The translations under genes were made by a program, and so were the position numbers. The notes beneath the pieces were generated by a model. It did no database searches, was not told the origin of the DNA, and worked only from the letters and a program-made list of their open reading frames with translations. A stretch of 64,000 bases of DNA from Acidimicrobiales bacterium (GTDB lineage: Bacteria > Actinomycetota > Acidimicrobiia > Acidimicrobiales > Aldehydirespiratoraceae): assembly GCA_040219515.1 (NCBI GenBank), contig JAVJSI010000008.1:1-64000 (forward strand), in the 5' to 3' direction. Positions 1-64,000 of this stretch are shown piece after piece (positions within the stretch are counted from its first letter, which is position 1; every line of letters begins with the position of its first letter).

Positions 1-2
1 CC

Positions 3-143
3 ACCGGCGGCGAAACCAACCCGCACAACGGCGGACCCTTCTGCGGCAAACACAACCGCTGGAAACAGAAACACTTCACCACCCGCCGAGACCCCACCGG
101 CCAATGGCACACCCACCGACCCGACGGAACAGAAATCACCTGA
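3..143 (+). CDS. HNH endonuclease C-terminal fragment (DUF222/13E12-type), cut by window edge
   Basis: Only the last 46 codons are present, reading in frame from base 3 to a TGA at 141-143. The peptide has the pattern GGETNPHNGG-PFC-KHN, resembling the end of an HNH nuclease domain (Gly-Gly, Asn-x-x-Asn-Gly, Cys-x-x-His). It is followed by a short basic tail ending in GTEIT. This arrangement is typical of the 13E12/DUF222 HNH proteins that occur in many scattered copies in actinomycete genomes. Those proteins are predicted DNA nucleases of unclear role, sometimes linked to mobile DNA. The start and the upstream domain lie outside the window, so the intactness of the gene cannot be judged. The family call rests on this short tail alone. 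Confidence 0.6.
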   Translation, partial: TGGETNPHNGGPFCGKHNRWKQKHFTTRRDPTGQWHTHRPDGTEIT

Positions 144-155
144 CCCACGTCTCGG

Positions 156-773
156 TCATCCCAACGACGTGGCGCAGTCCTCGATGTAGCGGCGGAGCAG
201 GTCCTCGTCGCGTGCGTGCCGCCGCGGGGTGGCCGCCATCACTGCGATGCCGATGAGGAGAGGCGCGCACGACTCGTCGCCGGTGATCTGCTCGACCACG
301 GCGCCGAGCACTCCCACTGAGACCATCGCCGCGAAGGGGAAGATCGCGGCGGCCTCCCCCGGGTGGCCGACGAGATAATCGGCCGCAACCCGGAACTTCG
401 CCGCCACTCCCTGCTCGTGACGAGCGGCGTCGGCCATCCCCTCGATACCGATGCGGGCGACCTCGGCCTCGACCTTCGACTTGTCTGGGTAGTAGCGGTA
501 GAGGGTGGCCCGACTCACGCCCGCCTCGGCGGCCAGGCGCTTCATGTCGATCTCCCCGGTGTCGCTAAGCATTCTGGTGCCGCACTCGACGACCGACGGG
601 TAGTGGGCGACATTGCTCGCCGAGACATTGTTCGCCGCCTCGAGGGCGACCGCGATCGGCACACCGTCGTTGAGGTCCTCGACGAAGCGATCGGCGCCGG
701 CGGCGAAGTCGCCACCTGAGAGACCACTGTCCGCGATGTCCGTCACGTGTCTGCCCCGATCTGTGCACCCCAC
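156..773 (-). CDS. TetR/AcrR-family transcriptional regulator
   Basis: A 205-residue predicted DNA-binding repressor. The helix-turn-helix lies around residues 72-105, with the pattern MKRLAAEAGVSRATLYRYYPDK, the classic TetR recognition helix ending in LYRYY. The rest is a helical ligand-binding domain with no recognisable specificity. About 55 residues precede helix 1, longer than usual. The GTG at 773 is the longest choice, and a second GTG at 746 is equally possible. No strong ribosome-binding site decides between them. It is divergent from the DinB-fold gene starting at 861, the most likely nearby target, although no clear operator palindrome was found between them. The ligand is unknown. 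Confidence 0.85.
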   Translation of the reverse strand: MGCTDRGRHVTDIADSGLSGGDFAAGADRFVEDLNDGVPIAVALEAANNVSASNVAHYPSVVECGTRMLSDTGEIDMKRLAAEAGVSRATLYRYYPDKSKVEAEVARIGIEGMADAARHEQGVAAKFRVAADYLVGHPGEAAAIFPFAAMVSVGVLGAVVEQITGDESCAPLLIGIAVMAATPRRHARDEDLLRRYIEDCATSLG

Positions 774-860
774 CCCGGCCGTGCACCCCGGACGCTACAT
801 CGGCCGCTACCGTCGCTGCGAGTGGGCAGAGGGCTCACGACTTCCGACCCGGAGCCGTTG

Positions 861-1592
861 ATGACCGTCGATCTCGAGACCGCCCTCCAGATGATCCGCC
901 GTGACGGCGAGGCGCTCATCGCTGCGGCCGAACGAGCGCCCGACGCGACGGTGCGGGCCTGCCCCGGGTGGACCAACACCGACCTCGCGATCCACACCAC
1001 CGGGGTGCACCGCCGGGTGGCCCACTGGACCGCGAATCGGCTCCAGAAGCCCGAGCGGTGGCCCGACCACGAACCGGCTGACCCGACCGCCCCGTGGGAC
1101 TGGTGTCGCGCCGGCCTCGACCTGGTGCTGGTTGCGCTGGCCGATATCGGTCCCGACGAATCGGTCTGGTCGTGGACCGACCGCCGCAACGGTGGCTTCT
1201 ACCACCGGCGCATGCTCCAGGAGACGGTCGTGCACCGCTGGGACGCCGAGGACGCGGCCGGCATCTCGTCACACATCGACGCCGAGGTGGCCACCGACGG
1301 CGTCAACGAGGTCCTCGACGTCGGCATGCGGTTCCGGGGTGACGGTGGCAGCGTGGAATACCCCGACGGTGATGTCCTGCTCGAGCGGACCGACGGCACC
1401 GATCGCTGGCGCATCCGGGCCATGGACGGCACCCTGCTCGTCGCCCGCAACGGCGACGCCGGCACGGTCGCCGACGCAACCGTGCACGGCCCCGCCGAGG
1501 ACCTGCTCCTCTACCTGTGGGGACGTGGCGGCGGCGCCACGATCAGTGGCAACAAAGAGGTGGCCGAAGCCTGGGCCGCGGTCGCTCCCTGA
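861..1592 (+). CDS. DinB-fold, mycothiol-dependent maleylpyruvate isomerase-family protein
   Basis: A 243-residue cytoplasmic protein. The ATG at 861 is chosen because GGAG lies at 851-854 and the peptide then begins with the usual family N-terminus (MTVDLETAL). The DinB-type N-terminal domain shows the CPGWT...AIHTTGVHR segment and a later ETVVHRWDAEDA segment. These carry the conserved histidines that bind a divalent metal in this family. A smaller C-terminal domain follows and ends in AVAP. Characterised members use mycothiol as cofactor for isomerisation or thiol transfer, but most are of unknown substrate, and that applies here. It is divergent from the TetR-type gene on its left, which may control it. 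Confidence 0.8.
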   Translation: MTVDLETALQMIRRDGEALIAAAERAPDATVRACPGWTNTDLAIHTTGVHRRVAHWTANRLQKPERWPDHEPADPTAPWDWCRAGLDLVLVALADIGPDESVWSWTDRRNGGFYHRRMLQETVVHRWDAEDAAGISSHIDAEVATDGVNEVLDVGMRFRGDGGSVEYPDGDVLLERTDGTDRWRIRAMDGTLLVARNGDAGTVADATVHGPAEDLLLYLWGRGGGATISGNKEVAEAWAAVAP

Positions 1593-1613
1593 CCCGACCT
1601 TGACAGAATGCCG

Positions 1614-1638
1614 ATCTTGCGAGTAATCCTTGCAAGAT
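1614..1638. terminator. Inverted repeat between convergent genes
   Basis: A perfect 7-base inverted repeat (ATCTTGC at 1614-1620, GCAAGAT at 1632-1638) with an 11-base loop lies between the end of the DinB-fold gene and the end of the HTH gene, which converge here. The position suits a bidirectional terminator, but no clear T-run follows on either side, so an operator or processing site is also possible. Confidence 0.4.
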
Positions 1639-1651
1639 GTTATTGCACCAG

Positions 1652-1939
1652 TCAGTCGTCGCTCGACCCGGCGGTCTCCGGATACAAATGGCTCATCGAG
1701 CCGGGTTCGACGCGGCAGCTCTCGATGTAGGTGTCGACATCGGCCTTCTTGAGCCGAATCACCCGACCGAACTTGAACGCCGGCAACTGCCCCTCGTTGA
1801 TGAAGCGATAGAGCGTGCGCTGGGTGACCCCCACCCGTTCGGCGGCGGCGAGGGTCGAGAGCCATTCGATCTCACGGTCGGCCGACTCGTCCTCGGTCGA
1901 GTCGCCGGTGGAGCCGTCTGATGAGGAAGCGGGAGCCAT
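1652..1939 (-). CDS. Small helix-turn-helix DNA-binding protein, AlpA/BldC/excisionase type
   Basis: A 95-residue protein. The ATG at 1939 is favoured because GAAGG lies just upstream and the longer reading frame adds low-complexity sequence. The first 25 residues are acidic and Ser/Thr-rich. A MerR-like winged helix follows, with AAAERVGVTQRTLYRFINE, then LPAFKFGRVIRLKKADVDTYI. This is the pattern of excisionase-family and BldC-like DNA-binding domains. It is transcribed away from the Tad pilus locus, with only 76 bases between the two starts. That geometry makes it a candidate regulator of the pilus genes, but this is inference from position. It lacks an adjacent integrase, so a prophage excisionase role is unlikely. 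Confidence 0.8.
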   Translation of the reverse strand: MAPASSSDGSTGDSTEDESADREIEWLSTLAAAERVGVTQRTLYRFINEGQLPAFKFGRVIRLKKADVDTYIESCRVEPGSMSHLYPETAGSSDD

Positions 1940-2015
1940 TCGCCGACCTTCGCACACTTTCGCCCACTTTGCGAGTGTTCGGTGATGACTCACCCCGGCC
2001 AGTGGGCACGGCGAC

Positions 2016-2732
2016 GTGACCGCGCCCGACACTGACGAGACCCCGGAGGCACCCCGACGATCCTTCGGGCCCCGACGGGGGCTGCCCAACAGCCGCGCCC
2101 TGGTCGGCGCATTGCTGGTCACCGTTGCGGCCGTGGGCACGTTCGTCGTGGCCAGCGGTGCTGACGACAGGCCCTCCACCAGCTACCTCGTGCTGACCCG
2201 CGATGTCGACGCCGGCGCGACCGTGTCCGTCGACGACGTCGTCGCCGTCCCCATGGATCTCGCGCCGGAGGTCTCGGCAACCGTGCTCAGATCCACCACG
2301 GGGCTCGACGGTGCCACCGTCCTGACACCGCTGCGGGCCGGCTCGCTCGTCGACGAGCGCGACCTCCGAGCCGCACCATCGGTCGACGGCGTGCCGGTCA
2401 CCTCGGTGCACGAGCTGACGTTCCCGGTGCCGGTCGATCGGGCCCCCGACCAGTTGATGCAGGGCGACCGGGTCACCATTCTCGCCTACTCGAGCACCGA
2501 CGCCGCACTGCACACCGCACTGGAACACGCCGTGGTGCTCTCCTACCAGGTCGCCGCCGCCGACTTCGGGGCATCCGACTCGGCCCGGCTGACCGTTGCC
2601 CTCACATCGGCCGACGACGTCGCCACGGCCACCCTGCTCTCCTACGAGTCACTCACCGTCGTGCTCACCAGTCGGGTCATCGACGACGACTACCCGGCGA
2701 TCCTGCGCCAGGACCCCGAGGACGCGACATGA
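2016..2732 (+). CDS. cpaB: CpaB/RcpC-like SAF-domain Flp pilus assembly protein
   Basis: A 238-residue protein starting with GTG. A cytoplasmic N-terminus of about 28 residues precedes one membrane helix near residues 29-47. It continues as an extracytoplasmic SAF-like domain: the YLVLTRDVDAGATVSVDDVVAV segment is the typical SAF opening, and TPLRAGSLVDERDL is the second conserved patch. CpaB/RcpC proteins sit in the envelope and help assemble or stabilise the Flp pilus channel. As expected for a cell without a classical outer-membrane secretin, no RcpA gene follows. The gene opens the Tad operon, and its last codons overlap the next start (ATGA). The family assignment rests on the SAF pattern and the locus. 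Confidence 0.82.
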   Translation: MTAPDTDETPEAPRRSFGPRRGLPNSRALVGALLVTVAAVGTFVVASGADDRPSTSYLVLTRDVDAGATVSVDDVVAVPMDLAPEVSATVLRSTTGLDGATVLTPLRAGSLVDERDLRAAPSVDGVPVTSVHELTFPVPVDRAPDQLMQGDRVTILAYSSTDAALHTALEHAVVLSYQVAAADFGASDSARLTVALTSADDVATATLLSYESLTVVLTSRVIDDDYPAILRQDPEDAT

Positions 2733-4027
2733 ACGGCGACCGCTGGATCGTGCTGGGACTCGCCCACCCCAGGGCCGCATGGTTCCGGGATCTCGCCCGC
2801 TGGTCGAGCACGGCAGTGGTGCCCGTCGACTTCGTGAAGTGCGCGTCACCCAACGAGGTCCGGGCCCGCATCCGCGGCGGTCGGGCCTACTCGGCACTGC
2901 TCGTCGGCGGCGACGTCAGCGGACTCGACCGCGACCTCGTCGAGACGGTCCGCAGTGCCGGCGCCGCCGTCATTGCGGTCGATCCCACCGTGCCCCGGGG
3001 CTGGACCGAGCTGGGCGTGGCGGCAGTGCTGCCGGCCGCCTTCGGCCGCGACGATCTGCTCACGGTCCTGGCCGACCACGCCGTGCCGATCTCCGCCGTT
3101 GCGTCGCTCCCCCACCCCGAGCCCGTCGATGAACCGTCGTGGCGGGGACGACTGATCGCCGTCGTCGGATCCGGCGGCGTCGGCGCGTCGATCACCGCGA
3201 TGTCGATCGCCCAGGCCTTCGGCGCCGAACCCAGCAACCATGCGATGGTCGTGCTGGCCGACCTGGCGCTGCACGCCGAGCAGGGGATGTTGCACGACGC
3301 TCGAGAGCTCAGTCCCGGCATCCAGGAGCTCACCGAGGCCCACCGCGCGGCTCGGCCGCCCATCGACGTGGTGCGATCGCTCACCTTCGAGGTCGAGGAC
3401 CGGGGGTACCACCTGATGCTCGGACTCCGACGGCATCGCGACTGGACGGCGATCAGGCCCCGGGCCTTCGACGCGGCACTCGACGGGCTTCTGCGGTCCT
3501 ACCGGATCGTCGTTGCCGACGTCGACGCCGACACCGAGGGCGAACACACGACCGGCTCGATCGACGTGGAAGACCGCAACACCATGGCTCGGTCGTCGAT
3601 CACCCGGGCCGACCTCGTGGTCGCGGTCGGCAATCCCTCCACCAAGGGACTCCACTCCCTGGCTCGACTCGTCCGGTCAACACGCGACCACGGCGTCGAC
3701 CCAGCTCGCATCGTGCCGCTCTGCGCACGGGCGGCCAAGGGCGCTCGGCGGCGGGCCGAGGCGGTCAGGGCCCTCGCCGCGCTTCTGTCCGGCGACGCCG
3801 ACCCGGTGGGCAATCCGGTCTTCACGGCCGAGCGGGGCGACCTCGAAGACGCGCTTCGCGACGGCTTCCGCCTACCGCCCCAGGTCGGTCGACCGATCCA
3901 CCGGGAGCTGACCCGGCGGCTCGAAAGCCTTTCACCCCGCAGGTTCGCACCCGACCCGTCCCTCGACGGCTCGCCGGTCCCGGTCGTCCCGGGTTCGCTC
4001 GGTGCGTGGGCCGAGGAGGCTGGATGA
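2729..4027 (+). CDS. tadZ: TadZ/CpaE-like MinD/ParA-family ATPase of the pilus locus
   Basis: A 432-residue protein. Residues 1-135 resemble a degenerate receiver-like domain, as in CpaE/TadZ. The P-loop near residue 147 reads GSGGVGASIT, so the lysine of the usual GKT Walker A motif is replaced and the signature lysine of ParA proteins is also missing. TadZ family members commonly carry such atypical P-loops; they bind nucleotide weakly and act as polar localisation factors for the Tad machine. A Walker-B-like strand (RIVVADVDAD) lies near residue 260. The gene overlaps cpaB by 4 bases and the ATPase gene by 4 bases, so the three are probably translationally coupled. Confidence 0.82.
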   Translation: MNGDRWIVLGLAHPRAAWFRDLARWSSTAVVPVDFVKCASPNEVRARIRGGRAYSALLVGGDVSGLDRDLVETVRSAGAAVIAVDPTVPRGWTELGVAAVLPAAFGRDDLLTVLADHAVPISAVASLPHPEPVDEPSWRGRLIAVVGSGGVGASITAMSIAQAFGAEPSNHAMVVLADLALHAEQGMLHDARELSPGIQELTEAHRAARPPIDVVRSLTFEVEDRGYHLMLGLRRHRDWTAIRPRAFDAALDGLLRSYRIVVADVDADTEGEHTTGSIDVEDRNTMARSSITRADLVVAVGNPSTKGLHSLARLVRSTRDHGVDPARIVPLCARAAKGARRRAEAVRALAALLSGDADPVGNPVFTAERGDLEDALRDGFRLPPQVGRPIHRELTRRLESLSPRRFAPDPSLDGSPVPVVPGSLGAWAEEAG

Positions 4028-5292
4028 GCATCGCCGGTGACGCCAACCCTCTCCTGGCCGTCGAGCGACGGGTCCAGGACCGGGCCAAGGACGAGGCCAT
4101 CGACCTCGACGCCGAACGCTCGACCGACGCGCTGGCCGCGATCATCGCCGATGAGGTCGAGACATGGAACGACGATCACCGTCGCGGACTACGGCCCTAC
4201 CCGCTGCACGACGCCGACCTGGTCGTCGAGCGAGCGCTGCGCAACCTCGTCGGCTACGGACCCCTGGCCCCATTGCTTCTCGACGACGACGTGTGGGAAA
4301 TCATGGTGAACGCGCCCGACAGCATCTTCGTCAAACGCCATCGAGGGCCCTCCGGCTATCACGACGAGGTGTTCCACGACGACGACCACGTCGTGCGGGT
4401 GCTCACCAAGATCCTCGACGACGCCGCACAGGCGCATCGCACGCTCGACCCCAGCCAAGGACTCCAGGACGCTCAACTCGATACCGGGGCCCGGCTTCAC
4501 ATCGTCCACAGTGACGTGTCACGCGGCGGCCACGTGATGGTCAACATCCGCAAATTCACCGGCGTGGACATCCGCAGTCTCGACGAGCTCGTCGCGCGAG
4601 CGATGCTCACCCACGAGGCGGCGGCGTTTCTGAGGCGCTGCGTCGAGGCCCGCCAGACCATCGTCGTTGCAGGCGCTCCCGGCGCGGGCAAGACCACGAT
4701 GCTCAGCTGTTGTGCGGCGGAGCTGGATCCGTCGCTGCGCGTCGTGATCGCCGAGGAGGTCTTCGAGGCCGACGTTCCGCTCCCCAACGTCGCGAGCATG
4801 CAGACCCGGCCCGGCCGACCCGACCGACCCGAGATCGACCTCCGTCGACTCGTCTCCGGTTTTCTGCGAATGGCGCCGGATGTCGCGATCGTGGGCGAGG
4901 TTCGCGACCGCGAGGCCCTCCCGCTGCTGCTCACCCTCTCGTCGGGCGTCAAGGGCTTCACCACGATCCATGCCGGTTCGGCACGCCAGGCGCTGAGTCG
5001 GCTGAGGTTCATCTGCCAACTTGCCGACACGAGCAACGAGCTCCCCATGTCCGCGCTCAACAACCTCGTGTCGGAAGCGATCGATGTGGTCGTGCACTGC
5101 GTTCGCACGGCCGATGGGCCTCGGGTTTCGTCGATCATCGCGGTCGAGGATCTCGCCGCCGCAGCCGACGGAAACCAGTTCACCACCACCGAGCTCTTTC
5201 GCCGCGAGCCCGGTGGTTCGTTGCAGCGAACCGAGAACCGACCCGTTCGACTCCATCACGCGTTCGCCGCCGCAGGACTCGACGGCCCATGA
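4024..5292 (+). CDS. tadA: TadA/CpaF secretion ATPase driving the Tad pilus
   Basis: A 422-residue cytoplasmic hexameric ATPase of the type II/IV secretion family. The start is the ATG overlapping the previous stop; the longer open frame upstream is an out-of-frame shadow of tadZ. The N-terminal domain contains NLVGYGPLAPLL and WEIMVNAPD, typical of CpaF. Walker A is GAPGAGKT at about residues 217-224. The Asp box and Walker B region follow (RLVSGFLRMAPD, IVGEVRD), then the His box (GFTTIHAGSARQAL). All catalytic elements look intact, so this should be an active motor. It is coupled by ATGA overlaps to tadZ upstream and tadB downstream. Confidence 0.93.
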   Translation: MSIAGDANPLLAVERRVQDRAKDEAIDLDAERSTDALAAIIADEVETWNDDHRRGLRPYPLHDADLVVERALRNLVGYGPLAPLLLDDDVWEIMVNAPDSIFVKRHRGPSGYHDEVFHDDDHVVRVLTKILDDAAQAHRTLDPSQGLQDAQLDTGARLHIVHSDVSRGGHVMVNIRKFTGVDIRSLDELVARAMLTHEAAAFLRRCVEARQTIVVAGAPGAGKTTMLSCCAAELDPSLRVVIAEEVFEADVPLPNVASMQTRPGRPDRPEIDLRRLVSGFLRMAPDVAIVGEVRDREALPLLLTLSSGVKGFTTIHAGSARQALSRLRFICQLADTSNELPMSALNNLVSEAIDVVVHCVRTADGPRVSSIIAVEDLAAAADGNQFTTTELFRREPGGSLQRTENRPVRLHHAFAAAGLDGP

Positions 5293-6176
5293 TCACGCTC
5301 GGCGTCGCCGCTCTCTCCGCGCTCGGTACGGGCCTCCTCTACTCCGCGCTCGCACTCGATCATCGAGGTTGGGGCATCGGCGTCCGGGTGAGCGGATCGA
5401 CACGATCTCGTCGAGTCGACGTCGACGCCTGGCTCCATCAAGCGGGTCTCGACGAGGTCGATCGTCGAGCATTCCTCGGCGTGGTCGCCGCTCTCGGTGT
5501 GCTGTGCGCGCTCGTCGGCTACGTCGCGTTCGGCGGCGTCGCGCCCGCCCTCAGTATCGGGATCTTCGGCGGTTCGTTCCCGGTCGCCTCCTATCGCAAC
5601 CGACGTCTTGCCGGTCGGCGCCGAGCGCAGGAGGCGTGGCCGCGCATGATCGAGGAGGTGCGGGTCCAGACCGCCTCCCTCGGGCGGTCCATCCCACAAG
5701 CCCTGTTCGAGGTCGGCGCCCGGGGGCCTGCGGAGCTTCGGCCCGTCTTCGCCGCTGCCCAGCGCGAATGGCTGCTCACGACCGACCTGAGTGCCACCTT
5801 CACCGTACTCAAGGACCGCCTCGCCGATCCGACCGCCGACATGACCTGCGAGACGCTGCTCCTCGCCCACGAGCTCGGGGGAACCGATCTCGATCGACGG
5901 TTGGAGGCGCTGGCCGAGGACCGCCGAGCGGACGTGCAGGGACGCAAGGACGCCCAGAGCCGCCAAGCCGGGGCAAGGTTCGCCAGAGTCTTCGTGCTCC
6001 TCGTTCCCGCCGGTATGGCCGCAGCCGGCGCGTCGATCGGCAACGGTCGCGAGGCATATCGGTCGGCCACCGGGCAGGCCATCGTGATGTTCGCGATCGC
6101 CCTCGTCATGCTCTGCTGGTTCTGGGCCGGCCGCGTGATGCGGCTCCCCGAACCCCAGCGGGTGTTCAGGAGCTGA
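5289..6176 (+). CDS. tadB: TadB, inner-membrane platform protein of the Tad pilus
   Basis: A 295-residue membrane protein with a T2SSF-like cytoplasmic domain. Membrane helices are visible near residues 4-20 and 62-98 and at the C-terminus (two hydrophobic stretches between about 238 and 285). The central cytoplasmic part contains EAWPRMIEEVRVQTASLGRSIPQALFEV, the conserved entry into the T2SSF fold, with ELGGTDLDRRLEALAEDRR near its end. TadB pairs with TadC to form the platform on which the TadA ATPase acts. The ATG overlaps the tadA stop, and tadC begins one base after the stop. Confidence 0.85.
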   Translation: MITLGVAALSALGTGLLYSALALDHRGWGIGVRVSGSTRSRRVDVDAWLHQAGLDEVDRRAFLGVVAALGVLCALVGYVAFGGVAPALSIGIFGGSFPVASYRNRRLAGRRRAQEAWPRMIEEVRVQTASLGRSIPQALFEVGARGPAELRPVFAAAQREWLLTTDLSATFTVLKDRLADPTADMTCETLLLAHELGGTDLDRRLEALAEDRRADVQGRKDAQSRQAGARFARVFVLLVPAGMAAAGASIGNGREAYRSATGQAIVMFAIALVMLCWFWAGRVMRLPEPQRVFRS

Positions 6177-6177
6177 G

Positions 6178-7083
6178 ATGACGCGAACACTCGTCGCCGC
6201 CGGACTGATGATCTTCACCGGGTCGGCCCTCCTCCTCTCGGAACTACGGTGGTTTCGCCGTCCGAGCATGGGCGATCGACTGCTTCCCTACGCGCCGGGC
6301 GCAGTGCGGTCGACCACTGCGGGTGTGTTGTCGGTGGCCTCGTTCCGCGAGGTCGTCGCTCCCCTGGCCCGCCTGACCGGTGAACGGATTGCCCGCCTCT
6401 TCGGCGTGAGCGAGGAGCTGACCGTTCGGCTTCGGAGGATCCACTCCCCCCTCGACGCCACGAGCTTTCGTGTCCGCCAGTTGGCCTGGGCCGGTGCCGC
6501 CGTGGCCGGAGGCACTGCGATCGCCGTCGCGCTGACGCTGTCCGCACCGCTGGCGATGCTGCTGGTGTTCGGGTCGCCGCTGCTCGCATTCCTCCTGCTC
6601 GAGCAACAGGTCGCCGAGGCGTCTCGCGCCTGGCAGGAGCGACTGCTCCTCGAGCTCCCAGTCGTCGCTGAACAACTGGCGATGCTGACCTCGGCCGGGT
6701 GGTCTCTGGGGGCAGCCCTGCACCGGATCTCGGCGCGCGGCAGCGGCAACTGCTCGGCCGACCTGCGACGGGTCGCCCAGCGCATGCAGCAGGGCCTGAG
6801 CGAACAGGCAGCCCTACGCGAGTGGGGCGAGCTGGCCGACGTCGATGCGCTGGACCGCCTGATCTCGGTGTTGGCGATGAATCGGGAGACCGCCGATCTC
6901 AGTCGGCTGATCAGCGACGAGGCCCGCTCGATGCGCCAGGAGTCGCAGCGCAACCTCATCGAAACGATCGAGCGGCGCAATCAACAGGTCTGGGTCCCGG
7001 TGACTGTCGCGGCGCTGATCCCCGGAGTTGTGCTCATGGCGGTGCCGTTTCTCGACGCGCTGAGCCTGTTCGGATCGCCGTAG
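6178..7083 (+). CDS. tadC: TadC, second inner-membrane platform protein
   Basis: A 301-residue T2SSF-domain membrane protein. An N-terminal helix (residues 4-22), a pair of central helices around residues 100-141, and a C-terminal helix ending in VVLMAVPFLDAL frame a cytoplasmic domain. That domain has LELPVVAEQLAMLTSAGWSL and ISVLAMNRETADLSRLISDEARSMR, the typical TadC signature, with a RRNQQV motif before the last helix. It should partner TadB. Its ATG is one base past the tadB stop. About 75 non-coding bases separate it from the pilin-like gene, the only real gap in the locus, and allow separate expression of the pilin. Confidence 0.85.
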   Translation: MTRTLVAAGLMIFTGSALLLSELRWFRRPSMGDRLLPYAPGAVRSTTAGVLSVASFREVVAPLARLTGERIARLFGVSEELTVRLRRIHSPLDATSFRVRQLAWAGAAVAGGTAIAVALTLSAPLAMLLVFGSPLLAFLLLEQQVAEASRAWQERLLLELPVVAEQLAMLTSAGWSLGAALHRISARGSGNCSADLRRVAQRMQQGLSEQAALREWGELADVDALDRLISVLAMNRETADLSRLISDEARSMRQESQRNLIETIERRNQQVWVPVTVAALIPGVVLMAVPFLDALSLFGSP

Positions 7084-7159
7084 TGGGCACCACCACCCAG
7101 AACGAAGTCGCACGAGATTCATCAACCGACAACCGACAAGCAAGAGGGAGCACCTGAAG

Positions 7160-7369
7160 ATGAACCGACACACGAACGCCCGGACCGCCGATCGTTCCGC
7201 CACCCGGCTCACCGACGACCGTGGGGAGGGAGTGATCAGCACCGCGATCGCCGTCCTCATCGTCGCGTTCATCGGCGCGGCCATGTGGGTTGCCTTCAAC
7301 GGCATCTGGACCGATGCCGAGGCCAACATCGAGCGCGAGGTCGGCAACATCGGTGCCAGCGCGCCGTGA
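7160..7369 (+). CDS. Small Flp-pilin-like single-helix protein of the Tad locus
   Basis: A 69-residue peptide preceded by a strong GAGGGAG ribosome-binding site at 7144-7150. A charged leader of about 22 residues ends in DDRGEG. It is followed by one long hydrophobic helix (ISTAIAVLIVAFIGAAMW) and a short acidic tail. That is the layout of a Flp pilin: leader, cleavage glycine, membrane or polymer helix. However, the canonical glutamate-tyrosine at +5/+6 after the cleavage glycine is absent. It lies where flp genes usually sit, directly before tadE genes, and its good ribosome site and preceding gap fit a highly made subunit. I infer it is the pilus subunit. Cleavage by a prepilin peptidase is unproven, and no such peptidase is in the window. 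Confidence 0.7.
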   Translation: MNRHTNARTADRSATRLTDDRGEGVISTAIAVLIVAFIGAAMWVAFNGIWTDAEANIEREVGNIGASAP

Positions 7370-7782
7370 GCCCGGCGGTCGTCGCCCGGGGCGACCGAGG
7401 CGTCGGCACCATCGGCACCGCCGCCGCGTTCGTGGTCTTTCTGCTGTTGATGTTTACCGCCGTGCAGGTGCTGTTCAACCTCTACGCGACATCGATGGTC
7501 ACCGCAGCGGCGCACGACGCGGCCCGCGAGGTCGCGTCCTTCGATTCGGCGAGCGACCGATGCGGCGCCGCGATCGACGCCGAGGCCGCGTTCCGGGATC
7601 ATCTCGGCGCCTACGCCGAAACGGGGCGGGCGCGACTCGAGTGGACCTGCGCGTCGGCCGATGTGGTGCGTGTACGTGTGGTGGCGACTCATCCCTCGAT
7701 CCTTCCCGCGCGCTTGGGAGGTCTGCTGTCACTCTCCGAGCTCGACCGCACGATCGAGGTGCGGGTAGAGGACGACCGGTGA
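7366..7782 (+). CDS. TadE-like pseudopilin
   Basis: A 138-residue protein starting with a GTG that overlaps the pilin stop (GTGA). A short leader with GDRGVG precedes a membrane helix (AAAFVVFLLLMFTAVQVLFNLYA), then SMVTAAAHDAAREVASF, the conserved helix of the TadE family. The remainder is a small extracytoplasmic domain with two cysteines (near residues 65 and 89) that could form a disulfide. TadE-type proteins are processed like pilins and are thought to act as minor subunits or assembly factors. The longer open frame starting at 7285 is a shadow of the pilin gene and is not used. Confidence 0.8.
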   Translation: MSPAVVARGDRGVGTIGTAAAFVVFLLLMFTAVQVLFNLYATSMVTAAAHDAAREVASFDSASDRCGAAIDAEAAFRDHLGAYAETGRARLEWTCASADVVRVRVVATHPSILPARLGGLLSLSELDRTIEVRVEDDR

Positions 7783-8243
7783 CCCTGCCGAACAACCAGA
7801 GGTGCCGAGGCGATCGCGGGCAGGTCGGCGGTATGGAGGTGCTGCCCTTCGGATTCCTCGTGTTCGTGAGTCTCACGCTGCTACTGGTCAACGTGTGGGG
7901 CGTGATCGACGCGAAGTTCGCCGTCACCACAGCCGCACGAGAAGCCACCCGAGCTTTCGTCGAGTCGACGACCGAGACCGAGGCCACCCGCACGGCCACA
8001 CAGCGGGCCCGGGAAACCCTCGACGCCTACGGGCGGGGCGACGATCGAGCAACCGTCCACTCCCCCGTTCTCGCCGACTCCTTCGGGCGGTGCGCCCGCG
8101 TCACGGTGCGGGTGACCTATGACGTGCCGGCGATCGCCATCCCGTTCCTGGGTGGCTTCGGGTCCGCTACGACCGTCGAGTCGAGCCACACCGAAGTGGT
8201 CGACCCCTTTCGCAACGGCCTCGACGGTGTGGCGCAGTGCTGA
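7779..8243 (+). CDS. Second TadE-like pseudopilin
   Basis: A 154-residue protein with a GTG start overlapping the previous stop. The leader GDRGQVGGME precedes a hydrophobic helix (VLPFGFLVFVSLTLLLVNVWGVID), followed by KFAVTTAAREATRAFV, the TadE-type amphipathic helix. The C-terminal domain has two cysteines, near residue 105 and at the very end (VAQC), and ends in a strand-rich segment. It probably forms heteromers with the neighbouring TadE-like and TadG-like proteins. No start codon nearer the helix is attractive. Its stop is overlapped by the next gene's GTG. Confidence 0.78.
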   Translation: MTLPNNQRCRGDRGQVGGMEVLPFGFLVFVSLTLLLVNVWGVIDAKFAVTTAAREATRAFVESTTETEATRTATQRARETLDAYGRGDDRATVHSPVLADSFGRCARVTVRVTYDVPAIAIPFLGGFGSATTVESSHTEVVDPFRNGLDGVAQC

Positions 8244-8728
8244 AAGCGCCAGTGTTGAAGGAAAGAGGGTTGAACCAGCGATCGGCTTCGACAGGGGCGA
8301 GCGATCGTGGCACCGTGCTGCTGTTGTTCCCGGCCGCCGCGCTGATCATGCTCCTGCTCGGTGCGATCGCCGTCGACGTCGCGCTCACCCAGGTGCGAGC
8401 CCGCGAACTCCAGTCCGTTGCCGCATCGGCGGCGAACGACGCCCTCGCCGCACTCGACGTGGTTCGGTTGCGCAACGGCGACGGCATCGTGATTGGCGAA
8501 CCGGCCGCCCGAACGATCGCCGAATCGTCCGTGGCGGCCGGATCGCTCTCCACCGCCAGTGTGGAAACGGTCGTCGTCACCACCGATGCGCAGGGTCGCA
8601 CGGTCATCGCCGTGACCCTGTCGCTCGATGTCGACCTCGTGATGGCGCCCGCCGTCGGGGACCTCGACCGGATCACGCTGCGCCGCACCGGACGGGCGAC
8701 GATCCTCGGATCCGAGCCTGGCCCCTGA
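8237..8728 (+). CDS. TadG/TadE-like pilus-locus membrane protein
   Basis: A 163-residue protein and the last gene of the locus. A basic leader with SDRG precedes a membrane helix (TVLLLFPAAALIMLLLGAIAVDVA) and QVRARELQSVAASAANDALAAL, which matches the TadG/TadE-like N-terminal pattern of helix plus Ala-rich amphipathic helix. The remainder is a small beta-rich extracytoplasmic domain, far shorter than proteobacterial TadG. The GTG at 8237 overlaps the previous stop by 7 bases. A TTG at 8270 is an alternative. It converges on cysM with only 19 bases between the stops. Confidence 0.72.
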   Translation: MLKAPVLKERGLNQRSASTGASDRGTVLLLFPAAALIMLLLGAIAVDVALTQVRARELQSVAASAANDALAALDVVRLRNGDGIVIGEPAARTIAESSVAAGSLSTASVETVVVTTDAQGRTVIAVTLSLDVDLVMAPAVGDLDRITLRRTGRATILGSEPGP

Positions 8729-8747
8729 CGGCGATCTTGCGCCGGTC

Positions 8748-9713
8748 CTAGAAGTAGATGATCTTCTGGGCCCGCTCGACCACTTCGTCGAGGTCGTCGG
8801 TCCACGCACCGGTGGACAGGTACTTCCATCCGCCGTCACAGACGATGAAGACGATCGTCGCCTCGGCCTCGGGGTCCTCGTCGCCGATCTTCTCGGCGGT
8901 GCGGGCCGCACCGGCCATGGCCGCGCCGGCAGAGATGCCGCTGAATATCCCGATCTCGCTGAGCCTGCGAACCCACTCGAGCGACTCCCGCGGGCGCACG
9001 ATGCGCTTGCCGTCGAGCAGGTCGGGGCCGCCCCACTTCTCGTAGACGGGCGGGATGTAGCCCTCGTCGAGATTGCGCAGCCCGTCGACCATCTCACCGA
9101 TGGGCGGTTCGACGGCAAGGATCTTGACGGCGGGGTTCTGTTCCTTGAGGTAGGTGCCGACGCCCATGAGCGTGCCGCTGGTGCCGAGCCCGGCCACGAA
9201 GTGGGTGACGTCGGGAACGTCGGCCCAGATCTCCGGACCGGTCGTGTCGTAGTGGGCCTGCGGGTTGGCCTCATTGGCGTACTGGTAGAGGAACACCCAC
9301 TCGGGATGTTCGTCGGCGAGGGCCTGGGCCCGACGCACTGCGCCGTTACTGCCCTCGGCGCCGGGCGAGTCGATGATCTCGGCGCCGAACACGGCGAGCA
9401 TCTGCCGGCGCTCGACGCTGACGTTCTCGGGCAGCACGATCTTGATCGGGTAGCCGCGCTCCTTGGCGATCATCGCCAGCGCGATGCCCGTGTTGCCCGA
9501 GCTCGGTTCGATCAGGGTCTTGCCCGGGGTGAGGGTGCCGTCGGCCTCGGCGGCCAGGATCATCGACCGGGCGATGCGGTCCTTCACCGAACCGCCGGGG
9601 TTCTGGCCCTCCATCTTGCCGAAGATGCGGACGCGGGGATTCGGACTCAGCCGGCTGACGTCGACCATCGGCGTGTTGCCGATCATGTCGAGCACCGAAT
9701 TGTGGATCACCAC
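8748..9713 (-). CDS. cysM: Cysteine synthase, CysM type (probably CysO/O-phosphoserine dependent)
   Basis: A 321-residue PLP enzyme of the cysteine synthase/CBS family. The Schiff-base lysine is in GGSVKDR (Lys44), the substrate-carboxylate loop is SSGNTG (71-76), and the phosphate-cup glycines are GLGTSG (175-180). The sequence is closest in my recollection to mycobacterial CysM, which makes cysteine from O-phosphoserine and a thiocarboxylated CysO protein rather than from O-acetylserine and sulfide. The LRNLDEGYIP segment around Arg213 and the DGGWKYLSTGA tail are features of that subgroup. A Mec-type JAMM protease gene lies 2 kb away, which supports this, but no cysO was found between them. 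The substrate call is therefore an inference. Confidence 0.88.
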   Translation of the reverse strand: MVIHNSVLDMIGNTPMVDVSRLSPNPRVRIFGKMEGQNPGGSVKDRIARSMILAAEADGTLTPGKTLIEPSSGNTGIALAMIAKERGYPIKIVLPENVSVERRQMLAVFGAEIIDSPGAEGSNGAVRRAQALADEHPEWVFLYQYANEANPQAHYDTTGPEIWADVPDVTHFVAGLGTSGTLMGVGTYLKEQNPAVKILAVEPPIGEMVDGLRNLDEGYIPPVYEKWGGPDLLDGKRIVRPRESLEWVRRLSEIGIFSGISAGAAMAGAARTAEKIGDEDPEAEATIVFIVCDGGWKYLSTGAWTDDLDEVVERAQKIIYF

Positions 9714-9800
9714 GAACGACTCCTAAATCCGACCATTTCACTCGGGATTGTAGTCGGTGGGAGTCCAGCGCCAACCCTCACGGTTGCCTATCGTCGGCCC

Positions 9801-11591
9801 ATGGGGACAACACACTCGCGGCTGAGTCGTAGGGAACGAATCGAGAGCGACCTGCGCATGTTGCAGGCGCTGGGCCGGATCGCCCCGGAGGCGGCGAAGA
9901 ATCGGGCCTCGAGCGCCTCGACCGTGGGGGTGCGCTTCGAGAAGGTGGTCGACCGCCGCCGTGATCACGTCGCGATCATCGATGCCAACGACGACGGCCG
10001 CGAGGTCACCTACGGGGAACTCGATGCCCACGCCAACCGCGTCGCCCATTGGGCCATCGCCCAGCAGCTCGGCAAGGGCGACGTGGTTGCGCTGCTCATG
10101 CACAACCGCCCCGAGTTCGTCGGCACCTGGCTCGGGCTCGCCAAGGTCGGGGTGGTCACCGCGCTCATCAACACGAACCTGACCGGCGAACCGTTGCGCC
10201 ACTCGATCGGCGTGTCCGGTGCGCAGCACCTGATCATCGATCCCGACCTCGCCGATCAGTGGGCCGAGGCCCGCACCGACGACGCGCTGACCGAATGGGA
10301 ATGGGGCAGCGACGCCGCCGAGACCGGGCTTGCGGACTACCGAGACGACCGGCCCGACGCGTCCGTGCGCGCGGGCTTGGTCAACGGCGATCCACTCTTC
10401 TTCATCTACACCAGCGGCACCACCGGGCTGCCCAAGGCCGCCCGCTTCAGCCACGGCAAATTCCTGACCGTCGCGGGCGGCGCCGCGGCCATGATCGGGT
10501 TCGGGGCCGACGATCGGATGTACGTCACCCTGCCGATGTACCACACCGCCGGCGGCGTGATGGCCCTCGGAGCGGCCCTGCTGACGGGGGGCACCGCCAT
10601 CAGCACCCGTCGGTTCTCCGCCAGCCGTTTCTGGGACGACTGTGCCCGCTTCGGGGCCACCGCCTTCCAGTACATCGGTGAGCTCTGCCGCTACCTGGCC
10701 AACAGCCCCAGCCATCCGCTCGAACGGGCCCACCAGCTGCGGGTGTGCGTCGGCAACGGACTGCGGCCCGACGTGTGGCCCACCTTCCAGGACCGTTTCG
10801 GGCTCCCGAGGATCATCGAGTTCTACGGCGCCACCGAGGGGACCGGCTCGCTGGTGAACCTCGACAATCGCATCGGTGCGATCGGCCGGCTACGCCCCGC
10901 GCTGGCCAAGCGGATGGGGATCCATCTCGTGCGCTACGACGTCGCCGCCGACGAACTCGAGCGCGACGCGCAGGGCCATGTGATCGAGGTCGGGCCGAAC
11001 GAGCCGGGCGAGGCGATCATGCGCATCACCAGCGTCACGCCGTTCGAGGGCTACTCCGACGACGAGGCCAGCGAACGCAAGGTGCTGCGCAACGCGTTCA
11101 AGGACGGCGACGCCTACTTCCGCACCGGCGACCTGCTGAGCTGCGACGAGGACGGCTACTACTTCTTCGTCGACCGGGTCGGTGACACCTTCCGTTGGAA
11201 GGGCGAGAACGTCTCGACGGCGGAGGTCGCCGCCGTCCTCGGAGCCTGCGACGGCGTGCTCGAGGCGAACGTCTACGGGGTGGAGGTACCCGGCACCGAC
11301 GGCCGCGCCGGGATGGCCACCGTCGTGGTCGACGACGAGTTCTCGCCGGAAGCCGCGGCCGGTCACGTCGCGGCCAATCTGGCGGCCTACGCCCGGCCGA
11401 TGTTCCTGCGCCTGCAGACCGAGGTCGAGATCACCACCACGTTCAAACACCGCAAGAAGGACGCCGTCGCCGAGGGGTTCGATCCCGCGCTCCCCGACCC
11501 GATCTGGTTCTTCGATGCCAACGCGGAGACTTACGTCCCCCTCGACACCGATCTCCACGCCCGCATCCTCGCCGGCGCCATCCGCCTCTGA
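9801..11591 (+). CDS. Long-chain fatty acyl-CoA synthetase (FATP/FadD6-like)
   Basis: A 596-residue AMP-binding (ANL) enzyme that activates fatty acids to acyl-CoA through an acyl-adenylate. The P-loop is YTSGTTGLPK (about 203-212). The A5 motif is EFYGATEG, and the A7/A8 region is YFRTGDLL...FFVDRVGDTFRWKGENVSTAEV, typical of very-long-chain/FATP-type ligases. The catalytic-lysine region FKHRKKD is near the C-terminus. The ATG at 9801 follows a long open frame that is a shadow of cysM. The gene is divergent from cysM, with 87 bases between the starts, and convergent with the JAMM protease gene. It interrupts what is a mec-cysO-cysM operon in mycobacteria. The chain-length preference cannot be read from the sequence. 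Confidence 0.88.
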   Translation: MGTTHSRLSRRERIESDLRMLQALGRIAPEAAKNRASSASTVGVRFEKVVDRRRDHVAIIDANDDGREVTYGELDAHANRVAHWAIAQQLGKGDVVALLMHNRPEFVGTWLGLAKVGVVTALINTNLTGEPLRHSIGVSGAQHLIIDPDLADQWAEARTDDALTEWEWGSDAAETGLADYRDDRPDASVRAGLVNGDPLFFIYTSGTTGLPKAARFSHGKFLTVAGGAAAMIGFGADDRMYVTLPMYHTAGGVMALGAALLTGGTAISTRRFSASRFWDDCARFGATAFQYIGELCRYLANSPSHPLERAHQLRVCVGNGLRPDVWPTFQDRFGLPRIIEFYGATEGTGSLVNLDNRIGAIGRLRPALAKRMGIHLVRYDVAADELERDAQGHVIEVGPNEPGEAIMRITSVTPFEGYSDDEASERKVLRNAFKDGDAYFRTGDLLSCDEDGYYFFVDRVGDTFRWKGENVSTAEVAAVLGACDGVLEANVYGVEVPGTDGRAGMATVVVDDEFSPEAAAGHVAANLAAYARPMFLRLQTEVEITTTFKHRKKDAVAEGFDPALPDPIWFFDANAETYVPLDTDLHARILAGAIRL

Positions 11592-11633
11592 CCCCCCCCA
11601 TCACATCCCCCCAGCCCCTTCTCGAGGCTTCTC

Positions 11634-11672
11634 GAGGCGAGTTGACCACCGCGGCGGTGGTGAAGTCGCCTC
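11634..11672. terminator. Bidirectional terminator hairpin between convergent genes
   Basis: Outer stem GAGGCGA (11634-11640) pairs with TCGCCTC (11666-11672), and inner stem CCACC (11646-11650) pairs with GGTGG (11656-11660). AATTT follows immediately and a TTTT run lies some 15 bases later on the plus strand. It sits in the 111-base gap between the converging acyl-CoA synthetase and JAMM protease genes, where a shared terminator is expected. Confidence 0.6.
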
Positions 11673-11702
11673 AATTTCGGGGGTTTTGGGACGGGGTGAG
11701 GG

Positions 11703-12119
11703 TCAGGGGTGGATGGTGACGGGTTCTTCGGTGATGTCGCCGTCGAGGATGCGATAGCTGCGTAGCGACGGATCGGGGTGCTTGAGCGAGACGATGACGA
11801 ACCGCCAGGCCCCGAACGGGTCGAACCGGGCGGCGTCGGCGACGTCGGTGGGCGACGGATAGTTCGTGGTGTGCGTGTGGGAGTGCATCACCCCGATCAC
11901 CGCGATGCCGGCGTCGTCAGCGGTGCGCTCGACGTCCATCATCTCCTGGCCGTCGAGCTGATAGATCTGGCTGGACTTCGCCGCGTTGGTCATCGGGAAG
12001 AACCGCTCGACGCGGTCGCCACCGAACGGTCCGGCGAAGAGCCCGCACGCTTCATCGGGTAGACCGAGGATGGCATGGCCGATCATCTCGGCGTGGATGG
12101 ACTCGGGAATCTCCAGCAC
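11703..12119 (-). CDS. mec: Mec-type JAMM/M67 metalloprotease
   Basis: A 138-residue zinc-dependent JAMM (MPN+) protease. The motif is complete: Glu23 (LPDEACGL), then His79-x-His81 with seven residues to Ser89 and two more to Asp92 (MHSHTHTTNYPSPTD). In mycobacteria the homologue Mec(+) removes the newly made cysteine from the C-terminus of CysO, completing the CysM pathway. The size and the EACGL opening match that group. The gene reads leftward, opposite to the acyl-CoA synthetase that separates it from cysM. CysO itself, a small beta-grasp protein ending in Gly-Gly, is not visible here. Other M67 proteins act on ubiquitin-like substrates, so the exact substrate is inferred. Confidence 0.85.
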   Translation of the reverse strand: MLEIPESIHAEMIGHAILGLPDEACGLFAGPFGGDRVERFFPMTNAAKSSQIYQLDGQEMMDVERTADDAGIAVIGVMHSHTHTTNYPSPTDVADAARFDPFGAWRFVIVSLKHPDPSLRSYRILDGDITEEPVTIHP

Positions 12120-12135
12120 GCGGCCGAGGGTAGCG

Positions 12136-13527
12136 TCAGGACGCGGCGTCGAGAAGGTCGGTGAGCGGCACGAGCGAACCGTTCTCGCCGACGGTCGAGT
12201 CCCATTCCGACAGCCGGAATCCGTCGTTGGCGTCGGGCTTGCCAGGGCCCAACGATGCGTAGACGAGACCCGGCACGTCGATGTCGCCGAGCCCTTCGTA
12301 GGCCGCCCGGACGGCGTCCGGGGTCAACTCGGGGCCGGCCGCGTTCATCACGATCTCGAACACCGCCAGCCAGCGACACGCCTGGCCGAGGGCCGTGTCC
12401 CACCGTTCGTCACCCTCGCCGACGTCCAACGGTCCGAGCACGTCGATCTCGGGGTGGGCGTCGGTGAACTGCTTCACGCACGCCACCATGCCCTCATCGG
12501 CCCACCCTTCTTCGGCGCTGAGGCCCGCAAGGGTGATGGCGCCGTCGGCGTCGGATCGATCGACCGTCGTGCCGAGGTTCACGAGCTGATCCGCCGTGAC
12601 CACCCAGATCTCCTGCTCGAGCGCGTTGCGTCCGATGCCGCGAATCGCACCGGTGGTGTCGCCGTTGATGATGATCACCTCGGCTCCCTCGGAGCGGATC
12701 TTCTCGGACGTCGTGTCCCAGTATCGATCCTCCTCGAGCACGTCGTCCTCCGACACCGTGTTCACGGAGGTGACCACCACGTCGAGTCCGAGGTCGTCGA
12801 GGATCGGAACGATGACCTCGAGGGTCTCACTCTCGTTCTCGTTTCCGCTCACCACCGCAACCTTCTGTCCGTCGACGTAGCCGGCCTGATCGAGCAGGTC
12901 GAAGAAGATGGGAATACGACGGCGGCCGGCCGTTGTGTCAGCCACCCACACGCTCTTGGCGTCCGCCAGGAGATCAATGGTCATCGTGCCGTTGAACACG
13001 ACGAGGTCCTCCTGCTGGGTCAAACAGGGGGTGGCCGGCTCGGCCGGCCCGAGGAACGCGCCGACCACGGCGAAGACTTCACGGTCCTCGGTCATCTTCA
13101 GGCAGGCTTCCTCTGCCTCGATGGCGAGCGCCGGGTTGTAGAACGCGAGTTCGGCGTCGACCTGGCGACCGGCGACGCCGCCACGCTCGTTCAGCTGCTC
13201 GATGTAGAACTCCCAGACCAGCCGCTGATCGCCCCAGCCGAAGTCCTGGAGTCCCATCTCCTTCAGCGCGTCGAAGTCGAGGATCGAGACGCCGATGCTC
13301 ACCGTGTCCTCGGTGACGCCCTTCCAGGACGCGGTGAGTGGAACATCAGCGGCGGTGGTGGTCGTGTCGTCGACCACGGTGGTCGTGGTGTCGTCCACGG
13401 CCGTACTCGTCGGATTCTCGGCCGCCGTCGTCGACGGCGGGTCGGCCGTCGTCTCGTCATCCCCGCAGGCCATGGCGACCAGCGCCAGGGCCACCACCGT
13501 CACGACCAGCTTCACCAGCGTTTTCAT
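12136..13527 (-). CDS. ABC-transporter-type substrate-binding lipoprotein (periplasmic-binding type 1 fold)
   Basis: A 463-residue secreted protein. The ATG at 13527 gives a proper signal (MKTLVKLVVTVVALALVAMAC) with a lipidation cysteine at residue 21 and a GGGGGA ribosome site upstream; the longer frame adds an unlikely N-terminus. A Thr/Ser/Asp-rich linker with TTTT runs spans residues 25-60. The rest is a type 1 periplasmic-binding fold like the branched-chain amino-acid receptor family. It includes VSIGVSILDFDAL, GGVAGRQVDAELAFYNP and VVGAFLGPAEPA. No permease or ATPase gene is adjacent, so it may serve a distant transporter or a sensing role. The ligand is unknown. Confidence 0.82.
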   Translation of the reverse strand: MKTLVKLVVTVVALALVAMACGDDETTADPPSTTAAENPTSTAVDDTTTTVVDDTTTTAADVPLTASWKGVTEDTVSIGVSILDFDALKEMGLQDFGWGDQRLVWEFYIEQLNERGGVAGRQVDAELAFYNPALAIEAEEACLKMTEDREVFAVVGAFLGPAEPATPCLTQQEDLVVFNGTMTIDLLADAKSVWVADTTAGRRRIPIFFDLLDQAGYVDGQKVAVVSGNENESETLEVIVPILDDLGLDVVVTSVNTVSEDDVLEEDRYWDTTSEKIRSEGAEVIIINGDTTGAIRGIGRNALEQEIWVVTADQLVNLGTTVDRSDADGAITLAGLSAEEGWADEGMVACVKQFTDAHPEIDVLGPLDVGEGDERWDTALGQACRWLAVFEIVMNAAGPELTPDAVRAAYEGLGDIDVPGLVYASLGPGKPDANDGFRLSEWDSTVGENGSLVPLTDLLDAAS

Positions 13528-13597
13528 CGAATGTCCCCCGGTCGAGACCGTAGCAATCCCGCCACCGTCACGACAGCGGACGGATACGGTGAGTACG

Positions 13598-14098
13598 ATG
13601 GCCAAGTCACAGAAGAAGCGCGACATTCCCGCCGGGGCCACCGCCGTGGCCACCAATCGCGTCGCTCGTCGTGACTACGACATCATCGACACGCTGGAAG
13701 TCGGCATCCAGCTGCGCGGCAGCGAAGTGAAGTCGTTGCGCGAGAGCAAGGTGCAGTTGGCCGAGGCGTTCGTCATCCACTACCAGGCCGAGTTCTGGCT
13801 CGTCGGCCTCCACATCTCGGCCTACTCGCACTCCGCCGCGGCGTTCGCTCACGAGACCGATCGCCGGCGCAAGCTGCTGGCCCATCGTGGGGAGATCGAA
13901 CGGTGGGCCGCCCGCCTCGACCGCGAACACCTCACCATGGTGCCACTCGCCCTCTACTTCATCGGGGGTCGGGCCAAGCTCGAGATCGCGCTGGCCCGAG
14001 GCAAGAGCCAGACCGACAAGCGCCACGACATCGCCAAGCGCGATGCACAGCGCGAGGCGGACCGCGCCATGTCCCGCCAGCGCAGCGGCAAGTACTGA
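13598..14098 (+). CDS. smpB: SmpB, tmRNA-binding protein
   Basis: A 166-residue OB-fold RNA-binding protein that carries tmRNA to stalled ribosomes. Characteristic segments are VATNRVARRDYDIIDTLEVGIQLRGSEVKSLR, AEFWLVGLHISAYSHSA and LALYFIGGRAKLEIALARGK. The basic tail (KRHDIAKRDAQREADRAM) reaches into the decoding centre in the family. The ATG at 13598 starts at MAKSQKK; the open frame further upstream is antisense to the lipoprotein gene. The ssrA gene lies about 1.4 kb downstream, separated only by a P450 gene on the other strand. The pair is therefore close but not adjacent. Confidence 0.96.
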   Translation: MAKSQKKRDIPAGATAVATNRVARRDYDIIDTLEVGIQLRGSEVKSLRESKVQLAEAFVIHYQAEFWLVGLHISAYSHSAAAFAHETDRRRKLLAHRGEIERWAARLDREHLTMVPLALYFIGGRAKLEIALARGKSQTDKRHDIAKRDAQREADRAMSRQRSGKY

Positions 14099-14111
14099 GC
14101 TGCTCTGCCGG

Positions 14112-15371
14112 TCAGCCGGCGGGGAAGCTGAGCGGCATCAGGCGGGGGCCTCGCACCTGGCCACCCGACCACTTCATCGGGCCTCGATCGCTGACGTGGA
14201 ACTCGGGGATCCGCTCGAGCCACACCCGCACGGCGGTGGTCATCTCGAGGCGGGCCAGGTTCGACCCAGCACATCGATGGATGCCCGAGCCGAATGCCAC
14301 GTGACGATTGCGCTCGCGGTCGATGATGAACTCGTCGGGGTTCTCGAAGTGCTCGGGGTCGTGGCAGGCGGCCGGGAAGTTCATCAGGACCTTGTCGCCG
14401 GGCGAGAAGTGCACGCCGTTGTAGTCGATGTCGGCATCGGCCACCCGGGCCATGGTGACCGGTGCGTAGTAGCGGAGGAACTCCTCGATGGCCGTGGGCA
14501 GCAGTTCCGGCTCGGCGTTGAGCCGGGCCCGATCGTCAGGATGGGTACCGAGGTGCCACAGCGCCGAGCCGATCGAACTCCAGGTCGTGTCGATGCCGGC
14601 GACGACCAGCAGATTGCAGATGCCCACGACGACGCCGGGGGTGATCTCCGCGTCGGGGTCGTCGAGCTCCATGAACAACAGCTCGCTGATCAGGTCCTCC
14701 TGCGGATCGGCCTGGCGCTTCGCCACCTCGGCGCCCAGGAAGCCCAGCATCTCGGTGCGGGCCTGCAACCGCCGCGCCGGGTCGAAGAGGCCGTCGCCGA
14801 GCAGGTCGTTCACCCAGCCGACGAAGGTGTCGGCCATGCCACCGTCGATGCCGATGAGATGGGCGATGACGCGGGGCGGGATCTGCTGGGCGTAGTCGAC
14901 GGCGCCGTCGCATTCCCCCGCGTCGATGAACCCGTCGATCAGCTCGTGGCAGAGCGACTCGGTGAAGTCGTGGTATTTCCCCACCGTCTTCGGGGAGAAG
15001 GCGGGCAGGATCATGCGCCGTGTCCAGGTCTGGATGGGCGGATCGGCCGAGATCGGCGCCGCGGCGATCTGCTGTTCGTAGCGGGACAGCTTGGGAAACC
15101 CGACCGGCGGGGGCATCACCAGCGGGCGCCGATTGGAGAGCTCGGGCACCATCTTCGCGAGCGCACGGATGTCGTCGAACGCCGTGGGATTCCACGACCC
15201 GCCCAGCCGTTCGGTGTGCGCGATCGGGCACCTCTTGCGCATCTCGGCCCAGATCGGCACCGGATTCTCGATGTAGGCCTCGTCGCGGATGTCGTAGTCG
15301 GTCGTCCAGTCCTCGACCGGACCGCCGTGGGCCCACAGGTCCTCGAGCGACGATTTCGGCGTCTCCGTCAT
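14112..15371 (-). CDS. Cytochrome P450
   Basis: A 419-residue soluble bacterial P450 monooxygenase. The haem-binding loop FGSGIHRCAGSNLA puts the axial cysteine at residue 367. The I-helix oxygen-activation motif is AGIDTT, and the K-helix ExxR is in EEFLRYYAPV. The PP-x-x-x-W region near residue 112 is typical of actinomycete CYPs. The substrate is unknown, and no ferredoxin or reductase gene is adjacent, so electrons must come from elsewhere. The gene reads leftward between smpB and ssrA, an unusual place for a P450. This suggests insertion between two genes that usually stay close. Confidence 0.93.
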   Translation of the reverse strand: MTETPKSSLEDLWAHGGPVEDWTTDYDIRDEAYIENPVPIWAEMRKRCPIAHTERLGGSWNPTAFDDIRALAKMVPELSNRRPLVMPPPVGFPKLSRYEQQIAAAPISADPPIQTWTRRMILPAFSPKTVGKYHDFTESLCHELIDGFIDAGECDGAVDYAQQIPPRVIAHLIGIDGGMADTFVGWVNDLLGDGLFDPARRLQARTEMLGFLGAEVAKRQADPQEDLISELLFMELDDPDAEITPGVVVGICNLLVVAGIDTTWSSIGSALWHLGTHPDDRARLNAEPELLPTAIEEFLRYYAPVTMARVADADIDYNGVHFSPGDKVLMNFPAACHDPEHFENPDEFIIDRERNRHVAFGSGIHRCAGSNLARLEMTTAVRVWLERIPEFHVSDRGPMKWSGGQVRGPRLMPLSFPAG

Positions 15372-15484
15372 GATCGAAAGGTAGCTCGCGAGACGCCGAC
15401 GTGTATCGGAGCGCTACCATTGGACCACGCCGCTCCCGGTATCCCGAGAGTGGTCGCTACTTGACAATCGATACGCAGCACAAC

Positions 15485-15873
15485 GGGGCTGATCGGTTTC
15501 GACGTTGGGAACCGGATGCAACAACGTGCGACCAGAGTTGCTCAGACTCTCAAAACGGGGCAACAACAGAGACGCCGATTCGGACGATCTCGCTCTCGCA
15601 GCCTGACCTAGTCAGTTTGTAGAGAGTCATCGCGACCAGCAATGGCACGCGGGGCCTGACCATCGCAGCCTGTCACCAGAAGCGGTGGTGGACCGTAGGG
15701 AAAGACCACTGACCGCAGGCAAAGACCGCTGACCCAGGGGAAAGACCCAGTGGTAGGGCCCTCGTGGCCCTCCTGACCCGGCAGGGTGGCAGCCACAAGC
15801 CACGTTCACGGGAATGGTCGTAGCGCGGTGGGCAACCACCTGACGGACGAGGGTTCGATTCCCTCCAGCTCCA
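15485..15873 (+). ncRNA. ssrA: Transfer-messenger RNA (tmRNA)
   Basis: A 389-base tmRNA that rescues stalled ribosomes and tags the nascent chain. The 5' end GGGGCTGATCGGTTTCGACG and the 3' GGTTCGATTCCCTCCAGCTCCA are diagnostic. The seven-base acceptor stem (GGGGCTG with CAGCTCC) pairs fully with one G-U. The discriminator A at 15873 is followed by CGG, so the CCA end is not encoded and must be added. The T-arm is GAGGGTTCGATTCCCTC. The coding part ends at a TGA at 15604-15606. The pseudoknot region between 15620 and 15790 includes repeated GGGAAAGACC/GCAAAGACC units. The RNA is a single uninterrupted molecule, not the two-piece form. Confidence 0.95.
15559..15606 (+). other. tmRNA proteolysis-tag reading frame
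   Basis: The in-frame tag read back from TGA (15604-15606) is GNNRDADSDDLALAA if the resume codon is GGC at 15559. The C-terminal LALAA is the part recognised by ClpXP-type proteases. The start of the tag is less certain than its end, because the resume codon is set by upstream structure. GGC is the best placed codon but is a less common choice than GCA/GCC. Confidence 0.7.
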
Positions 15874-15894
15874 CGGGAACCCTCGGGGTTCCAT

Positions 15895-15923
15895 GGAGTT
15901 CCGGGCCCAGAGCCCGGAACTCC
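15895..15923 (+). terminator. Terminator hairpin after ssrA
   Basis: A perfect 12-base stem (15895-15906 with 15912-15923; GGAGTTCCGGGC arm) has a five-base loop and is followed by CGATCTTT. A smaller GGAACC/GGTTCC stem lies just before it. It ends ssrA transcription, and it also lies next to the stop of the leftward glycosyltransferase gene, so it may act in both directions. Confidence 0.7.
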
Positions 15924-15933
15924 CGATCTTTCG

Positions 15934-17367
15934 CTAACTCCGCAGGTAGACGGTGAATCCGTCGACGATCATCGGCTCGGCGTAATGCTCGCCGATGAAG
16001 TCCTCGAGTTCGGGGAACAGGGCGATCGGGTAGTCGCCGTACTCCCGGAACTCGCTCGGCTGCGTGTCGATGATCACCGCCGGCGGCTTCGCCTCGACCG
16101 AGTCCATCAGGTGCGGGTAGCCGCGGTCCGGTGCGTCGTCGATGGTGTGCGGGCCGTTGTCGCGCGTACCCGATCGTCCCGTCACGAAGTCCATGCTCAC
16201 GAACCCGCCCGCCGGTGCCCGTTCGGCCTCCCAGTAGACCTCCGGGAAGTTGCCCCAGATGAGGACCGTGTCGTCGACGGTCGACTGGGCGGCGACGAAG
16301 TCGGCCAGGGGCGTGGGGTCGGGTAGGTCACGGATGGTCGACGGTGTCCACGCGAGCACGAAGGCAACGACCGCGGTCGCGGCAACCACCCGGCCGGCAC
16401 GGTGCTGAACCGAACGGTCGCGGGTGCGCAGCTCATCGGCCGCGATGAGCGCCAGCGGGGGGACGACCTGCATCCAGTAGTGCCCGTAGAAGCGATAGCC
16501 AGCGGCCACCGCGATGAGCCCGGTGACGAGCCACAACCAGAGGTCGGTGTTGTGACGCCACGAGGATCGACCCGTGAACCAAACCGCCACGGAGTGACAT
16601 CCGACGAACACCGCAACGCTGAGTACCCCTCGCCACAGGACCGTGAGCGGGTCGGCCCCGGCCAGCACGAAACTGCCGTTGCTCTCGAAGGACCAGTACA
16701 TGAAGTCTTCCCATGGCACCACGAGGGCCACGACCGCGATGGGCAACAGTCCGCCCACGAACGCGATCGGAAGGTGGCGCCGCCAGTCGCCGTAACGCCA
16801 GATCGCGAAGGTCGCCGGGATCACGCCGATTGCCCATGTCTGACGGGTGAGGGTGGCGATGGCCAGCGCGAGACCCGTGATCAGGGCGGTCCGGTCGGTC
16901 CCGCGCCGGGCGGCCACCATGGCCAGTGCGCCGAACGGCATCGCCAGGTGGCTGTAGTTCGCCGCCTGCGCATCGACCGGCACCATCGCCACGGCGCCGG
17001 TGAGCATGAGCGCACCACCCCACCACATCGCCTGGGTGCCGCCGATCCGACGACCTTCGTGTGCCACCACCAGAGCGGTCGACAACAGCATGACGCCGGC
17101 CAGCAGGTGCAGGGGCCGGAGGTCGGTCGAGCCGATGAGCTGGTGCGACCACTCGTAGATGAACGGTGCGATCGGTGGCTTGCGATCGATGCCGTCGATG
17201 TACATCTCGCCGCCGCGCCAGAGACCGATCGCCTGGGCCGACACCGCCGCTTCGTCGGGATCGAAGATCTGACCGACGAAGCTCGGGAGCCGGAGCACGG
17301 CAACCAGACCGGCAAACACTGCGAGCGGCGCCGCGCGGTGCGAGAGCCACGATCGAAGCACGAACAT
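15934..17367 (-). CDS. GT-C family membrane glycosyltransferase (PMT/ArnT-like)
   Basis: A 477-residue polytopic membrane protein with about ten hydrophobic segments. The first extracytoplasmic loop carries FDPDEAAVS, the acidic DxDE-type motif that binds the polyprenyl-phosphate sugar donor in GT-C (GT39/GT83) enzymes, then GEMYIDGIDRKPP. A soluble C-terminal domain of about 130 residues (from TPSTIRDLPDP) follows the last helix. Such enzymes transfer a sugar from a lipid-linked donor to proteins, lipids or glycans on the outer face of the membrane. The acceptor is unknown. It converges on ssrA and is divergent from the Tat amidohydrolase gene. Confidence 0.8.
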   Translation of the reverse strand: MFVLRSWLSHRAAPLAVFAGLVAVLRLPSFVGQIFDPDEAAVSAQAIGLWRGGEMYIDGIDRKPPIAPFIYEWSHQLIGSTDLRPLHLLAGVMLLSTALVVAHEGRRIGGTQAMWWGGALMLTGAVAMVPVDAQAANYSHLAMPFGALAMVAARRGTDRTALITGLALAIATLTRQTWAIGVIPATFAIWRYGDWRRHLPIAFVGGLLPIAVVALVVPWEDFMYWSFESNGSFVLAGADPLTVLWRGVLSVAVFVGCHSVAVWFTGRSSWRHNTDLWLWLVTGLIAVAAGYRFYGHYWMQVVPPLALIAADELRTRDRSVQHRAGRVVAATAVVAFVLAWTPSTIRDLPDPTPLADFVAAQSTVDDTVLIWGNFPEVYWEAERAPAGGFVSMDFVTGRSGTRDNGPHTIDDAPDRGYPHLMDSVEAKPPAVIIDTQPSEFREYGDYPIALFPELEDFIGEHYAEPMIVDGFTVYLRS

Positions 17368-17434
17368 CGGGAGAGCGTAGAGGGGAAGGCCGGGTCGGTG
17401 ACAACCGTGAGGACCGGTGATCTAGCCTCGCGAC

Positions 17435-19051
17435 ATGACGAGTCAGTGGCGTCGCGCACGAGACCGTGAACCCGAACGGCGCCCCGCCCTGCCGGTCTGG
17501 CCGACCACGCTCTCCAACGGCGAGTTCCTGCCACCGTCACCGTCGTCACGCCAGCTCGCGATGACCCGTCTGATGCTCGACACGCTGGCCGACCAGGCGG
17601 CGCGCCGAGGCATGGACCGCCGCCGCTTCCTCACGACCTCGGGCGCCATGGCGGCATCGCTCACGGTGCTGAACGCCTGCGCCACCGGCGACGACGCGGC
17701 GTCCCCGGCAGCGAGTTCTTCGACGAGCACGACCTCGACCGGCACGGCTGCGCCGAGCACCAACACGACCCCGTCCACCACCACGCAGGGCGACCCCGGC
17801 GGCGAGTTCGTCGTGCCCGATCCCGAGGACGACGAAGCCTGCGAGATCGAGCTCGGCTCGCAGGGCGAGTTCATCTTCGACATCCACACGCACCACGTGA
17901 TGCCCGAGGGCGTGTGGCGGGAGAACGCGAGACGCATCGAGCGCATGATCGGCAACCTCGTGCCGGCCGGTTGCAACGAGGCCGACCGCCTCGAATGCCT
18001 CAATCGGGTCGCCTACGTCACCAACATGTTCCTCGGGTCGGACACGACGTTCGCCCTGCTCAGCGATGTCCCCAACTCGGGTCCGCTCGACGCGCCGCTG
18101 CCGTGGGATGCGAAGGTCGGCACCGCCGAGCTCATGGATGCCCTCACCGTGGCCGGCCAGCCCCGGGTGCTGATCCACGACGTGATCGCACCGAACTTCG
18201 GCGACCTCCGCACCCGCCTCGACGACATGGCGCTGACGGCCGAGACCGGCCGGGTGTCGGCGTTCAAGGTCTACACGGCGTGGGGCCCGGGCAACCAGGG
18301 ATACTCGCTCGCCGACCCGGCCATCGGCATTCCGGTGGTCGAACAGGCCCAGAGTCTCGGTGTCACCACGATGTGCGCCCACAAGGGCCTCCCGCTCCAG
18401 GAGTTCGACCGGCGCTTCAACGGTCCCGACGACATCTGCGCAGTGGCGGCCCAGTTCCCCGACATGAATTTCGTCGTCTACCACTCGGCCTACGAGATCC
18501 AGACCACCGAGCGGGCCTACGACCCCGCATCGACCGCCACCGGCATCAACTCGCTGGTGAAGGCGATGGACGACCACGGCATCCCGGCCAACGGCAACGT
18601 GTGGTGCGAACTCGGCACCACGTGGCGAGAGACCATGAACAACCCGACCGAGGCCGCCCACGTGCTCGGCAAGCTCCTCACCCGGGTCGGCGAAGACCGG
18701 GTGATGTGGGGCACCGACGGCATCTGGCTGGGGTCCCCGCAGCGCCAGATCGAAGCGTTCCGCACCTTTCAGATCACCGAGGCGTTCCAGGCCGAGCACG
18801 GCTACCCGGCGTTGACCGACCAGGTGAAGGCCAAGGTGTTCGGCCTGAACGCAGCCAACCTCTTCGGCGTCGACCCGCAGGGTGTCACGTGCGGCATCGA
18901 CACCGATCTGCTCATCGCCAGCAAGGGCGAACTCCAGGTGCTGGTCGACGACGGGCTCGTACCCAACCCCTACGAGCCGATCGGCTACGTCACCCGCCGC
19001 GATGTCCTGCGCTGGTGGCAGACGAACCCGAAGCCCGACCTCCCCGTCTAG
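17435..19051 (+). CDS. Tat-exported amidohydrolase-family (amidohydrolase 2) protein, putative lipoprotein
   Basis: A 538-residue protein with a long N-terminus (about 60 residues), then a twin-arginine signal (DRRRFLTTSG), a hydrophobic stretch and a lipobox-like LNAC, so it is probably folded before export and lipid-anchored. A Ser/Thr linker (STSTTSTGTAAPSTNTTPSTTT) follows to about residue 120. The catalytic domain is a metal-dependent TIM barrel of the amidohydrolase 2 type. It shows DIHTHHVMPEG (metal HxH), HKGLPL, VYHSAYE and a late WGTDGIWLGSP with the metal Asp. Such proteins hydrolyse or decarboxylate varied substrates. The gene overlaps the convergent DoxX gene by four bases. Confidence 0.82.
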   Translation: MTSQWRRARDREPERRPALPVWPTTLSNGEFLPPSPSSRQLAMTRLMLDTLADQAARRGMDRRRFLTTSGAMAASLTVLNACATGDDAASPAASSSTSTTSTGTAAPSTNTTPSTTTQGDPGGEFVVPDPEDDEACEIELGSQGEFIFDIHTHHVMPEGVWRENARRIERMIGNLVPAGCNEADRLECLNRVAYVTNMFLGSDTTFALLSDVPNSGPLDAPLPWDAKVGTAELMDALTVAGQPRVLIHDVIAPNFGDLRTRLDDMALTAETGRVSAFKVYTAWGPGNQGYSLADPAIGIPVVEQAQSLGVTTMCAHKGLPLQEFDRRFNGPDDICAVAAQFPDMNFVVYHSAYEIQTTERAYDPASTATGINSLVKAMDDHGIPANGNVWCELGTTWRETMNNPTEAAHVLGKLLTRVGEDRVMWGTDGIWLGSPQRQIEAFRTFQITEAFQAEHGYPALTDQVKAKVFGLNAANLFGVDPQGVTCGIDTDLLIASKGELQVLVDDGLVPNPYEPIGYVTRRDVLRWWQTNPKPDLPV

Positions 19052-19473
19052 TTCCAGTCAACGTCGAACAACGGACCGACGAGCTGCTTGGCGTCATCGA
19101 CGGCACCGAGCGACGAGAAGAAGGCGAAGCCCATGAGGCAGGCGCCGAACAGCGACAGGTTCTTCATGAAGTGCGGCATCTCGGCCTGCTGCTCCGCGCC
19201 GTCGAGTTTCCAGAACGGATGCATGACGAACGCGAGGATCAGCACCTGCAACCCGATCAGCAGGAATGCGAGGTCGGTGAAGACGCCCAGGGCGATCGCC
19301 GACCCGCCGAGCAGGAAGGTCACACCGCTGAGCTGCACCATCGCTCTGGCGTTGCCGATCCCCTTGGACTGTGCGTACTGCGCCGATCCCTCGGTGTCGG
19401 TGAGATGTCCGATGCCGCTCCCGATGAACAACATCGAGAACACGATTCGCCCGATCAGAAATACGTTCTCCAT
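19048..19473 (-). CDS. DoxX-family membrane protein
   Basis: A 141-residue, four-helix integral membrane protein. It has the DoxX pattern: a first helix with GRIVFSMLFIGSGIGHL, then YAQSKGIGNARAMVQLSGVTFLLGGSAIALG, LLIGLQVLILAFVMHPFW, and a last helix LFGACLMGFAFFSSLG. DoxX proteins are linked to redox and thiol homeostasis in some actinomycetes, but the function of most is unknown. It is divergent from the acyl-CoA dehydrogenase gene, and the intergenic space has two palindromes that may control both. It converges with the Tat amidohydrolase, stop codons overlapping. Confidence 0.82.
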   Translation of the reverse strand: MENVFLIGRIVFSMLFIGSGIGHLTDTEGSAQYAQSKGIGNARAMVQLSGVTFLLGGSAIALGVFTDLAFLLIGLQVLILAFVMHPFWKLDGAEQQAEMPHFMKNLSLFGACLMGFAFFSSLGAVDDAKQLVGPLFDVDWN

Positions 19474-19507
19474 GTGGAGACCTCCCCTTGTCTCTCGACC
19501 AGTGTGT

Positions 19508-19527
19508 CACCGACCGGTCGATCGGTG
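19508..19527. promoter_or_regulatory. Imperfect palindrome, candidate repressor operator 1
   Basis: CACCGA at 19508-19513 and TCGGTG at 19522-19527 form perfect outer arms around a partly symmetric centre that contains GACCGGTC. It lies 35 bases before the DoxX start. TetR-family operators often have this size and look. Function is inferred only from symmetry and position. Confidence 0.4.
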
Positions 19528-19565
19528 GGCGGACTCGCCTCTCGCTCCCTGACGCCGGTAGATTT

Positions 19566-19581
19566 GTGAACGATCGCTCAC
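19566..19581. promoter_or_regulatory. Near-perfect palindrome GTGAACGATCGCTCAC, candidate operator 2
   Basis: Sixteen bases, fourteen of them symmetric, centred on CGATCG and placed 15 bases before the acyl-CoA dehydrogenase ATG, with the CTGGAG ribosome site between them. The position would block transcription of the dehydrogenase. Together with the palindrome at 19508-19527 it suggests a shared repressor. Confidence 0.5.
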
Positions 19582-19595
19582 TTCCTGGAGACACG

Positions 19596-20825
19596 ATGTC
19601 CGACGCCACCACCGACACCTTCGACGAAGCCGACTTCCGGGCCCGTTGCCGTGCCTTCCTCGACGAGCACGCGGTCGGGATGAACCTCGGCGGCGATGCC
19701 GATGCCGGTGGAGCGAAGCGACTCGAGGCCGGACGCAGGTTCCAGCAGGCGATGTTCGATGCGGGTCTCGCCGGCCTCACCTACCCGAAGGAGTACGGCG
19801 GCCAGGGACTCGACAAGGAAGCCGAGAAGATCTGGCGTGAGGAGTACGCGAAGTACCCGAACATGACCTTCGAGTTCACCATCTCACACGGCATGTGTCT
19901 GCCGATGCTCGCCGAGTACGGCACCCACGACCAGAAGGCCGCCCACCTCAAGGACAACATCCGCGGCGACAAGCTCTGGTGCCAGATGTTCTCCGAGCCG
20001 GGTGCCGGGTCCGATGTCGCCAGCCTCCAGACCAAGGCCGAGCGCGACGGCGACACCTGGGTGCTCAACGGACAGAAGGTGTGGACCACGCTGGCCCACG
20101 TGAGTGACTACGGCGTGGTCATCGCCCGCACCGACCCCGAGGTGCCCAAGCACGCGGGCATCTCGATGTTCATCGTCCCGATGGACGCGCCCGGTGTCGA
20201 GGTCCGGCCGATCCACCAGATCGACGGCGGCAAGCACTTCAACGAGGTCTTCTTCACCGACGTCAGCATCCCGCTCGACAACCTGATCGGCGAGCTCAAC
20301 AACGGCTGGAACATGGCCACCGCCATGCTCATGTACGAGCGGGTCGCCATCGGCGCCGGCGCCACCGGAGGCGTCCGCCACGAGCGGGCCGACGCACTCA
20401 TCGAGGAGGCCACGAAGCGGGGCCTCATCGAGGACCCGACGCTGCGCCAGAAGCTGATGCGCATCTACATCATGGAGACCTGCCAGTCGATCGTCTCCAT
20501 GCGCACGAGGGCCGAGATGCAGGCCGGCAAGACACCGGGACCCGGCGGTTCGATCGGCAAGCTCGCCAGCACGAACATCATGAGCTATGTGCGCGACGTC
20601 TCGATGGAGATCGTGGGAGCGGGCGGCGTGGCGTGGGAGAACGACGCCGGAGGCGGCTGGGCCCGAGCGGCCCTCACCGGGCTCCAGGGTGGCATCGCGG
20701 GCGGTACCAACGAGATCCAGAAGAACATCATCGGCGACCGTGTGCTCGGACTCCCCCGCGACATCAGCGTCGACAAGGGTGTGCCGTTCAAGGAGCTGAA
20801 GGTCGGCACCCAGAAGAGCGACTGA
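19596..20825 (+). CDS. Acyl-CoA dehydrogenase
   Basis: A 409-residue FAD enzyme oxidising an acyl-CoA to the 2-enoyl-CoA. The ATG at 19596 follows CTGGAG. The N-terminal helical domain has GLAGLTYPKEYGGQG. The FAD/acyl-CoA signature is WCQMFSEPGAGSD, and the middle beta domain has VLNGQKVWTTLAH. The C-terminal part is GGIAGGTNEIQKNIIGDRVLGLPR. The usual catalytic glutamate position is not obvious by eye. The family resembles FadE-type actinomycete enzymes acting on long-chain or steroid side-chain acyl-CoAs, but the substrate is not defined. Two palindromes upstream suggest repression by a TetR-type regulator that is not adjacent. Confidence 0.9.
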   Translation: MSDATTDTFDEADFRARCRAFLDEHAVGMNLGGDADAGGAKRLEAGRRFQQAMFDAGLAGLTYPKEYGGQGLDKEAEKIWREEYAKYPNMTFEFTISHGMCLPMLAEYGTHDQKAAHLKDNIRGDKLWCQMFSEPGAGSDVASLQTKAERDGDTWVLNGQKVWTTLAHVSDYGVVIARTDPEVPKHAGISMFIVPMDAPGVEVRPIHQIDGGKHFNEVFFTDVSIPLDNLIGELNNGWNMATAMLMYERVAIGAGATGGVRHERADALIEEATKRGLIEDPTLRQKLMRIYIMETCQSIVSMRTRAEMQAGKTPGPGGSIGKLASTNIMSYVRDVSMEIVGAGGVAWENDAGGGWARAALTGLQGGIAGGTNEIQKNIIGDRVLGLPRDISVDKGVPFKELKVGTQKSD

Positions 20826-20841
20826 GCCCCGCCCCGGCCGA

Positions 20842-22002
20842 TCAGCCGAGGCAGCTCTTCACGGCTGCGGTGAGACCCGCGGTGCGGGGGTCGCCGACCA
20901 GCGACCCGCTCATCTGGTTCATCACGTAGCCGTAGCCGATGCCGAGATCCGGGTCGGCGAAGCCGATGGATCCGCCGGCGCCGGCATGGCCATACGCCCG
21001 CGGGCCGGTGAGGGGCAGCACGCCGTCGTGGGTCATGAACCCCATGCCGAACTTGGTGGCCATCACGAGACACCGGTCGTTGCCGTCGGTGACCGTCGCC
21101 GTGGCCCGCTCGCGGGTTGCGTCGCTCATCAGGCGCACCCCATCGACCTCGCCGACCGTGGCGGCATAGATACGCGCCAACGACGACGCCGACGTGATGC
21201 CATTGGCGGCGGGGATCTCCGACGCTCGCACCTCACGGGTGTTGAACACGTTGTTCCCGTCGCCCAACGTGAACAAGCCGTTGAGGGAAAGCGCTCGGCC
21301 GCCGAGGGTCTCGGGACCGATGACCGCGTTCATCAGCTCGACCACCACCGGGTCCGTCGGCGTCGGTGAGGACAACAGCGGCGCCACCCGGGGCTCTTCG
21401 TCCTCGGGCAGACCGACCCAGAAGTCAGCGCCGAGCGGCCCTGCGATGTGCTGCTGGACGAAGGCACCGAGTCGCTGCCCGGTGATGCGGCGCACGAGCT
21501 CGCCCACGAGCCAGCCATAGGTGAGCGCGTGATAGCCGTGACTACCGTCCTGCTCCCAGAGCGGCGCCTGCGTGGCCAAGAGCTCGACGATGGGGTCGAT
21601 GGCGAGGACATCGGTGAGGCTCGGCGCGTCGTCGACCGTCACCAGTCCACCTCGGTGGCTCATCATCCAACCGACGGTCATCGCCCCCTTGCCGGCCGCC
21701 GCGAACTCGGGCCAGTAGGTCGCAACCGGCGCGTCGTAGTCGAGGTCGCCCCGTTCGTGGAGCATCGCAGCGCAGATCGCGGCGATTCCCTTCGTGGTGG
21801 AGAAAACGAGCTGGAGCGTGTCGGCGTCGTAGGGGCGACCGGTGCCCGGATCGGCGACGCCACCGGTGATGTCGACCACCGGCACGCCGTCGACGTACAA
21901 ACAGAAGCCTGCGCCGACATCGTCGTGCTCGGCGAAGTTCGCGGCGAACGCGTCGGCGATGCGGCCGAACCCTTCGTCGACTCGACCATTGATCTCTGTC
22001 AT
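20842..22002 (-). CDS. Serine hydrolase of the beta-lactamase/EstB family
   Basis: A 386-residue penicillin-binding-protein-fold hydrolase without a signal peptide. The nucleophile motif is STTK (Ser68-x-x-Lys71, within VFSTTKG). The tyrosine motif region is HGYHALTYGW near residue 157, and the third conserved element is GHAGAGGS near residue 340. The opening GFCLYVDGVPVVDITGG is typical of class C-like esterases such as EstB. Likely activity is esterase or peptidase on a small ester rather than true beta-lactamase. It converges on the acyl-CoA dehydrogenase and lies downstream of the SDR and epimerase genes on the same strand, so these three may form one transcript. Confidence 0.85.
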   Translation of the reverse strand: MTEINGRVDEGFGRIADAFAANFAEHDDVGAGFCLYVDGVPVVDITGGVADPGTGRPYDADTLQLVFSTTKGIAAICAAMLHERGDLDYDAPVATYWPEFAAAGKGAMTVGWMMSHRGGLVTVDDAPSLTDVLAIDPIVELLATQAPLWEQDGSHGYHALTYGWLVGELVRRITGQRLGAFVQQHIAGPLGADFWVGLPEDEEPRVAPLLSSPTPTDPVVVELMNAVIGPETLGGRALSLNGLFTLGDGNNVFNTREVRASEIPAANGITSASSLARIYAATVGEVDGVRLMSDATRERATATVTDGNDRCLVMATKFGMGFMTHDGVLPLTGPRAYGHAGAGGSIGFADPDLGIGYGYVMNQMSGSLVGDPRTAGLTAAVKSCLG

Positions 22003-22032
22003 TCCGGGTCTCCTCGTGGCCGGTGGCCGGAC

Positions 22033-22923
22033 TCAGCCGACGTACTCGTCGGGGTGTCGGTGGCGAACCATCCGTGCCATACCTTCGCGCCAATCGACCG
22101 AAGGCTGGTAGCCGAGTGCGACCAGCGCGCTCGCATCGACGTGGCCGGGCGGCGGCGCGGACTCGCTGCGTTCGATCGTCACCTCTCGGCCCACGAGACG
22201 CCCGAGCTCCTCGCACCAGTCCTCGGCACTCGTCGGTTCTGGGTCGCCCCAGTTCACGACCGTTGCCGGTACCGAGGCTGCGTCGAGGAGCAGCGGGAGA
22301 CTGGCCATCAGGTCGTCTTCGTGGATCAGGTTGTAGAGGCAGGGCGACGTCGTGTGCAGCGTCACCGGATCGCCGGCCAGGATCGGCAACAGGTGGAACC
22401 ACGGGAAGCCGCCGTGATCGCCGTAGGGGCTGGCCAGGCGAGCGATCGTGGTCGGCAGCGAGCGGGAACGGGCCAGGTACCTGGCCATTGCCTCTCCCGC
22501 GATCTTGCTGATGCTGTAGGTCGGCATCATCAAGGTGTTCGAATCACCGAGTGGCGCATCCTCGCCGTGTACATCGGTCGACGCGGCGTAGACCCCCATC
22601 GTCGAACAGTGCAGGAGACGCTCGAGCCCGGGGAGCCGGTCGACAAGGTGCCCGAGCGCTTCTGCGTTGACGGCGAGCGCCTCGTCCCAGCGGTTGGCGA
22701 AGGTCACGGCGAAGTTCAGCAGGATCTCTGCGTCGTCGGGAACCGCGGCGAGGTCGCCGGCCATGTCGGCGGCGACACACTGCACACCGAATCCTTCGAG
22801 CCGCTCGCGAGCCGACGGGTCGCTGAAGCGGGCCACCGCGACGACGTCGTGCTCAGTGGCGAGCTCGCGGGCGACGACGCCGGCGACTCGACCGGTGGCG
22901 CCGGTGATCAGGATGCGGCTCAC
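22033..22923 (-). CDS. NAD(P)-dependent epimerase/dehydratase family protein
   Basis: A 296-residue extended-SDR protein. The GTG at 22923 is chosen because it overlaps the preceding stop (GTGA) and starts just before the Rossmann motif ILITGATGRVAG. Catalytic features are the Ser in HCSTMGVYAAS and the YxxxK in YSISKIAGEA. A substrate-binding half with LIHEDDLMASL follows. It most resembles atypical epimerases acting on sugar nucleotides or other carbonyl substrates; the substrate is unknown. It is coupled to the upstream SDR gene and precedes the serine hydrolase gene by about 30 bases. Confidence 0.82.
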   Translation of the reverse strand: MSRILITGATGRVAGVVARELATEHDVVAVARFSDPSARERLEGFGVQCVAADMAGDLAAVPDDAEILLNFAVTFANRWDEALAVNAEALGHLVDRLPGLERLLHCSTMGVYAASTDVHGEDAPLGDSNTLMMPTYSISKIAGEAMARYLARSRSLPTTIARLASPYGDHGGFPWFHLLPILAGDPVTLHTTSPCLYNLIHEDDLMASLPLLLDAASVPATVVNWGDPEPTSAEDWCEELGRLVGREVTIERSESAPPPGHVDASALVALGYQPSVDWREGMARMVRHRHPDEYVG

Positions 22924-23786
22924 CGGGCGACCAGTTCCTCGGTGACCGCCCACAGACGGGCAGCAGCGACATCGTCGAGCGCCGTCTTCTTGGGTGTCGC
23001 GATCGCCGACTTGGCGAAGTACTTCCCGGACACGCCGGTCAGTTCGGGGCTCGTGGCGGCCCAGATCGACGTCGCTGCGCCCTCGTCGGGGGTGAGGAAG
23101 AATCGACTGACGGCCGGCCAGACCAGCTCGCTCAGTCGGGTGCCCTCCGAGTCGCGTCCCAATCGGGTGCGCACCGCGCCGGGGTGGAGGCAGTTCACCG
23201 TCACCTTGTCGGCCGGCAAACGGCGAGCCAGTTCCCTGGTGTGCAGCATGTTGGCCAGCTTCGACCTGGCGTAGACGCTCATCCCCTTCACCGCGCCGAA
23301 GCGCCCACTCGACGACTGGAGATCGTCGAAGTCGAGGCCCTTGGTGAACTTGTGCGCATCCGACGCGACGATCACGATCCGGGACGGGGCCGACGCCTCG
23401 ATGAGGGGCGTCAGTGCATCGACCAGCACGAAGTGGCCCAGATAGTTCACGCCGAACGTGAACTCGAATCCATCCGCCGTCGAGCGCCGTTCGGTGAGCA
23501 CCACCCCGGCGTTGTTGATCAGCACATCGAGACGATCGAAGTCGTCACGGAAGGCGGCTGCGAACTCCCGCACCGCAGTGAGGTCGTCGAGGTCGAGGCG
23601 CCGGTGGGACACCGAGTCGTTGCCCGACGACGCAGCCTCGGCCACGATCTCATCGCCCACCGCGGCGTCCCGGGCCGTGAACACCACTTCGGCGCCCATC
23701 GACGCCAGACCGAGCACGGTCGCCCGTCCGATTCCCGTCGTTCCGCCGGTCACGAGCACACGCTTGCCGTTGATGTCCCAGGTCAT
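22920..23786 (-). CDS. Short-chain dehydrogenase/reductase (retinol dehydrogenase/WWOX-like)
   Basis: A 288-residue classical SDR from the ATG at 23786 (MTWDINGKR), which matches the usual family N-terminus. ATGs at 23807 and 23843 in the same frame would add 7 and 19 residues. The cofactor motif is VTGGTTGIGRA, NNAGV follows, the catalytic Ser is in IVIVASDAH, and YxxxK is YARSKLANM. The C-terminal extension near PAVSRFFLTPDEGAATSIWAA is characteristic of retinol-dehydrogenase-like enzymes. It probably oxidises or reduces a hydrophobic alcohol or aldehyde. It is divergent from the cyclase gene and coupled to the epimerase. Confidence 0.87.
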   Translation of the reverse strand: MTWDINGKRVLVTGGTTGIGRATVLGLASMGAEVVFTARDAAVGDEIVAEAASSGNDSVSHRRLDLDDLTAVREFAAAFRDDFDRLDVLINNAGVVLTERRSTADGFEFTFGVNYLGHFVLVDALTPLIEASAPSRIVIVASDAHKFTKGLDFDDLQSSSGRFGAVKGMSVYARSKLANMLHTRELARRLPADKVTVNCLHPGAVRTRLGRDSEGTRLSELVWPAVSRFFLTPDEGAATSIWAATSPELTGVSGKYFAKSAIATPKKTALDDVAAARLWAVTEELVAR

Positions 23787-23861
23787 CTCCGCGAGTACAG
23801 CCGACATTTCGCTTCGGGGCACATCCACACCGACCAACCCCACCGACTACCGTCGCAGCTC

Positions 23862-24893
23862 GTGGGGACCGAGGAGAGTGAACGAGCCCAGATCATCGAG
23901 ATCCTGAAAGGCCTCGGCGTACCCGAGTCCGAGGTGCCTGTGTCGCTCGACGAGGCCGCCGCGATGGCGGCCGACGCGGTCTTCGCTCGTGGCGACCGAT
24001 ACTCGCTGCGCGAGATCGCCGAGAACATCGGCGAGAACCCGGAGGACGTGGCGCAAGGGTTTCTCCATCTCGGTATCCACGTTCACGACGTCGACGAGGG
24101 GGGATACAACGAACGCGACATCGAGTTCGCGGCTTTTCTGCGCGACGCCATCGCCGACGTCCTCACCGACGACGAGGGTCAGGAGATCCTTCACGTCTCG
24201 GGCACTGCGCTCGCGTCCATCGCGGAGGCCGCCGTGGCGAGCCACGTCCAGGGCCCCGAGCGGCGCACGGCCAACATGGTGGAGAACGCTCGGCTGAACG
24301 AACTGACCGCCGAACTCGGCCTCAGCCTCGGCGACAACCTCTCGGTGGCCTTTCGCCACCACCTACGCCAAGCAGCGATCACCAACCGGCGCACCCAGAG
24401 CCTCGAGCATCGCGAGCTCGTCACCCTCGCCATCGGATTTCTCGATCTCGTCGGCTTCACGACGATCAGCCAGGAACTGCCGGTCAACGAGCTGGTCGAC
24501 CTCGTGAAGGCGTTCGAGCGACGCGCCCACGAGCTGGCCCACCAGTGCCGGACGCGCATCGTGAAGTTGATCGGCGACGAGGTCATGTTCGTGGCCGAGC
24601 AACCGTCCGATGCCGCCCGCTTCGTGTCCGGGATGACAGAGTCCCTCGCCGACGACGCCGTTGTGCCCCGTGGCGGTCTCGCCCATGGCGATCTCATCAA
24701 CATCCACGGCGACTACTTCGGCCCTGTCGTCAACCTCGCCGCCCGCCTCACCGACGCCGCCGTGCCGGGCGAGGTCCTGGTCGACGAGGCGATGGCCCTC
24801 CATGTGTCCACGGAGCCGGCCGGCCGACGCATGCTCAAGGGCTTCGACGAACCGATCCGAGTCCACACGCTCATTTCCCACGAGGAGAGCTGA
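23862..24893 (+). CDS. Class III adenylate/guanylate cyclase with N-terminal regulatory domain
   Basis: A 343-residue soluble protein read from a GTG at 23862; the open frame further upstream is a shadow of the SDR gene. Residues 1-160 form a helical regulatory domain resembling that of the mycobacterial pH-sensing cyclase Rv1264. The catalytic domain has both metal aspartates: FLDLVGFT (Asp195) and KLIGDEVMF (Asp239). The lysine before GDE matches the adenine-selecting position, and VNLAARLTDAA holds the transition-state Asn and Arg. Hence it should make cAMP as a homodimer. Its stop overlaps the start of the amidohydrolase gene by one base, so the two are co-translated. Confidence 0.85.
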   Translation: MGTEESERAQIIEILKGLGVPESEVPVSLDEAAAMAADAVFARGDRYSLREIAENIGENPEDVAQGFLHLGIHVHDVDEGGYNERDIEFAAFLRDAIADVLTDDEGQEILHVSGTALASIAEAAVASHVQGPERRTANMVENARLNELTAELGLSLGDNLSVAFRHHLRQAAITNRRTQSLEHRELVTLAIGFLDLVGFTTISQELPVNELVDLVKAFERRAHELAHQCRTRIVKLIGDEVMFVAEQPSDAARFVSGMTESLADDAVVPRGGLAHGDLINIHGDYFGPVVNLAARLTDAAVPGEVLVDEAMALHVSTEPAGRRMLKGFDEPIRVHTLISHEES

Positions 24894-26320
24894 TGTACGC
24901 CCCGACGCCCGAGGTCAGCCGGATCCGGGCTGCGCTCGATCATCCCGTGATCGACACCGACGGCCACGTCATCGAGTACCTCCCGTGGGTCCGGGACATG
25001 GTCGTCGACCTGGCCGGCGAGGACGTGGGGCTCCGATTCGACCAGATGGTCATGTCCTCGACCGCCATTCGCGGAGTGCCCACCGAGCTGCGTCGGCAGG
25101 CCGGCGTCACCCGGAGCGCGTGGTGGGGAGTGCCGAGTCGCAACACCCTCGATCGGGCCACGGCGATGGTTCCGGGGCTGCTCCACGAGCGCCTGGACCA
25201 GCTGGGCATCGACGTGGCCGTGCTCTATCCGACCTACGGGCTGACGGTGACGGCGTTTCCCGACGACGAACTCCGCCAGGTGATGGCCCGGGCGTTCAAC
25301 ACCTACATGGCCACGGCCCACGCCGACTTCACCGATCGACTCGTGCCCGTTGCGTCGATTCCGATGTTCACCCCGGAGGAGGCCCTGGCCGAGCTCGACT
25401 ACGCGGTCGGCGGGCTGGGACTGCGGGCCGTCATGATGGCGGGGGTCGTTCCCCGGCCGCTGCCGGGAGCCGAAGGACACCGTTCGGCCCGCTACATCAA
25501 TGGTGTCGGGCACGACAGCGACCATGACTACGACCCGGTCTGGCGCCGCTGCGAGGAACTCGGGGTCTGCCCCACCTTCCACGCAGGAGGGCAGGGCTGG
25601 GGTACGCGTGCCTCCCGCACCAACTACGTCTTCAACCACATCGGCAACTTCGCCGCCGCCGGGGAAGCGACGCTACGGTCGCTGCTCATCGGCGGCGCAC
25701 CGATGCGCTTTCCGAACCTGCGTTGGGCGTTCCTCGAGGGTGGCGTGGCCTGGGCCGCCAATTTCCTCGGCGACGCGCTCGGCCACTACGACAAGCGCAA
25801 CGGTTCGGCGATCCAGCACTACAACCCGGCTGCCCTGGATCGAGACGAACTCCGTCGGTTCATCGGCGAGCACGGACACGACGACGTGGTCGGGCGACTC
25901 GACCGACTCGACTACGCGCTCCAGATGTTGTCCGATCCGGCCGAGGACGCCGACGCGATCGACGAATGGGCCGAGAGCGGCATCGCCTCGCCCGACGACA
26001 TCGTCGCCATCTTCCGTGACCGGTTCTTCTTCGGCTGCGAGGCCGACGACCCGATGAACGCGCTCGCCTATCAGCGCGACCTCGTGCCCGCCGGCGTGCG
26101 ACTCCGAGCCATCTTCGCGAGCGACATCGGCCACTGGGACGTGCCCGACTTCACCGGCGTGCTGCCCGAGGCCTACGAGCTGATCGAGAAGGGCCTGCTC
26201 GACGAGCACGACTTCCGGTCGTTCATGTTCGACGATCCCGTCCGCCTGTTCCGGTCCGGCAACCCCGAGTTCTTCGCCGGCACCACCGTGGCCGAGGCGG
26301 CCGCGGCCGTCAGCCCCTGA
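24893..26320 (+). CDS. Amidohydrolase 2-family metal-dependent hydrolase/decarboxylase
   Basis: A 475-residue cytoplasmic TIM-barrel enzyme starting at an ATG just after GAGGAGAG. It opens with VIDTDGHVIEYLP, where the usual metal HxH is replaced by DGH, as in several actinomycete amidohydrolase 2 proteins. It continues with FHAGGQGWG (metal His), NHIGNF and WAFLEGGVAW. It ends in a segment with ASDIGHWDVPD that carries the late metal Asp, and DPVRLFRSGNPEFF. Relatives decarboxylate or hydrolyse aromatic or cyclic substrates. It differs clearly from the Tat-exported amidohydrolase at 17.4 kb. It is coupled to the cyclase gene and converges on the APH-fold gene. Confidence 0.85.
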   Translation: MYAPTPEVSRIRAALDHPVIDTDGHVIEYLPWVRDMVVDLAGEDVGLRFDQMVMSSTAIRGVPTELRRQAGVTRSAWWGVPSRNTLDRATAMVPGLLHERLDQLGIDVAVLYPTYGLTVTAFPDDELRQVMARAFNTYMATAHADFTDRLVPVASIPMFTPEEALAELDYAVGGLGLRAVMMAGVVPRPLPGAEGHRSARYINGVGHDSDHDYDPVWRRCEELGVCPTFHAGGQGWGTRASRTNYVFNHIGNFAAAGEATLRSLLIGGAPMRFPNLRWAFLEGGVAWAANFLGDALGHYDKRNGSAIQHYNPAALDRDELRRFIGEHGHDDVVGRLDRLDYALQMLSDPAEDADAIDEWAESGIASPDDIVAIFRDRFFFGCEADDPMNALAYQRDLVPAGVRLRAIFASDIGHWDVPDFTGVLPEAYELIEKGLLDEHDFRSFMFDDPVRLFRSGNPEFFAGTTVAEAAAAVSP

Positions 26321-26335
26321 CCTGCGGGCGGCGGC

Positions 26336-27394
26336 TCAGGTGCGGCTGATGATCTTGGCGGCCTTCTCGAACAGGCCGATCGTGGTGGCGTGGAGGATGT
26401 CGCCGAACGAGGCCGGCGCCTTGCCGGCCTCGGCTCGGGCGTGTGTGCCCTCGAGGATGATGCCCGTCTTGTAGCAGGCGAGCACGCCGTACCACTCGAT
26501 GGCCGAGAGGTCACGGGTCGACCCCTCGCCGTAGCGCGCCACCATCTCGTCGATGGTCGGGAAGCCCTCCCAGGGTGTCACCGACACCGCCGTGGGAGGC
26601 GAGCCCTCCTCGGGCCAGAAGGCCAGGATGAGCCCCAGGTCGATGAGTGGGTCGCCGATCGTGGCCAGCTCCCAGTCGACGACCGCAGCGAGCTCGTGGC
26701 TGTCGTGGCGGTACATCACGTTGCCCAGGTGATAGTCGCCGTGGATCACTCCCGGCGAGAACGATCTCGGGCGGTTCTTCTCCAACCAGTCCCCCACCGG
26801 CTCGAGATGAGGAATGTCGGCCGTCCATTTCCCGCCGAGATCGTGATACGACTCGAGCTGCGCCCACCACCGGGGCACCTGCCGTTCGAGGTAGCCGTCG
26901 GGTTTGCCGAAGTCGGCGAGCCCGACCGCCTCGTGGTCGACCCGGCCGAGGGCGGCCGCGGCGTCGGCCAGCGCGAATCCCATCCCTTTGCGAACGGCAG
27001 CGTCGCCCGCATGGAGCGGAGGGAGCCCGGTGGTCGGCGTGAAGCCGTCGACCGGCTCCATCAGGTAGAACGCGGCACCCAGGATGTCCTCGTTCGCTTC
27101 GGCCGCGATCAGCGCGGGGTGGGGAACCTCGCCGCCGGCCAGTGCGCCGAGCACACGGGCCTCTCGCCGCATGGTCTCGTCGCTGTTGCGCCGCTTGTGC
27201 TCCGGGGGGCGTCGGAGCACGAAGGTCCGGCCGTCCCTCACGAACTGCAGCAGCAGGTTCTGCGTGCCACCGGCCAACGGCGTCAGGTCCTGCAGTGGTC
27301 CCGAGCCGAGCCCGTGCGTGTCCATCCACTGGCGCAACACGTCGATGTCGACCACGGCCGGGTCGACCGGGTTCTCACGTTCCTGCTCAGCCAT
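26336..27394 (-). CDS. Aminoglycoside-phosphotransferase-fold kinase (ACAD10-like)
   Basis: A 352-residue protein-kinase-like phosphotransferase. The ATG at 27394 overlaps the end of the oxidoreductase gene by eight bases. The nucleotide loop is TPLAGGTQNLLLQF, then FVLRRPP with the ATP lysine/arginine position. The catalytic loop is VIHGDYHLGNVMY (Asp, Asn) and the metal motif is AAVVDWELATIGDPLIDLG. This pattern is that of the ACAD10-type and FadE36-associated kinases that phosphorylate hydroxyacyl-CoAs or related substrates, not true antibiotic kinases. Antibiotic resistance should not be inferred. It is coupled to the F420-type oxidoreductase upstream. Confidence 0.84.
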   Translation of the reverse strand: MAEQERENPVDPAVVDIDVLRQWMDTHGLGSGPLQDLTPLAGGTQNLLLQFVRDGRTFVLRRPPEHKRRNSDETMRREARVLGALAGGEVPHPALIAAEANEDILGAAFYLMEPVDGFTPTTGLPPLHAGDAAVRKGMGFALADAAAALGRVDHEAVGLADFGKPDGYLERQVPRWWAQLESYHDLGGKWTADIPHLEPVGDWLEKNRPRSFSPGVIHGDYHLGNVMYRHDSHELAAVVDWELATIGDPLIDLGLILAFWPEEGSPPTAVSVTPWEGFPTIDEMVARYGEGSTRDLSAIEWYGVLACYKTGIILEGTHARAEAGKAPASFGDILHATTIGLFEKAAKIISRT

Positions 27395-28274
27395 CCGCGC
27401 GGTCGGTGAGCGCGGCGATCTCGTGGAGTTGCGCCGGGTCGGTCGAGGTCGGCACCAGATAGACCTCGTCGCAGCCTGCGGCCGCAAGTCGCTCGAGACC
27501 CTCGGCCACGGCGTCGATCCCGGCCGCAGTCGTGAGGCCGGCCATCATCTCGGCGGCATCGGCCCCGAACACCTCGAGGTAGCGGACGGCGTAGTCGTGG
27601 AGTCGCGTGCCTGCGTCGGCGTCGAGCGAGTACCAGAAGCTCGTGCTGACACGAGGTGGATCGGTGCGCCCGGCCGCCGTCCATGCGTCGCGGATCGCCG
27701 CGAACGAAGTGGCATGGTCGTCGGTGGTCGGGGCGAGTGTGAAGCCCATGTTGCCGTCGGCCCAGCGAGCGGCACGGGCGGTCGACTTGGGCCCCATCGC
27801 GCTCGCATAGACGGGCGGACCGCCGGCCTGCACCGGTGCCGGCCCCACCGCCGGTGCCCCGGCGTGGGCGGCGCCGCCGCGCCACAGCCGACGAAGCTCG
27901 GCAACCTGATCGTCGAGCGTCTGGTGCCGCCCACCGAATCCTCGCTCGGCACACCGATAGTCCTGATCCCGGCCACCGACACCCACGACCACGTCGACCC
28001 GGCCGCCGGTGAGCACATCGAGCGTCGCCAGCTTCTTCGCCATCAGCGCCACGGGGTGCATCGGCAGGATGACCAGCGTCGGGGCGATACGCACCCGCTC
28101 GGTGCGCGCCGCGGCGTAGGACAGGGTGGTGTGCATCTCGAGGTTGTCGAATGCGATCCGTTCGCCGACGGCAAGACTGCGGAACGGACCGCCGTCGACG
28201 GCCGTACACCACTCGTTGAGAAGACCACGGTCGAGGCCCGACACCATCGTCGGCAGGGTCATGGACAGGTCCAT
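27387..28274 (-). CDS. F420-type luciferase-like monooxygenase/oxidoreductase
   Basis: A 295-residue LLM-class TIM-barrel protein. The sequence opens with SMTLPTMV. It contains VRIAPTLVILPMHPVALMAKKLATLDVLTGGRVDVVVGVGG, the signature segment for cofactor-phosphate binding in this class, then GGPPVYASAMGPKSTARAARWADG and a C-terminal LAAAGCDEVYLVPTSTD. Many actinomycete members use F420 rather than FMN. The cofactor here is presumed, not shown. It lies directly after ftsX (7-base gap) and overlaps the APH-fold kinase gene, a pairing that may metabolise one substrate. It occupies the place where smpB follows ftsX in many related genomes. Confidence 0.85.
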   Translation of the reverse strand: MDLSMTLPTMVSGLDRGLLNEWCTAVDGGPFRSLAVGERIAFDNLEMHTTLSYAAARTERVRIAPTLVILPMHPVALMAKKLATLDVLTGGRVDVVVGVGGRDQDYRCAERGFGGRHQTLDDQVAELRRLWRGGAAHAGAPAVGPAPVQAGGPPVYASAMGPKSTARAARWADGNMGFTLAPTTDDHATSFAAIRDAWTAAGRTDPPRVSTSFWYSLDADAGTRLHDYAVRYLEVFGADAAEMMAGLTTAAGIDAVAEGLERLAAAGCDEVYLVPTSTDPAQLHEIAALTDRADG

Positions 28275-28281
28275 GGCGGCG

Positions 28282-29175
28282 TCAGGCGTCGAGGTAGCGG
28301 GTGACGGCCACCATCGAACCGATGACCGAGACCACCACGGCGATGCCGAGCACGACGAGGCTGGTGCCCAGGTACTCGCTGTCGGAGACCCGCAGACCCT
28401 GCATGAGCTCCAGCGAATTGGCGTCGCCGAGGCCCTGGATGACCTGGGTGTTGAGGAAATAGAGACCCACCCAGGCGCCGAGCGCGCCCAGGACGGCCTG
28501 TGCGAGACCCTCGAGGATGAACGGAATGCGGATGAACCAGTTGGTCGCCCCCACCACCTTCATGATCTCGATCTCCGCGCCGCGGCTGCGGATGGCGCTC
28601 ACGACGTTGGTGAGGATCAGCAATGTCGACGCGCCGAGCAGGAACATCGAACCGATCAGGAAGACGCGGCTGACGTCGTCGGCCGTTCGCTGGATCTGGC
28701 GGATCGTCTTGTCGGCCGAGATCACGTCTCGCACCCCCGGTCTGCCGTCGAACTGGCGGACCAGTTCCTGCACGACGTCGGCGTCGGGGTTGGACGGGAC
28801 GACACGATACGACGGCGGCAGCTTGTCGGCGGTGACGACATCGAGCATCTCGGGCACGTCGGCGAAGAGATCGCGGAACTCCTCGTAGGTCGCCTCCTGG
28901 TCGATGTAGGTCCAGTCCGCGATACCGGGGTTGTCGAGGCTGTCGCGGATGTTGGCGTCCTGCTCGGCCGATGCCTCGGGGTCCATCCAGACCACGAACT
29001 CGATGCCACCTTCCCAGCGAGCGGTGGCGTTGTCGACGGCGTAGTTGAACAGCAGGAAGCCGCCGAAGAGCCAGAGCGACACACCGATGGTGATGATCGT
29101 CGCAAACGACAACATGAAGTTGCGGACCAGGTTCTGGCCCGTTTCTCGCAGCGCGTAGACAGGACTGATTGCCAT
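28282..29175 (-). CDS. ftsX: FtsX, cell-division ABC transporter permease
   Basis: A 297-residue four-helix membrane protein, the permease-like partner of FtsE. It has an N-terminal cytoplasmic/helix segment (ALRETGQNLVRN), a first helix near residues 22-45, and a large extracytoplasmic loop of about 100 residues rich in acidic groups (DADVVQELVRQF). Three more helices follow, with LLGASTLLILTNVVSAIRSRGAEIEIMKVVGATNWFIRIPF, the conserved FtsX motif. FtsEX activates peptidoglycan hydrolases at the septum. The ATG is a few bases after the ftsE stop, as in most bacteria. Confidence 0.93.
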   Translation of the reverse strand: MAISPVYALRETGQNLVRNFMLSFATIITIGVSLWLFGGFLLFNYAVDNATARWEGGIEFVVWMDPEASAEQDANIRDSLDNPGIADWTYIDQEATYEEFRDLFADVPEMLDVVTADKLPPSYRVVPSNPDADVVQELVRQFDGRPGVRDVISADKTIRQIQRTADDVSRVFLIGSMFLLGASTLLILTNVVSAIRSRGAEIEIMKVVGATNWFIRIPFILEGLAQAVLGALGAWVGLYFLNTQVIQGLGDANSLELMQGLRVSDSEYLGTSLVVLGIAVVVSVIGSMVAVTRYLDA

Positions 29176-29184
29176 GAGCTGCTC

Positions 29185-29862
<678 letters not shown>

Positions 29863-29932
29863 GCCGATCCTGTGGAGAAGCGGGCCGCCCGGAGGCCCGA
29901 AGCTAGCAGCGCGAGCGGATGAAACTGCGGCA

Positions 29933-31045
29933 CTACTGCGACTCGGCCTGGGCTCGGGTCCACCGGAGCCACGCTTCCATGAACTGTTCGACATCCCCGC
30001 CGAGCACCTGTTCGACCTGGGCGGTCTCGTGCTCGGTGCGGAGGTCCTTCACCATCTGGTAGGGCTGCATCACATAGCTGCGGATCTGGCTGCCGAAGCC
30101 GACGTTCTGCTGCTCGCCGGTGATGCCGGCGATCTCGTCCTCGCGCTTCTTGCGTTCGAGGTCGAGCAGCTTCGCGGCCATCATCTGCATGGCGCGATCC
30201 TTGTTCTGGTGCTGGCTGCGTTCGTTCTGACAGCTCGTGACGAGCCCGGTGGGCAGGTGTGTGATCCGCACGGCGGAGTCGGTCACGTTCACGTGCTGAC
30301 CGCCGGCGCCCGACGACCGGTAGGTGTCGATGCGCAGCTCCTTCTCGTCGATGTCGATCTCGGAGGAGACCTCTTCGAAGAAGGGGGCCACCTGGATGGC
30401 GGCGAAGGCCGTCTGGCGTTTGCCCTCGTTGTTGAACGGTGAGATGCGCACCAGGCGATGCACGCCGTGCTCGGCCTGCATCAGCCCATAGGCGTGGCGA
30501 CCCTTGAGGATGAACTCGACGTTGTTGAGGCCCGCCTCGGTGCCTTCGGAGACGGACGTGATCTCGACCGTGAACCCGCGCCGATCGGCCCAGCGGTTGT
30601 ACATCCGCATCAGCATCTCGGCCCAGTCCTGGGCGTCGGTGCCGCCCTCACCCGACTTCACCTGGCACACCGCATCACGTTCATCGAACTCGCCGGTGAA
30701 CAGCGACCGCATCTCGAGCGCCTCGAGATGGCTCTCCAACGCCTTCGCGGCCTCGGCGATCTCACCCTCGAGCGACTCGTCGTCTTCCTCGCGGGCCATC
30801 TCGTGCAACGTCTCCACGTCGTCGACGTCGCCCGTCAGGCGATGGAACAGCTCGAGGTCCTCGTTGACCGAGGCCAGCTCGGAGGTGACGGCGCGGGCCT
30901 TCTCCTGGTCGTCCCAGAGGTCGGGGCGCGACGCCTCCGTCTCGAGCTGTGGTTGACGCTGCTCGAGCTCTGCGATGCGGAGGTAGCCGGATGCTTCGTC
31001 GAGTCGGGCTCGGATCGCGGCGAGTTGTTCGGAAAAATCTTGCAT
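29933..31045 (-). CDS. prfB: Peptide chain release factor 2
   Basis: A 370-residue class 1 release factor for UAA/UGA codons. The GGQ catalytic motif is at 248-250 (SGAGGQHVN) and the RF2 anticodon-recognition motif SPF is at 202-204 (ISPFNNEGK). RF1 would have PxT there. The gene is one continuous frame from ATG at 31045, so the programmed +1 frameshift found in many RF2 genes is absent. It follows secA, as in most actinomycetes, and a REP-like palindrome lies in the 59-base gap between them. Confidence 0.95.
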
Positions 31046-31060
31046 GATCGTGGGTCAAGA

Positions 31061-31089
31061 TGGGACAGGGGTCTGACCCCGGTGTCCCA
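31061..31089. repeat. REP-like palindrome GGGACAGGGGTCTGACCCC type, copy A
   Basis: TGGGACA (31061-31067) pairs with TGTCCCA (31083-31089), and an inner GGGGTC/GACCCC stem is separated by a single T, with a two-base bulge. The motif recurs twice near 46.6 kb. It lies between secA and prfB. The repeated, conserved and strongly folded form suggests a repetitive extragenic palindrome. It could also act as an attenuator or terminator. Confidence 0.6.
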
Positions 31090-31104
31090 ACTTGGTGGTC
31101 GAAG

Positions 31105-33822
31105 CTACTCGGCGGCGCCGGGGCGGCCGTGGCACGCCTTGTACTTCTTGCCGCTGCCGCACGGGCAGGGCTCGTTTCGGCCGACCTTCTCGAGATCGGA
31201 TTTCACCACCGGCGTCCTGCTGCGCACCTCGTTGGGCTTCGCCACCGCCGGCGCACCCGTCGGGGGAATCGACGAGGCCTTGGTGCCGGCACCGGCGTCC
31301 TGCTTCTCCTCGGTCACTCCCGCGAGTTGCTGCTGGTCCTCGCCGGGTGGGGTCTCGACCGCCACCTGCACGTGCATGACGTATTTCACGAAGTCCTGGG
31401 CGATGCCCTTCATCATCATGCCGAACATGTCGAAGCCCTCGCGCTGCCACTCGGTGGCGGGATCGCGTTGGCCCATGGCGCGCAGGTGGATGCCCTCACG
31501 CAGGAGATCCATCTCCTTGAGATGCTCACGCCAGCGCTGATCGATGATGCGCAACATGACCTGGCGTTCGACCTGGCGCATGACGTCGGGTGAGAGCTCC
31601 TTCTCGCGCTCCTCGTAGAGCGACGCCCCGATCTCCCACAGCACGTCCTCGAGTTCGTCGATGGTGCGGCAACTGCCGAGCTCCATCACCGAGACTTCGC
31701 CGGGCCACAGGCTGCTGATCTCGGTGGCCAGCCCCTCGAGATCCCATTCCTCGACGATCTCGCTGACGCAGTAGGTGGCCACTGCGGCCTCGATGGCGTC
31801 CTGGAGGTATTCGAGTGCCTCCTCCCGCAGGTCGGCGCCGTCGAGGATCTGGCCACGGCGCTTGTAGATGACCTTGCGCTGCTCGTTCATCACCTCGTCG
31901 TACTTGAGGACGTTCTTGCGGGTCTCGGCGTTGCGGGCCTCGACGGTGTTCTGGGCCCGCTCGATGGCCTTGGTGACCATCTTCGCCTCGATCGGCACGT
32001 CGTCGGGCAGCGCCCGATCCATCACCCAGTTCATCGCGCCGGTGGCGAAGAGACGCATCAGCTCGTCCTCGAGCGAGAGGTAGAACCGGCTGGCGCCCGG
32101 GTCACCCTGGCGGCCCGAACGACCGCGGAGCTGGTTGTCGATCCGACGGCTCTCGTGACGCTCGGTACCGAGAACGTAGAGACCACCGAGGTCGAGGACC
32201 TTCTGCTTCTCGGCATCGGTCGTGGCGCGGTGGGCGGCGAGTCGCTCGTCGAGCAGCGCCTTGCCCTCGTCGCTCGCCGGATCGAGCCCCTCGGCCCGCA
32301 CGTCGCGTTCGGCGAGTCCTTCGGGGTTGCCACCGAGCAGGATGTCGACACCACGACCGGCCATGTTGGTGGCCACCGTGATCGAACCCAGACGGCCGGC
32401 CTGGGCCACCACCTCGGCCTCGCGGGTGTGCTGCTTCGCGTTGAGCACCTCGTGTGGAATACCCCGCTTCTCGAGCTCGCGGGAGAGCTTCTCGGACTTC
32501 TCGACCGACACCGTGCCGACCAGCACCGGCTGCCCGGTCTCGTGCTTCTCGGCGAGGTCGTCGACACAGGCCGCGAACTTGGCGTCCTCGGTCTTGTAGA
32601 TGAGGTCGCCGTCGTCGACCCGGGCCAGGGGACGGTGCGTGGGGACGGGGATCACGTGGAGCCCGTAGGTGGACACGAACTCCGACGCCTCGGTCTCCGC
32701 GGTACCGGTCATACCGGCAAGACGGTCGTAGAGCCGGTAGTAGTTCTGGAGGGTGATCGTGGCGAGCGTCTGATTCTCTTCCTTGATCGCCACGCCCTCC
32801 TTGGCCTCGACCGCCTGGTGGAGACCATCGGACCAACGGCGCCCGTCGAGCACTCGGCCGGTGAACTCGTCGACGATCTTGGCCGCGCCGTCCTCGATGA
32901 TGTAGTCCTTGTCGCGCTTGTACAGCTCCTTGGCCCGAAGTGCAGCCTGGAGCTGGTGCACGAGGTTGGCCGACACCTGGTCGTAGAGGTTGTCGATGCC
33001 GAGCGCCCGCTCGACCGCGTGAATGCCCTCCTCGAGCGGCGCAACCGTGCGCTTCTCCTCGTCGACCTCGTAGTGCACATCGCGCTGCAGACCCCGGGCG
33101 ATGGACGCGAACTTCACGTAGAGCTTGGCGGCGTCGGCGACCCGACCCGAGATGATCAACGGCGTACGGGCCTCGTCGATCAGGATGGAGTCGATCTCGT
33201 CGACGATGCAGTAGTGGTGACCACGCTGCACCTGCTTCTCGCGCGACATCGCCATGTTGTCGCGGAGGTAATCGAAACCGAACTCGTTGTTCGTGCCGTA
33301 GGTGATGTCGCATGCGTACTGCTCGCGCTTGAACGCAGCGTCGCGATTGCCCGGGATGACGAGACCGACGTCGAGGCCCATCCAGCCGTAGACCTGCCCC
33401 ATCCACTCGGCGTCGCGACTGGCCAGGTAGTCGTTGACCGTGACGACGTGGACACCCTTGCCGGTGACGCCGTTGAGATAGATCGGCAGTGTCGAGGTGA
33501 GGGTCTTGCCCTCACCCGTCTTCATCTCGGCCACCCAGCCGAGATGCAGCGCAGCACCGCCGACGAGTTGCACGTCGTAGTGGCGCTGGCCGAGCACGCG
33601 CGACGCAGCCTCACGGATGACGGCGAAGGACTCGATCAGCAGATCGTCGGGCTCCTCGCCCTGGTCGAGGCGCGACCGGAACTCGCCGGTCTTGGCTCGG
33701 AGTTGGTCGTCGCTCAGGGCCTGCATTTCAGGCTCGAGTGCGTTGATGTCGGGTACGAGGGCCTGAACCGCCTTCAGTTTTCGACCCTCACCGCTTCGCA
33801 GAACTCGATCAAAGATGCTCAT
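31105..33822 (-). CDS. secA: SecA, preprotein translocase motor ATPase
   Basis: A 905-residue ATPase that drives Sec export. The ATG at 33822 ([10 protein letters not shown]) is chosen over an upstream in-frame start that adds seven residues. Walker A is in MKTGEGKT (about 100-107), the DEID motif is in [21 protein letters not shown], the preprotein-binding region follows, and [20 protein letters not shown] is the second helicase domain motif. The C-terminal zinc-binding tail [14 protein letters not shown] is intact and usually binds SecB or phospholipid/ribosome. It is preceded by hpf and an orphan regulator and followed by prfB. Confidence 0.97.
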
Positions 33823-33855
33823 GACTCTCCGGACTCTACCCACCCGCTCGCGCCA

Positions 33856-34560
33856 TCAGGGGTCGATCAACCGACTCCGCATCGCATAGAGCACTGCCTC
33901 GGTACGGGTGGCGAGCTGCAGCTTCTCGAGGATATTGCGGACATGGTTCCGCACCGCGTGATGCGTCATGTCGGTGGCCGCGGCGATCGCCGCGTTGTCC
34001 GCGCCCTCGGCCATCGCCTCGAGCACCGCGACCTCACGCGCAGTGAGAATGGGCGAACGCCATGCGTCGTCGGTGTTGCGGGTGTCGACGTCGAGGGCGA
34101 CACGCTGGTCGGCGCGACGTGCGAGCGCCGCGAACTCGTGCAGCAGACGACCGGCGAGCGGCGGGGACACGAAACTGTGCCCCTTCGCCACCTGGCGAGC
34201 GGACCGAGCGATGTCGGTGATCGACGTCTCCTTGAGGAGGTAACCGGCCGCGCCGGCCTTCACCGCCTCCAGCAGATCATCGGTGTCGTCGGACACGCTG
34301 AGCATCAGTACGCGGGTGGTCGGTACGGCGTCGAGGATGCGGCGGGTCGCTTCGATGCCCCCGATCCCCGGCATGCGCACGTCCATCAGGACGACGTCGG
34401 GGGCCAAGGAGGTTGCGAGGTCGACGGCCTCTTCGCCGTCCGCCGCCTCCGCCACCACGTCGAGGTCGGCGGCGTCGTCGAGCTCCATCACGAGGCCGCG
34501 TCGATAGAGCGCATGGTCGTCGACCACGAGTACGCGCAACTCGACCGCCCTGTCCGGCAT
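33856..34560 (-). CDS. NarL/LuxR-type response regulator (orphan)
   Basis: A 234-residue two-component regulator. The receiver domain has VVDDH, phosphoacceptor Asp60 in VVLMDVRMPG, and the Thr/Ser and Lys positions in RVLMLSVSDD and GYLLKE. A linker leads to a LuxR helix-turn-helix (LTAREVAVLEAMAEGADNAAIAAATDMTHHAVRNHVRNILEKL) near residues 168-212. The HTH departs from the usual KEIA pattern (DNAAIAAA), but the rest is standard. No histidine kinase gene is nearby, so its partner is unknown. It sits between hpf and secA on the same strand. Confidence 0.88.
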   Translation of the reverse strand: MPDRAVELRVLVVDDHALYRRGLVMELDDAADLDVVAEAADGEEAVDLATSLAPDVVLMDVRMPGIGGIEATRRILDAVPTTRVLMLSVSDDTDDLLEAVKAGAAGYLLKETSITDIARSARQVAKGHSFVSPPLAGRLLHEFAALARRADQRVALDVDTRNTDDAWRSPILTAREVAVLEAMAEGADNAAIAAATDMTHHAVRNHVRNILEKLQLATRTEAVLYAMRSRLIDP

Positions 34561-34611
34561 GTCCTGCCTGTCGGCCGGTGCTCCGGTGTTCTGAGGCGCC
34601 TCGGCGGGGGG

Positions 34612-35187
34612 TCAGTCGGCTTCGTCGATCAGACCGACATCGCCATCGTCACGGCGATAGACGACGGCACTGCGGCTGGTCTCCTTGTTGATGAAGAAGA
34701 AGAACCCGTGACCGAGCTCCTCCATCTTCTCGACCGCATCCTCTGCATCGAGCGGGGCCAAGTGGAACCGCTTCGTGCGCACGATGCGGGGAACGTAGTC
34801 CTCTTCCTCGACGGTCTCCGGCTCCGCGACCGCGATCGCGGCCGCGACGTCGGCCGCAGCCCGCAACGAGTCGCCGGTGCCATGGGAGCGGCGCTGGATC
34901 TTGGTGCGCAGCTTGCGGATCTGCCGCTCGAGCTTGGCTTCGGCCAGATCGACGGCCGTGAACGGGTCGGGCGCGTGCACCTTGCACCGCAGATGGTGGC
35001 CGCTGCCCTTCAGGTGGACCTCACAGAACTGCTTGTCGGAGATGCGGGGGTTCTGGGCCTGGTCGAAATGCACCCCTGCGGTCTCCAGTCCATCGAGGTA
35101 CTTGTCGAGCTGACCGATTTTCTCGTGGATCACCTCCTCCAGTCTCGGCGTGATGACGACATGCCGTGCACTGATGGAGACATCCAT
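34612..35187 (-). CDS. hpf: Ribosome hibernation-promoting factor, long form
   Basis: A 191-residue protein from an ATG at 35187 after a good GGAGG site; the longer frame reads through intergenic DNA. The N-terminal S30AE domain (MDVSISARHVVITPRLEEVIHEKIGQLDKYL, ending near residue 105) binds the small subunit. A charged linker follows, then the C-terminal dimerisation domain (YVPRIVRTKRFHLAPLDAEDAVEKMEELGHGFFFFINKE). This is the long HPF that pairs 70S ribosomes into 100S dimers in stationary phase. It is close to secA and prfB, as in many actinomycetes and firmicutes. Confidence 0.94.
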   Translation of the reverse strand: MDVSISARHVVITPRLEEVIHEKIGQLDKYLDGLETAGVHFDQAQNPRISDKQFCEVHLKGSGHHLRCKVHAPDPFTAVDLAEAKLERQIRKLRTKIQRRSHGTGDSLRAAADVAAAIAVAEPETVEEEDYVPRIVRTKRFHLAPLDAEDAVEKMEELGHGFFFFINKETSRSAVVYRRDDGDVGLIDEAD

Positions 35188-35273
35188 GCTTAACCTCCGA
35201 AGGATTGGGTCGTGGCCAGATGGTAGACGCCCGGCAAACGCCGCGCCGATCGGCGGGTTCGAACACCCAGCCC

Positions 35274-38200
35274 TCAGGCCACGTACTCCTCGTCGTTGCG
35301 GCGTCGACGCCAGCCGAGGAGGAAGAGGAACCAGGCCAGCGCGAGGGCGCCCAACCACCACACCCCGGCGAATCGGGTCGCGTCGCCGGCCTCGGAGACG
35401 GGAGCTGCCGTCGCCGAGCGCTCGACGCCGAGCGCCACCTCGTCCCCATCGGACAACGACGTGCCGTCGTCGACCGGCTCGTCGTCGAGACCGCCGGAGG
35501 CGACATCGGACTCACTGTCGCTGTTGTCGCCCCATGCGGGGCCGCCGGCAGCAGTCCCGGCGCCGCTCCCGTCGACCGGCTCTGCTCCGGTCCGGCGACT
35601 GTTCGGTCCGGTGTCGTCCGAACCCGTGTCGTCCGATCCGGTGTCGTCCGAATCCGTGTCGTCCGATCCCGGGTCGGTCGCCGGCGTGTCATCCGAACCC
35701 GTATCGGTCGCCGGCGTGTCGGTGCCGCCCTTCTCGCCGGGGGTCACGTCCTCGTCGCCGGGGGTCACGTCTTTCTCGCCAGGGGTCACGTCCGGAGCAG
35801 GATCGACGATCTCGATGGTCTGGGCGACCGCATCGGCCGGTAGGCGATTGGCATCCCCGTCCTGCTCAGCCGAGATCACACACGTGCCGTAGCCGAGGAT
35901 CATCACGTCGCCGTCGACCAGGCTGCAGACAGTGCCCTCGCCGCTGGCGATACTCAGCACGACGGTCAGACCCGAATCGGCAGTCACGACCGGCGTGTAC
36001 CGGTCGCCGACGTCGATGCTCTCCGGAGCGTCGGTGGCGAACTGGAGGATCTGCGAGGCCCGGAACACCGAGGCCTGGACCTCGGACACCATCGGAACGA
36101 CGAGATAGTTGCCGGCGTCGATACCCATCAGTGGCTCGCCGTCGATGATGATCGTTGCCGTCTTGTTGAGACCCACCTCGGCGGTGTCGAACACACCCGT
36201 CACGACAGCAGGGTCGACGCTCACGTCGTCGTCGTCGATGATTCCGCGAAGGTCGAAGACGAGGTCGGCCGCCGTGGTGCCGTCGAAGGACCGATCGTCC
36301 GCGGTGATGAACAACTGGAGGGTCGGCGCCTCGATGCTGAGGGATTCGGTGACCGAACCCTCGAGCAAGGCGTCGTTCACGCTGGTGGTCACGTCGTAGG
36401 TGCCCACCGCGGTCGGAGGGACCGAACTGGTCGGATACGTCGTGTCGCCCGTTCCGGTGTAGGCACGAGTCACTGCGATCCCCGTGGGGTCGGTCACGGT
36501 GACGAGACCGACCGGCTCGCTGGTGTAGGTCTTCGTGAGGTCCGCGGTCGACAGGGCCACGTGGGTCGTGAAGGTCTGCACGGCTCCGAACATCGTTCCG
36601 TCTCCGGTCTCGAGCCGGGGCCGCACGTGGTAGACGGTTGCCGGATCGAGCCCCGTCGCCGCGGCCGTCGCGACGACGTCGGCGTCGCCCGTCACCGGAT
36701 CGGGCGTTGCGACGTACTCGACGTCGTCGACGGTGCCGAGATCGGCTTCGTCGAGCGCAACCTCGAAGGTGGCCGTCCCGCTGCCCCCGTTTGCGTTCGC
36801 GGTGGCGCTGAGGAAGGCGGCGTCGTCATCCAGGACGGTGACATCACCGGCCACCGTGCGGGGCGGTGACGCGGTGGCGAAGGCGCCGATACCCACGGCC
36901 GAGATCGCCGCAACACGGACATCGAAGATGCTGTCGGGGTCGGGCAGCGTGAACGAGGCGTTCGTGCCGGCCGAGGCGCCCGAGGCGACCGTGGTCCAGT
37001 TCGTGGCATCGTCGGACCACTGGACCTGATAGCCGCTGATGGCCGAGCTCCCGGCACTGCCGTTGGTCCAGTTCAGGGCGGCCTGATCGCCGGTCACGGT
37101 CAGCGCAGTGATGCTGGGCTGGGCAGGAACCGTCCCGCCGACCACGGTGGTCAGCCGGGGGCTCGAACGGGGGCCGGTGCCGATTGCGTTGGTCGCCTCG
37201 ATGGTGAAGTAGTAGGTCGTCCCCGATGAGAGCCCGGTGACAGTGCGCGAGGTCGACGTCGTGGTGTAGCTCGCCGAGATGCTGCCCTCGCTGGCTGCCG
37301 ACCAGCGGATGATGTTGTAGGCGGTGATCGCGCTGCCGTTGTCGTTGACCGGATCCCAGGAGAGGGTCACGCTGTTCGACGTCGGCGACGCAACGAAGCC
37401 GGTGACGGCAGCGGGAATACCGGCCGGCTTCCCGCTCACCGAGGCGGACGGCGCGCTGCCGCCGACCTCGTTGAGCGCTCGCAGCTCGACCCCGTAGGTC
37501 CGGCCGTTGGTCAGGCCCGAGATCGTGAGCGGCGACGAGAGCGTCGGCGCCGCGACCCATGATCCGCCGTCGAGGCGATACTCGATCGTCTCGACGCTCG
37601 CCCCTCCGTCGGACGATCCCTGGCTGAAGGAGACCTGTAGGTAGCCGCCGCCGGCGACGATGCCCGAGATGGTCGGTGCATCCGGCACGTCGACCGGCGT
37701 CGCGCTGACCGGACCGGCAGCCGCACTGGTGCCGATCGCATTGACCGCCGAGACCCGCACGACGTACTGGGTACCGTTGGTCAGGCCGGTGACCGTGGCC
37801 GCGGTCGCGCTACTGGTGCCGTCGGCGAAGACCGAGAAGGGTCCGGCGGCGTTCGTCGCCACCTCGATCACATAGTCCGTGATCGAGGTGCCGCCGTCGC
37901 TCGCCGGCGCGCCCCAGTCCAACACCAGCGACCCGCCTGCGGGGGTCGCGATGAGCGACGTCGGCGCGCCAGGCAAAGCTGCCGGCGTTGCGTCGACCGA
38001 CGTCGAGGCCGCACCGGTGCCGACGGCGTTGACCGCCCGGACTTCGACCGAGTAGGTCCGGCCGTTGGTGAGCCCGGAGATGGTGAAGGGATCTGCCGCG
38101 GTGGCAGCCGATGTCCAACTCCCGCTGTCGAGGCGGTACTCGAATGTGGTCACCGGTGACCCGCCATCATCGACGAGATCCACATCGACCTCGAGCTCGC

Positions 38201-41200
38201 CGGAGTTCGGCGTGAGGCTGATGGATGGAGCATCCGGAACTGCGAGCGGGGTCACGGCCACGCGGGGCGAGCTGGCCTCGCCCTCGCCGGCACCATTGGT
38301 CGCAGCAACGTTGACGTAGAGCGTCACACCGTTCGTGAGACCGGTTGCCTCGCACGATGTGGCGGTGGTCGTGCACTGCCCGACCACCGAGCCACCGGTC
38401 GGAGCGTCGTACAGACGGGCGGTGTGACCCGTGATGGTCGAGCCACCGTCGTCGCTCGGGGCGGTCCACGAAACCGTGGCTTCGGCGTCGCCGCCGATTG
38501 CCCCGACCCCGGTCGGTGCTCCAGCCGTCGTGCGCGGCGTGCCGCTCACCGTTGCGGAGGGGGTTCCCGTCCCTACTGCGTTCGTCGCCCGCACCGCCAC
38601 CGTGTGGCTCGTGCCGTTGACGAGCCCTGCGATCGTGAAAGGACTCGAGAGGGAGCCCGCGTCGACCCACGAACCACCGTCGAGCCGATACTCGATGGCG
38701 GTGATCGAGGAGCCTCCGTCGGATCCGGCCACGTAGGTGACGTCGAGTCGGCCGTCGGCGCCGGTTGCAACCACACTCGTCGGCGCCGACGGTGTGCCGA
38801 GCGGCGCCGCCAGCAACGAGACCGAGGCCTCACCCGAACCGGCGCTGTTGACCGCCCGGAGCTGCACTGTGTACACGGTGCCGTTGGTCAGCGCTGCGCC
38901 CGAACCCGACTCCGTGGTGATCACGAGCGGCGAGCCCGTCGTCCCGGATGTCCTGGTCCGCCAGGTCGCACCACCGTCGGTGGAGTACTGGTAGGCGCTG
39001 ATCGCCGAACCGCCGTCGGAGGCGGGCGCCGCGAAGGTGGCCGTGAGGATCGCATCGCCGGGCGCGACGTCACTGAGCGTCGGGGCATCGGGGGTCGTGC
39101 GAACGGCGACACTGGCCGGCGAGGACGCCGCGCCGTCGCCCACCGAGTTCACGGCGCGCACCGAGATGTCGTAGGTGGCTGAATTGCTGAGACCGGTGAT
39201 CACGACGTTCCCCGACAGGGATCCGGTGTCGACCCAGGAACCGCTGTCGAGGCGATACTCGTAGGCGGTGATGGCGGAGCCGCCGTTGGCGGGCGTGGTG
39301 AAGCTGACGGTGGCCGTGCCGTCGCCGCCGGTGGCGGAGGTGATCGTCGGCGTGTCGGGAACCGTGGTGGTGATACCCGACGCAACCGCCGACGCCGCGC
39401 CCGGGCCGGCCGCATTGACGGCACGGATCTCCACCGGGTAGGTGACGCCACCGGTCAGCGGCGTCGTACCGTCGCTCGACAGCGTCGTGATCTGGAGTGG
39501 ACTTCCCGTCGATCCGGCGTCCCGCGTGCGCCACGTGGCACCGGCATCGGTCGAGTACTGGTAGGTGGTGATCGCGCTTCCGCCGTCGTCGGTCGGAGCG
39601 GTGAAGTCCACGTCGAGGGTGCCGTCGACGCCCGTGATCGTGCTGCCGACGATGGCGGGAGCGCTCGGCGTCGTGAGCGGCGTGCCGACCACGGTGGCCG
39701 AGGAGGTCCCCGAACCGACGCCGTTGACGGCCCGGACCTGCACCGAGTAGGAGGTGCCGTTCGTGAGGCCGGTGACCGTCAGCGGCGAGGCGGTCGACCC
39801 CGGCGACCGGGTCGACCAGCTACTGCCGCCGTTGACCGAGTACTCGTAGTTGGTGATCGGCGAGCCGCCGTTGTTCGGCGTCGAGAACGAGACCGTGAGA
39901 GCCCGGTCGGAGCCGGCCACCGAGATGGTCGGCGCCGCCGGCGTGCCCTTCGCGGTGACCGTCGACTCGTTGGAAGCCGGGCCCGACCCTGCCGCGTTGA
40001 CCGCGCGTAGCTGCACGCCGTAGGTCTGTCCACCGGTGAGGCCACTGATCGTCAGCGGGCTCGCGGTGGCAGCCGGCGAGCGGGTGATCCAAGTGTCGCC
40101 GCCGTCGACGGAGTACTCGACGTTCGTCACCGCGCTGCCGCCGTTGGCGCCGAGCGTAAAGGCCACGCTCACGGCACCGGTGTTCAGCGCGACGGCGGAG
40201 ATGGCCGGCGCTGCAGGGACCGTGCGGGGTGTTCCCGACTGGACCGCAGACGCAGTTCCTGCGCCCGCGGCATTGATGGCGCGCACCTCGACGTCGTAGG
40301 TCGTGCCGTTCGTGAGTCCGGAGATCGTGAACGAATCGGTCAGCGCCCCGGTCGAGCGCCACACACCGCCGTCGAGGCGGTAGTCGTGGCGAAGGATGTC
40401 GCTGCCGCCGTCGGAACTGATGTTGAAGTCGACGATGAGCGAGCCGTCACCCGGGGTGAGCGGCGAGACCGAGGGAGTCGAGGGAATGGTGAAGGGTGTC
40501 TCGGCAAGAGGTGTCGTGTAGGCGCCGGTGCCCGCCGCATTGACGGCGGCAACGCGGAAGTAGCGGGTCTCGCCGTTGGTCAGCCCGGTCACCGTTGCCG
40601 AGGTCGTCGTCGACGTGCCGTCGGACACCGTGGTGTAGGTCCCGCCCGCACTGGCCGCGTGCTGGATGACGTAATCGGTGATGGCCGATCCGTTGGTGGC
40701 TGCCGGTGCCGTCCACGAGAGCGCGACGGTTCCGTTGCTCGCAACCGCGGCCAGCGCCGAAGGGGCGCCCGGGACGGCGCGTGGAGTACCACTGGCCGGT
40801 GCCGAGGCGGCCGATGCACCGATGCTGTTGAGCTCGCGGATCTCGATGTCGTAGCTCGTGCCGTTGATGAGGCCGCTGACCGTGATCCGGTTCGCAGTCT
40901 CGGTCGCGGTCACCCACGCGCCACCGTCGACGCGCGCCTCGTAGCCGGTGACTGGCGCATCGCTGTCGCCGGGCGTGAAGTCGAGGTGGAGACCGGAGTC
41001 GAAGGGGACGATGACGTCGATCACTGGCGCGTCGGGAACATCGCTGGGGGTGACACCGAGCGAGGTCGTATCGGAGACCGCCCCGATGCCGATGCTGTTC
41101 ACGGCCGACACGCGGAAAAAGTAGGTGACGCCGTTCGTGAGTCCGGTCACCGTGGTTGCGGTCGCCGTCGAGGTGCCGTCGGCGAGCGTCGACCACGGAC

Positions 41201-42206
41201 CCGCCAGGTTGGTCGCCTGCTCGATCACGTAGTCGCTGATCGGGGCGTTGCCCTCTGATGCCGGCGGGTCCCAGTCGAGGTCGACTTCTCCGGTTCCGGC
41301 CGTGCCCGCGAGGTTGAGTGGCTTGCTCGGCGTGCCCTCGTTGTAGCTGATGGTCATCGAACCGTGGGCGCTGTTGCCCGCGTAGAACTCATAGACCGTG
41401 GTCAGCCCAGCGAGCCCTGCGGTCGAGTTCGCTCCCGGGTACCCGCCGAAACCGAAGTACTCCGTCGCGCTGGCGCCGCCGTATTGGACATCGCCCTGGT
41501 CGCCACCTTGCGCGCCGCCACCGCCGGCACCCGAAGCACCGCCGTCGCAGCTGAAGCCCGGACTGCAGACGAGCGCCGTGTTCAGACCGGGACGGCCGAT
41601 GGTCGAGGTTGCATCCGGCCGGGCCACGTGGTTCGGCTCCGCCTGTCGACCGACGATGGCGTAGAACTGACCGTTACCGCCGTTACCGCCGGCACCGCCG
41701 GCAACCACGTCCACACCATTGACCTGCAGGACGGTGGCGGCACCACTGCCTCCACCACCACCGGACGAGCCATTCGGCCCGGCATTGCCACCCTTGGACC
41801 CGTCGTAGCCCGACAGCGGGTTCTGCCCACCGGAGCCACCGGGCGCATTGCCCTGGCTGCTGGTGCCGATTCCGCCGCCGCCACCTACGGCAACGGTCAG
41901 CGTGTCGCCGGGCGTCACCGCGATGGTGCCCGACACGACACCGCGATAGCCGCCCGGCGTGGGCGACCCCTGCGAGTCGCCGCCACCGCGTCCGCCCTGA
42001 CCGCCGACGAGCCGCACGTTGATCGAGGTCACCCCGGCGGGCACGGTGAACGTCTCGGTGGTCCCGAGGTAGGAGAAGGTCTCGGTGATCGTCGCCGCGG
42101 CGGCCGGTGTGGCTGTGGCCAGCGCGAGCGACGCCGCCACCATCATCACAGTGACCACCGAGGTGAGGGTGCGAGTGATCGCCCGAGAAGCTGTCGTTTG
42201 TGGCAT
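35274..42206 (-). CDS. Giant secreted fibronectin type III repeat surface protein, C-terminal membrane anchor
   Basis: A 2310-residue protein. A Sec signal peptide with TPAAAA cleavage spans residues 1-38. It is followed by a beta-type Gly-rich domain (about 60-285) with many GGGG runs. Sixteen FnIII-type repeats of about 92 residues then run from about residue 290 to 1780, with recurrent TVTGLTNGTxYxxxVRAVNxxGxG, plus one degenerate repeat. MBG/YDG-like and Ig-like domains follow (about 1885-2150). A low-complexity acidic stretch with DTGSDD and DVTPGEK repeats and a single C-terminal helix (FAGVWWLGALALAWFLFLLGW) before RRRR complete it. No LPxTG motif was seen. It is probably a surface adhesin or matrix protein. 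It separates comF-like and hpf genes. Confidence 0.9.
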   Translation of the reverse strand: MPQTTASRAITRTLTSVVTVMMVAASLALATATPAAAATITETFSYLGTTETFTVPAGVTSINVRLVGGQGGRGGGDSQGSPTPGGYRGVVSGTIAVTPGDTLTVAVGGGGGIGTSSQGNAPGGSGGQNPLSGYDGSKGGNAGPNGSSGGGGGSGAATVLQVNGVDVVAGGAGGNGGNGQFYAIVGRQAEPNHVARPDATSTIGRPGLNTALVCSPGFSCDGGASGAGGGGAQGGDQGDVQYGGASATEYFGFGGYPGANSTAGLAGLTTVYEFYAGNSAHGSMTISYNEGTPSKPLNLAGTAGTGEVDLDWDPPASEGNAPISDYVIEQATNLAGPWSTLADGTSTATATTVTGLTNGVTYFFRVSAVNSIGIGAVSDTTSLGVTPSDVPDAPVIDVIVPFDSGLHLDFTPGDSDAPVTGYEARVDGGAWVTATETANRITVSGLINGTSYDIEIRELNSIGASAASAPASGTPRAVPGAPSALAAVASNGTVALSWTAPAATNGSAITDYVIQHAASAGGTYTTVSDGTSTTTSATVTGLTNGETRYFRVAAVNAAGTGAYTTPLAETPFTIPSTPSVSPLTPGDGSLIVDFNISSDGGSDILRHDYRLDGGVWRSTGALTDSFTISGLTNGTTYDVEVRAINAAGAGTASAVQSGTPRTVPAAPAISAVALNTGAVSVAFTLGANGGSAVTNVEYSVDGGDTWITRSPAATASPLTISGLTGGQTYGVQLRAVNAAGSGPASNESTVTAKGTPAAPTISVAGSDRALTVSFSTPNNGGSPITNYEYSVNGGSSWSTRSPGSTASPLTVTGLTNGTSYSVQVRAVNGVGSGTSSATVVGTPLTTPSAPAIVGSTITGVDGTLDVDFTAPTDDGGSAITTYQYSTDAGATWRTRDAGSTGSPLQITTLSSDGTTPLTGGVTYPVEIRAVNAAGPGAASAVASGITTTVPDTPTITSATGGDGTATVSFTTPANGGSAITAYEYRLDSGSWVDTGSLSGNVVITGLSNSATYDISVRAVNSVGDGAASSPASVAVRTTPDAPTLSDVAPGDAILTATFAAPASDGGSAISAYQYSTDGGATWRTRTSGTTGSPLVITTESGSGAALTNGTVYTVQLRAVNSAGSGEASVSLLAAPLGTPSAPTSVVATGADGRLDVTYVAGSDGGSSITAIEYRLDGGSWVDAGSLSSPFTIAGLVNGTSHTVAVRATNAVGTGTPSATVSGTPRTTAGAPTGVGAIGGDAEATVSWTAPSDDGGSTITGHTARLYDAPTGGSVVGQCTTTATSCEATGLTNGVTLYVNVAATNGAGEGEASSPRVAVTPLAVPDAPSISLTPNSGELEVDVDLVDDGGSPVTTFEYRLDSGSWTSAATAADPFTISGLTNGRTYSVEVRAVNAVGTGAASTSVDATPAALPGAPTSLIATPAGGSLVLDWGAPASDGGTSITDYVIEVATNAAGPFSVFADGTSSATAATVTGLTNGTQYVVRVSAVNAIGTSAAAGPVSATPVDVPDAPTISGIVAGGGYLQVSFSQGSSDGGASVETIEYRLDGGSWVAAPTLSSPLTISGLTNGRTYGVELRALNEVGGSAPSASVSGKPAGIPAAVTGFVASPTSNSVTLSWDPVNDNGSAITAYNIIRWSAASEGSISASYTTTSTSRTVTGLSSGTTYYFTIEATNAIGTGPRSSPRLTTVVGGTVPAQPSITALTVTGDQAALNWTNGSAGSSAISGYQVQWSDDATNWTTVASGASAGTNASFTLPDPDSIFDVRVAAISAVGIGAFATASPPRTVAGDVTVLDDDAAFLSATANANGGSGTATFEVALDEADLGTVDDVEYVATPDPVTGDADVVATAAATGLDPATVYHVRPRLETGDGTMFGAVQTFTTHVALSTADLTKTYTSEPVGLVTVTDPTGIAVTRAYTGTGDTTYPTSSVPPTAVGTYDVTTSVNDALLEGSVTESLSIEAPTLQLFITADDRSFDGTTAADLVFDLRGIIDDDDVSVDPAVVTGVFDTAEVGLNKTATIIIDGEPLMGIDAGNYLVVPMVSEVQASVFRASQILQFATDAPESIDVGDRYTPVVTADSGLTVVLSIASGEGTVCSLVDGDVMILGYGTCVISAEQDGDANRLPADAVAQTIEIVDPAPDVTPGEKDVTPGDEDVTPGEKGGTDTPATDTGSDDTPATDPGSDDTDSDDTGSDDTGSDDTGPNSRRTGAEPVDGSGAGTAAGGPAWGDNSDSESDVASGGLDDEPVDDGTSLSDGDEVALGVERSATAAPVSEAGDATRFAGVWWLGALALAWFLFLLGWRRRRNDEEYVA
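35611..35793. repeat. In-frame DNA tandem repeats in the tail of the FnIII gene
   Basis: Seven near-identical 15-base units (35611-35715, GTGTCGTCCGAACCC type) encode DTGSD pentapeptides. Three 21-base units (35731-35793) encode DVTPGEK-type heptads. They lie in the acidic linker before the membrane anchor. The close match between units suggests recent expansion by slippage and probable length variation between strains. Confidence 0.8.
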
Positions 42207-42326
42207 GCAGGGGCTTTCGGCCCTGTCAGACCATGGTTGAGAGATCGGCGCCGCCTACCCCGAAAGCAATGGCGAATGACACCGGCTGGCGGGGCCGAAC
42301 GACCCAGACACCGTCGCAGAGCGAGA
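42207..42326 (-). promoter_or_regulatory. 5' leader of the FnIII gene with a hairpin over the ribosome-binding site
   Basis: The 120-base leader between the ComF-like stop and the ATG at 42206 contains, just before the ATG, CAGGGCCGAAAGCCCCTG. It folds as GGGC/GCCC with CA/TG outside. The GAAAG that would serve as ribosome-binding site is in the loop and stem. A second possible stem and a CCATTGC...GGTAGGCGG stretch lie further upstream. The layout suggests translational control, but no known riboswitch class fits. Confidence 0.35.
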
Positions 42327-42890
42327 TCACCGCGTTGTCGACCGTGTCCCCGTCGACTCCCTGGCGGGGGCTCCCACTGCCCGGGTCGCGACGAGTCCGA
42401 CCACCTCGGCTGCGCCGGCCGCACACAGCACAGAGGCCCCGGCCCGAAGCGTCGACCCGGTCGTTGCCACGTCGTCGACGAGGAGCAATCGTGGACCGAA
42501 TCGCAGCCGCCGCCCCACGGCGGTGAACTCCGGCCCCAGCAGGCGCCCCTCGAGTTCACGAGCCGTCTGCGGCAGGTCATCGACCCGGCGAAGCAGTCGG
42601 CGGGCCGGGAGACCCACACGACGGGCAATCGCGCGAGCAAGCAACTCACCCTGGTCGAACCCCCGCTGACGGCGCCGCTGAGGCGAGGCCGGGATCCAGG
42701 CAACGACGTCGGCCGTCGGCGCCGCGTCGGCCATCGCCTCGGCCAACTCGGTCACCACCGTGGTCGCCCGTCCGTACTTGAGTTCCCTGACCAGATCGGC
42801 CGGATGGCCATCGTGAGCCCAGACGGCGACGATCTCAGGCTCGAGGCGGTGATCGATTTCCCCGGTGAGGGGATCACTGTGGCTTCGCAT
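42327..42890 (-). CDS. ComF-type phosphoribosyltransferase-family protein
   Basis: A 187-residue type I phosphoribosyltransferase-fold protein. The PRPP-binding motif is LLLVDDVATTGSTL near residue 135-148. The ComF opening has VRELKYGRATTVVTELAEAM and WIPASPQRRRQRGFDQGELLARAIAR. The N-terminal zinc finger found in full-length ComFC is missing; the protein is read from MRSHSDP. ComF proteins are linked to DNA uptake in competent bacteria, but many have an unclear role. It lies on the same strand as hpf and secA, as ComFC does in other genomes, but here the FnIII gene comes between. Confidence 0.83.
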   Translation of the reverse strand: MRSHSDPLTGEIDHRLEPEIVAVWAHDGHPADLVRELKYGRATTVVTELAEAMADAAPTADVVAWIPASPQRRRQRGFDQGELLARAIARRVGLPARRLLRRVDDLPQTARELEGRLLGPEFTAVGRRLRFGPRLLLVDDVATTGSTLRAGASVLCAAGAAEVVGLVATRAVGAPARESTGTRSTTR

Positions 42891-42953
42891 GTTCGCAAAC
42901 TACGACGCCCCTGTGACACCCCGGCCGGGTGGAGTCCGCGGCGAACATCGGTG

Positions 42954-43970
42954 TCAGGCCAGCTCGCCGACCTTCTCGGCGGTGACGTGACCGGCGGCGT
43001 GCATCCAGGCGAACGTGTCGCGGAAGGTCTCGACGATGGGACGGAACTCGACCCCGGTGGCCGCAGTGGTGGCCGAGTCGTCGCCGGGCCGGGAGTGGAA
43101 CAGATACTCGTAGCCGAGGCTGGTCAACACGAGGTCCTTGCCGGCTCGGCGGGCCAGGTCGCCGGCCCTCCCCCAGACCCACATCACGGGCTGCGGGGTG
43201 GGCAGCTTGCGCAGCTTGATGCCGATGGCCTCCTCGATGCGGGCGTGATGGTCGACGGCGGTGAGGTGCGTCCCCATGGCGAGGTAGCGACGCGGGCCGT
43301 TGCCGGGCGTCATCGACACGGCGATGATCTCGGCCAGGTCGCGCACGTCGACCCAGCTGCCGCTGAGGCGCTTGGCCATCGGGAAACCCTTCTCGAGCCA
43401 CAGCACCGTCGACGCCAGATTGACCGACCCGTTCCAGTCGTCGGGTCCGAGGATGCCCGACGGGTAGAGGATCACCACCGGCCGGCCCTGGTCCTGATGA
43501 CTGCGGGCCATCCGCTCACAGGCGGCCTTGGTCCGTCCGTAGGCTTCGTCGCCGCCGTCGACCGGGTGGTCGGCCGTCACCACGTCGGTCTGGAAGGGGA
43601 AGAAGGCCGACACCGACGACAGATGGACGATCGGGTCGCATCCTTGGGCGACCGCCGCGTCGAGCACATTGGTCGCACCGGCGAGGTTCGTCGCCTCCAT
43701 CACGGCTTCCATCGTGGGATCGGTGGCGACGACCGCCGCCGCGTGTACGACCGCATCGCAACCGGTCACCGCGGCAACCACCGAGACTGAGTCGGTGATG
43801 TCGCCCTCGACGATCTCCAGGTCGCCGACGTCGACGCCCATCTTCTCCATCAACGGCGCGACCCTTGCGGGCGTGCGAACGAGTAGGCGCAGGTCGTGGC
43901 CGTCCTCGCGGAGCCGACGCACCGCATGACTGCCGACGAACCCGGTGCCGCCGGTGATCAGGATCTTCAC
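42954..43970 (-). CDS. NAD(P)-dependent epimerase/reductase family protein
   Basis: A 338-residue extended-SDR protein. The GTG at 43970 overlaps the preceding SDR stop (GTGA) and begins VKILITGGTGFVGSHAVRRL, with the TGGTGFVG cofactor motif. The catalytic Ser is in VHLSSVSAF and the YxxxK is YGRTKAACER. The C-terminal half (VDVRDLAEIIAVSM, YLAMGTHLTAVDHHARI) resembles dihydroflavonol reductase and 3-beta-hydroxysteroid dehydrogenase-like enzymes. It ends the coupled LLM-crotonase-SDR-epimerase set, so it probably acts on the same substrate series. The actual substrate is unknown. Confidence 0.84.
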   Translation of the reverse strand: MKILITGGTGFVGSHAVRRLREDGHDLRLLVRTPARVAPLMEKMGVDVGDLEIVEGDITDSVSVVAAVTGCDAVVHAAAVVATDPTMEAVMEATNLAGATNVLDAAVAQGCDPIVHLSSVSAFFPFQTDVVTADHPVDGGDEAYGRTKAACERMARSHQDQGRPVVILYPSGILGPDDWNGSVNLASTVLWLEKGFPMAKRLSGSWVDVRDLAEIIAVSMTPGNGPRRYLAMGTHLTAVDHHARIEEAIGIKLRKLPTPQPVMWVWGRAGDLARRAGKDLVLTSLGYEYLFHSRPGDDSATTAATGVEFRPIVETFRDTFAWMHAAGHVTAEKVGELA

Positions 43971-44857
43971 GAGCCGGTACCGTCGGCGAACATCAACTCG
44001 ACGAGGTGGGAGCGTGGGCCGGGGGTCGTTCGGTTCTCGATGTCGGCGTGTCGCTGGCGGATCAGCGGGTCGGCGAGATCGTCGGTGAACAACCACAGTT
44101 GGTTGTCACGGATCGCGTTCAGCACCTGGCCGGCCACGACCGCCGGGTCCATCTGCGCGGCGTAGGCATCGGCGATCGCCGAACCGGCGTCGCCCAACGA
44201 TCCCGGAGCCGGCTCGGACTCGAGGTCGGGTCGACCCTCGCGGAACCGTTCGGGCCGATTGCGTTCGCTGGACACGATGTTCGTGGCCACGAACCCCGGG
44301 CAGAGGCACGTGACACCCACACCTGTGGCGCCCTCGACCATCTCCTGCTGGAGCGTTTCGGTGAACCCGGACACCGCGTGCTTCGACGTGTTGTAGGCAC
44401 CCATGCCGGTCGAGGTCAGGTGACCGGCAATGGAGGCGGTGTTGACGATGTGACCGCTCCCCCGCTCGAGCATGGCGGGAAGGAACGCCTTGACACCGTG
44501 GATCACTCCCCACAGGTTCACCCCGAGCGTCCATTCCCACGCCGAGATCTCGATCGACGACAGCGGACCGCCGCCCGCGACACCAGCGTTGTTCATCACG
44601 ATGTCGGCCGGTCCGTAGGCCTCGTCGCAGGCAGCGCGCAACGCATCAACCGACTCCCACGACGACACATCGCAGATCACCCCGATCGCCACGCCCCCGG
44701 CGGCGTCGATCTCTGCCACCACCTCGTCGAGGGGCGGCTGCTCGATGTCGGCAAGCACGACGCGCGCGCCCTCGGCCGCCAGCGCGACCGCCGTTGCCCG
44801 TCCGATCCCACTCGCCCCGCCCGTGACGACGGCGACCTTTCCTGCGATTTCATCCAC
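43967..44857 (-). CDS. Short-chain dehydrogenase/reductase
   Basis: A 296-residue classical SDR. The cofactor motif is VTGGASGIGRA, Asp37 after the second strand (VVLADIEQP) points to NAD preference, and NNAGVAGGG follows. The catalytic Ser is in IVNTASIAG, and YxxxK is YNTSKHAVS. It starts eight bases inside the crotonase gene's end and its own stop overlaps the epimerase GTG. Such tight coupling to an enoyl-CoA hydratase suggests a beta-oxidation-like role, for example as a hydroxyacyl-CoA dehydrogenase; this is inference. Confidence 0.88.
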   Translation of the reverse strand: MDEIAGKVAVVTGGASGIGRATAVALAAEGARVVLADIEQPPLDEVVAEIDAAGGVAIGVICDVSSWESVDALRAACDEAYGPADIVMNNAGVAGGGPLSSIEISAWEWTLGVNLWGVIHGVKAFLPAMLERGSGHIVNTASIAGHLTSTGMGAYNTSKHAVSGFTETLQQEMVEGATGVGVTCLCPGFVATNIVSSERNRPERFREGRPDLESEPAPGSLGDAGSAIADAYAAQMDPAVVAGQVLNAIRDNQLWLFTDDLADPLIRQRHADIENRTTPGPRSHLVELMFADGTGS

Positions 44858-45710
44858 GTGCAGTTCCTTCGGGGTCGGCGTAGACGGGCGGGCGCTTCTC
44901 GAAGAAGGCCTGCACGGACTCGACCTGGTTGGGCGAACCGATCAGGGCACCGATCTCGTCGCGTTCGGCCCTGAACTGGGCGTTGAGATCCAGACCGGTA
45001 GCCTGGTTGACCAGGCGCTTTCCGGCCCGAACGGCGTGAGGGCTCTTTGCGGCGAGGGTCGCCGCCAGTTCCATCGCCGCCGCGTACGGCTGGTCGGCGA
45101 CATGAGTGGCGAGGCCGATCTCGACCGCCTCCGCACCATTGACCTCACGGCCGGTCCAGATGAGTTCCTTGGCCTTGTCCGCACCGATCAACGCGGGCAG
45201 GAGCGACGTGATCGTCATGTCGGGGCTGAGCCCCCAGCGGATCTCGAGTACGGACATGCGGACGTCGGGCGCGACGAACCGGATGTCGGCTCCCACCGCC
45301 AGCTGGCACCCTGCGCCGAACGCGACACCGTGCACCGCGGCAATCACCGGCATCGGCAACTCGTGCCAACCCCACACCGCCTGCTGGGCGCGATGGGTGA
45401 CGTGGGCACGGCCTTCCTCGAGTCGTCCCATGGAGCCCGTGCTCGTGCCACCGTCGCCCGTGTCGTCGGTGCCCCCGGCCATGGCCTGGAAGCCCGAGAA
45501 GTCGAGGCCCGCGCAGAACGACGGACCGTTGCCCGACAACACGACGGCGCGAACGCGTCCGTCGGCCGCGAGCTCATCGGCCGTGTCGACGAGGGCGGTG
45601 AACATCTCGCCGTCCATCGCATTCATCTTGTCGCCGCGGTCCATGCGGACGTCGGCGATGCCGTCGACGACATCAACCGTCACTCGCCCGCTCATGACAC
45701 CCGCACTCAT
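44850..45710 (-). CDS. Enoyl-CoA hydratase/isomerase (crotonase) family protein
   Basis: A 286-residue crotonase-fold enzyme. The ATG at 45710 overlaps the preceding stop (ATGA); a second ATG is five codons in. The oxyanion-hole segments are PSFCAGLDFSGF and VHGVAFGAGCQLAVGADIRF. The MSVLEIRWGLSPDM segment carries a glutamate near the usual catalytic position. The insert GGTDDTGDGGTSTGS lies between the two oxyanion segments. It should hydrate or isomerise an enoyl-CoA. It is coupled at both ends, to an F420-type oxidoreductase and an SDR. Confidence 0.87.
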   Translation of the reverse strand: MSAGVMSGRVTVDVVDGIADVRMDRGDKMNAMDGEMFTALVDTADELAADGRVRAVVLSGNGPSFCAGLDFSGFQAMAGGTDDTGDGGTSTGSMGRLEEGRAHVTHRAQQAVWGWHELPMPVIAAVHGVAFGAGCQLAVGADIRFVAPDVRMSVLEIRWGLSPDMTITSLLPALIGADKAKELIWTGREVNGAEAVEIGLATHVADQPYAAAMELAATLAAKSPHAVRAGKRLVNQATGLDLNAQFRAERDEIGALIGSPNQVESVQAFFEKRPPVYADPEGTARG

Positions 45711-46588
45711 GACACTGCCCCGGGGGCGAGCGCCGCGAGCACGTCGTCGTCGAGCGCACCCTGACCCTGTTCGGGATGCAGCGGATGGATGCAGACGTGG
45801 GTGGCACCGGCGTCGGCATGCTCGGCCAGACGCGCCTCGATGCGGTCCACATCTCCCCAGGCGACGAGACCGTCGACCAGCTTCTCGCTGAGGCCGTCGA
45901 CGTCCTCCTCGGAGAAGCCCATCTTCAGCCAGGCGTTCCGGTAGCCGGGGGCCCGGGAGTAGAACTTCAGCACTTTTGCGCCGGTGGTGCGGGCCAACTC
46001 GGCGTCCTCGGTCAGCATCACCTTCTGCTCGACGAAGAGGCCGGCGTCGGGGCCCATCACCGCCCGAGCCATCGCGGTGTGCTCGGGCGTCGTGTTGTAC
46101 GGGTGGGCGCCGGCCGTGCGGGCCGCCGCGAGTTCCAACATCTTCGGCCCGAGCGCGGCGAGCACCCGCGGGACGGGCTCGGCCGGCGGCACCGAGGTGT
46201 AGAGCGCATCGTCCATCGTGTCGAGATAGGTACGCAGGAACGACAACGGCTTGTCGTACTCGATGCCACGTACCTTGTTCACGATGGCGGGGCTCGACAC
46301 GCCGAGCCCGAGCATCATCCGTCCGCCGGTCTGTTCGGCCACCGTGTTCGCACCCTGGAGCATCACACCGGGGTGGCGGTTGTAGATGTTGGCGATGCCC
46401 GTGGCCAGGCCCAGCGTCGTGGTCGATGCCCCCACTGCGGCGAGCAGGGCGAAGGGATCGCGCCCGAACGTCTCCCCCACCCAGAGCCGGGAGTATCCGA
46501 GCGCCTCGAGCCGAGGCCCGAGCGCCCGGACCTCCTCTCCGGTCAGCCCTTCCGGGGCGAGCCACACTCCACGATCACACGAGGTCAT
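45707..46588 (-). CDS. F420-type luciferase-like oxidoreductase
   Basis: A 293-residue LLM-class protein. The ATG at 46588 (MTSCDRGVWLAPEG) is chosen; a longer frame adds 16 residues that read through the palindromic repeat. Conserved segments are YSRLWVGETFGRDPFALLAAVGAST, LGLATGIANIYNRHPGVMLQGANTVAEQTGGRMMLGLGVSS and LAALGPKMLELAAARTAGAHPY, typical of actinomycete F420-dependent enzymes. It is upstream of and overlaps the crotonase gene. The combination suggests oxidation of an acyl-CoA or alcohol substrate followed by hydration and dehydrogenation. The cofactor is presumed. Confidence 0.86.
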   Translation of the reverse strand: MTSCDRGVWLAPEGLTGEEVRALGPRLEALGYSRLWVGETFGRDPFALLAAVGASTTTLGLATGIANIYNRHPGVMLQGANTVAEQTGGRMMLGLGVSSPAIVNKVRGIEYDKPLSFLRTYLDTMDDALYTSVPPAEPVPRVLAALGPKMLELAAARTAGAHPYNTTPEHTAMARAVMGPDAGLFVEQKVMLTEDAELARTTGAKVLKFYSRAPGYRNAWLKMGFSEEDVDGLSEKLVDGLVAWGDVDRIEARLAEHADAGATHVCIHPLHPEQGQGALDDDVLAALAPGAVS

Positions 46589-46612
46589 GCGGCGACAGTA
46601 GTAGGAACAGGA

Positions 46613-46645
46613 GTTGGGACGGGGGTCTGACCCCACCGTCCCAAC
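46613..46645. repeat. REP-like palindrome, copy B
   Basis: GTTGGGACGG (46613-46622) pairs perfectly with CCGTCCCAAC (46636-46645) around GGGTCTGACCC. The core is shared with the element at 31061-31089. It lies between ahcY and the F420-type oxidoreductase gene. Confidence 0.65.
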
Positions 46646-46648
46646 TGT

Positions 46649-46694
46649 GCGGGACAGCTGTCGCGGGACAGGTGTCTGACACCGCTGGGACGGG

Positions 46695-46695
<1 letters not shown>
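46649..46695. repeat. REP-like palindrome, copy C (degenerate, compound)
   Basis: GACAGCTGTC (perfect ten-base palindrome, 46652-46661) is followed by GGGACAGGTGTCTGACACCGC, the same motif with altered bases that keep the GGTGTC/GACACC pairing, and by TGGGAC. Base changes preserve the stem, which argues for a conserved structure. Confidence 0.5.
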
Positions 46696-48140
<1,445 letters not shown>

Positions 48141-48284
48141 GCGGGCTCCTCGTTCGTTGTCGTCTACCCACGGTCGTCGACCGGGGGGAATGGAGCAGGC
48201 CGGGGTCAGCTGACACCATCTCGGAACAGCCCGCGGCATCCGAGTGTAGAGGCCGAGACGGCCGGTGTGTATGAGGCGAACGTC

Positions 48285-49460
48285 CTACCCCGCCGAAGGC
48301 ACGGGATTTCCCGGCCCCGCCCGAAAAACCGTGGCCCTGCCCTGGAGGGTGATCGCACCGTCGGACGCCGGAAGCCAGACGGCTGCGCCCCGGTCGAGCA
48401 CGTGGTCACCGGCATCGGCCCGGCCGGCCGTGCACAGCAGAACCGCAGGACCGGCCTCGACCGGGAGATCGCCGTCGACCTCGAGGCGCGACAGCGAGAA
48501 CTCCGCCACCGGGCTGTCGTAGCGGGCGATGCCGTCGACCACGGGTGGCCGTTGGACCCGCGGATCGGTCGGCTGGGTCACCACGGCCTCGAGCAGTGCG
48601 TCGACGTCGACGGGCTTCGAGGTGAGACCGCCCCGCACGACGTTGTCGCTGTTGGCCATGAGCTCGACCCCCGTGCCGTGGAGGTACGCATGGAGGTTGC
48701 CCGCCCCGAGGAACAGCGCGTCTCCGGGCTGCAGCGTCACGAGGTTCAGCAGGAGGGCGATGACCACGCCGGCCTCGGCGGGATAGCGGGCACCGACCGA
48801 TGCCGCCATGGCCTTCTCGGCCGCGAAGCTTCCGTCGACGTTGTCGCGGCACGCAGCCACCACAACGGCGGTCAGCGAGCCGGCGTCGGCGGCATCGAGC
48901 GCCAGGAGCCGCCGGAGCACCACACCGATGCCGGTGGCATTCGGCTCGGCGCGGAGTGTGTCCCGAAAGGGCTCGAGTTCGGCCACACCGATCGAGGCGA
49001 ACAGGTCGAGGGTGACGGCCGGATCGCGGAATCCGCAGAGCGCGTCGAACTCGGTGAGCGCACAGATCAGCTCCGGCTTGTGGCGAGGGTCGCGAAACGA
49101 CCGCTCGGGCGCATCGACGGGAATCCCCTCGGCGTTCTCCCGGGCGAAACCCGCCTCGGCCTGGGCTGCCGACGGGTGCGCTTGCAGCGAGAGCGGTGCC
49201 GCGGCGGCCAGGACCTTGAACAGGAAGGGCAGCGCCCCGAAGGTGGCGGCCACCTCGGCACCGAGCGCGCCGTCGGGGTCCGCGGCGATGAGCCGGTCGA
49301 GGGGAACCCCCCCGGGTCCCACGAGGGCGGGCCCGCTGGGATGGGCGCCGAGCCAGAGTTCGGCGGCCGGCTCACCGGTCGCCGGGCGGCCGAGCAGCTC
49401 GGGAATCGCCGTGGGTGAACCCCACTCGTAGGTGCGGACGATTCCCTCGATGACCTGCAT
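48285..49460 (-). CDS. manA: Mannose-6-phosphate isomerase, class I
   Basis: A 391-residue zinc enzyme interconverting mannose-6-phosphate and fructose-6-phosphate. It begins MQVIEGIVRTYEWGSPTAIPELLG. The metal-binding QAHPS (about residues 92-96) and HKPELICAL (Glu) are present, as is GDALFLGAGNLHAYLHGTGVELMANSDNVVRGGLT, the family signature with the last metal His. The longer open frame upstream is a shadow of the SIS gene. With manB it supplies mannose-1-phosphate for GDP-mannose and envelope glycans. It lies five bases from the SIS gene and upstream of ahcY. Confidence 0.95.
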   Translation of the reverse strand: MQVIEGIVRTYEWGSPTAIPELLGRPATGEPAAELWLGAHPSGPALVGPGGVPLDRLIAADPDGALGAEVAATFGALPFLFKVLAAAAPLSLQAHPSAAQAEAGFARENAEGIPVDAPERSFRDPRHKPELICALTEFDALCGFRDPAVTLDLFASIGVAELEPFRDTLRAEPNATGIGVVLRRLLALDAADAGSLTAVVVAACRDNVDGSFAAEKAMAASVGARYPAEAGVVIALLLNLVTLQPGDALFLGAGNLHAYLHGTGVELMANSDNVVRGGLTSKPVDVDALLEAVVTQPTDPRVQRPPVVDGIARYDSPVAEFSLSRLEVDGDLPVEAGPAVLLCTAGRADAGDHVLDRGAAVWLPASDGAITLQGRATVFRAGPGNPVPSAG

Positions 49461-49465
49461 CGGGC

Positions 49466-50413
49466 TCAGGAGCCGGTGCGACGCACGAGGGCGGCCGCCA
49501 CGGCGTCGGCCAGCAACACGAGGTCGAGCAGCTGCGCGAGGGGTCCATCGCCCTCCGCGACGAAGGTGTGGATCTCGTCGAACGCGTCGTCGAGCAGCGC
49601 CACTCCCCCGTCGAGACCGGCCGGTTCGTAGTCGTGGCGCAACACCACGAGCACCGCCCCCGCCGTGGTCGCCTCGGACAGACGAACGCCCGTCGCCACG
49701 TCGTCGGGTCCCGTCGGCAGACGCCGCCGCACGGCCGCGACACCACCGACGCGATCGATCTCCTGCACCCAGCGACGGGCGGCGTGCTTCCCCATGGCGC
49801 CGGCGCCGGTGACGATCGCGACCCGTCCGGGCAGCACCGCCGCGAGAGCATCGACGGCGCCCAGATCGGCATCGAGGGCCGCGTGACGGGCCTCGAGCTG
49901 GGTCGCCACACCGGAGATCGCCCGACTCATGCCATCGGCGAGCCCGAGGCGTTCGAGCAGCACGAGAACCGGCACGATCGACACGCCCAGACCGGCAGCG
50001 GGCCCGGCCTCGGCGTCGACGGGAACGATCGTGGCGCCCCACTCGGCGCACGCGTCGTGCAGCACGCCGCTCGTGGTCACGGCCACCAGCCGGGCGCCGG
50101 CGTCGCGGGCCTGTTGCGCCCCGGCCAGCATGGCGCCCTCGTCGCCACCGGGCGAGAGGGCGATGGCCAGGGTGGATTCGTCGACCCAGCCCGGGCAGCG
50201 GGCGCCGGTGGCCACGATGGGCACCGATGCCCGGACCTCGCCGATCGCCTCGATGACGTCGGCGGCGACCCGACCGCCACCGACTCCGAGGATCGCGACG
50301 TTGGCGATTCCGGAGCGGGGGGGCAGACCCTCGATGTCGGACGCGGCGACAGCGGCGTCGCGCACCTGGTCGGGCAGGTGGCGCAGTGCGTCGAGGAGAT
50401 CTTCGGCCGACAC
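49466..50413 (-). CDS. SIS-domain protein, degenerate phosphoglucose/phosphomannose isomerase-like
   Basis: A 315-residue two-SIS-domain protein starting with GTG at 50413. The first glycine-rich loop is ILGVGGGRVAADV, where bifunctional PGI/PMI enzymes have GMGGSAIGGD. The SPGGDEGAML segment stands where they have SYSGNTEET. The C-terminal half has VTGAGAMGKHAARRW and VLVVLRHDYEPAGLDGGV. So the fold is kept but several sugar-phosphate and catalytic positions are changed. In mycobacteria a related uncharacterised gene lies at the same place between manA and manB. It may be regulatory or have a shifted activity. Confidence 0.78.
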   Translation of the reverse strand: MSAEDLLDALRHLPDQVRDAAVAASDIEGLPPRSGIANVAILGVGGGRVAADVIEAIGEVRASVPIVATGARCPGWVDESTLAIALSPGGDEGAMLAGAQQARDAGARLVAVTTSGVLHDACAEWGATIVPVDAEAGPAAGLGVSIVPVLVLLERLGLADGMSRAISGVATQLEARHAALDADLGAVDALAAVLPGRVAIVTGAGAMGKHAARRWVQEIDRVGGVAAVRRRLPTGPDDVATGVRLSEATTAGAVLVVLRHDYEPAGLDGGVALLDDAFDEIHTFVAEGDGPLAQLLDLVLLADAVAAALVRRTGS

Positions 50414-50421
50414 GCTGATCG

Positions 50422-50661
50422 CTACGCCTCGAAGGTCGGCGTCACTCCGTCGGCCTCGGCCTTCGCGACCAGTCGAGAGTGTTCGGCGTCGTCGACGTCG
50501 TCGGCCTCGTCGGGCAGCATCACGGGGATGTCGCCTTCATGGATGCGGTAGCGCTTCTTGAGCCGCGGGTTGTAGAGCGAGTCCTCGTCGGCGAAGTAGA
50601 AGAGCGGGCCCTTGTCGACCGGACAGGCGAGGATGTCGAGCAGGCGGGAGTCGAGCGTCAT
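50422..50661 (-). CDS. Trm112-family small protein
   Basis: A 79-residue protein with LLDILACPVDKGPLFYF, LYNPRLKKRYRIHEGDIPVMLPDEA, the pattern of bacterial Trm112/YcaR. Only one cysteine remains, so the zinc site of eukaryotic Trm112 is lost, as usual in bacteria. Some bacterial members partner methyltransferases; others have no known role. It lies between manB and the SIS gene, the same place as in other actinomycetes, eight bases before the SIS GTG. Confidence 0.88.
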   Translation of the reverse strand: MTLDSRLLDILACPVDKGPLFYFADEDSLYNPRLKKRYRIHEGDIPVMLPDEADDVDDAEHSRLVAKAEADGVTPTFEA

Positions 50662-50718
50662 GGTTCCTCCAGAGGGAACGGGTGGACAACAGTCAACCAG
50701 CTTCGGGACCCAACCGGG

Positions 50719-52062
50719 TCAGCCGAAATGCGAACGGACCTCCTCGACGCGCTGCGTGACCTCGTCGGCGGTGGCCGCTTCGAGGTTGAGGCGCAGCAGC
50801 GGCTCGGTGTTGGACGCCCGCAGGTTGAACCACCAGTCGCCGAGGTCGACCGTCAGGCCGTCCAGACGATCCTGGGCCTCGGCCGGGTAGGCGGCGGCAA
50901 CACGTTCGATCACCGCAGCGGCATCGTCGACCGTCGTGTTGATCTCGCCGGACGCGGCGTAGCGGTCGAGGGTGGACACCAGGTCGGCGAGCCCCGCCGG
51001 GTGATTGCCGAGCGCCTCGAGCACCACCAGCGCCGCGATCAGGCCGCTGTCGGCGCGGAAGTTTTCGCGGAAGTAGTAGTGGCCGGAATGCTCGCCGCCG
51101 AAGACGGCGCCCGTCTCGGCCATGACCTGCTTGATGAACGAGTGCCCGACCCGGGTGCGCACGGCGGTGCCACCGCCCTCGGCCACCACCTCGGGCACGG
51201 TCTTCGAGCAGATCAGGTTGTGGATGATCGTGGCGCCGGGCTCGCGGGCGAGAATCGAGCGAGCGACCAGCGCGGTGGTGAGCGACCCGGAGATGGCCTG
51301 CGCCTTCTCGTCGACCAGGAACACCCTGTCCGCGTCGCCGTCGAAGGCCAGGCCGATGTCGGCGGCCGTGCCGAGCACCCGGGCCATGAGGTCCTTCTGG
51401 TTCTCGGGCTGGATCGGATCGGCCGGGTGGTTCGGGAACGTGCCGTCGAGTTCGGGATACAGGTGGTCGAGCTCGAACGGCAGGCCGGCCATGACCGCGG
51501 GCAGCACGAGACCCCCCATCCCGTTGGCGGTGTCGGCGACCACCTTGAGCGGTTTCAGACCGGCGACATCGACGAACGAGTGCACATGGGCGACATAGCC
51601 GTCGAGCACGTTGCGCTCGGTGCGGGTGCCACGATGACCGGTGGGATCGGGGCCGGCCTTCGCCATCTCCTTGATGACGTCGAGGCCGCTCTCCGACCCG
51701 ATCGGGGCCGCCTTGGCCAGGCACATCTTGATGCCGTTGTAGCCGGCGGGGTTGTGTGAGGCGGTGAACACCGCGCCCGGCATCTCGAGCACACCGGAGG
51801 CGTAGTACATCATGTCGGTGGCGCAGAGTCCGGCGTCGACCACGTCGATGCCGTGGTCCATCGCACCCTCACCGAACTCGGCCACGAACTCCTCGCCGTC
51901 GGGTCGCATGTCGCGGCCGACCACGATCGACGTGGCCCCGTGACCGGCGACGAAACGGGCGAACGCGCCGCCGATGGCTCGGGCCCCGTCGGCGTCGAAC
52001 TGGTCCGGCACCGTGCCGCGCACGTCGTAGGCCTTGAAGATTGCGTCGAAATCGGTGGTCAC
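50719..52062 (-). CDS. manB: Phosphomannomutase/phosphoglucomutase
   Basis: A 447-residue alpha-D-phosphohexomutase. It has AYDVRGTVPDQ at the N-terminus. The phosphoserine is in TASHNPAGYNG (Ser102), the metal loop is DGDADR (241-246), the sugar-specificity loop is GGEHSGHYYF, and the phosphate-binding loop is RASNTEPLLRLN. All four domains are intact. It converts mannose-6-phosphate to mannose-1-phosphate (and may also act on glucose), feeding GDP-mannose. The neighbour upstream is a GtrA-GT2 fusion, and Trm112-like, SIS and manA genes follow. Confidence 0.95.
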   Translation of the reverse strand: MTTDFDAIFKAYDVRGTVPDQFDADGARAIGGAFARFVAGHGATSIVVGRDMRPDGEEFVAEFGEGAMDHGIDVVDAGLCATDMMYYASGVLEMPGAVFTASHNPAGYNGIKMCLAKAAPIGSESGLDVIKEMAKAGPDPTGHRGTRTERNVLDGYVAHVHSFVDVAGLKPLKVVADTANGMGGLVLPAVMAGLPFELDHLYPELDGTFPNHPADPIQPENQKDLMARVLGTAADIGLAFDGDADRVFLVDEKAQAISGSLTTALVARSILAREPGATIIHNLICSKTVPEVVAEGGGTAVRTRVGHSFIKQVMAETGAVFGGEHSGHYYFRENFRADSGLIAALVVLEALGNHPAGLADLVSTLDRYAASGEINTTVDDAAAVIERVAAAYPAEAQDRLDGLTVDLGDWWFNLRASNTEPLLRLNLEAATADEVTQRVEEVRSHFG

Positions 52063-52071
52063 GTCTCGAAT

Positions 52072-53232
52072 CTACTTCCCGATGCCCTCGGGCAGGTCAT
52101 CTGGGGACAGCTCGGGGTAACCACCGCGGGCCGCGATGCGACGGATGCGCATGATGTCGATGCCGACCCCGATGCCATCACGCACGGCACTCACGGTGGA
52201 CGTCTCGTTGTTGACGACCTGGACGGGCACCTCCTTCAGCGACAGTCCGTAGCGTTCGACGAGGTGGAGGATCTCGATGTCGAACGCGAACCGGTCGATC
52301 CGCCCCACGCCGAGAACCAGACGGCCCACGTCGGCCCGGAACGCCTTGCAGCCGCACTGCGTGTCGCGATAGTTGCCCAGGAGGAGCAGGTTGGTCGCCA
52401 TGTTCACGACCCGGCTGCCGAACGACCGCAGGGCCGAGGTGCCGACGAGCGTCGCCGAGTCGTCGTCGTGGCGGTTGCCGATGACGACATCCCATCCGGA
52501 CTCGAGCGCTTCGACCATCGGCAGCAGCTGGGCCGGTGCGTAGGCGAGGTCGGCATCGGTGAATGCGATGGCCCGCCCGGTCGCGGCAGCGACGCCGGCC
52601 CGCACCGCGGCGCCCTTGCCCCGGTTCCGGGGCTGCACGATCACCTGGTCGGCACCGGCACGCCGGGCGGCCGCCGCGGTGTCATCGGGAGAACCGTCGT
52701 CGACCACCACGATCTCGAGGTCGCCGGCGTCCTCCAACGCCGAGAGTTCCTCACGGATCCGGGCGATGCTCGACTCGATCCGGGCCGCTTCGCGATAGGC
52801 GGGGACCACGACCGAGAGCCGCACGCCACCCGGTGCCGGTGGCCGGTGGGCCGGCTGACCCTGGTCCCGCCGCACCGCTCGGAACAGGACCAATCGGTGG
52901 GCGACCGCCCGGACGGACGCCGCCGCGACGAGAGCCACCGCCTTCGCGATGGCCGGCGATCGTCCGTCCAGCGAGACGAACAGAGTGAGATCGACCAGAC
53001 CCGCGATCGCGGCCACCGCGAAGAACACCGGCGGCTGACGAATCCATCGGTCGAGCTGATCGCCCCGCAGCGTCACCTTCGAGTGCAGGATCAGCGACAA
53101 CACCGCGGCGATCGACAGCGCGAGCACATCGGCCAGCACACGATGAACACCGATCTCGGCCAACCCGACCGCCAGCCCGTAGTCGATCGCCGTCGCCGTG
53201 AGTCCGACGAGCGCAAACCGGCCCCGCCTCAC
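52072..53232 (-). CDS. GtrA-like membrane domain fused to GT2 glycosyltransferase (DPM1-like)
   Basis: A 386-residue fusion starting at a GTG (53232) that overlaps the preceding stop. Residues 1-125 are a four-helix GtrA-like membrane domain (VGLTATAIDYGLAVGLAEIG, HSKVTLRGDQLDRW, AHRLVLFRAV). Residues 135-386 are a GT2 GT-A domain: LSVVVPAYREAARI, VVVDDGSPDDT, GKGAAVRAGV, FTDADLAYAP (the DxD motif), and GNYRDTQCGCKAFR. The latter is the dolichol-phosphate-mannose/glucose synthase type. It should transfer a sugar from a nucleotide to polyprenyl phosphate. The order is the reverse of the common GT2-GtrA fusion. manB downstream suggests GDP-mannose as donor. Confidence 0.85.
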   Translation of the reverse strand: MRRGRFALVGLTATAIDYGLAVGLAEIGVHRVLADVLALSIAAVLSLILHSKVTLRGDQLDRWIRQPPVFFAVAAIAGLVDLTLFVSLDGRSPAIAKAVALVAAASVRAVAHRLVLFRAVRRDQGQPAHRPPAPGGVRLSVVVPAYREAARIESSIARIREELSALEDAGDLEIVVVDDGSPDDTAAAARRAGADQVIVQPRNRGKGAAVRAGVAAATGRAIAFTDADLAYAPAQLLPMVEALESGWDVVIGNRHDDDSATLVGTSALRSFGSRVVNMATNLLLLGNYRDTQCGCKAFRADVGRLVLGVGRIDRFAFDIEILHLVERYGLSLKEVPVQVVNNETSTVSAVRDGIGVGIDIMRIRRIAARGGYPELSPDDLPEGIGK

Positions 53233-56200
53233 CCGCCGTCGACATCCTCGGGCGTGGGGTCCTCCAAGCGGTCGGCCGCGAACTCGACCATCATGCGGGC
53301 GGGCCCGAGCACCGTCGAGCGGGTGAGCGTGGTGCGGGACAGGACGGGCAACGCGGCGAACAGCAGCACCACCACACCGACCACGCCCGGCCCGAAGACC
53401 ACCAGCGAAGGCCCCAGCTTGTCGCCGCCCGGTGTGAGACCGTCGAAGGCCACCAGGCTCACGACGAAGAGCAGCGCCGACCAGGCGAGCATCGCCGACC
53501 CCGCGAGAAGGGCGAGCCGGCCGGTGCGTTCGGCGGTGGCGACCTCGTCGGCCATGCGGGCGAGTTCGGCTCGATCGAGTTCGCCGGCGCGCGCGGCGTC
53601 GAGCACGGCGATCCGGTCGGGCATCGTCTCGTGCTCGCCGGTGAGGTCCCAGAGGGCGGAGTCGCCCTTCCACCGCGGCACCCGACGGCTGAGCAGGGCC
53701 AGCACCAGCCCGATCACCGTGAGCCCCATGGCGAACAGTTCGACGCCCGACCGGCCGTAGGTGAGTTCGACACGGGTGTCGGTCGGGATCACGACCATCA
53801 GGTTGGGAGCGACGCGGTAGGGACCGTCGGCGCCGGCGACGTCCCAGTTCGGGAAGTAGCTCGCCCGCACCAGCACCGGCAGCCCGATCCGATCGACATC
53901 GAAGCTGATCGACGCGGTGTCGACGACGAGGTCGGTGACCTGTGCCACCTCGGAGTCGACCCGTGGGAGCCATTCATCGGAGATCGTGGCGAGACGTCGC
54001 ATCTCGAGCACCCGGTCGTCGGCTTCGAGGGCTGCGTCGTACTCCGCGTCGTCGAGGGCGTCGAGCGAGCTCTGCGGCCAGCTGCCGGGTCCATCGGCCG
54101 CAACCAGTGGCGTGTCCTTGCCGCTCTCCCACCACGCAACCGTCGGGATCAGCCATTCCTCTCCCCCGGCGTCGACACCGTCGACGACGACCGGCAGATG
54201 GTCGAGACCCTCCACGACCGACTGCCCCTCGACCAGGAAGATCACCCACGGCCCGCTCGTGGCGATCTCGGTGAGGTCGTCCACGGCGCGTGCCTGGACC
54301 ACCGCCGACTCGGTGGCGGCCATGTAGTAGCGCACACCCATCGCGCGGAGTCCGGCCACACCCTTGGCGACGTCGAGCTCCGAGTAGGGCATGTCACGCA
54401 TGGCTCGGGACGGTCCGGTCGAGAGCTCGGACTGGAGCAGGAAGTGATACGGCGTGGTGGCCGAGGCCTCGAAGTAGAGGCCCTCCATCGACCCGATGCA
54501 GCCATCGGTCCAGTGCGGAAGGAGCATCGGTGCCATCGGCGTGCCGTAGCCGCCCAGCCGGTCGCCGTCGTACTCCCACAGCGACTGGCCGCACCCGTAC
54601 TCCCGGCCGACCTCGTCCATGGTGGCGATGAGACCGCGGTATTCGTCGACGGTCGGGCGCGCCTCGTAGCCCTCGAAGTTGTAGCGCATCCACCCCGGAC
54701 CGAGATTGATCTCCCGCGAGCCGATGTTGCCGGCCCACGCGAGGCCGTACTCGGTCTGGCCGTCGTCCACGTAGAGCGAACCGGTGGGAAAGGAACGCAG
54801 CGGGAACGCCAGCATGGTGATGACCACCAGCGCGGTGAGCACCGCCGGCACCCCGGCCATGGCCGTCGGTCGTCGGCGGCGGATGTCGTCGGCACTGCGG
54901 AGGAAGTCGGCGGCCAGCCGCGACACCTCGGCGATGGCGATGCCGGCCATCAGGTAGATCGACAGGTAGTAGAACGGCAGGATTCGCACGTTCCACAGCC
55001 GCCCCTCGGGCAGGAGCAGGAAGATGATCGCGAAGATGGCCGCGGTGAGCGAGAGCGCCATTCCCAGCCGGACCCGACGCACGCCGCACACCACTGCGCC
55101 GATGACCGCCAGCACGATGAACACCTGCAGGACGGGGTCGTTGTCGAGGAACCCTTGGCCGCCGAAGTTGCCGCTCCGGGACCAGAGCGCCTTGACGTAC
55201 TCGCGCTCCTTGCCCCACCCCATGTCGTTGAGGTACTTCGTGTTCCAATAGAAGGGCAGCACCCAGAAGGCGGAGAGCAGCCCGGCGATCGGCCCGGCCA
55301 CCATCAGCCACGACACCTCCCGCTTCCCCGGCCGCAGCAGGAACAACGAGACGGTGACGACCAGGCCGAAGAACGCCGCGAAGAGATGGGTGAGGCCGGC
55401 CAGGGCGAGCAGTCCCCCGGCGAGGACCCGATTGCGGCCGGTGGCCATACCGCGTGTCGCGAACCCGATGTAGAGCACCGCGATCGACAGGCCCATCGAG
55501 AACGCGAACTCGCCGGCCATCGTCGACATGACGTTGCCGCCGTAGATGTTGAACGAGCGATCGAAGAGGAACGGCAGAGTCATCAGGGAGAGCAACGCGG
55601 GCCCCGGAAACGCCAGGCCGCCGAGCCGGCCGGCGGCGTAGGCCGCCAGCGGGAGGGTGACGATGCCCGAGATCGCCACCATCTTCATCGCCACGCCGTA
55701 GGGAATGGGTACGACCAGCACGCAGGCGATGACCGCCGCGGCGGTGATGACGCCACGCCAACGGCCGTGGTCGCGGGCCAGGTGATGCGCCACCGAACCG
55801 ACCGCCGCGGGAAGGAGTAGGCCGGCGACGGCCAGATCGATCGAGGCGTCGTTGTACGTGAACGGGTCCACGGGTGACCACGGCAGGATGCTGCCCGGGT
55901 CGAGCAGACGTCCGTCGTAGCGCCACGACATCACGATGCTGGCCGCGGCGACACCACCCACGATCGCGAGCCGAGCGCCCGGGTCGACCCGCCGGCGACG
56001 GCAGACCTCGGCGGCCGCGAGCACGACCCCGACGAACGCGTAGAAGTTCGGATCGACGTGGAGGGGGCCCAGTGAGAAGTCGATGCCCACGTTGACCATC
56101 GCGATCGCCAGCGACGGAACGATCATGTAGAACGTGAAAGCCGGAAAGCCCGCGTACCAGTCCGGCGACCAGCCGGTGAGGCGGAAGTTCGGCAGCAATT

Positions 56201-56402
56201 CCTCGCGGAGGAACTTGGGCGCCCACACGTGGGCTCCCATGTCGCCACCCGTGGGCGTGGAGTCGACGAACCAGGCCCACGGCGACATCGTCCACACGAG
56301 GAAGACCGTGGTGAGGGCCACGATCCCGAAGGTGATCACCGCACGCCGATCGCGTCGGCGCCGGGTGGGAATGGGCGGCGGCACCGCCGCGGACGTGGTC
56401 AT
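53229..56402 (-). CDS. Large polytopic membrane protein, putative GT-C-type glycosyltransferase
   Basis: A 1057-residue protein. About a dozen hydrophobic segments run through residues 20-530, with further helices near 880 and 950-1030. The first extracytoplasmic loop carries FVDSTPTGGDMGAHVW, an acidic motif like that of GT-C enzymes and 6-pyruvoyl-tetrahydropterin-synthase-related membrane proteins. LRLTGWSPDWYAGFPAF-type residues follow it. Residues 540-870 form an extracytoplasmic domain with YGLAWAGNIGSREINLGPGWMRY. It is coupled by GTGA to the GtrA-GT2 fusion, which may make its lipid-linked donor. The exact family is uncertain. Confidence 0.7.
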   Translation of the reverse strand: MTTSAAVPPPIPTRRRRDRRAVITFGIVALTTVFLVWTMSPWAWFVDSTPTGGDMGAHVWAPKFLREELLPNFRLTGWSPDWYAGFPAFTFYMIVPSLAIAMVNVGIDFSLGPLHVDPNFYAFVGVVLAAAEVCRRRRVDPGARLAIVGGVAAASIVMSWRYDGRLLDPGSILPWSPVDPFTYNDASIDLAVAGLLLPAAVGSVAHHLARDHGRWRGVITAAAVIACVLVVPIPYGVAMKMVAISGIVTLPLAAYAAGRLGGLAFPGPALLSLMTLPFLFDRSFNIYGGNVMSTMAGEFAFSMGLSIAVLYIGFATRGMATGRNRVLAGGLLALAGLTHLFAAFFGLVVTVSLFLLRPGKREVSWLMVAGPIAGLLSAFWVLPFYWNTKYLNDMGWGKEREYVKALWSRSGNFGGQGFLDNDPVLQVFIVLAVIGAVVCGVRRVRLGMALSLTAAIFAIIFLLLPEGRLWNVRILPFYYLSIYLMAGIAIAEVSRLAADFLRSADDIRRRRPTAMAGVPAVLTALVVITMLAFPLRSFPTGSLYVDDGQTEYGLAWAGNIGSREINLGPGWMRYNFEGYEARPTVDEYRGLIATMDEVGREYGCGQSLWEYDGDRLGGYGTPMAPMLLPHWTDGCIGSMEGLYFEASATTPYHFLLQSELSTGPSRAMRDMPYSELDVAKGVAGLRAMGVRYYMAATESAVVQARAVDDLTEIATSGPWVIFLVEGQSVVEGLDHLPVVVDGVDAGGEEWLIPTVAWWESGKDTPLVAADGPGSWPQSSLDALDDAEYDAALEADDRVLEMRRLATISDEWLPRVDSEVAQVTDLVVDTASISFDVDRIGLPVLVRASYFPNWDVAGADGPYRVAPNLMVVIPTDTRVELTYGRSGVELFAMGLTVIGLVLALLSRRVPRWKGDSALWDLTGEHETMPDRIAVLDAARAGELDRAELARMADEVATAERTGRLALLAGSAMLAWSALLFVVSLVAFDGLTPGGDKLGPSLVVFGPGVVGVVVLLFAALPVLSRTTLTRSTVLGPARMMVEFAADRLEDPTPEDVDGG

Positions 56403-56475
56403 GGCGCCACCATGGTGCCAGCTACGAGGTGGCTTTCGGTGACAGGGGCACGACCGGAAACGGTGTGCCGTCGGG

Positions 56476-56721
56476 TCAGTGGTGGTGGCGGGCCCGCGGG
56501 GTCTCCGGCTCGCCGAGATCGTGGATGACCCCGTCGAGGGTGGTCATCCGACCGTCGACCTGCCACCAGCGCCGGTCGCACTTGGCGCAACTGCACAGCG
56601 TGCGTTCGCCGGCGCCCACGTTGATCGTGATCTGCACGAGCGGTGCCCTGCACCCCGGGCACGCACTCTCTGCGGCAACCCGGTCTGCGCTGTCCCTGTT
56701 CGCGCTGTCCCTGTTCGACAT
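56476..56721 (-). CDS. Small zinc-ribbon protein
   Basis: An 81-residue protein read from ATG 56721 behind GGGGAAAG; a longer frame exists but is less convincing. An N-terminal repeat NRDSANRDSA is followed by a zinc ribbon with two CxxC pairs (CPGCRAPL and CSCAKC), then RRWWQVDGRMTTLDGVIHDLGEPE. The pattern suggests a structural zinc site for binding protein or nucleic acid. It ends in a His-rich ARHHH. No known family is recognised. It lies between the 1057-residue membrane protein gene and the CPBP gene, all on one strand. Confidence 0.65.
   Translation of the reverse strand: MSNRDSANRDSADRVAAESACPGCRAPLVQITINVGAGERTLCSCAKCDRRWWQVDGRMTTLDGVIHDLGEPETPRARHHH
56687..56716. repeat. Perfect 15-base tandem duplication in the zinc-ribbon gene
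   Basis: GCGCTGTCCCTGTTC occurs twice back to back (56687-56701, 56702-56716), encoding NRDSA twice near the N-terminus. Perfect identity points to a recent slippage event that keeps the frame. Confidence 0.8.
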
Positions 56722-56837
56722 GTGCGTCTTTCCCCACGTGGTCCGTCGACACTCCTTCGGCGCAGAGAGTGGGGGTTTGAGGGGTCGCCGCATGAATTCT
56801 CACGATGCGTGGTCGTCTCCGACACTGACGGTCAACT

Positions 56838-57641
56838 TCACGACGATCCGAGCTCCCGGAGCACCGTGACGACCGCGGTGGCGTTGAACCCGACGTGGAT
56901 CCAGATCGCCGTCCCGAGTCGTCCTGTCCGGTACATCCCGAGGGCGGCAACCACGCCGATCGTGAACAGGCCCGGGAACTGGAGCAGCTGGAGATGCGAG
57001 GCGCCGAAGACCGCGGCCGATACGACGACGGCGACCGGCACGCCGAACCGGGAGGCGTGCTCCATGTGGAGGATTCCCCGGAACAGCAGGCCGCGAAAGA
57101 CGATCTCCTCGGCCAGCGGGGCGCCGATCACGACCATCAGCACGAGGGCGACGATCGCCACCGGCGAGTCGGCCAGGGCGATCAGGTTCCGGGCCGGCTC
57201 CTCGAGATCCTGCTGGTCGATCGAGTCGGCGAAGGGCAGATAGAGCAGCGGGACCAGCACGACCTGGGTGGCCACTCCGGCGATGAGTCCACCGGCCACG
57301 TCGACCGGCCGCATGCCCCAACCGAGATCGCGACGCCAGTCGAGTCCGCGGTACCGGGTTGCCAGCCACGGGACGCCGATGAAACCAGCCCAGAGGGGAA
57401 GGTTCACGGCGAGGAGCACCAACATCGGGATGCGGTTGTGGTCGAGCGGCAATCCTTGACCAGCCTGTCCGACCACCCGGCCGAGGTCGCTCCCGAGCGA
57501 GGCGGCGACGTCGAAGTCCCAACCGCCGGCGACGATGACGCCGCCGCCGATGAGTTGGCCGAGGATGAAGCCGGTGCCCAGGGCGACGATCGCGAGGACC
57601 ACGCGCCAACTCGGCGCCGGTCCCGTGGACGGCGGATGCAC
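56838..57641 (-). CDS. CPBP-family (CAAX/Abi) intramembrane metalloprotease
   Basis: A 267-residue membrane protein starting with a GTG at 57641 that shares one base with the preceding TAG. Six to eight hydrophobic segments are seen. The family motifs are complete: APLAEEIVFRGLLFRG (EExxxR), a histidine in FGASHLQLLQF, and WIHVGFNAT (HxxxN) near the C-terminus. Bacterial CPBP proteins cleave membrane or peptide substrates, act in bacteriocin self-immunity, or process export substrates. The substrate here is unknown. It is coupled to the DUF3499 gene. Confidence 0.85.
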   Translation of the reverse strand: MHPPSTGPAPSWRVVLAIVALGTGFILGQLIGGGVIVAGGWDFDVAASLGSDLGRVVGQAGQGLPLDHNRIPMLVLLAVNLPLWAGFIGVPWLATRYRGLDWRRDLGWGMRPVDVAGGLIAGVATQVVLVPLLYLPFADSIDQQDLEEPARNLIALADSPVAIVALVLMVVIGAPLAEEIVFRGLLFRGILHMEHASRFGVPVAVVVSAAVFGASHLQLLQFPGLFTIGVVAALGMYRTGRLGTAIWIHVGFNATAVVTVLRELGSS

Positions 57642-57868
57642 TAGCCGGCGTAGCGCAGCCGGAGCACCGGCGCGACCGAACGACGATCGCGGAGATCCCA
57701 GCCCTTCGGCGGCTGGGTGCGGTCGGCATGCGGGGCGCACAGGTCGTGGTTGGCCGGTGAGTCCTCGGCGTGGAGGTCGTCGAGCCAGACCGTGCGCTGG
57801 CCGTAGACGTAGGAAAGTGTGGTGGCGGCCGGACGGCCACAGCCGGGACGGGCACAGCGACGATTCAC
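57641..57868 (-). CDS. DUF3499 zinc-binding-type protein
   Basis: A 75-residue protein with a GTG start (57868). It has RRCARPGCGRPAATTLSYVYGQRTVWL, then DLCAPHADRTQPPKGWDL. Two cysteines near the N-terminus and a Cys-x-x-His later could bind one zinc ion. DUF3499 is restricted to actinomycetes and lies near manB and DUF5719 genes in many of them; its function is unknown. This synteny is one of the best pointers to the phylum. It is divergent from ftsH. Confidence 0.85.
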   Translation of the reverse strand: MNRRCARPGCGRPAATTLSYVYGQRTVWLDDLHAEDSPANHDLCAPHADRTQPPKGWDLRDRRSVAPVLRLRYAG

Positions 57869-57947
57869 ATCGACAACCTACCTGCCGATCACATGCGAGA
57901 CGGGGACCGCGGACCGTTCACGCCCACCACCCGTCTACCCTCTAACC

Positions 57948-59876
57948 ATGGCGTCCAACCCTCCTCCTCCCCCTCCGCCACCGCCACGTGGCAGCGACAA
58001 GCCCGGCGGGCTGCCACGGCCGGAGAACACCGGCTGGTCGCGTTACGCCGTGTGGATCCTTCTCGGCTCCGTTCTGGCGATTCTGGCCGTCACCGCACTG
58101 CTCCCCGGCGACGATCGGGAGTCGGTCGACTACTCCTTCTTCCTCGAACAAGTCCGCGGCGACGAGGTGACCGAGGCGGTCTACGACAACAACAACGGCG
58201 GCATCGACTTCACGACCGCGACCGGCGAGTTCCACACGGTCGGGCCGATCCCGCTGCCCGACGAGGACAGTGCGCTGATCCGCGACCTCACCACGCTCGA
58301 GTTCAAGACACCGCAGCCCGGCTTCTGGATGTCGATCCTTCCGCTGCTCCTTCCCATCGGCCTCATCATCTTGTTCTTCGTGTGGATGCAGCGCCGCGCC
58401 CAGGGCCAGATGGGCAGCATGATGTCGATCGGGCGGAGCAAGGCGAAGACCTACTCCACCGAACGCCCGGGAACGACGTTCGACGACGTCGCCGGCTACG
58501 AGGGCGTGAAGCGCGAGATCACCGAGGTGGTCGACTTCCTCAAACACCCCGACCGCTTCGCCGAGATCGGCGCCCGCATCCCCAAGGGCGTGCTGCTCGT
58601 CGGTCCCCCGGGTACCGGCAAGACCCTCATCGCCAAGGCCGTGGCCGGCGAGGCCGGCGTGCCCTTCCTGTCGGTCACCGGCTCGGACTTCATGGAGATG
58701 TTCGTGGGCGTCGGCGCCAGCCGCGTCCGCGATCTCTTCGACTCGGCCCGAAAGATGGGCAAGGCCATCATCTTCATCGACGAGATCGATTCGATCGGTC
58801 GCAAGCGCGGGGCCGGCCTCGGCGGCGGCCACGACGAACGCGAGCAGACGCTCAACCAGATGCTGGCCGAGATGGATGGCTTCGAAGCCACCGAGGGCAT
58901 CGTGATGATGGCCGCCACCAACCGCCCCGACATCCTCGACCCGGCCCTGCTGCGTCCCGGCCGTTTCGACCGCCAGGTCATCGTGCCGCTCCCCGAGCTC
59001 GAGGATCGCAAGCAGATCCTCGCCGTGCACCTCAAAGGCAAGCACACGGGTCCCGACGTCGACGTCAACGTCATCGCTCGGGGCACGCCGGGCATGTCGG
59101 GTGCCGATCTGGCCAACCTCGTCAACGAGTCCGCATTGTTCGCGGTCCGCCGGGGTGGCGACACCGTCACCGCCGCCGACTTCGACGCAGCCCGCGACCG
59201 CGTTCTGCTCGGGATCGAGCGCAACTCGATGGTGCGCACCCAGGAAGACCTCGAACGCACCGCCTATCACGAGGCCGGTCACGCGCTCTGCGCCGCCGTC
59301 CAGGAGGGCCACGACCCGGTCCACAAGGTCTCCATCATCGCCACCGGCATGGCCCTCGGTGTCACGATGACCCTGCCGGCCGAAGACCGCCACACCATGG
59401 ACAAGACCGAGGCCCAGGAGCGGATGATCATGGCGATGGGCGGCCGTGTCGCCGAGTCGCTCGTGTTCAACGAGTACTCGTCGGGCGCGGCCAACGACCT
59501 CCAGCAGGCCACCGGTATCGCCCGGCGAATGGTCACCGAGTGGGGCATGAGCGAGACCATCGGCCCGATGTCGCTTTCGGAAGGCGGCCCCGTCTTCCTC
59601 GGCGAGGACATGATGCAGTCGAAGACCCACTCTCCGGCCACCGCCAAGCTCGTCGATGACGAGGTGCGGCTGATTCTCACCGACATGGAATCCCGATGCC
59701 GGGATCTGCTCATCGAGTACCGCAACGGGCTCGACCTCGTCGCCCGGGCCCTGCTCGAGCACGAGACCATCTCGGGCGCCGAGGTGTCGAGGCTCATCGA
59801 CCTCTCCAAGTCGGGCCCGGCCGCCATCGACGCCGAGGCCACTGCGGTCGAGGCCGTCAGCCACGACGACGCCTGA
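57948..59876 (+). CDS. ftsH: FtsH, membrane-bound ATP-dependent zinc protease
   Basis: A 642-residue AAA protease. The ATG at 57948 gives a proline-rich N-terminus (nine prolines in a row) and then a first helix near residues 33-53. A short periplasmic domain ([20 protein letters not shown]) and a second helix near residues 130-148 follow. Walker A is GPPGTGKT (219-226), Walker B IIFIDEID (about 273-280), and the SRH is [20 protein letters not shown]. The zinc motif is HEAGH (441-445). It degrades misfolded membrane proteins and short-lived regulators. Its stop is two bases before a thioredoxin-like gene. Confidence 0.96.
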
Positions 59877-59878
59877 TC

Positions 59879-60325
59879 GTGGACCGGGTTCTCCTGGTAC
59901 TCGGCGGGATCGTCATCGCCGGTGCCGTCGCCGCCCTGCTCGGTCGCCGCACCGCGCCCCCCGCGGCGAACACCCACCACATCCCCCGCCAGCTCGATCG
60001 CCGCGACTTCCCGCGGGCCGAGGCACCATGGCTGGTCGCCGTATTCACCTCGGCGACGTGTGCGACCTGCGCCGGGGTGTGGGACCGGGCTCGTCACCTC
60101 GAGAGCGACCAGGTCGCGGTGGTCGAACTCGAGCTCGGCGCCGCGGCCGCGCTCCACGAGCGTTACAAGATCGATGCCGTGCCCACGCTGGTCATCACCG
60201 ATGCGACCGGCGAGGTCAGGCGAGCGTTCCTCGGGCCGACGACCGCCACCGATCTCTGGGCCGCCGTCGCCGAAGTGCGGGATCCGGGATCCGTGCCGCC
60301 CGACTGCCACACCGGCGAGCTCTGA
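59879..60325 (+). CDS. Membrane-anchored thioredoxin-fold protein
   Basis: A 148-residue protein. The GTG at 59879 lies two bases after the ftsH stop and gives VDRVLLVLGGIVIAGAVAALL, one membrane helix. The thioredoxin-like domain follows, with AVFTSATCATCAGVWDRA (CATC active site), LHERYKIDAVPTLVITDATGEV with the cis-Pro region, and FLGPTTATDLWAAVAEV. The CATC motif lacks the usual Trp before the first Cys, and the linker is short. It is probably a redox or scavenging thiol protein at the membrane. The tight link to ftsH suggests co-translation. The substrate is unknown. Confidence 0.8.
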   Translation: MDRVLLVLGGIVIAGAVAALLGRRTAPPAANTHHIPRQLDRRDFPRAEAPWLVAVFTSATCATCAGVWDRARHLESDQVAVVELELGAAAALHERYKIDAVPTLVITDATGEVRRAFLGPTTATDLWAAVAEVRDPGSVPPDCHTGEL

Positions 60326-60329
60326 CCGT

Positions 60330-61739
60330 CTAGCCCAGCGGCACGGCCTCGGCCCCGCTGATCACCGCCGAGGTCTGCACGTGCACCGAGACATCGACGA
60401 TCTCGCGTCCCACGACCACGGGCTCGGTGGCCTCGACCACGGCGATCGGACGTTCACCCTCGATGTCGGCCGAGGCGATCACGGCCCGGCGCTGCGGCCC
60501 GAGCTCGACGTCGGCCACCTTCACGAGCTGTCCGTCGACCATGCTGAACACCGCCGCGTTCGCGATGCTCGTGGGTGACGGGTTGTAGAGCACGATGCCA
60601 CCCTCGTCGGCTTCGAGCGGTGCCACCCAGCGCGTCGCCGCCGCGTCGGCGCCGACCGTGGCGGAGTAGTTGGTGATCCGTTCATCGGCGAGGGTGCTCT
60701 CGCTCATCACGGCCACGGGCAGACCCGAGAGCGATCGGGCCAGGATCGACAGCGTCTGGAGGTCACCGAGCCGGGCCTCGTCGGCCAGCCGTACCTGCAC
60801 CGACCGGCCCGGGCGAATCGTGAGCAGGACCGGGTCGAACACCACATCGCCGTCGGCGACGATCTCGAGATCGACCTCGGCCGACTCGGTGAGCGACGGG
60901 TTCACGACCGTGATGACGTCGTCTCGGGTCTCGCGATGGACAAAGGGAAGGAACCAGACCGGTGCGGCGTCGGCGCTCGCCGGGGTGACCGCGAGCGCAC
61001 TGCGACCCTCGCCGGTGACCACCTGGAGACGCGACACCGCCACCCGACCGGCGACGACATCGATCACCGCGCTGACCCGCCCCGCCACCGGCACCGCCTC
61101 GTTGACGTCGATCGCCACCACCCGACGGGCGGGCACCACCACTCCGGTGAGCGAGTCGACACCCGTGTCGGAGTCGAACGCGATGTCGAGCACGGCATCG
61201 TCGAGGAACGGGTTGAGCACGAGCAAAGTCATCTGCTCGCTGAACTCGGTCTCGCGAGTGGCGCCCGACGCGACCACCCAGCTGGTCGACGTGCGGGAGT
61301 GACACGGCGCACGGTCGATCCCCGAGGGGTTGCCGACATAGGTCTGCTCGACGACCAGGTCGCCCCGTTCCACCTCGACGACCGCGCCCATCCATTCCGA
61401 GTCGGGCACGAGCTCGGACAAGAGTACGACGGTGCGCCCGCCGGGATCCACCGTCTCCTGGGTCTCCCGCGCGTCGGTGCCGGTACCGCTGCGCACACCC
61501 GAGACGATGGCCGAGGCCGGGACGTCACCCACGTTCACCAGCTCGATGTTCACACCGGCGGCGCCCTCGTCGTTCGACCCGCCGGGACAGAACCAGACGC
61601 CGTTGTCGACCACTTCCGGCACGGCGGTGGTGGCCACCGCGGCCACGCCCGGAACCGGACGGTCGCCCAGGTCCACGAGAAGCCCGGCGACCAACGCCGC
61701 AACCACGGTGCCGACCACGAGGAGCCGCGCCAACTTCAT
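60330..61739 (-). CDS. DUF5719-family secreted protein
   Basis: A 469-residue protein with a good GGAGG site before an ATG at 61739 that overlaps the upstream gene's stop (ATGA). It starts with a membrane helix (LARLLVVGTVVAALVAGLLV). The rest is beta-rich and extracytoplasmic, with repeated domains. These include NGVWFCPGGSNDEGAAGVNIELVNV, LVLNPFLDDAVLDIAF and ITVVNPSLTESAEVDLEI, repeats of one fold. Two cysteines lie at about residues 51 and 147. DUF5719 genes sit beside large GT2 membrane proteins in actinomycetes; the function is unknown. It is coupled to that neighbour here. Confidence 0.82.
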   Translation of the reverse strand: MKLARLLVVGTVVAALVAGLLVDLGDRPVPGVAAVATTAVPEVVDNGVWFCPGGSNDEGAAGVNIELVNVGDVPASAIVSGVRSGTGTDARETQETVDPGGRTVVLLSELVPDSEWMGAVVEVERGDLVVEQTYVGNPSGIDRAPCHSRTSTSWVVASGATRETEFSEQMTLLVLNPFLDDAVLDIAFDSDTGVDSLTGVVVPARRVVAIDVNEAVPVAGRVSAVIDVVAGRVAVSRLQVVTGEGRSALAVTPASADAAPVWFLPFVHRETRDDVITVVNPSLTESAEVDLEIVADGDVVFDPVLLTIRPGRSVQVRLADEARLGDLQTLSILARSLSGLPVAVMSESTLADERITNYSATVGADAAATRWVAPLEADEGGIVLYNPSPTSIANAAVFSMVDGQLVKVADVELGPQRRAVIASADIEGERPIAVVEATEPVVVGREIVDVSVHVQTSAVISGAEAVPLG

Positions 61740-64000
61740 CGCAGACCTCCGATCCGTCGCCGCGTCCACAGGCCGAAGACGACCACGAACGCGAACACCT
61801 GGAGCAGCATCGCGCCCTGTCGCCAGATCGGTGTGGCGTAGGCGAGCGTCGCTTCCCCGGCCCGGTCGGGCAGGAAGGCCGTCGCCCAACCGAGGCTGCG
61901 CCGACGACCCGTGCGCTCACCGTCGACCTCGAGCTTCCATCCGGTGTCCTGGGTCTGGGCGAGGTAGATCTCGACGCCTTCGGGAACCGCGCCCTGCAGG
62001 TCGGTGCTGCGGCCGCTGAGCACTCCGACGGTGCCGGTGAGCGGCGAGGACGCGAGATCGCCGATCCGATCCCGGCCATCGTCGAAGCCTTCGCTGGCCG
62101 CGGCGCGGACGCTGGTCCATTCGGTGTTGACGTAGAGCGCCATCGCGGTGTTGACCCCCTCGACCCTCAGGAGGTCGAGTTGGCGGGCGAACGACGAGGA
62201 GACGACCGGGTCCACCGGGGTGCCGTCGACACTGAACGGCGCCGGCGTGAGGCGGTCGAGCACCACGATGTAGCGCACCCCCAGCCCGCCGAGCGTGCGA
62301 CCGAGGCGCATCGTGTCGCCGGCGAACGCGGCGGAGAGCGTCTGCTCGACCAGCGCCGCCGCACCGTCGTCGGCCGGTACGCCGAGATCGCTCACGATGG
62401 GAAGGCCGTCGAAGCTCATGGACCAGGCGAGGGTGTCGGTGAGCGCGCGTCCACCGCTGGGGACGTTCTCGGGGGCGGCGATCCACAGCACGCGATAGCT
62501 CCCGTCGACCGCAGGGTCGGCGAAGGGCAGCGTGCCGGTGAAGTCACCTCGAGGCAGGTCCCAACGACCCGACTCGGCCAGCGCCAGGGTGGGCAACGCT
62601 GCGCCGAAGGCGCCCGCGATCGCCAGCGGCAGCAGGGCCTGGCGCCACCCGAACCGCGCCCGTCGGACGTCGTGCTCGGCCACCGCCACCGCGGCCCCGG
62701 CCGTGAGCGCCACGGCGGCGGCCGCCGGGGCGAGGAGCAGCGCGGGTTCGGGAAGGCCGAAGGGCACTGCGCCCCAGGACGCGGCCCAGACCAGGGCCCA
62801 CGACATCAGCGCCACCATCCAGCCCCGCGCCGCAAGGGCGAAGCGCCACGAACGTCCGACCAGGACCGCGAGGGCCAGGGGTGCCAACAGAAGGAACGAG
62901 AACAGGGCCGCGCCCGACGCGCCGAGGCCGAAGCCGAGGGTGTCGACGAGGGCCAGGTCGGTGGCACTGCCCGTGCGGCCGCCCGTGAGCGCAGCCCACG
63001 AGAACCCGACCGCGATCTGGTCGAGAACCTGGGGCAGGCAGAGGACCGCCGCGACCACGGCAGCCCACACGGCGACGCCCAGCATCCGGACCAGACCGGT
63101 GACATGGCCCGTGAGCAGCCCGGCGGCGACGAGGCCGGCGGCGATCGGCACCACGAGCACGACCGCCGCCGGCTCGAACAGGGCGGCGAGGCCCAGGGCG
63201 ACACCCAGCCCCGCGCCGGCGGCGGGCACCGACCGCCACGGACCAGCGGTCGAGCGGTAGGGAGTGGTGGCCTCGCCATGGAGCAGCGCAGTGAGCACCC
63301 ACGGGGCCACCGCGTAGCCGTAGAGGCCACCGAGAGAGGCAGTCTCGATGGCGACCCAGGGAAGCGGAACGACGGCGTAGGCGACCAGCGCACCGGTCTG
63401 CGCTCGTCGGGACCCGGTGACCACCAGCATCCGCCAGGCGCCATAGAGCCCGACGAAGACGGGGAGCAGCACCCACGCGAGCCGGATCAGACCGTCGGAT
63501 GCGCCGGGAAGCCACGACAGTGCGCCGAGAAGGGCAAGCCCGCTGCGCGGTGTGCCCGGTGCGCCCAGGTCCCGATGGCGCCAACCGCTCCACCACTCGC
63601 CGACGAGATCGCCGGGTGACGCCCCGAACGACAGGAAATCGCCGGCGGCGGGGATGCCGCCGGTGATCAGGCTGCGGCTGCCGAAGACCACGAACAGCGC
63701 GACCAAGGCGGCGCTCAACGCCGCGATACGGGCCGTGCCGGTCCGCATGAGGGCGCGGAGCTGTTGGTCGTCGGTCCGGCGACCGATCTGTCCGCGCACG
63801 AAGGCGTTGATGCGCACGCTGCCGGTCTCCTGCAGCGCGCGGACGTCGCTGTGGCGGGCCCGGACCAACGGGCGGAGCTGGCGGCGCCGAGCCCGGACCT
63901 CACCGAGTCGGCGGAAGTTCCATGTCCACGCACCGACCATGTCGCGCACATGGGAGATCCGGCCGGCGAACAGCGCCAGGACCGCCTCGCCGAAGGTGAG
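61736..64000 (-). CDS. GT2-type large membrane glycosyltransferase, C-terminal part (5' end beyond window)
   Basis: At least 754 residues. The frame is open to base 64000, so the start and probably the GT2 catalytic domain lie outside; the GTG at 63949 is an internal codon, not a credible start. The visible part begins with LTFGEAVLALFAGRISHVRD and WTWNFRRLGEVRARRRQL, the linker that follows a GT2 domain in this family. A membrane domain of some ten helices (about 150-470 of the visible part) and an extracytoplasmic C-terminal domain ending in a helix near MLLQVFAFVVVFGLWTRRR complete it. It is paired by ATGA with the DUF5719 gene. It probably acts in cell-envelope polysaccharide assembly. 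Confidence 0.8.
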   Translation of the reverse strand, partial: LTFGEAVLALFAGRISHVRDMVGAWTWNFRRLGEVRARRRQLRPLVRARHSDVRALQETGSVRINAFVRGQIGRRTDDQQLRALMRTGTARIAALSAALVALFVVFGSRSLITGGIPAAGDFLSFGASPGDLVGEWWSGWRHRDLGAPGTPRSGLALLGALSWLPGASDGLIRLAWVLLPVFVGLYGAWRMLVVTGSRRAQTGALVAYAVVPLPWVAIETASLGGLYGYAVAPWVLTALLHGEATTPYRSTAGPWRSVPAAGAGLGVALGLAALFEPAAVVLVVPIAAGLVAAGLLTGHVTGLVRMLGVAVWAAVVAAVLCLPQVLDQIAVGFSWAALTGGRTGSATDLALVDTLGFGLGASGAALFSFLLLAPLALAVLVGRSWRFALAARGWMVALMSWALVWAASWGAVPFGLPEPALLLAPAAAAVALTAGAAVAVAEHDVRRARFGWRQALLPLAIAGAFGAALPTLALAESGRWDLPRGDFTGTLPFADPAVDGSYRVLWIAAPENVPSGGRALTDTLAWSMSFDGLPIVSDLGVPADDGAAALVEQTLSAAFAGDTMRLGRTLGGLGVRYIVVLDRLTPAPFSVDGTPVDPVVSSSFARQLDLLRVEGVNTAMALYVNTEWTSVRAAASEGFDDGRDRIGDLASSPLTGTVGVLSGRSTDLQGAVPEGVEIYLAQTQDTGWKLEVDGERTGRRRSLGWATAFLPDRAGEATLAYATPIWRQGAMLLQVFAFVVVFGLWTRRRIGGLR

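Follow-up and report, generated by a model that had tools for sequence, protein, structure and literature searches.

Very long bacterial surface proteins that carry an N-terminal binding domain are already known. The giant surface proteins of Apilactobacillus, for example, are described as combining great length with an N-terminal putative binding domain, a repeat stalk, and a C-terminal attachment region (PMC12863079). The protein examined here has that same layout and, like the Apilactobacillus giants, appears to have been involved in sequence exchange between genera. It differs from them in that the giants are described with a beta-solenoid tip, a stalk of helical repeats (in Giant1-3), and an SH3b-like wall attachment with no membrane helix. 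For the tip of our protein, the closest described systems are of two other kinds, the glycine-rich domain of the receptor kinases ALK and LTK and the fibers of phages. In phage Pam3, receptor recognition is assigned to the glycine-rich domain of the fiber, which is a trimer with a hypervariable distal tip. In the open-licence literature, we found no description of a glycine-rich tip of the ALK/phage-fiber type on a stalk of fibronectin type III (FnIII) units that was transferred as one unit, and nothing on an MBG domain combined with FnIII or on FnIII-linked adhesion in Acidimicrobiia. A paper matching FnIII in Ilumatobacter, which deals with Ephs and ephrins, names another Ilumatobacter protein.

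The gene lies in a stretch of 64,000 nucleotides from a contig of an Acidimicrobiales bacterium (JAVJSI010000008.1, positions 1 to 64,000; hereafter, the window), and its features and neighbors are listed in Table 1. On balance, we consider the encoded protein to be probably a membrane-anchored, stalked adhesin that was acquired laterally.

Table 1. Features of the surface-protein gene and its surroundings (nucleotide positions in the window; residue numbers refer to the protein).
Feature	Position	Strand	Basis or remark
Tad/Flp-type genes (SAF/CpaB-like, T2SSF, TadE)	2016-8728	plus	
Response regulator with LuxR-type (GerE) domain, between hpf and secA	33856-34560		Pfam
hpf, S30AE and C-terminal domain	34612..35187	minus	Pfam
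hpf leader, downstream border of insertion	35188..35228	minus	GTCTAC.ATC at start, GGAGGT ahead of hpf ATG; common to relatives
Whole gene, 2310-aa stalked surface protein	35274..42206	minus	ATG start, ORF bounds exact
C-terminal hydrophobic helix and RRRRNDEEYVA tail, residues 2277-2310	35277..35378	minus	KD19 2.06 at 2279
Acidic linker, residues 2135-2276	35379..35804	minus	Net charge -34 over 142 residues; carries short repeats
15-bp repeats in acidic linker	35611-35706	minus	
21-bp repeats in acidic linker	35729-35793	minus	
Ig-like unit, residues ~2049-2134	35805..36062	minus	Cys2094 and Cys2109; similar stretch in order genomes
YDG domain, residues ~1961-2048	36063..36326	minus	Pfam, 38.0 bits, cut-off 25
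MBG_3 domain, residues ~1886-1960	36327..36551	minus	Pfam, 36.4 bits, cut-off 25
Possible 17th, divergent FnIII-like unit, residues 1786-1885	36552..36851	minus	Model and structural alignments
Sixteen FnIII units, residues 292-1784	36855..41333	minus	Pfam fn3, linkers, orthologue alignment
Glycine-rich head, residues 38-290	41337..42095	minus	Predicted TNF-like beta-sandwich with glycine-rich loops, ALK/LTK-GRD-like fold
Signal peptide, residues ~1-37	42096..42206	minus	Basic start, hydrophobic from residue 12; putative cleavage site
comF-like gene, upstream border of insertion	42327..42890	minus	Phosphoribosyltransferase domain just under Pfam cut-off

The stalk is recognized by Pfam fn3 (PF00041) at or above the gathering score (E-value 2.1e-126), with 14 stretches passing on their own; the linkers delimit 16 units, colinear in this protein and two orthologues. 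The possible 17th unit (~1786-1885) matches no Pfam family above cut-off. Its model has a pLDDT of ~80, and in structural alignments it takes the second position in tandem FnIII chains, with a pair rmsd of 6-14 Å in most such rows; the lone single-domain row listed comes from RsgI4, whose sensor domain (7cg5) aligns with Z 11.6 and rmsd 2.3. MBG_3 (PF18887) and YDG (PF18657) rose above their cut-offs once the C-terminal part was scanned alone, and the Ig-like unit at 2049-2134 has no Pfam match and no confidently predicted fold.

The two strongest hydrophobic stretches of the protein are its signal peptide (KD19 1.96 at residue 14) and its C-terminal helix (2.06 at 2279). A pattern scan for sortase anchors (LP.T[GANS] and two looser motifs) found none after residue 2000. 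An MXYO-CTERM anchor, such as that of NF045522, is a cysteine-containing motif ahead of the helix; the last 200 residues of our protein are free of Cys. For this reason, we rejected the membership of the MXAN_2561 family that the NCBIfam name of its match to NF045522 implies (254.6 bits, cut-off 150, 12 stretches, the best of them within the FnIII units).

The repeats of the acidic linker are less alike than the 'nearly identical' of the preliminary description: the 15-bp repeat has 6.4 copies with 70 per cent matches (92 per cent over 2.3 copies at period 30), and the 21-bp repeat has 3.1 copies with 84 per cent matches. A pattern of mainly wobble-base differences is confined to the few copies of the SDDTG core. 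Matches to the tail in eight family genomes other than its own (51 searched) all had E-values above 0.01 and were rejected as low complexity.

To place the gene in its chromosomal context, we searched for hpf and comF in 61 genomes from its genus, family, and order (own included) and compared the comF-hpf gap, taken as the distance between match ends and not gene ends. The comparison used one comF match in each of 54 genomes and one hpf match in each of 52. From the 52, three were left out, G044 with a comF match of E-value 1.4e-4 on another contig, and G056 and G057 with no comF match, which gave 49 usable genomes (own included). In G037, we took the hpf piece located on the contig of comF, although one on a different contig scored higher. 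Here the gap amounts to 7142 bp, versus 23-625 bp, with both genes on one strand, in 46 of the 48 other genomes. It measures 38-225 bp in all 35 other compared genomes of the family and 38-74 bp in five genomes of the same genus; G001, of the same genus and 66 per cent complete, has no hpf match. In G047, comF and hpf are on different contigs, and in G054, from another family, comF is divided between the ends of two contigs, and ~2050 bp separate the comF end from hpf. Within that last interval is an unlike ORF on the opposite strand (L125:756-2785), which reads as a secreted hydrolase. The site thus took up another gene elsewhere, and the comF-hpf interval may be permissive for insertions.

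The insertion between comF and hpf that had been proposed from the sequence is therefore strongly supported by the comparison of relatives. The LuxR-type regulator between hpf and secA had been left unlisted in the preliminary description. The preliminary description had also held that comF-hpf adjacency in relatives, combined with the same protein at a different locus in all of them, would speak against its reading. This applies by half, as comF and hpf are adjacent in relatives and the two orthologues described below are at other loci, and the insertion stands: adjacency in relatives and orthologues elsewhere together make it lineage-specific. The insertion offers a clear natural example of a giant surface protein that entered, in one piece, a conserved housekeeping locus whose empty site is seen in 35 of 35 compared family members.

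The hpf leader (GTCTAC.ATC and GGAGGT) is kept in six aligned relatives. Because it is common to them, the inserted piece runs from ~35229 to 42326 and is filled by one gene; with its own leader in place, hpf should be unaffected by the insertion. The inserted piece contains no mobile-element gene, Rfam gave no match at E-value ≤1 between 35000 and 43000, and scans found no sigma70-type promoter or terminator at either border. A hairpin before the start codon is no more stable than in shuffles (z 0.27). When each border was searched on its own, the downstream one contained just a 14-nt direct pair and the upstream one a single imperfect inverted repeat. A rival explanation, that the assembly joined a gene of another organism between comF and hpf, could draw on the contamination estimate of the genome (4.96 per cent). 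It is very improbable, as the gene is inside a 95.7-kb contig, the best outside matches of its flanks are in the same genus (66-74 per cent identity for comF, 79-86 per cent for hpf), composition is similar, and the hpf leader is retained.

The gene is rare among close relatives. The head was found in one of seven genomes of the genus (all first-look candidates scored) and in one of 51 of the family (all candidates scored), or one of 34 when only genomes at least 90 per cent complete and at most 5 per cent contaminated are counted. Candidates were partly scored, and absences are accordingly soft, in three wider scans: the head matches at least 18 of 397 genomes of the order, with G345 alone strong beyond the own genome among the matches listed; it matches at least 18 of 221 genomes of the family of G345, with G345 and G513 strong among the matches listed; and the C-terminal query matches at least 36 of 397 genomes of the order, many of which have a stretch resembling the Ig-like unit. 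The next best head match after G345 and G513, among those listed, has an E-value of 3.3e-20 and 42 per cent identity. A scan of named genomes gave at least three loci: L096, from Ilumatobacteraceae MAG bin.116 (JALHOG010000067.1), which we took as G513; L097, a head fragment in an Actinomycetota MAG; and L098, a Flavobacteriales protein. In viral contigs, seven stretches match a pattern, and none is a relative of the head.

G345 and G513 belong to another family, and their orthologues (L088, with the gene at L088:6960-15206, and L096) are 55-58 per cent identical to our protein with the units in register. The alignment with G345 has 56 per cent identity over 2154 columns, of which 17 are gaps. 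Conservation is uneven along the protein: the head is 71-75 per cent identical (75 per cent in G345; in L096, the contig ends within the head, whose first part is therefore missing), the 16 FnIII units ~58 per cent, and the MBG-YDG-Ig-like parts, which are more diverged, 28-51 per cent. The linker, whose repeats had been considered probably variable, and the anchor are not conserved in either orthologue. The orthologue tails differ from ours in having additional repeated domains, and no arginine-tailed terminal helix was found in them; from this comparison, it seems that tip and stalk remained joined and that the anchor end was replaced. The extra repeated C-terminal domains of the G345 orthologue resemble the end of the L096 protein. 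In both genomes, the gene is at most ~8 kb from one common gene group, which we take to be FDH, Fhs, and FolD, and it is on opposite sides of this group in the two, which suggests that it is mobile within that family as well.

The FnIII units had been considered old on account of their divergence, and phylogenetic reconstruction agrees. Specifically, in a tree of 48 units from the three proteins, 15 of 16 positions form clades across the orthologues; judged from this tree, those 15 positions are older than the split of the three orthologues. Units at matching positions of our copy and G345 have a mean identity of 57.2 per cent, and units within our protein a mean of 36.9 per cent (maximum 56.3 per cent); the highest identity between different positions of our copy and G345 is 60.6 per cent. 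By raw identity, the matching position is the best match for 13 of 16 units in G345 and 14 of 16 in G513, and with the protein's own units added as competitors, for 11 of 16 and 12 of 16, respectively. In these sequence comparisons, the position signal is strong though imperfect. That the order of the beads is fixed across families speaks against the common view of repeat stalks as growing and shrinking quickly.

Distances among the three genomes point to lateral acquisition. SecA of our genome is 66-67 per cent identical to those of G345 and G513, which are 83.3 per cent identical to each other, whereas the three pairwise identities of the FnIII arrays are 57.6, 57.7, and 58.9 per cent. Expressed as the distance of this copy to the two orthologues divided by the distance between the orthologues, the ratio is 2.5 (2.15-2.94) for SecA, 1.05 (0.97-1.14) for the FnIII array, and 0.73 (0.59-0.92) for the head (138 columns). 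Because the FnIII distances are equal where the SecA distances differ 2.5-fold, this comparison of three genomes suggests that the gene was acquired laterally. The same distances could reflect old paralogues and losses. Under vertical inheritance, the gene would go back to the last ancestor shared by both families and would have moved and then disappeared from nearly all relatives. The colinear, well-preserved orthologues, the lack of a mobile gene in the insertion, and a composition close to that of the surroundings (GC 0.694 versus 0.684 in the window; GC3 0.853 versus 0.875 in secA) would suit such a history, but we regard it as unlikely given the distance ratios, the presence of the head in a single genome of the family, and the short comF-hpf gap in every compared family relative.

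The AlphaFold model of the head, built on an alignment of five rows, has a mean pLDDT of 55.6, with model residues 137-228 mostly below 50; strands near both ends are well predicted and the glycine loops poorly. Two of the five rows come from L098, which itself matches PF12810 (ALK_LTK_GRD) and could steer the model. In Foldseek, the top-ranked of 21 matches with E-values ≤0.001 were ALK and LTK glycine-rich domains (best E 1e-5, prob 1.00), with TM-scores to the ALK/LTK chains of just 0.31-0.35 (query) and 0.23-0.30 (target). VIA-align gave Z-scores of 10.4-11.6 for the first 15 entries, which include ALK, LTK, the Pam3 fiber, and the Bxb1 tip, and 4.8 for the next. In BFVD, 109 viral models matched with E-values ≤0.001, several of which bear the names of tail proteins, virion structural proteins, or glycine-rich proteins.

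In sequence searches with the head, Pfam gave no match to PF12810 at E-value ≤1, Gly_rich_2 (PF21722) scored 14.8 bits, under its cut-off of 24.3, and a PDB sequence search with the head alone returned no match at E-value ≤1. The sequence link between the head and PF12810 runs solely through L098 (98 per cent probability over 64 columns). By eye, L098:10049-14569 has several ALK_LTK_GRD-like stretches, and the one tested matches PF12810 at 9.8e-23.

From the model, the head is thus predicted, with low confidence, to fold like the glycine-rich domain of ALK/LTK and the tips of phage fibers. It resembles the former in predicted fold (Foldseek E 1e-5, Z up to 11.6) but has no Pfam match at E-value ≤1, is not joined to a kinase, and is bacterial. 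Its predicted likeness to Pam3 gp24 (7ypx; Z 11.6) and the Bxb1 tail tip (9d93; Z 10.4) is also one of fold, whereas the phage domain is on a phage and the head here is on an FnIII stalk on a cell. Moreover, in contrast to the hypervariable tip of Pam3, only two head loops are moderately variable. Among relatives, blocks 71-85 (87-100 per cent), 86-112 (81-85 per cent), and 223-262 (82-90 per cent) are well conserved, and loops 113-150 (55-66 per cent) and 191-222 (55-69 per cent) less so. The conservation of most of the head suggests one common ligand or self-association, and the two loops could carry specificity. The tip, which in the model appears to have the fold of phage receptor-binding fibers and of the ALK ligand-binding domain, would offer a testable bacterial example on a cell-anchored stalk.

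Architecture and predicted tip fold indirectly favor the adhesin role first suggested for the protein, with binding itself putative. In our model, the protein would be exported by Sec, its C-terminal helix would stop in the membrane with RRRR inside, and the acidic linker would cross the wall. An FnIII unit is ~4 nm long, and the array of 16-17 FnIII-type beads would hold the head tens of nanometers out, where the head may bind to a surface or neighboring cell through a glycan or protein there. Alternatively, the protein could be a matrix scaffold or S-layer-like component, in which FnIII arrays pack side by side and heads self-associate, and no foreign receptor is bound. A head more conserved (71-75 per cent) than the stalk (58 per cent) and the trimeric state of the Pam3 fiber, with its similar predicted fold, fit this role, as would release of the orthologues, in which no basic-tailed C-terminal helix was found. 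The scaffold is nevertheless doubtful: our copy carries a hydrophobic anchor helix of its own, none of the neighboring genes scanned was recognized as dedicated to export or assembly, and Pfam found no S-layer anchor in the protein.

A membrane-anchored adhesin acquired laterally may also be an instance of a wider pattern. Tentatively, we propose that a family of cell-surface fibers in actinobacteria of this order moves between families as a whole 16-bead gene, with the tip of the ALK/phage-fiber type and the bead order kept and the anchor replaced to fit a new host (no membrane helix in the other lineage, membrane-anchored here).

A link to a Tad pilus in surface colonization had also been suggested for the protein. 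Tad/Flp-type genes are present in the same window, but at 2.0-8.7 kb, on the other strand and ~27 kb away from the adhesin gene, and a Pfam scan of the protein gave no pilus domain; we therefore see no support for this association and judge it very unlikely. Between the Tad-type genes and the adhesin gene, the window also contains a tmRNA gene (15485-15874) with the tag ADSDDLALAA.
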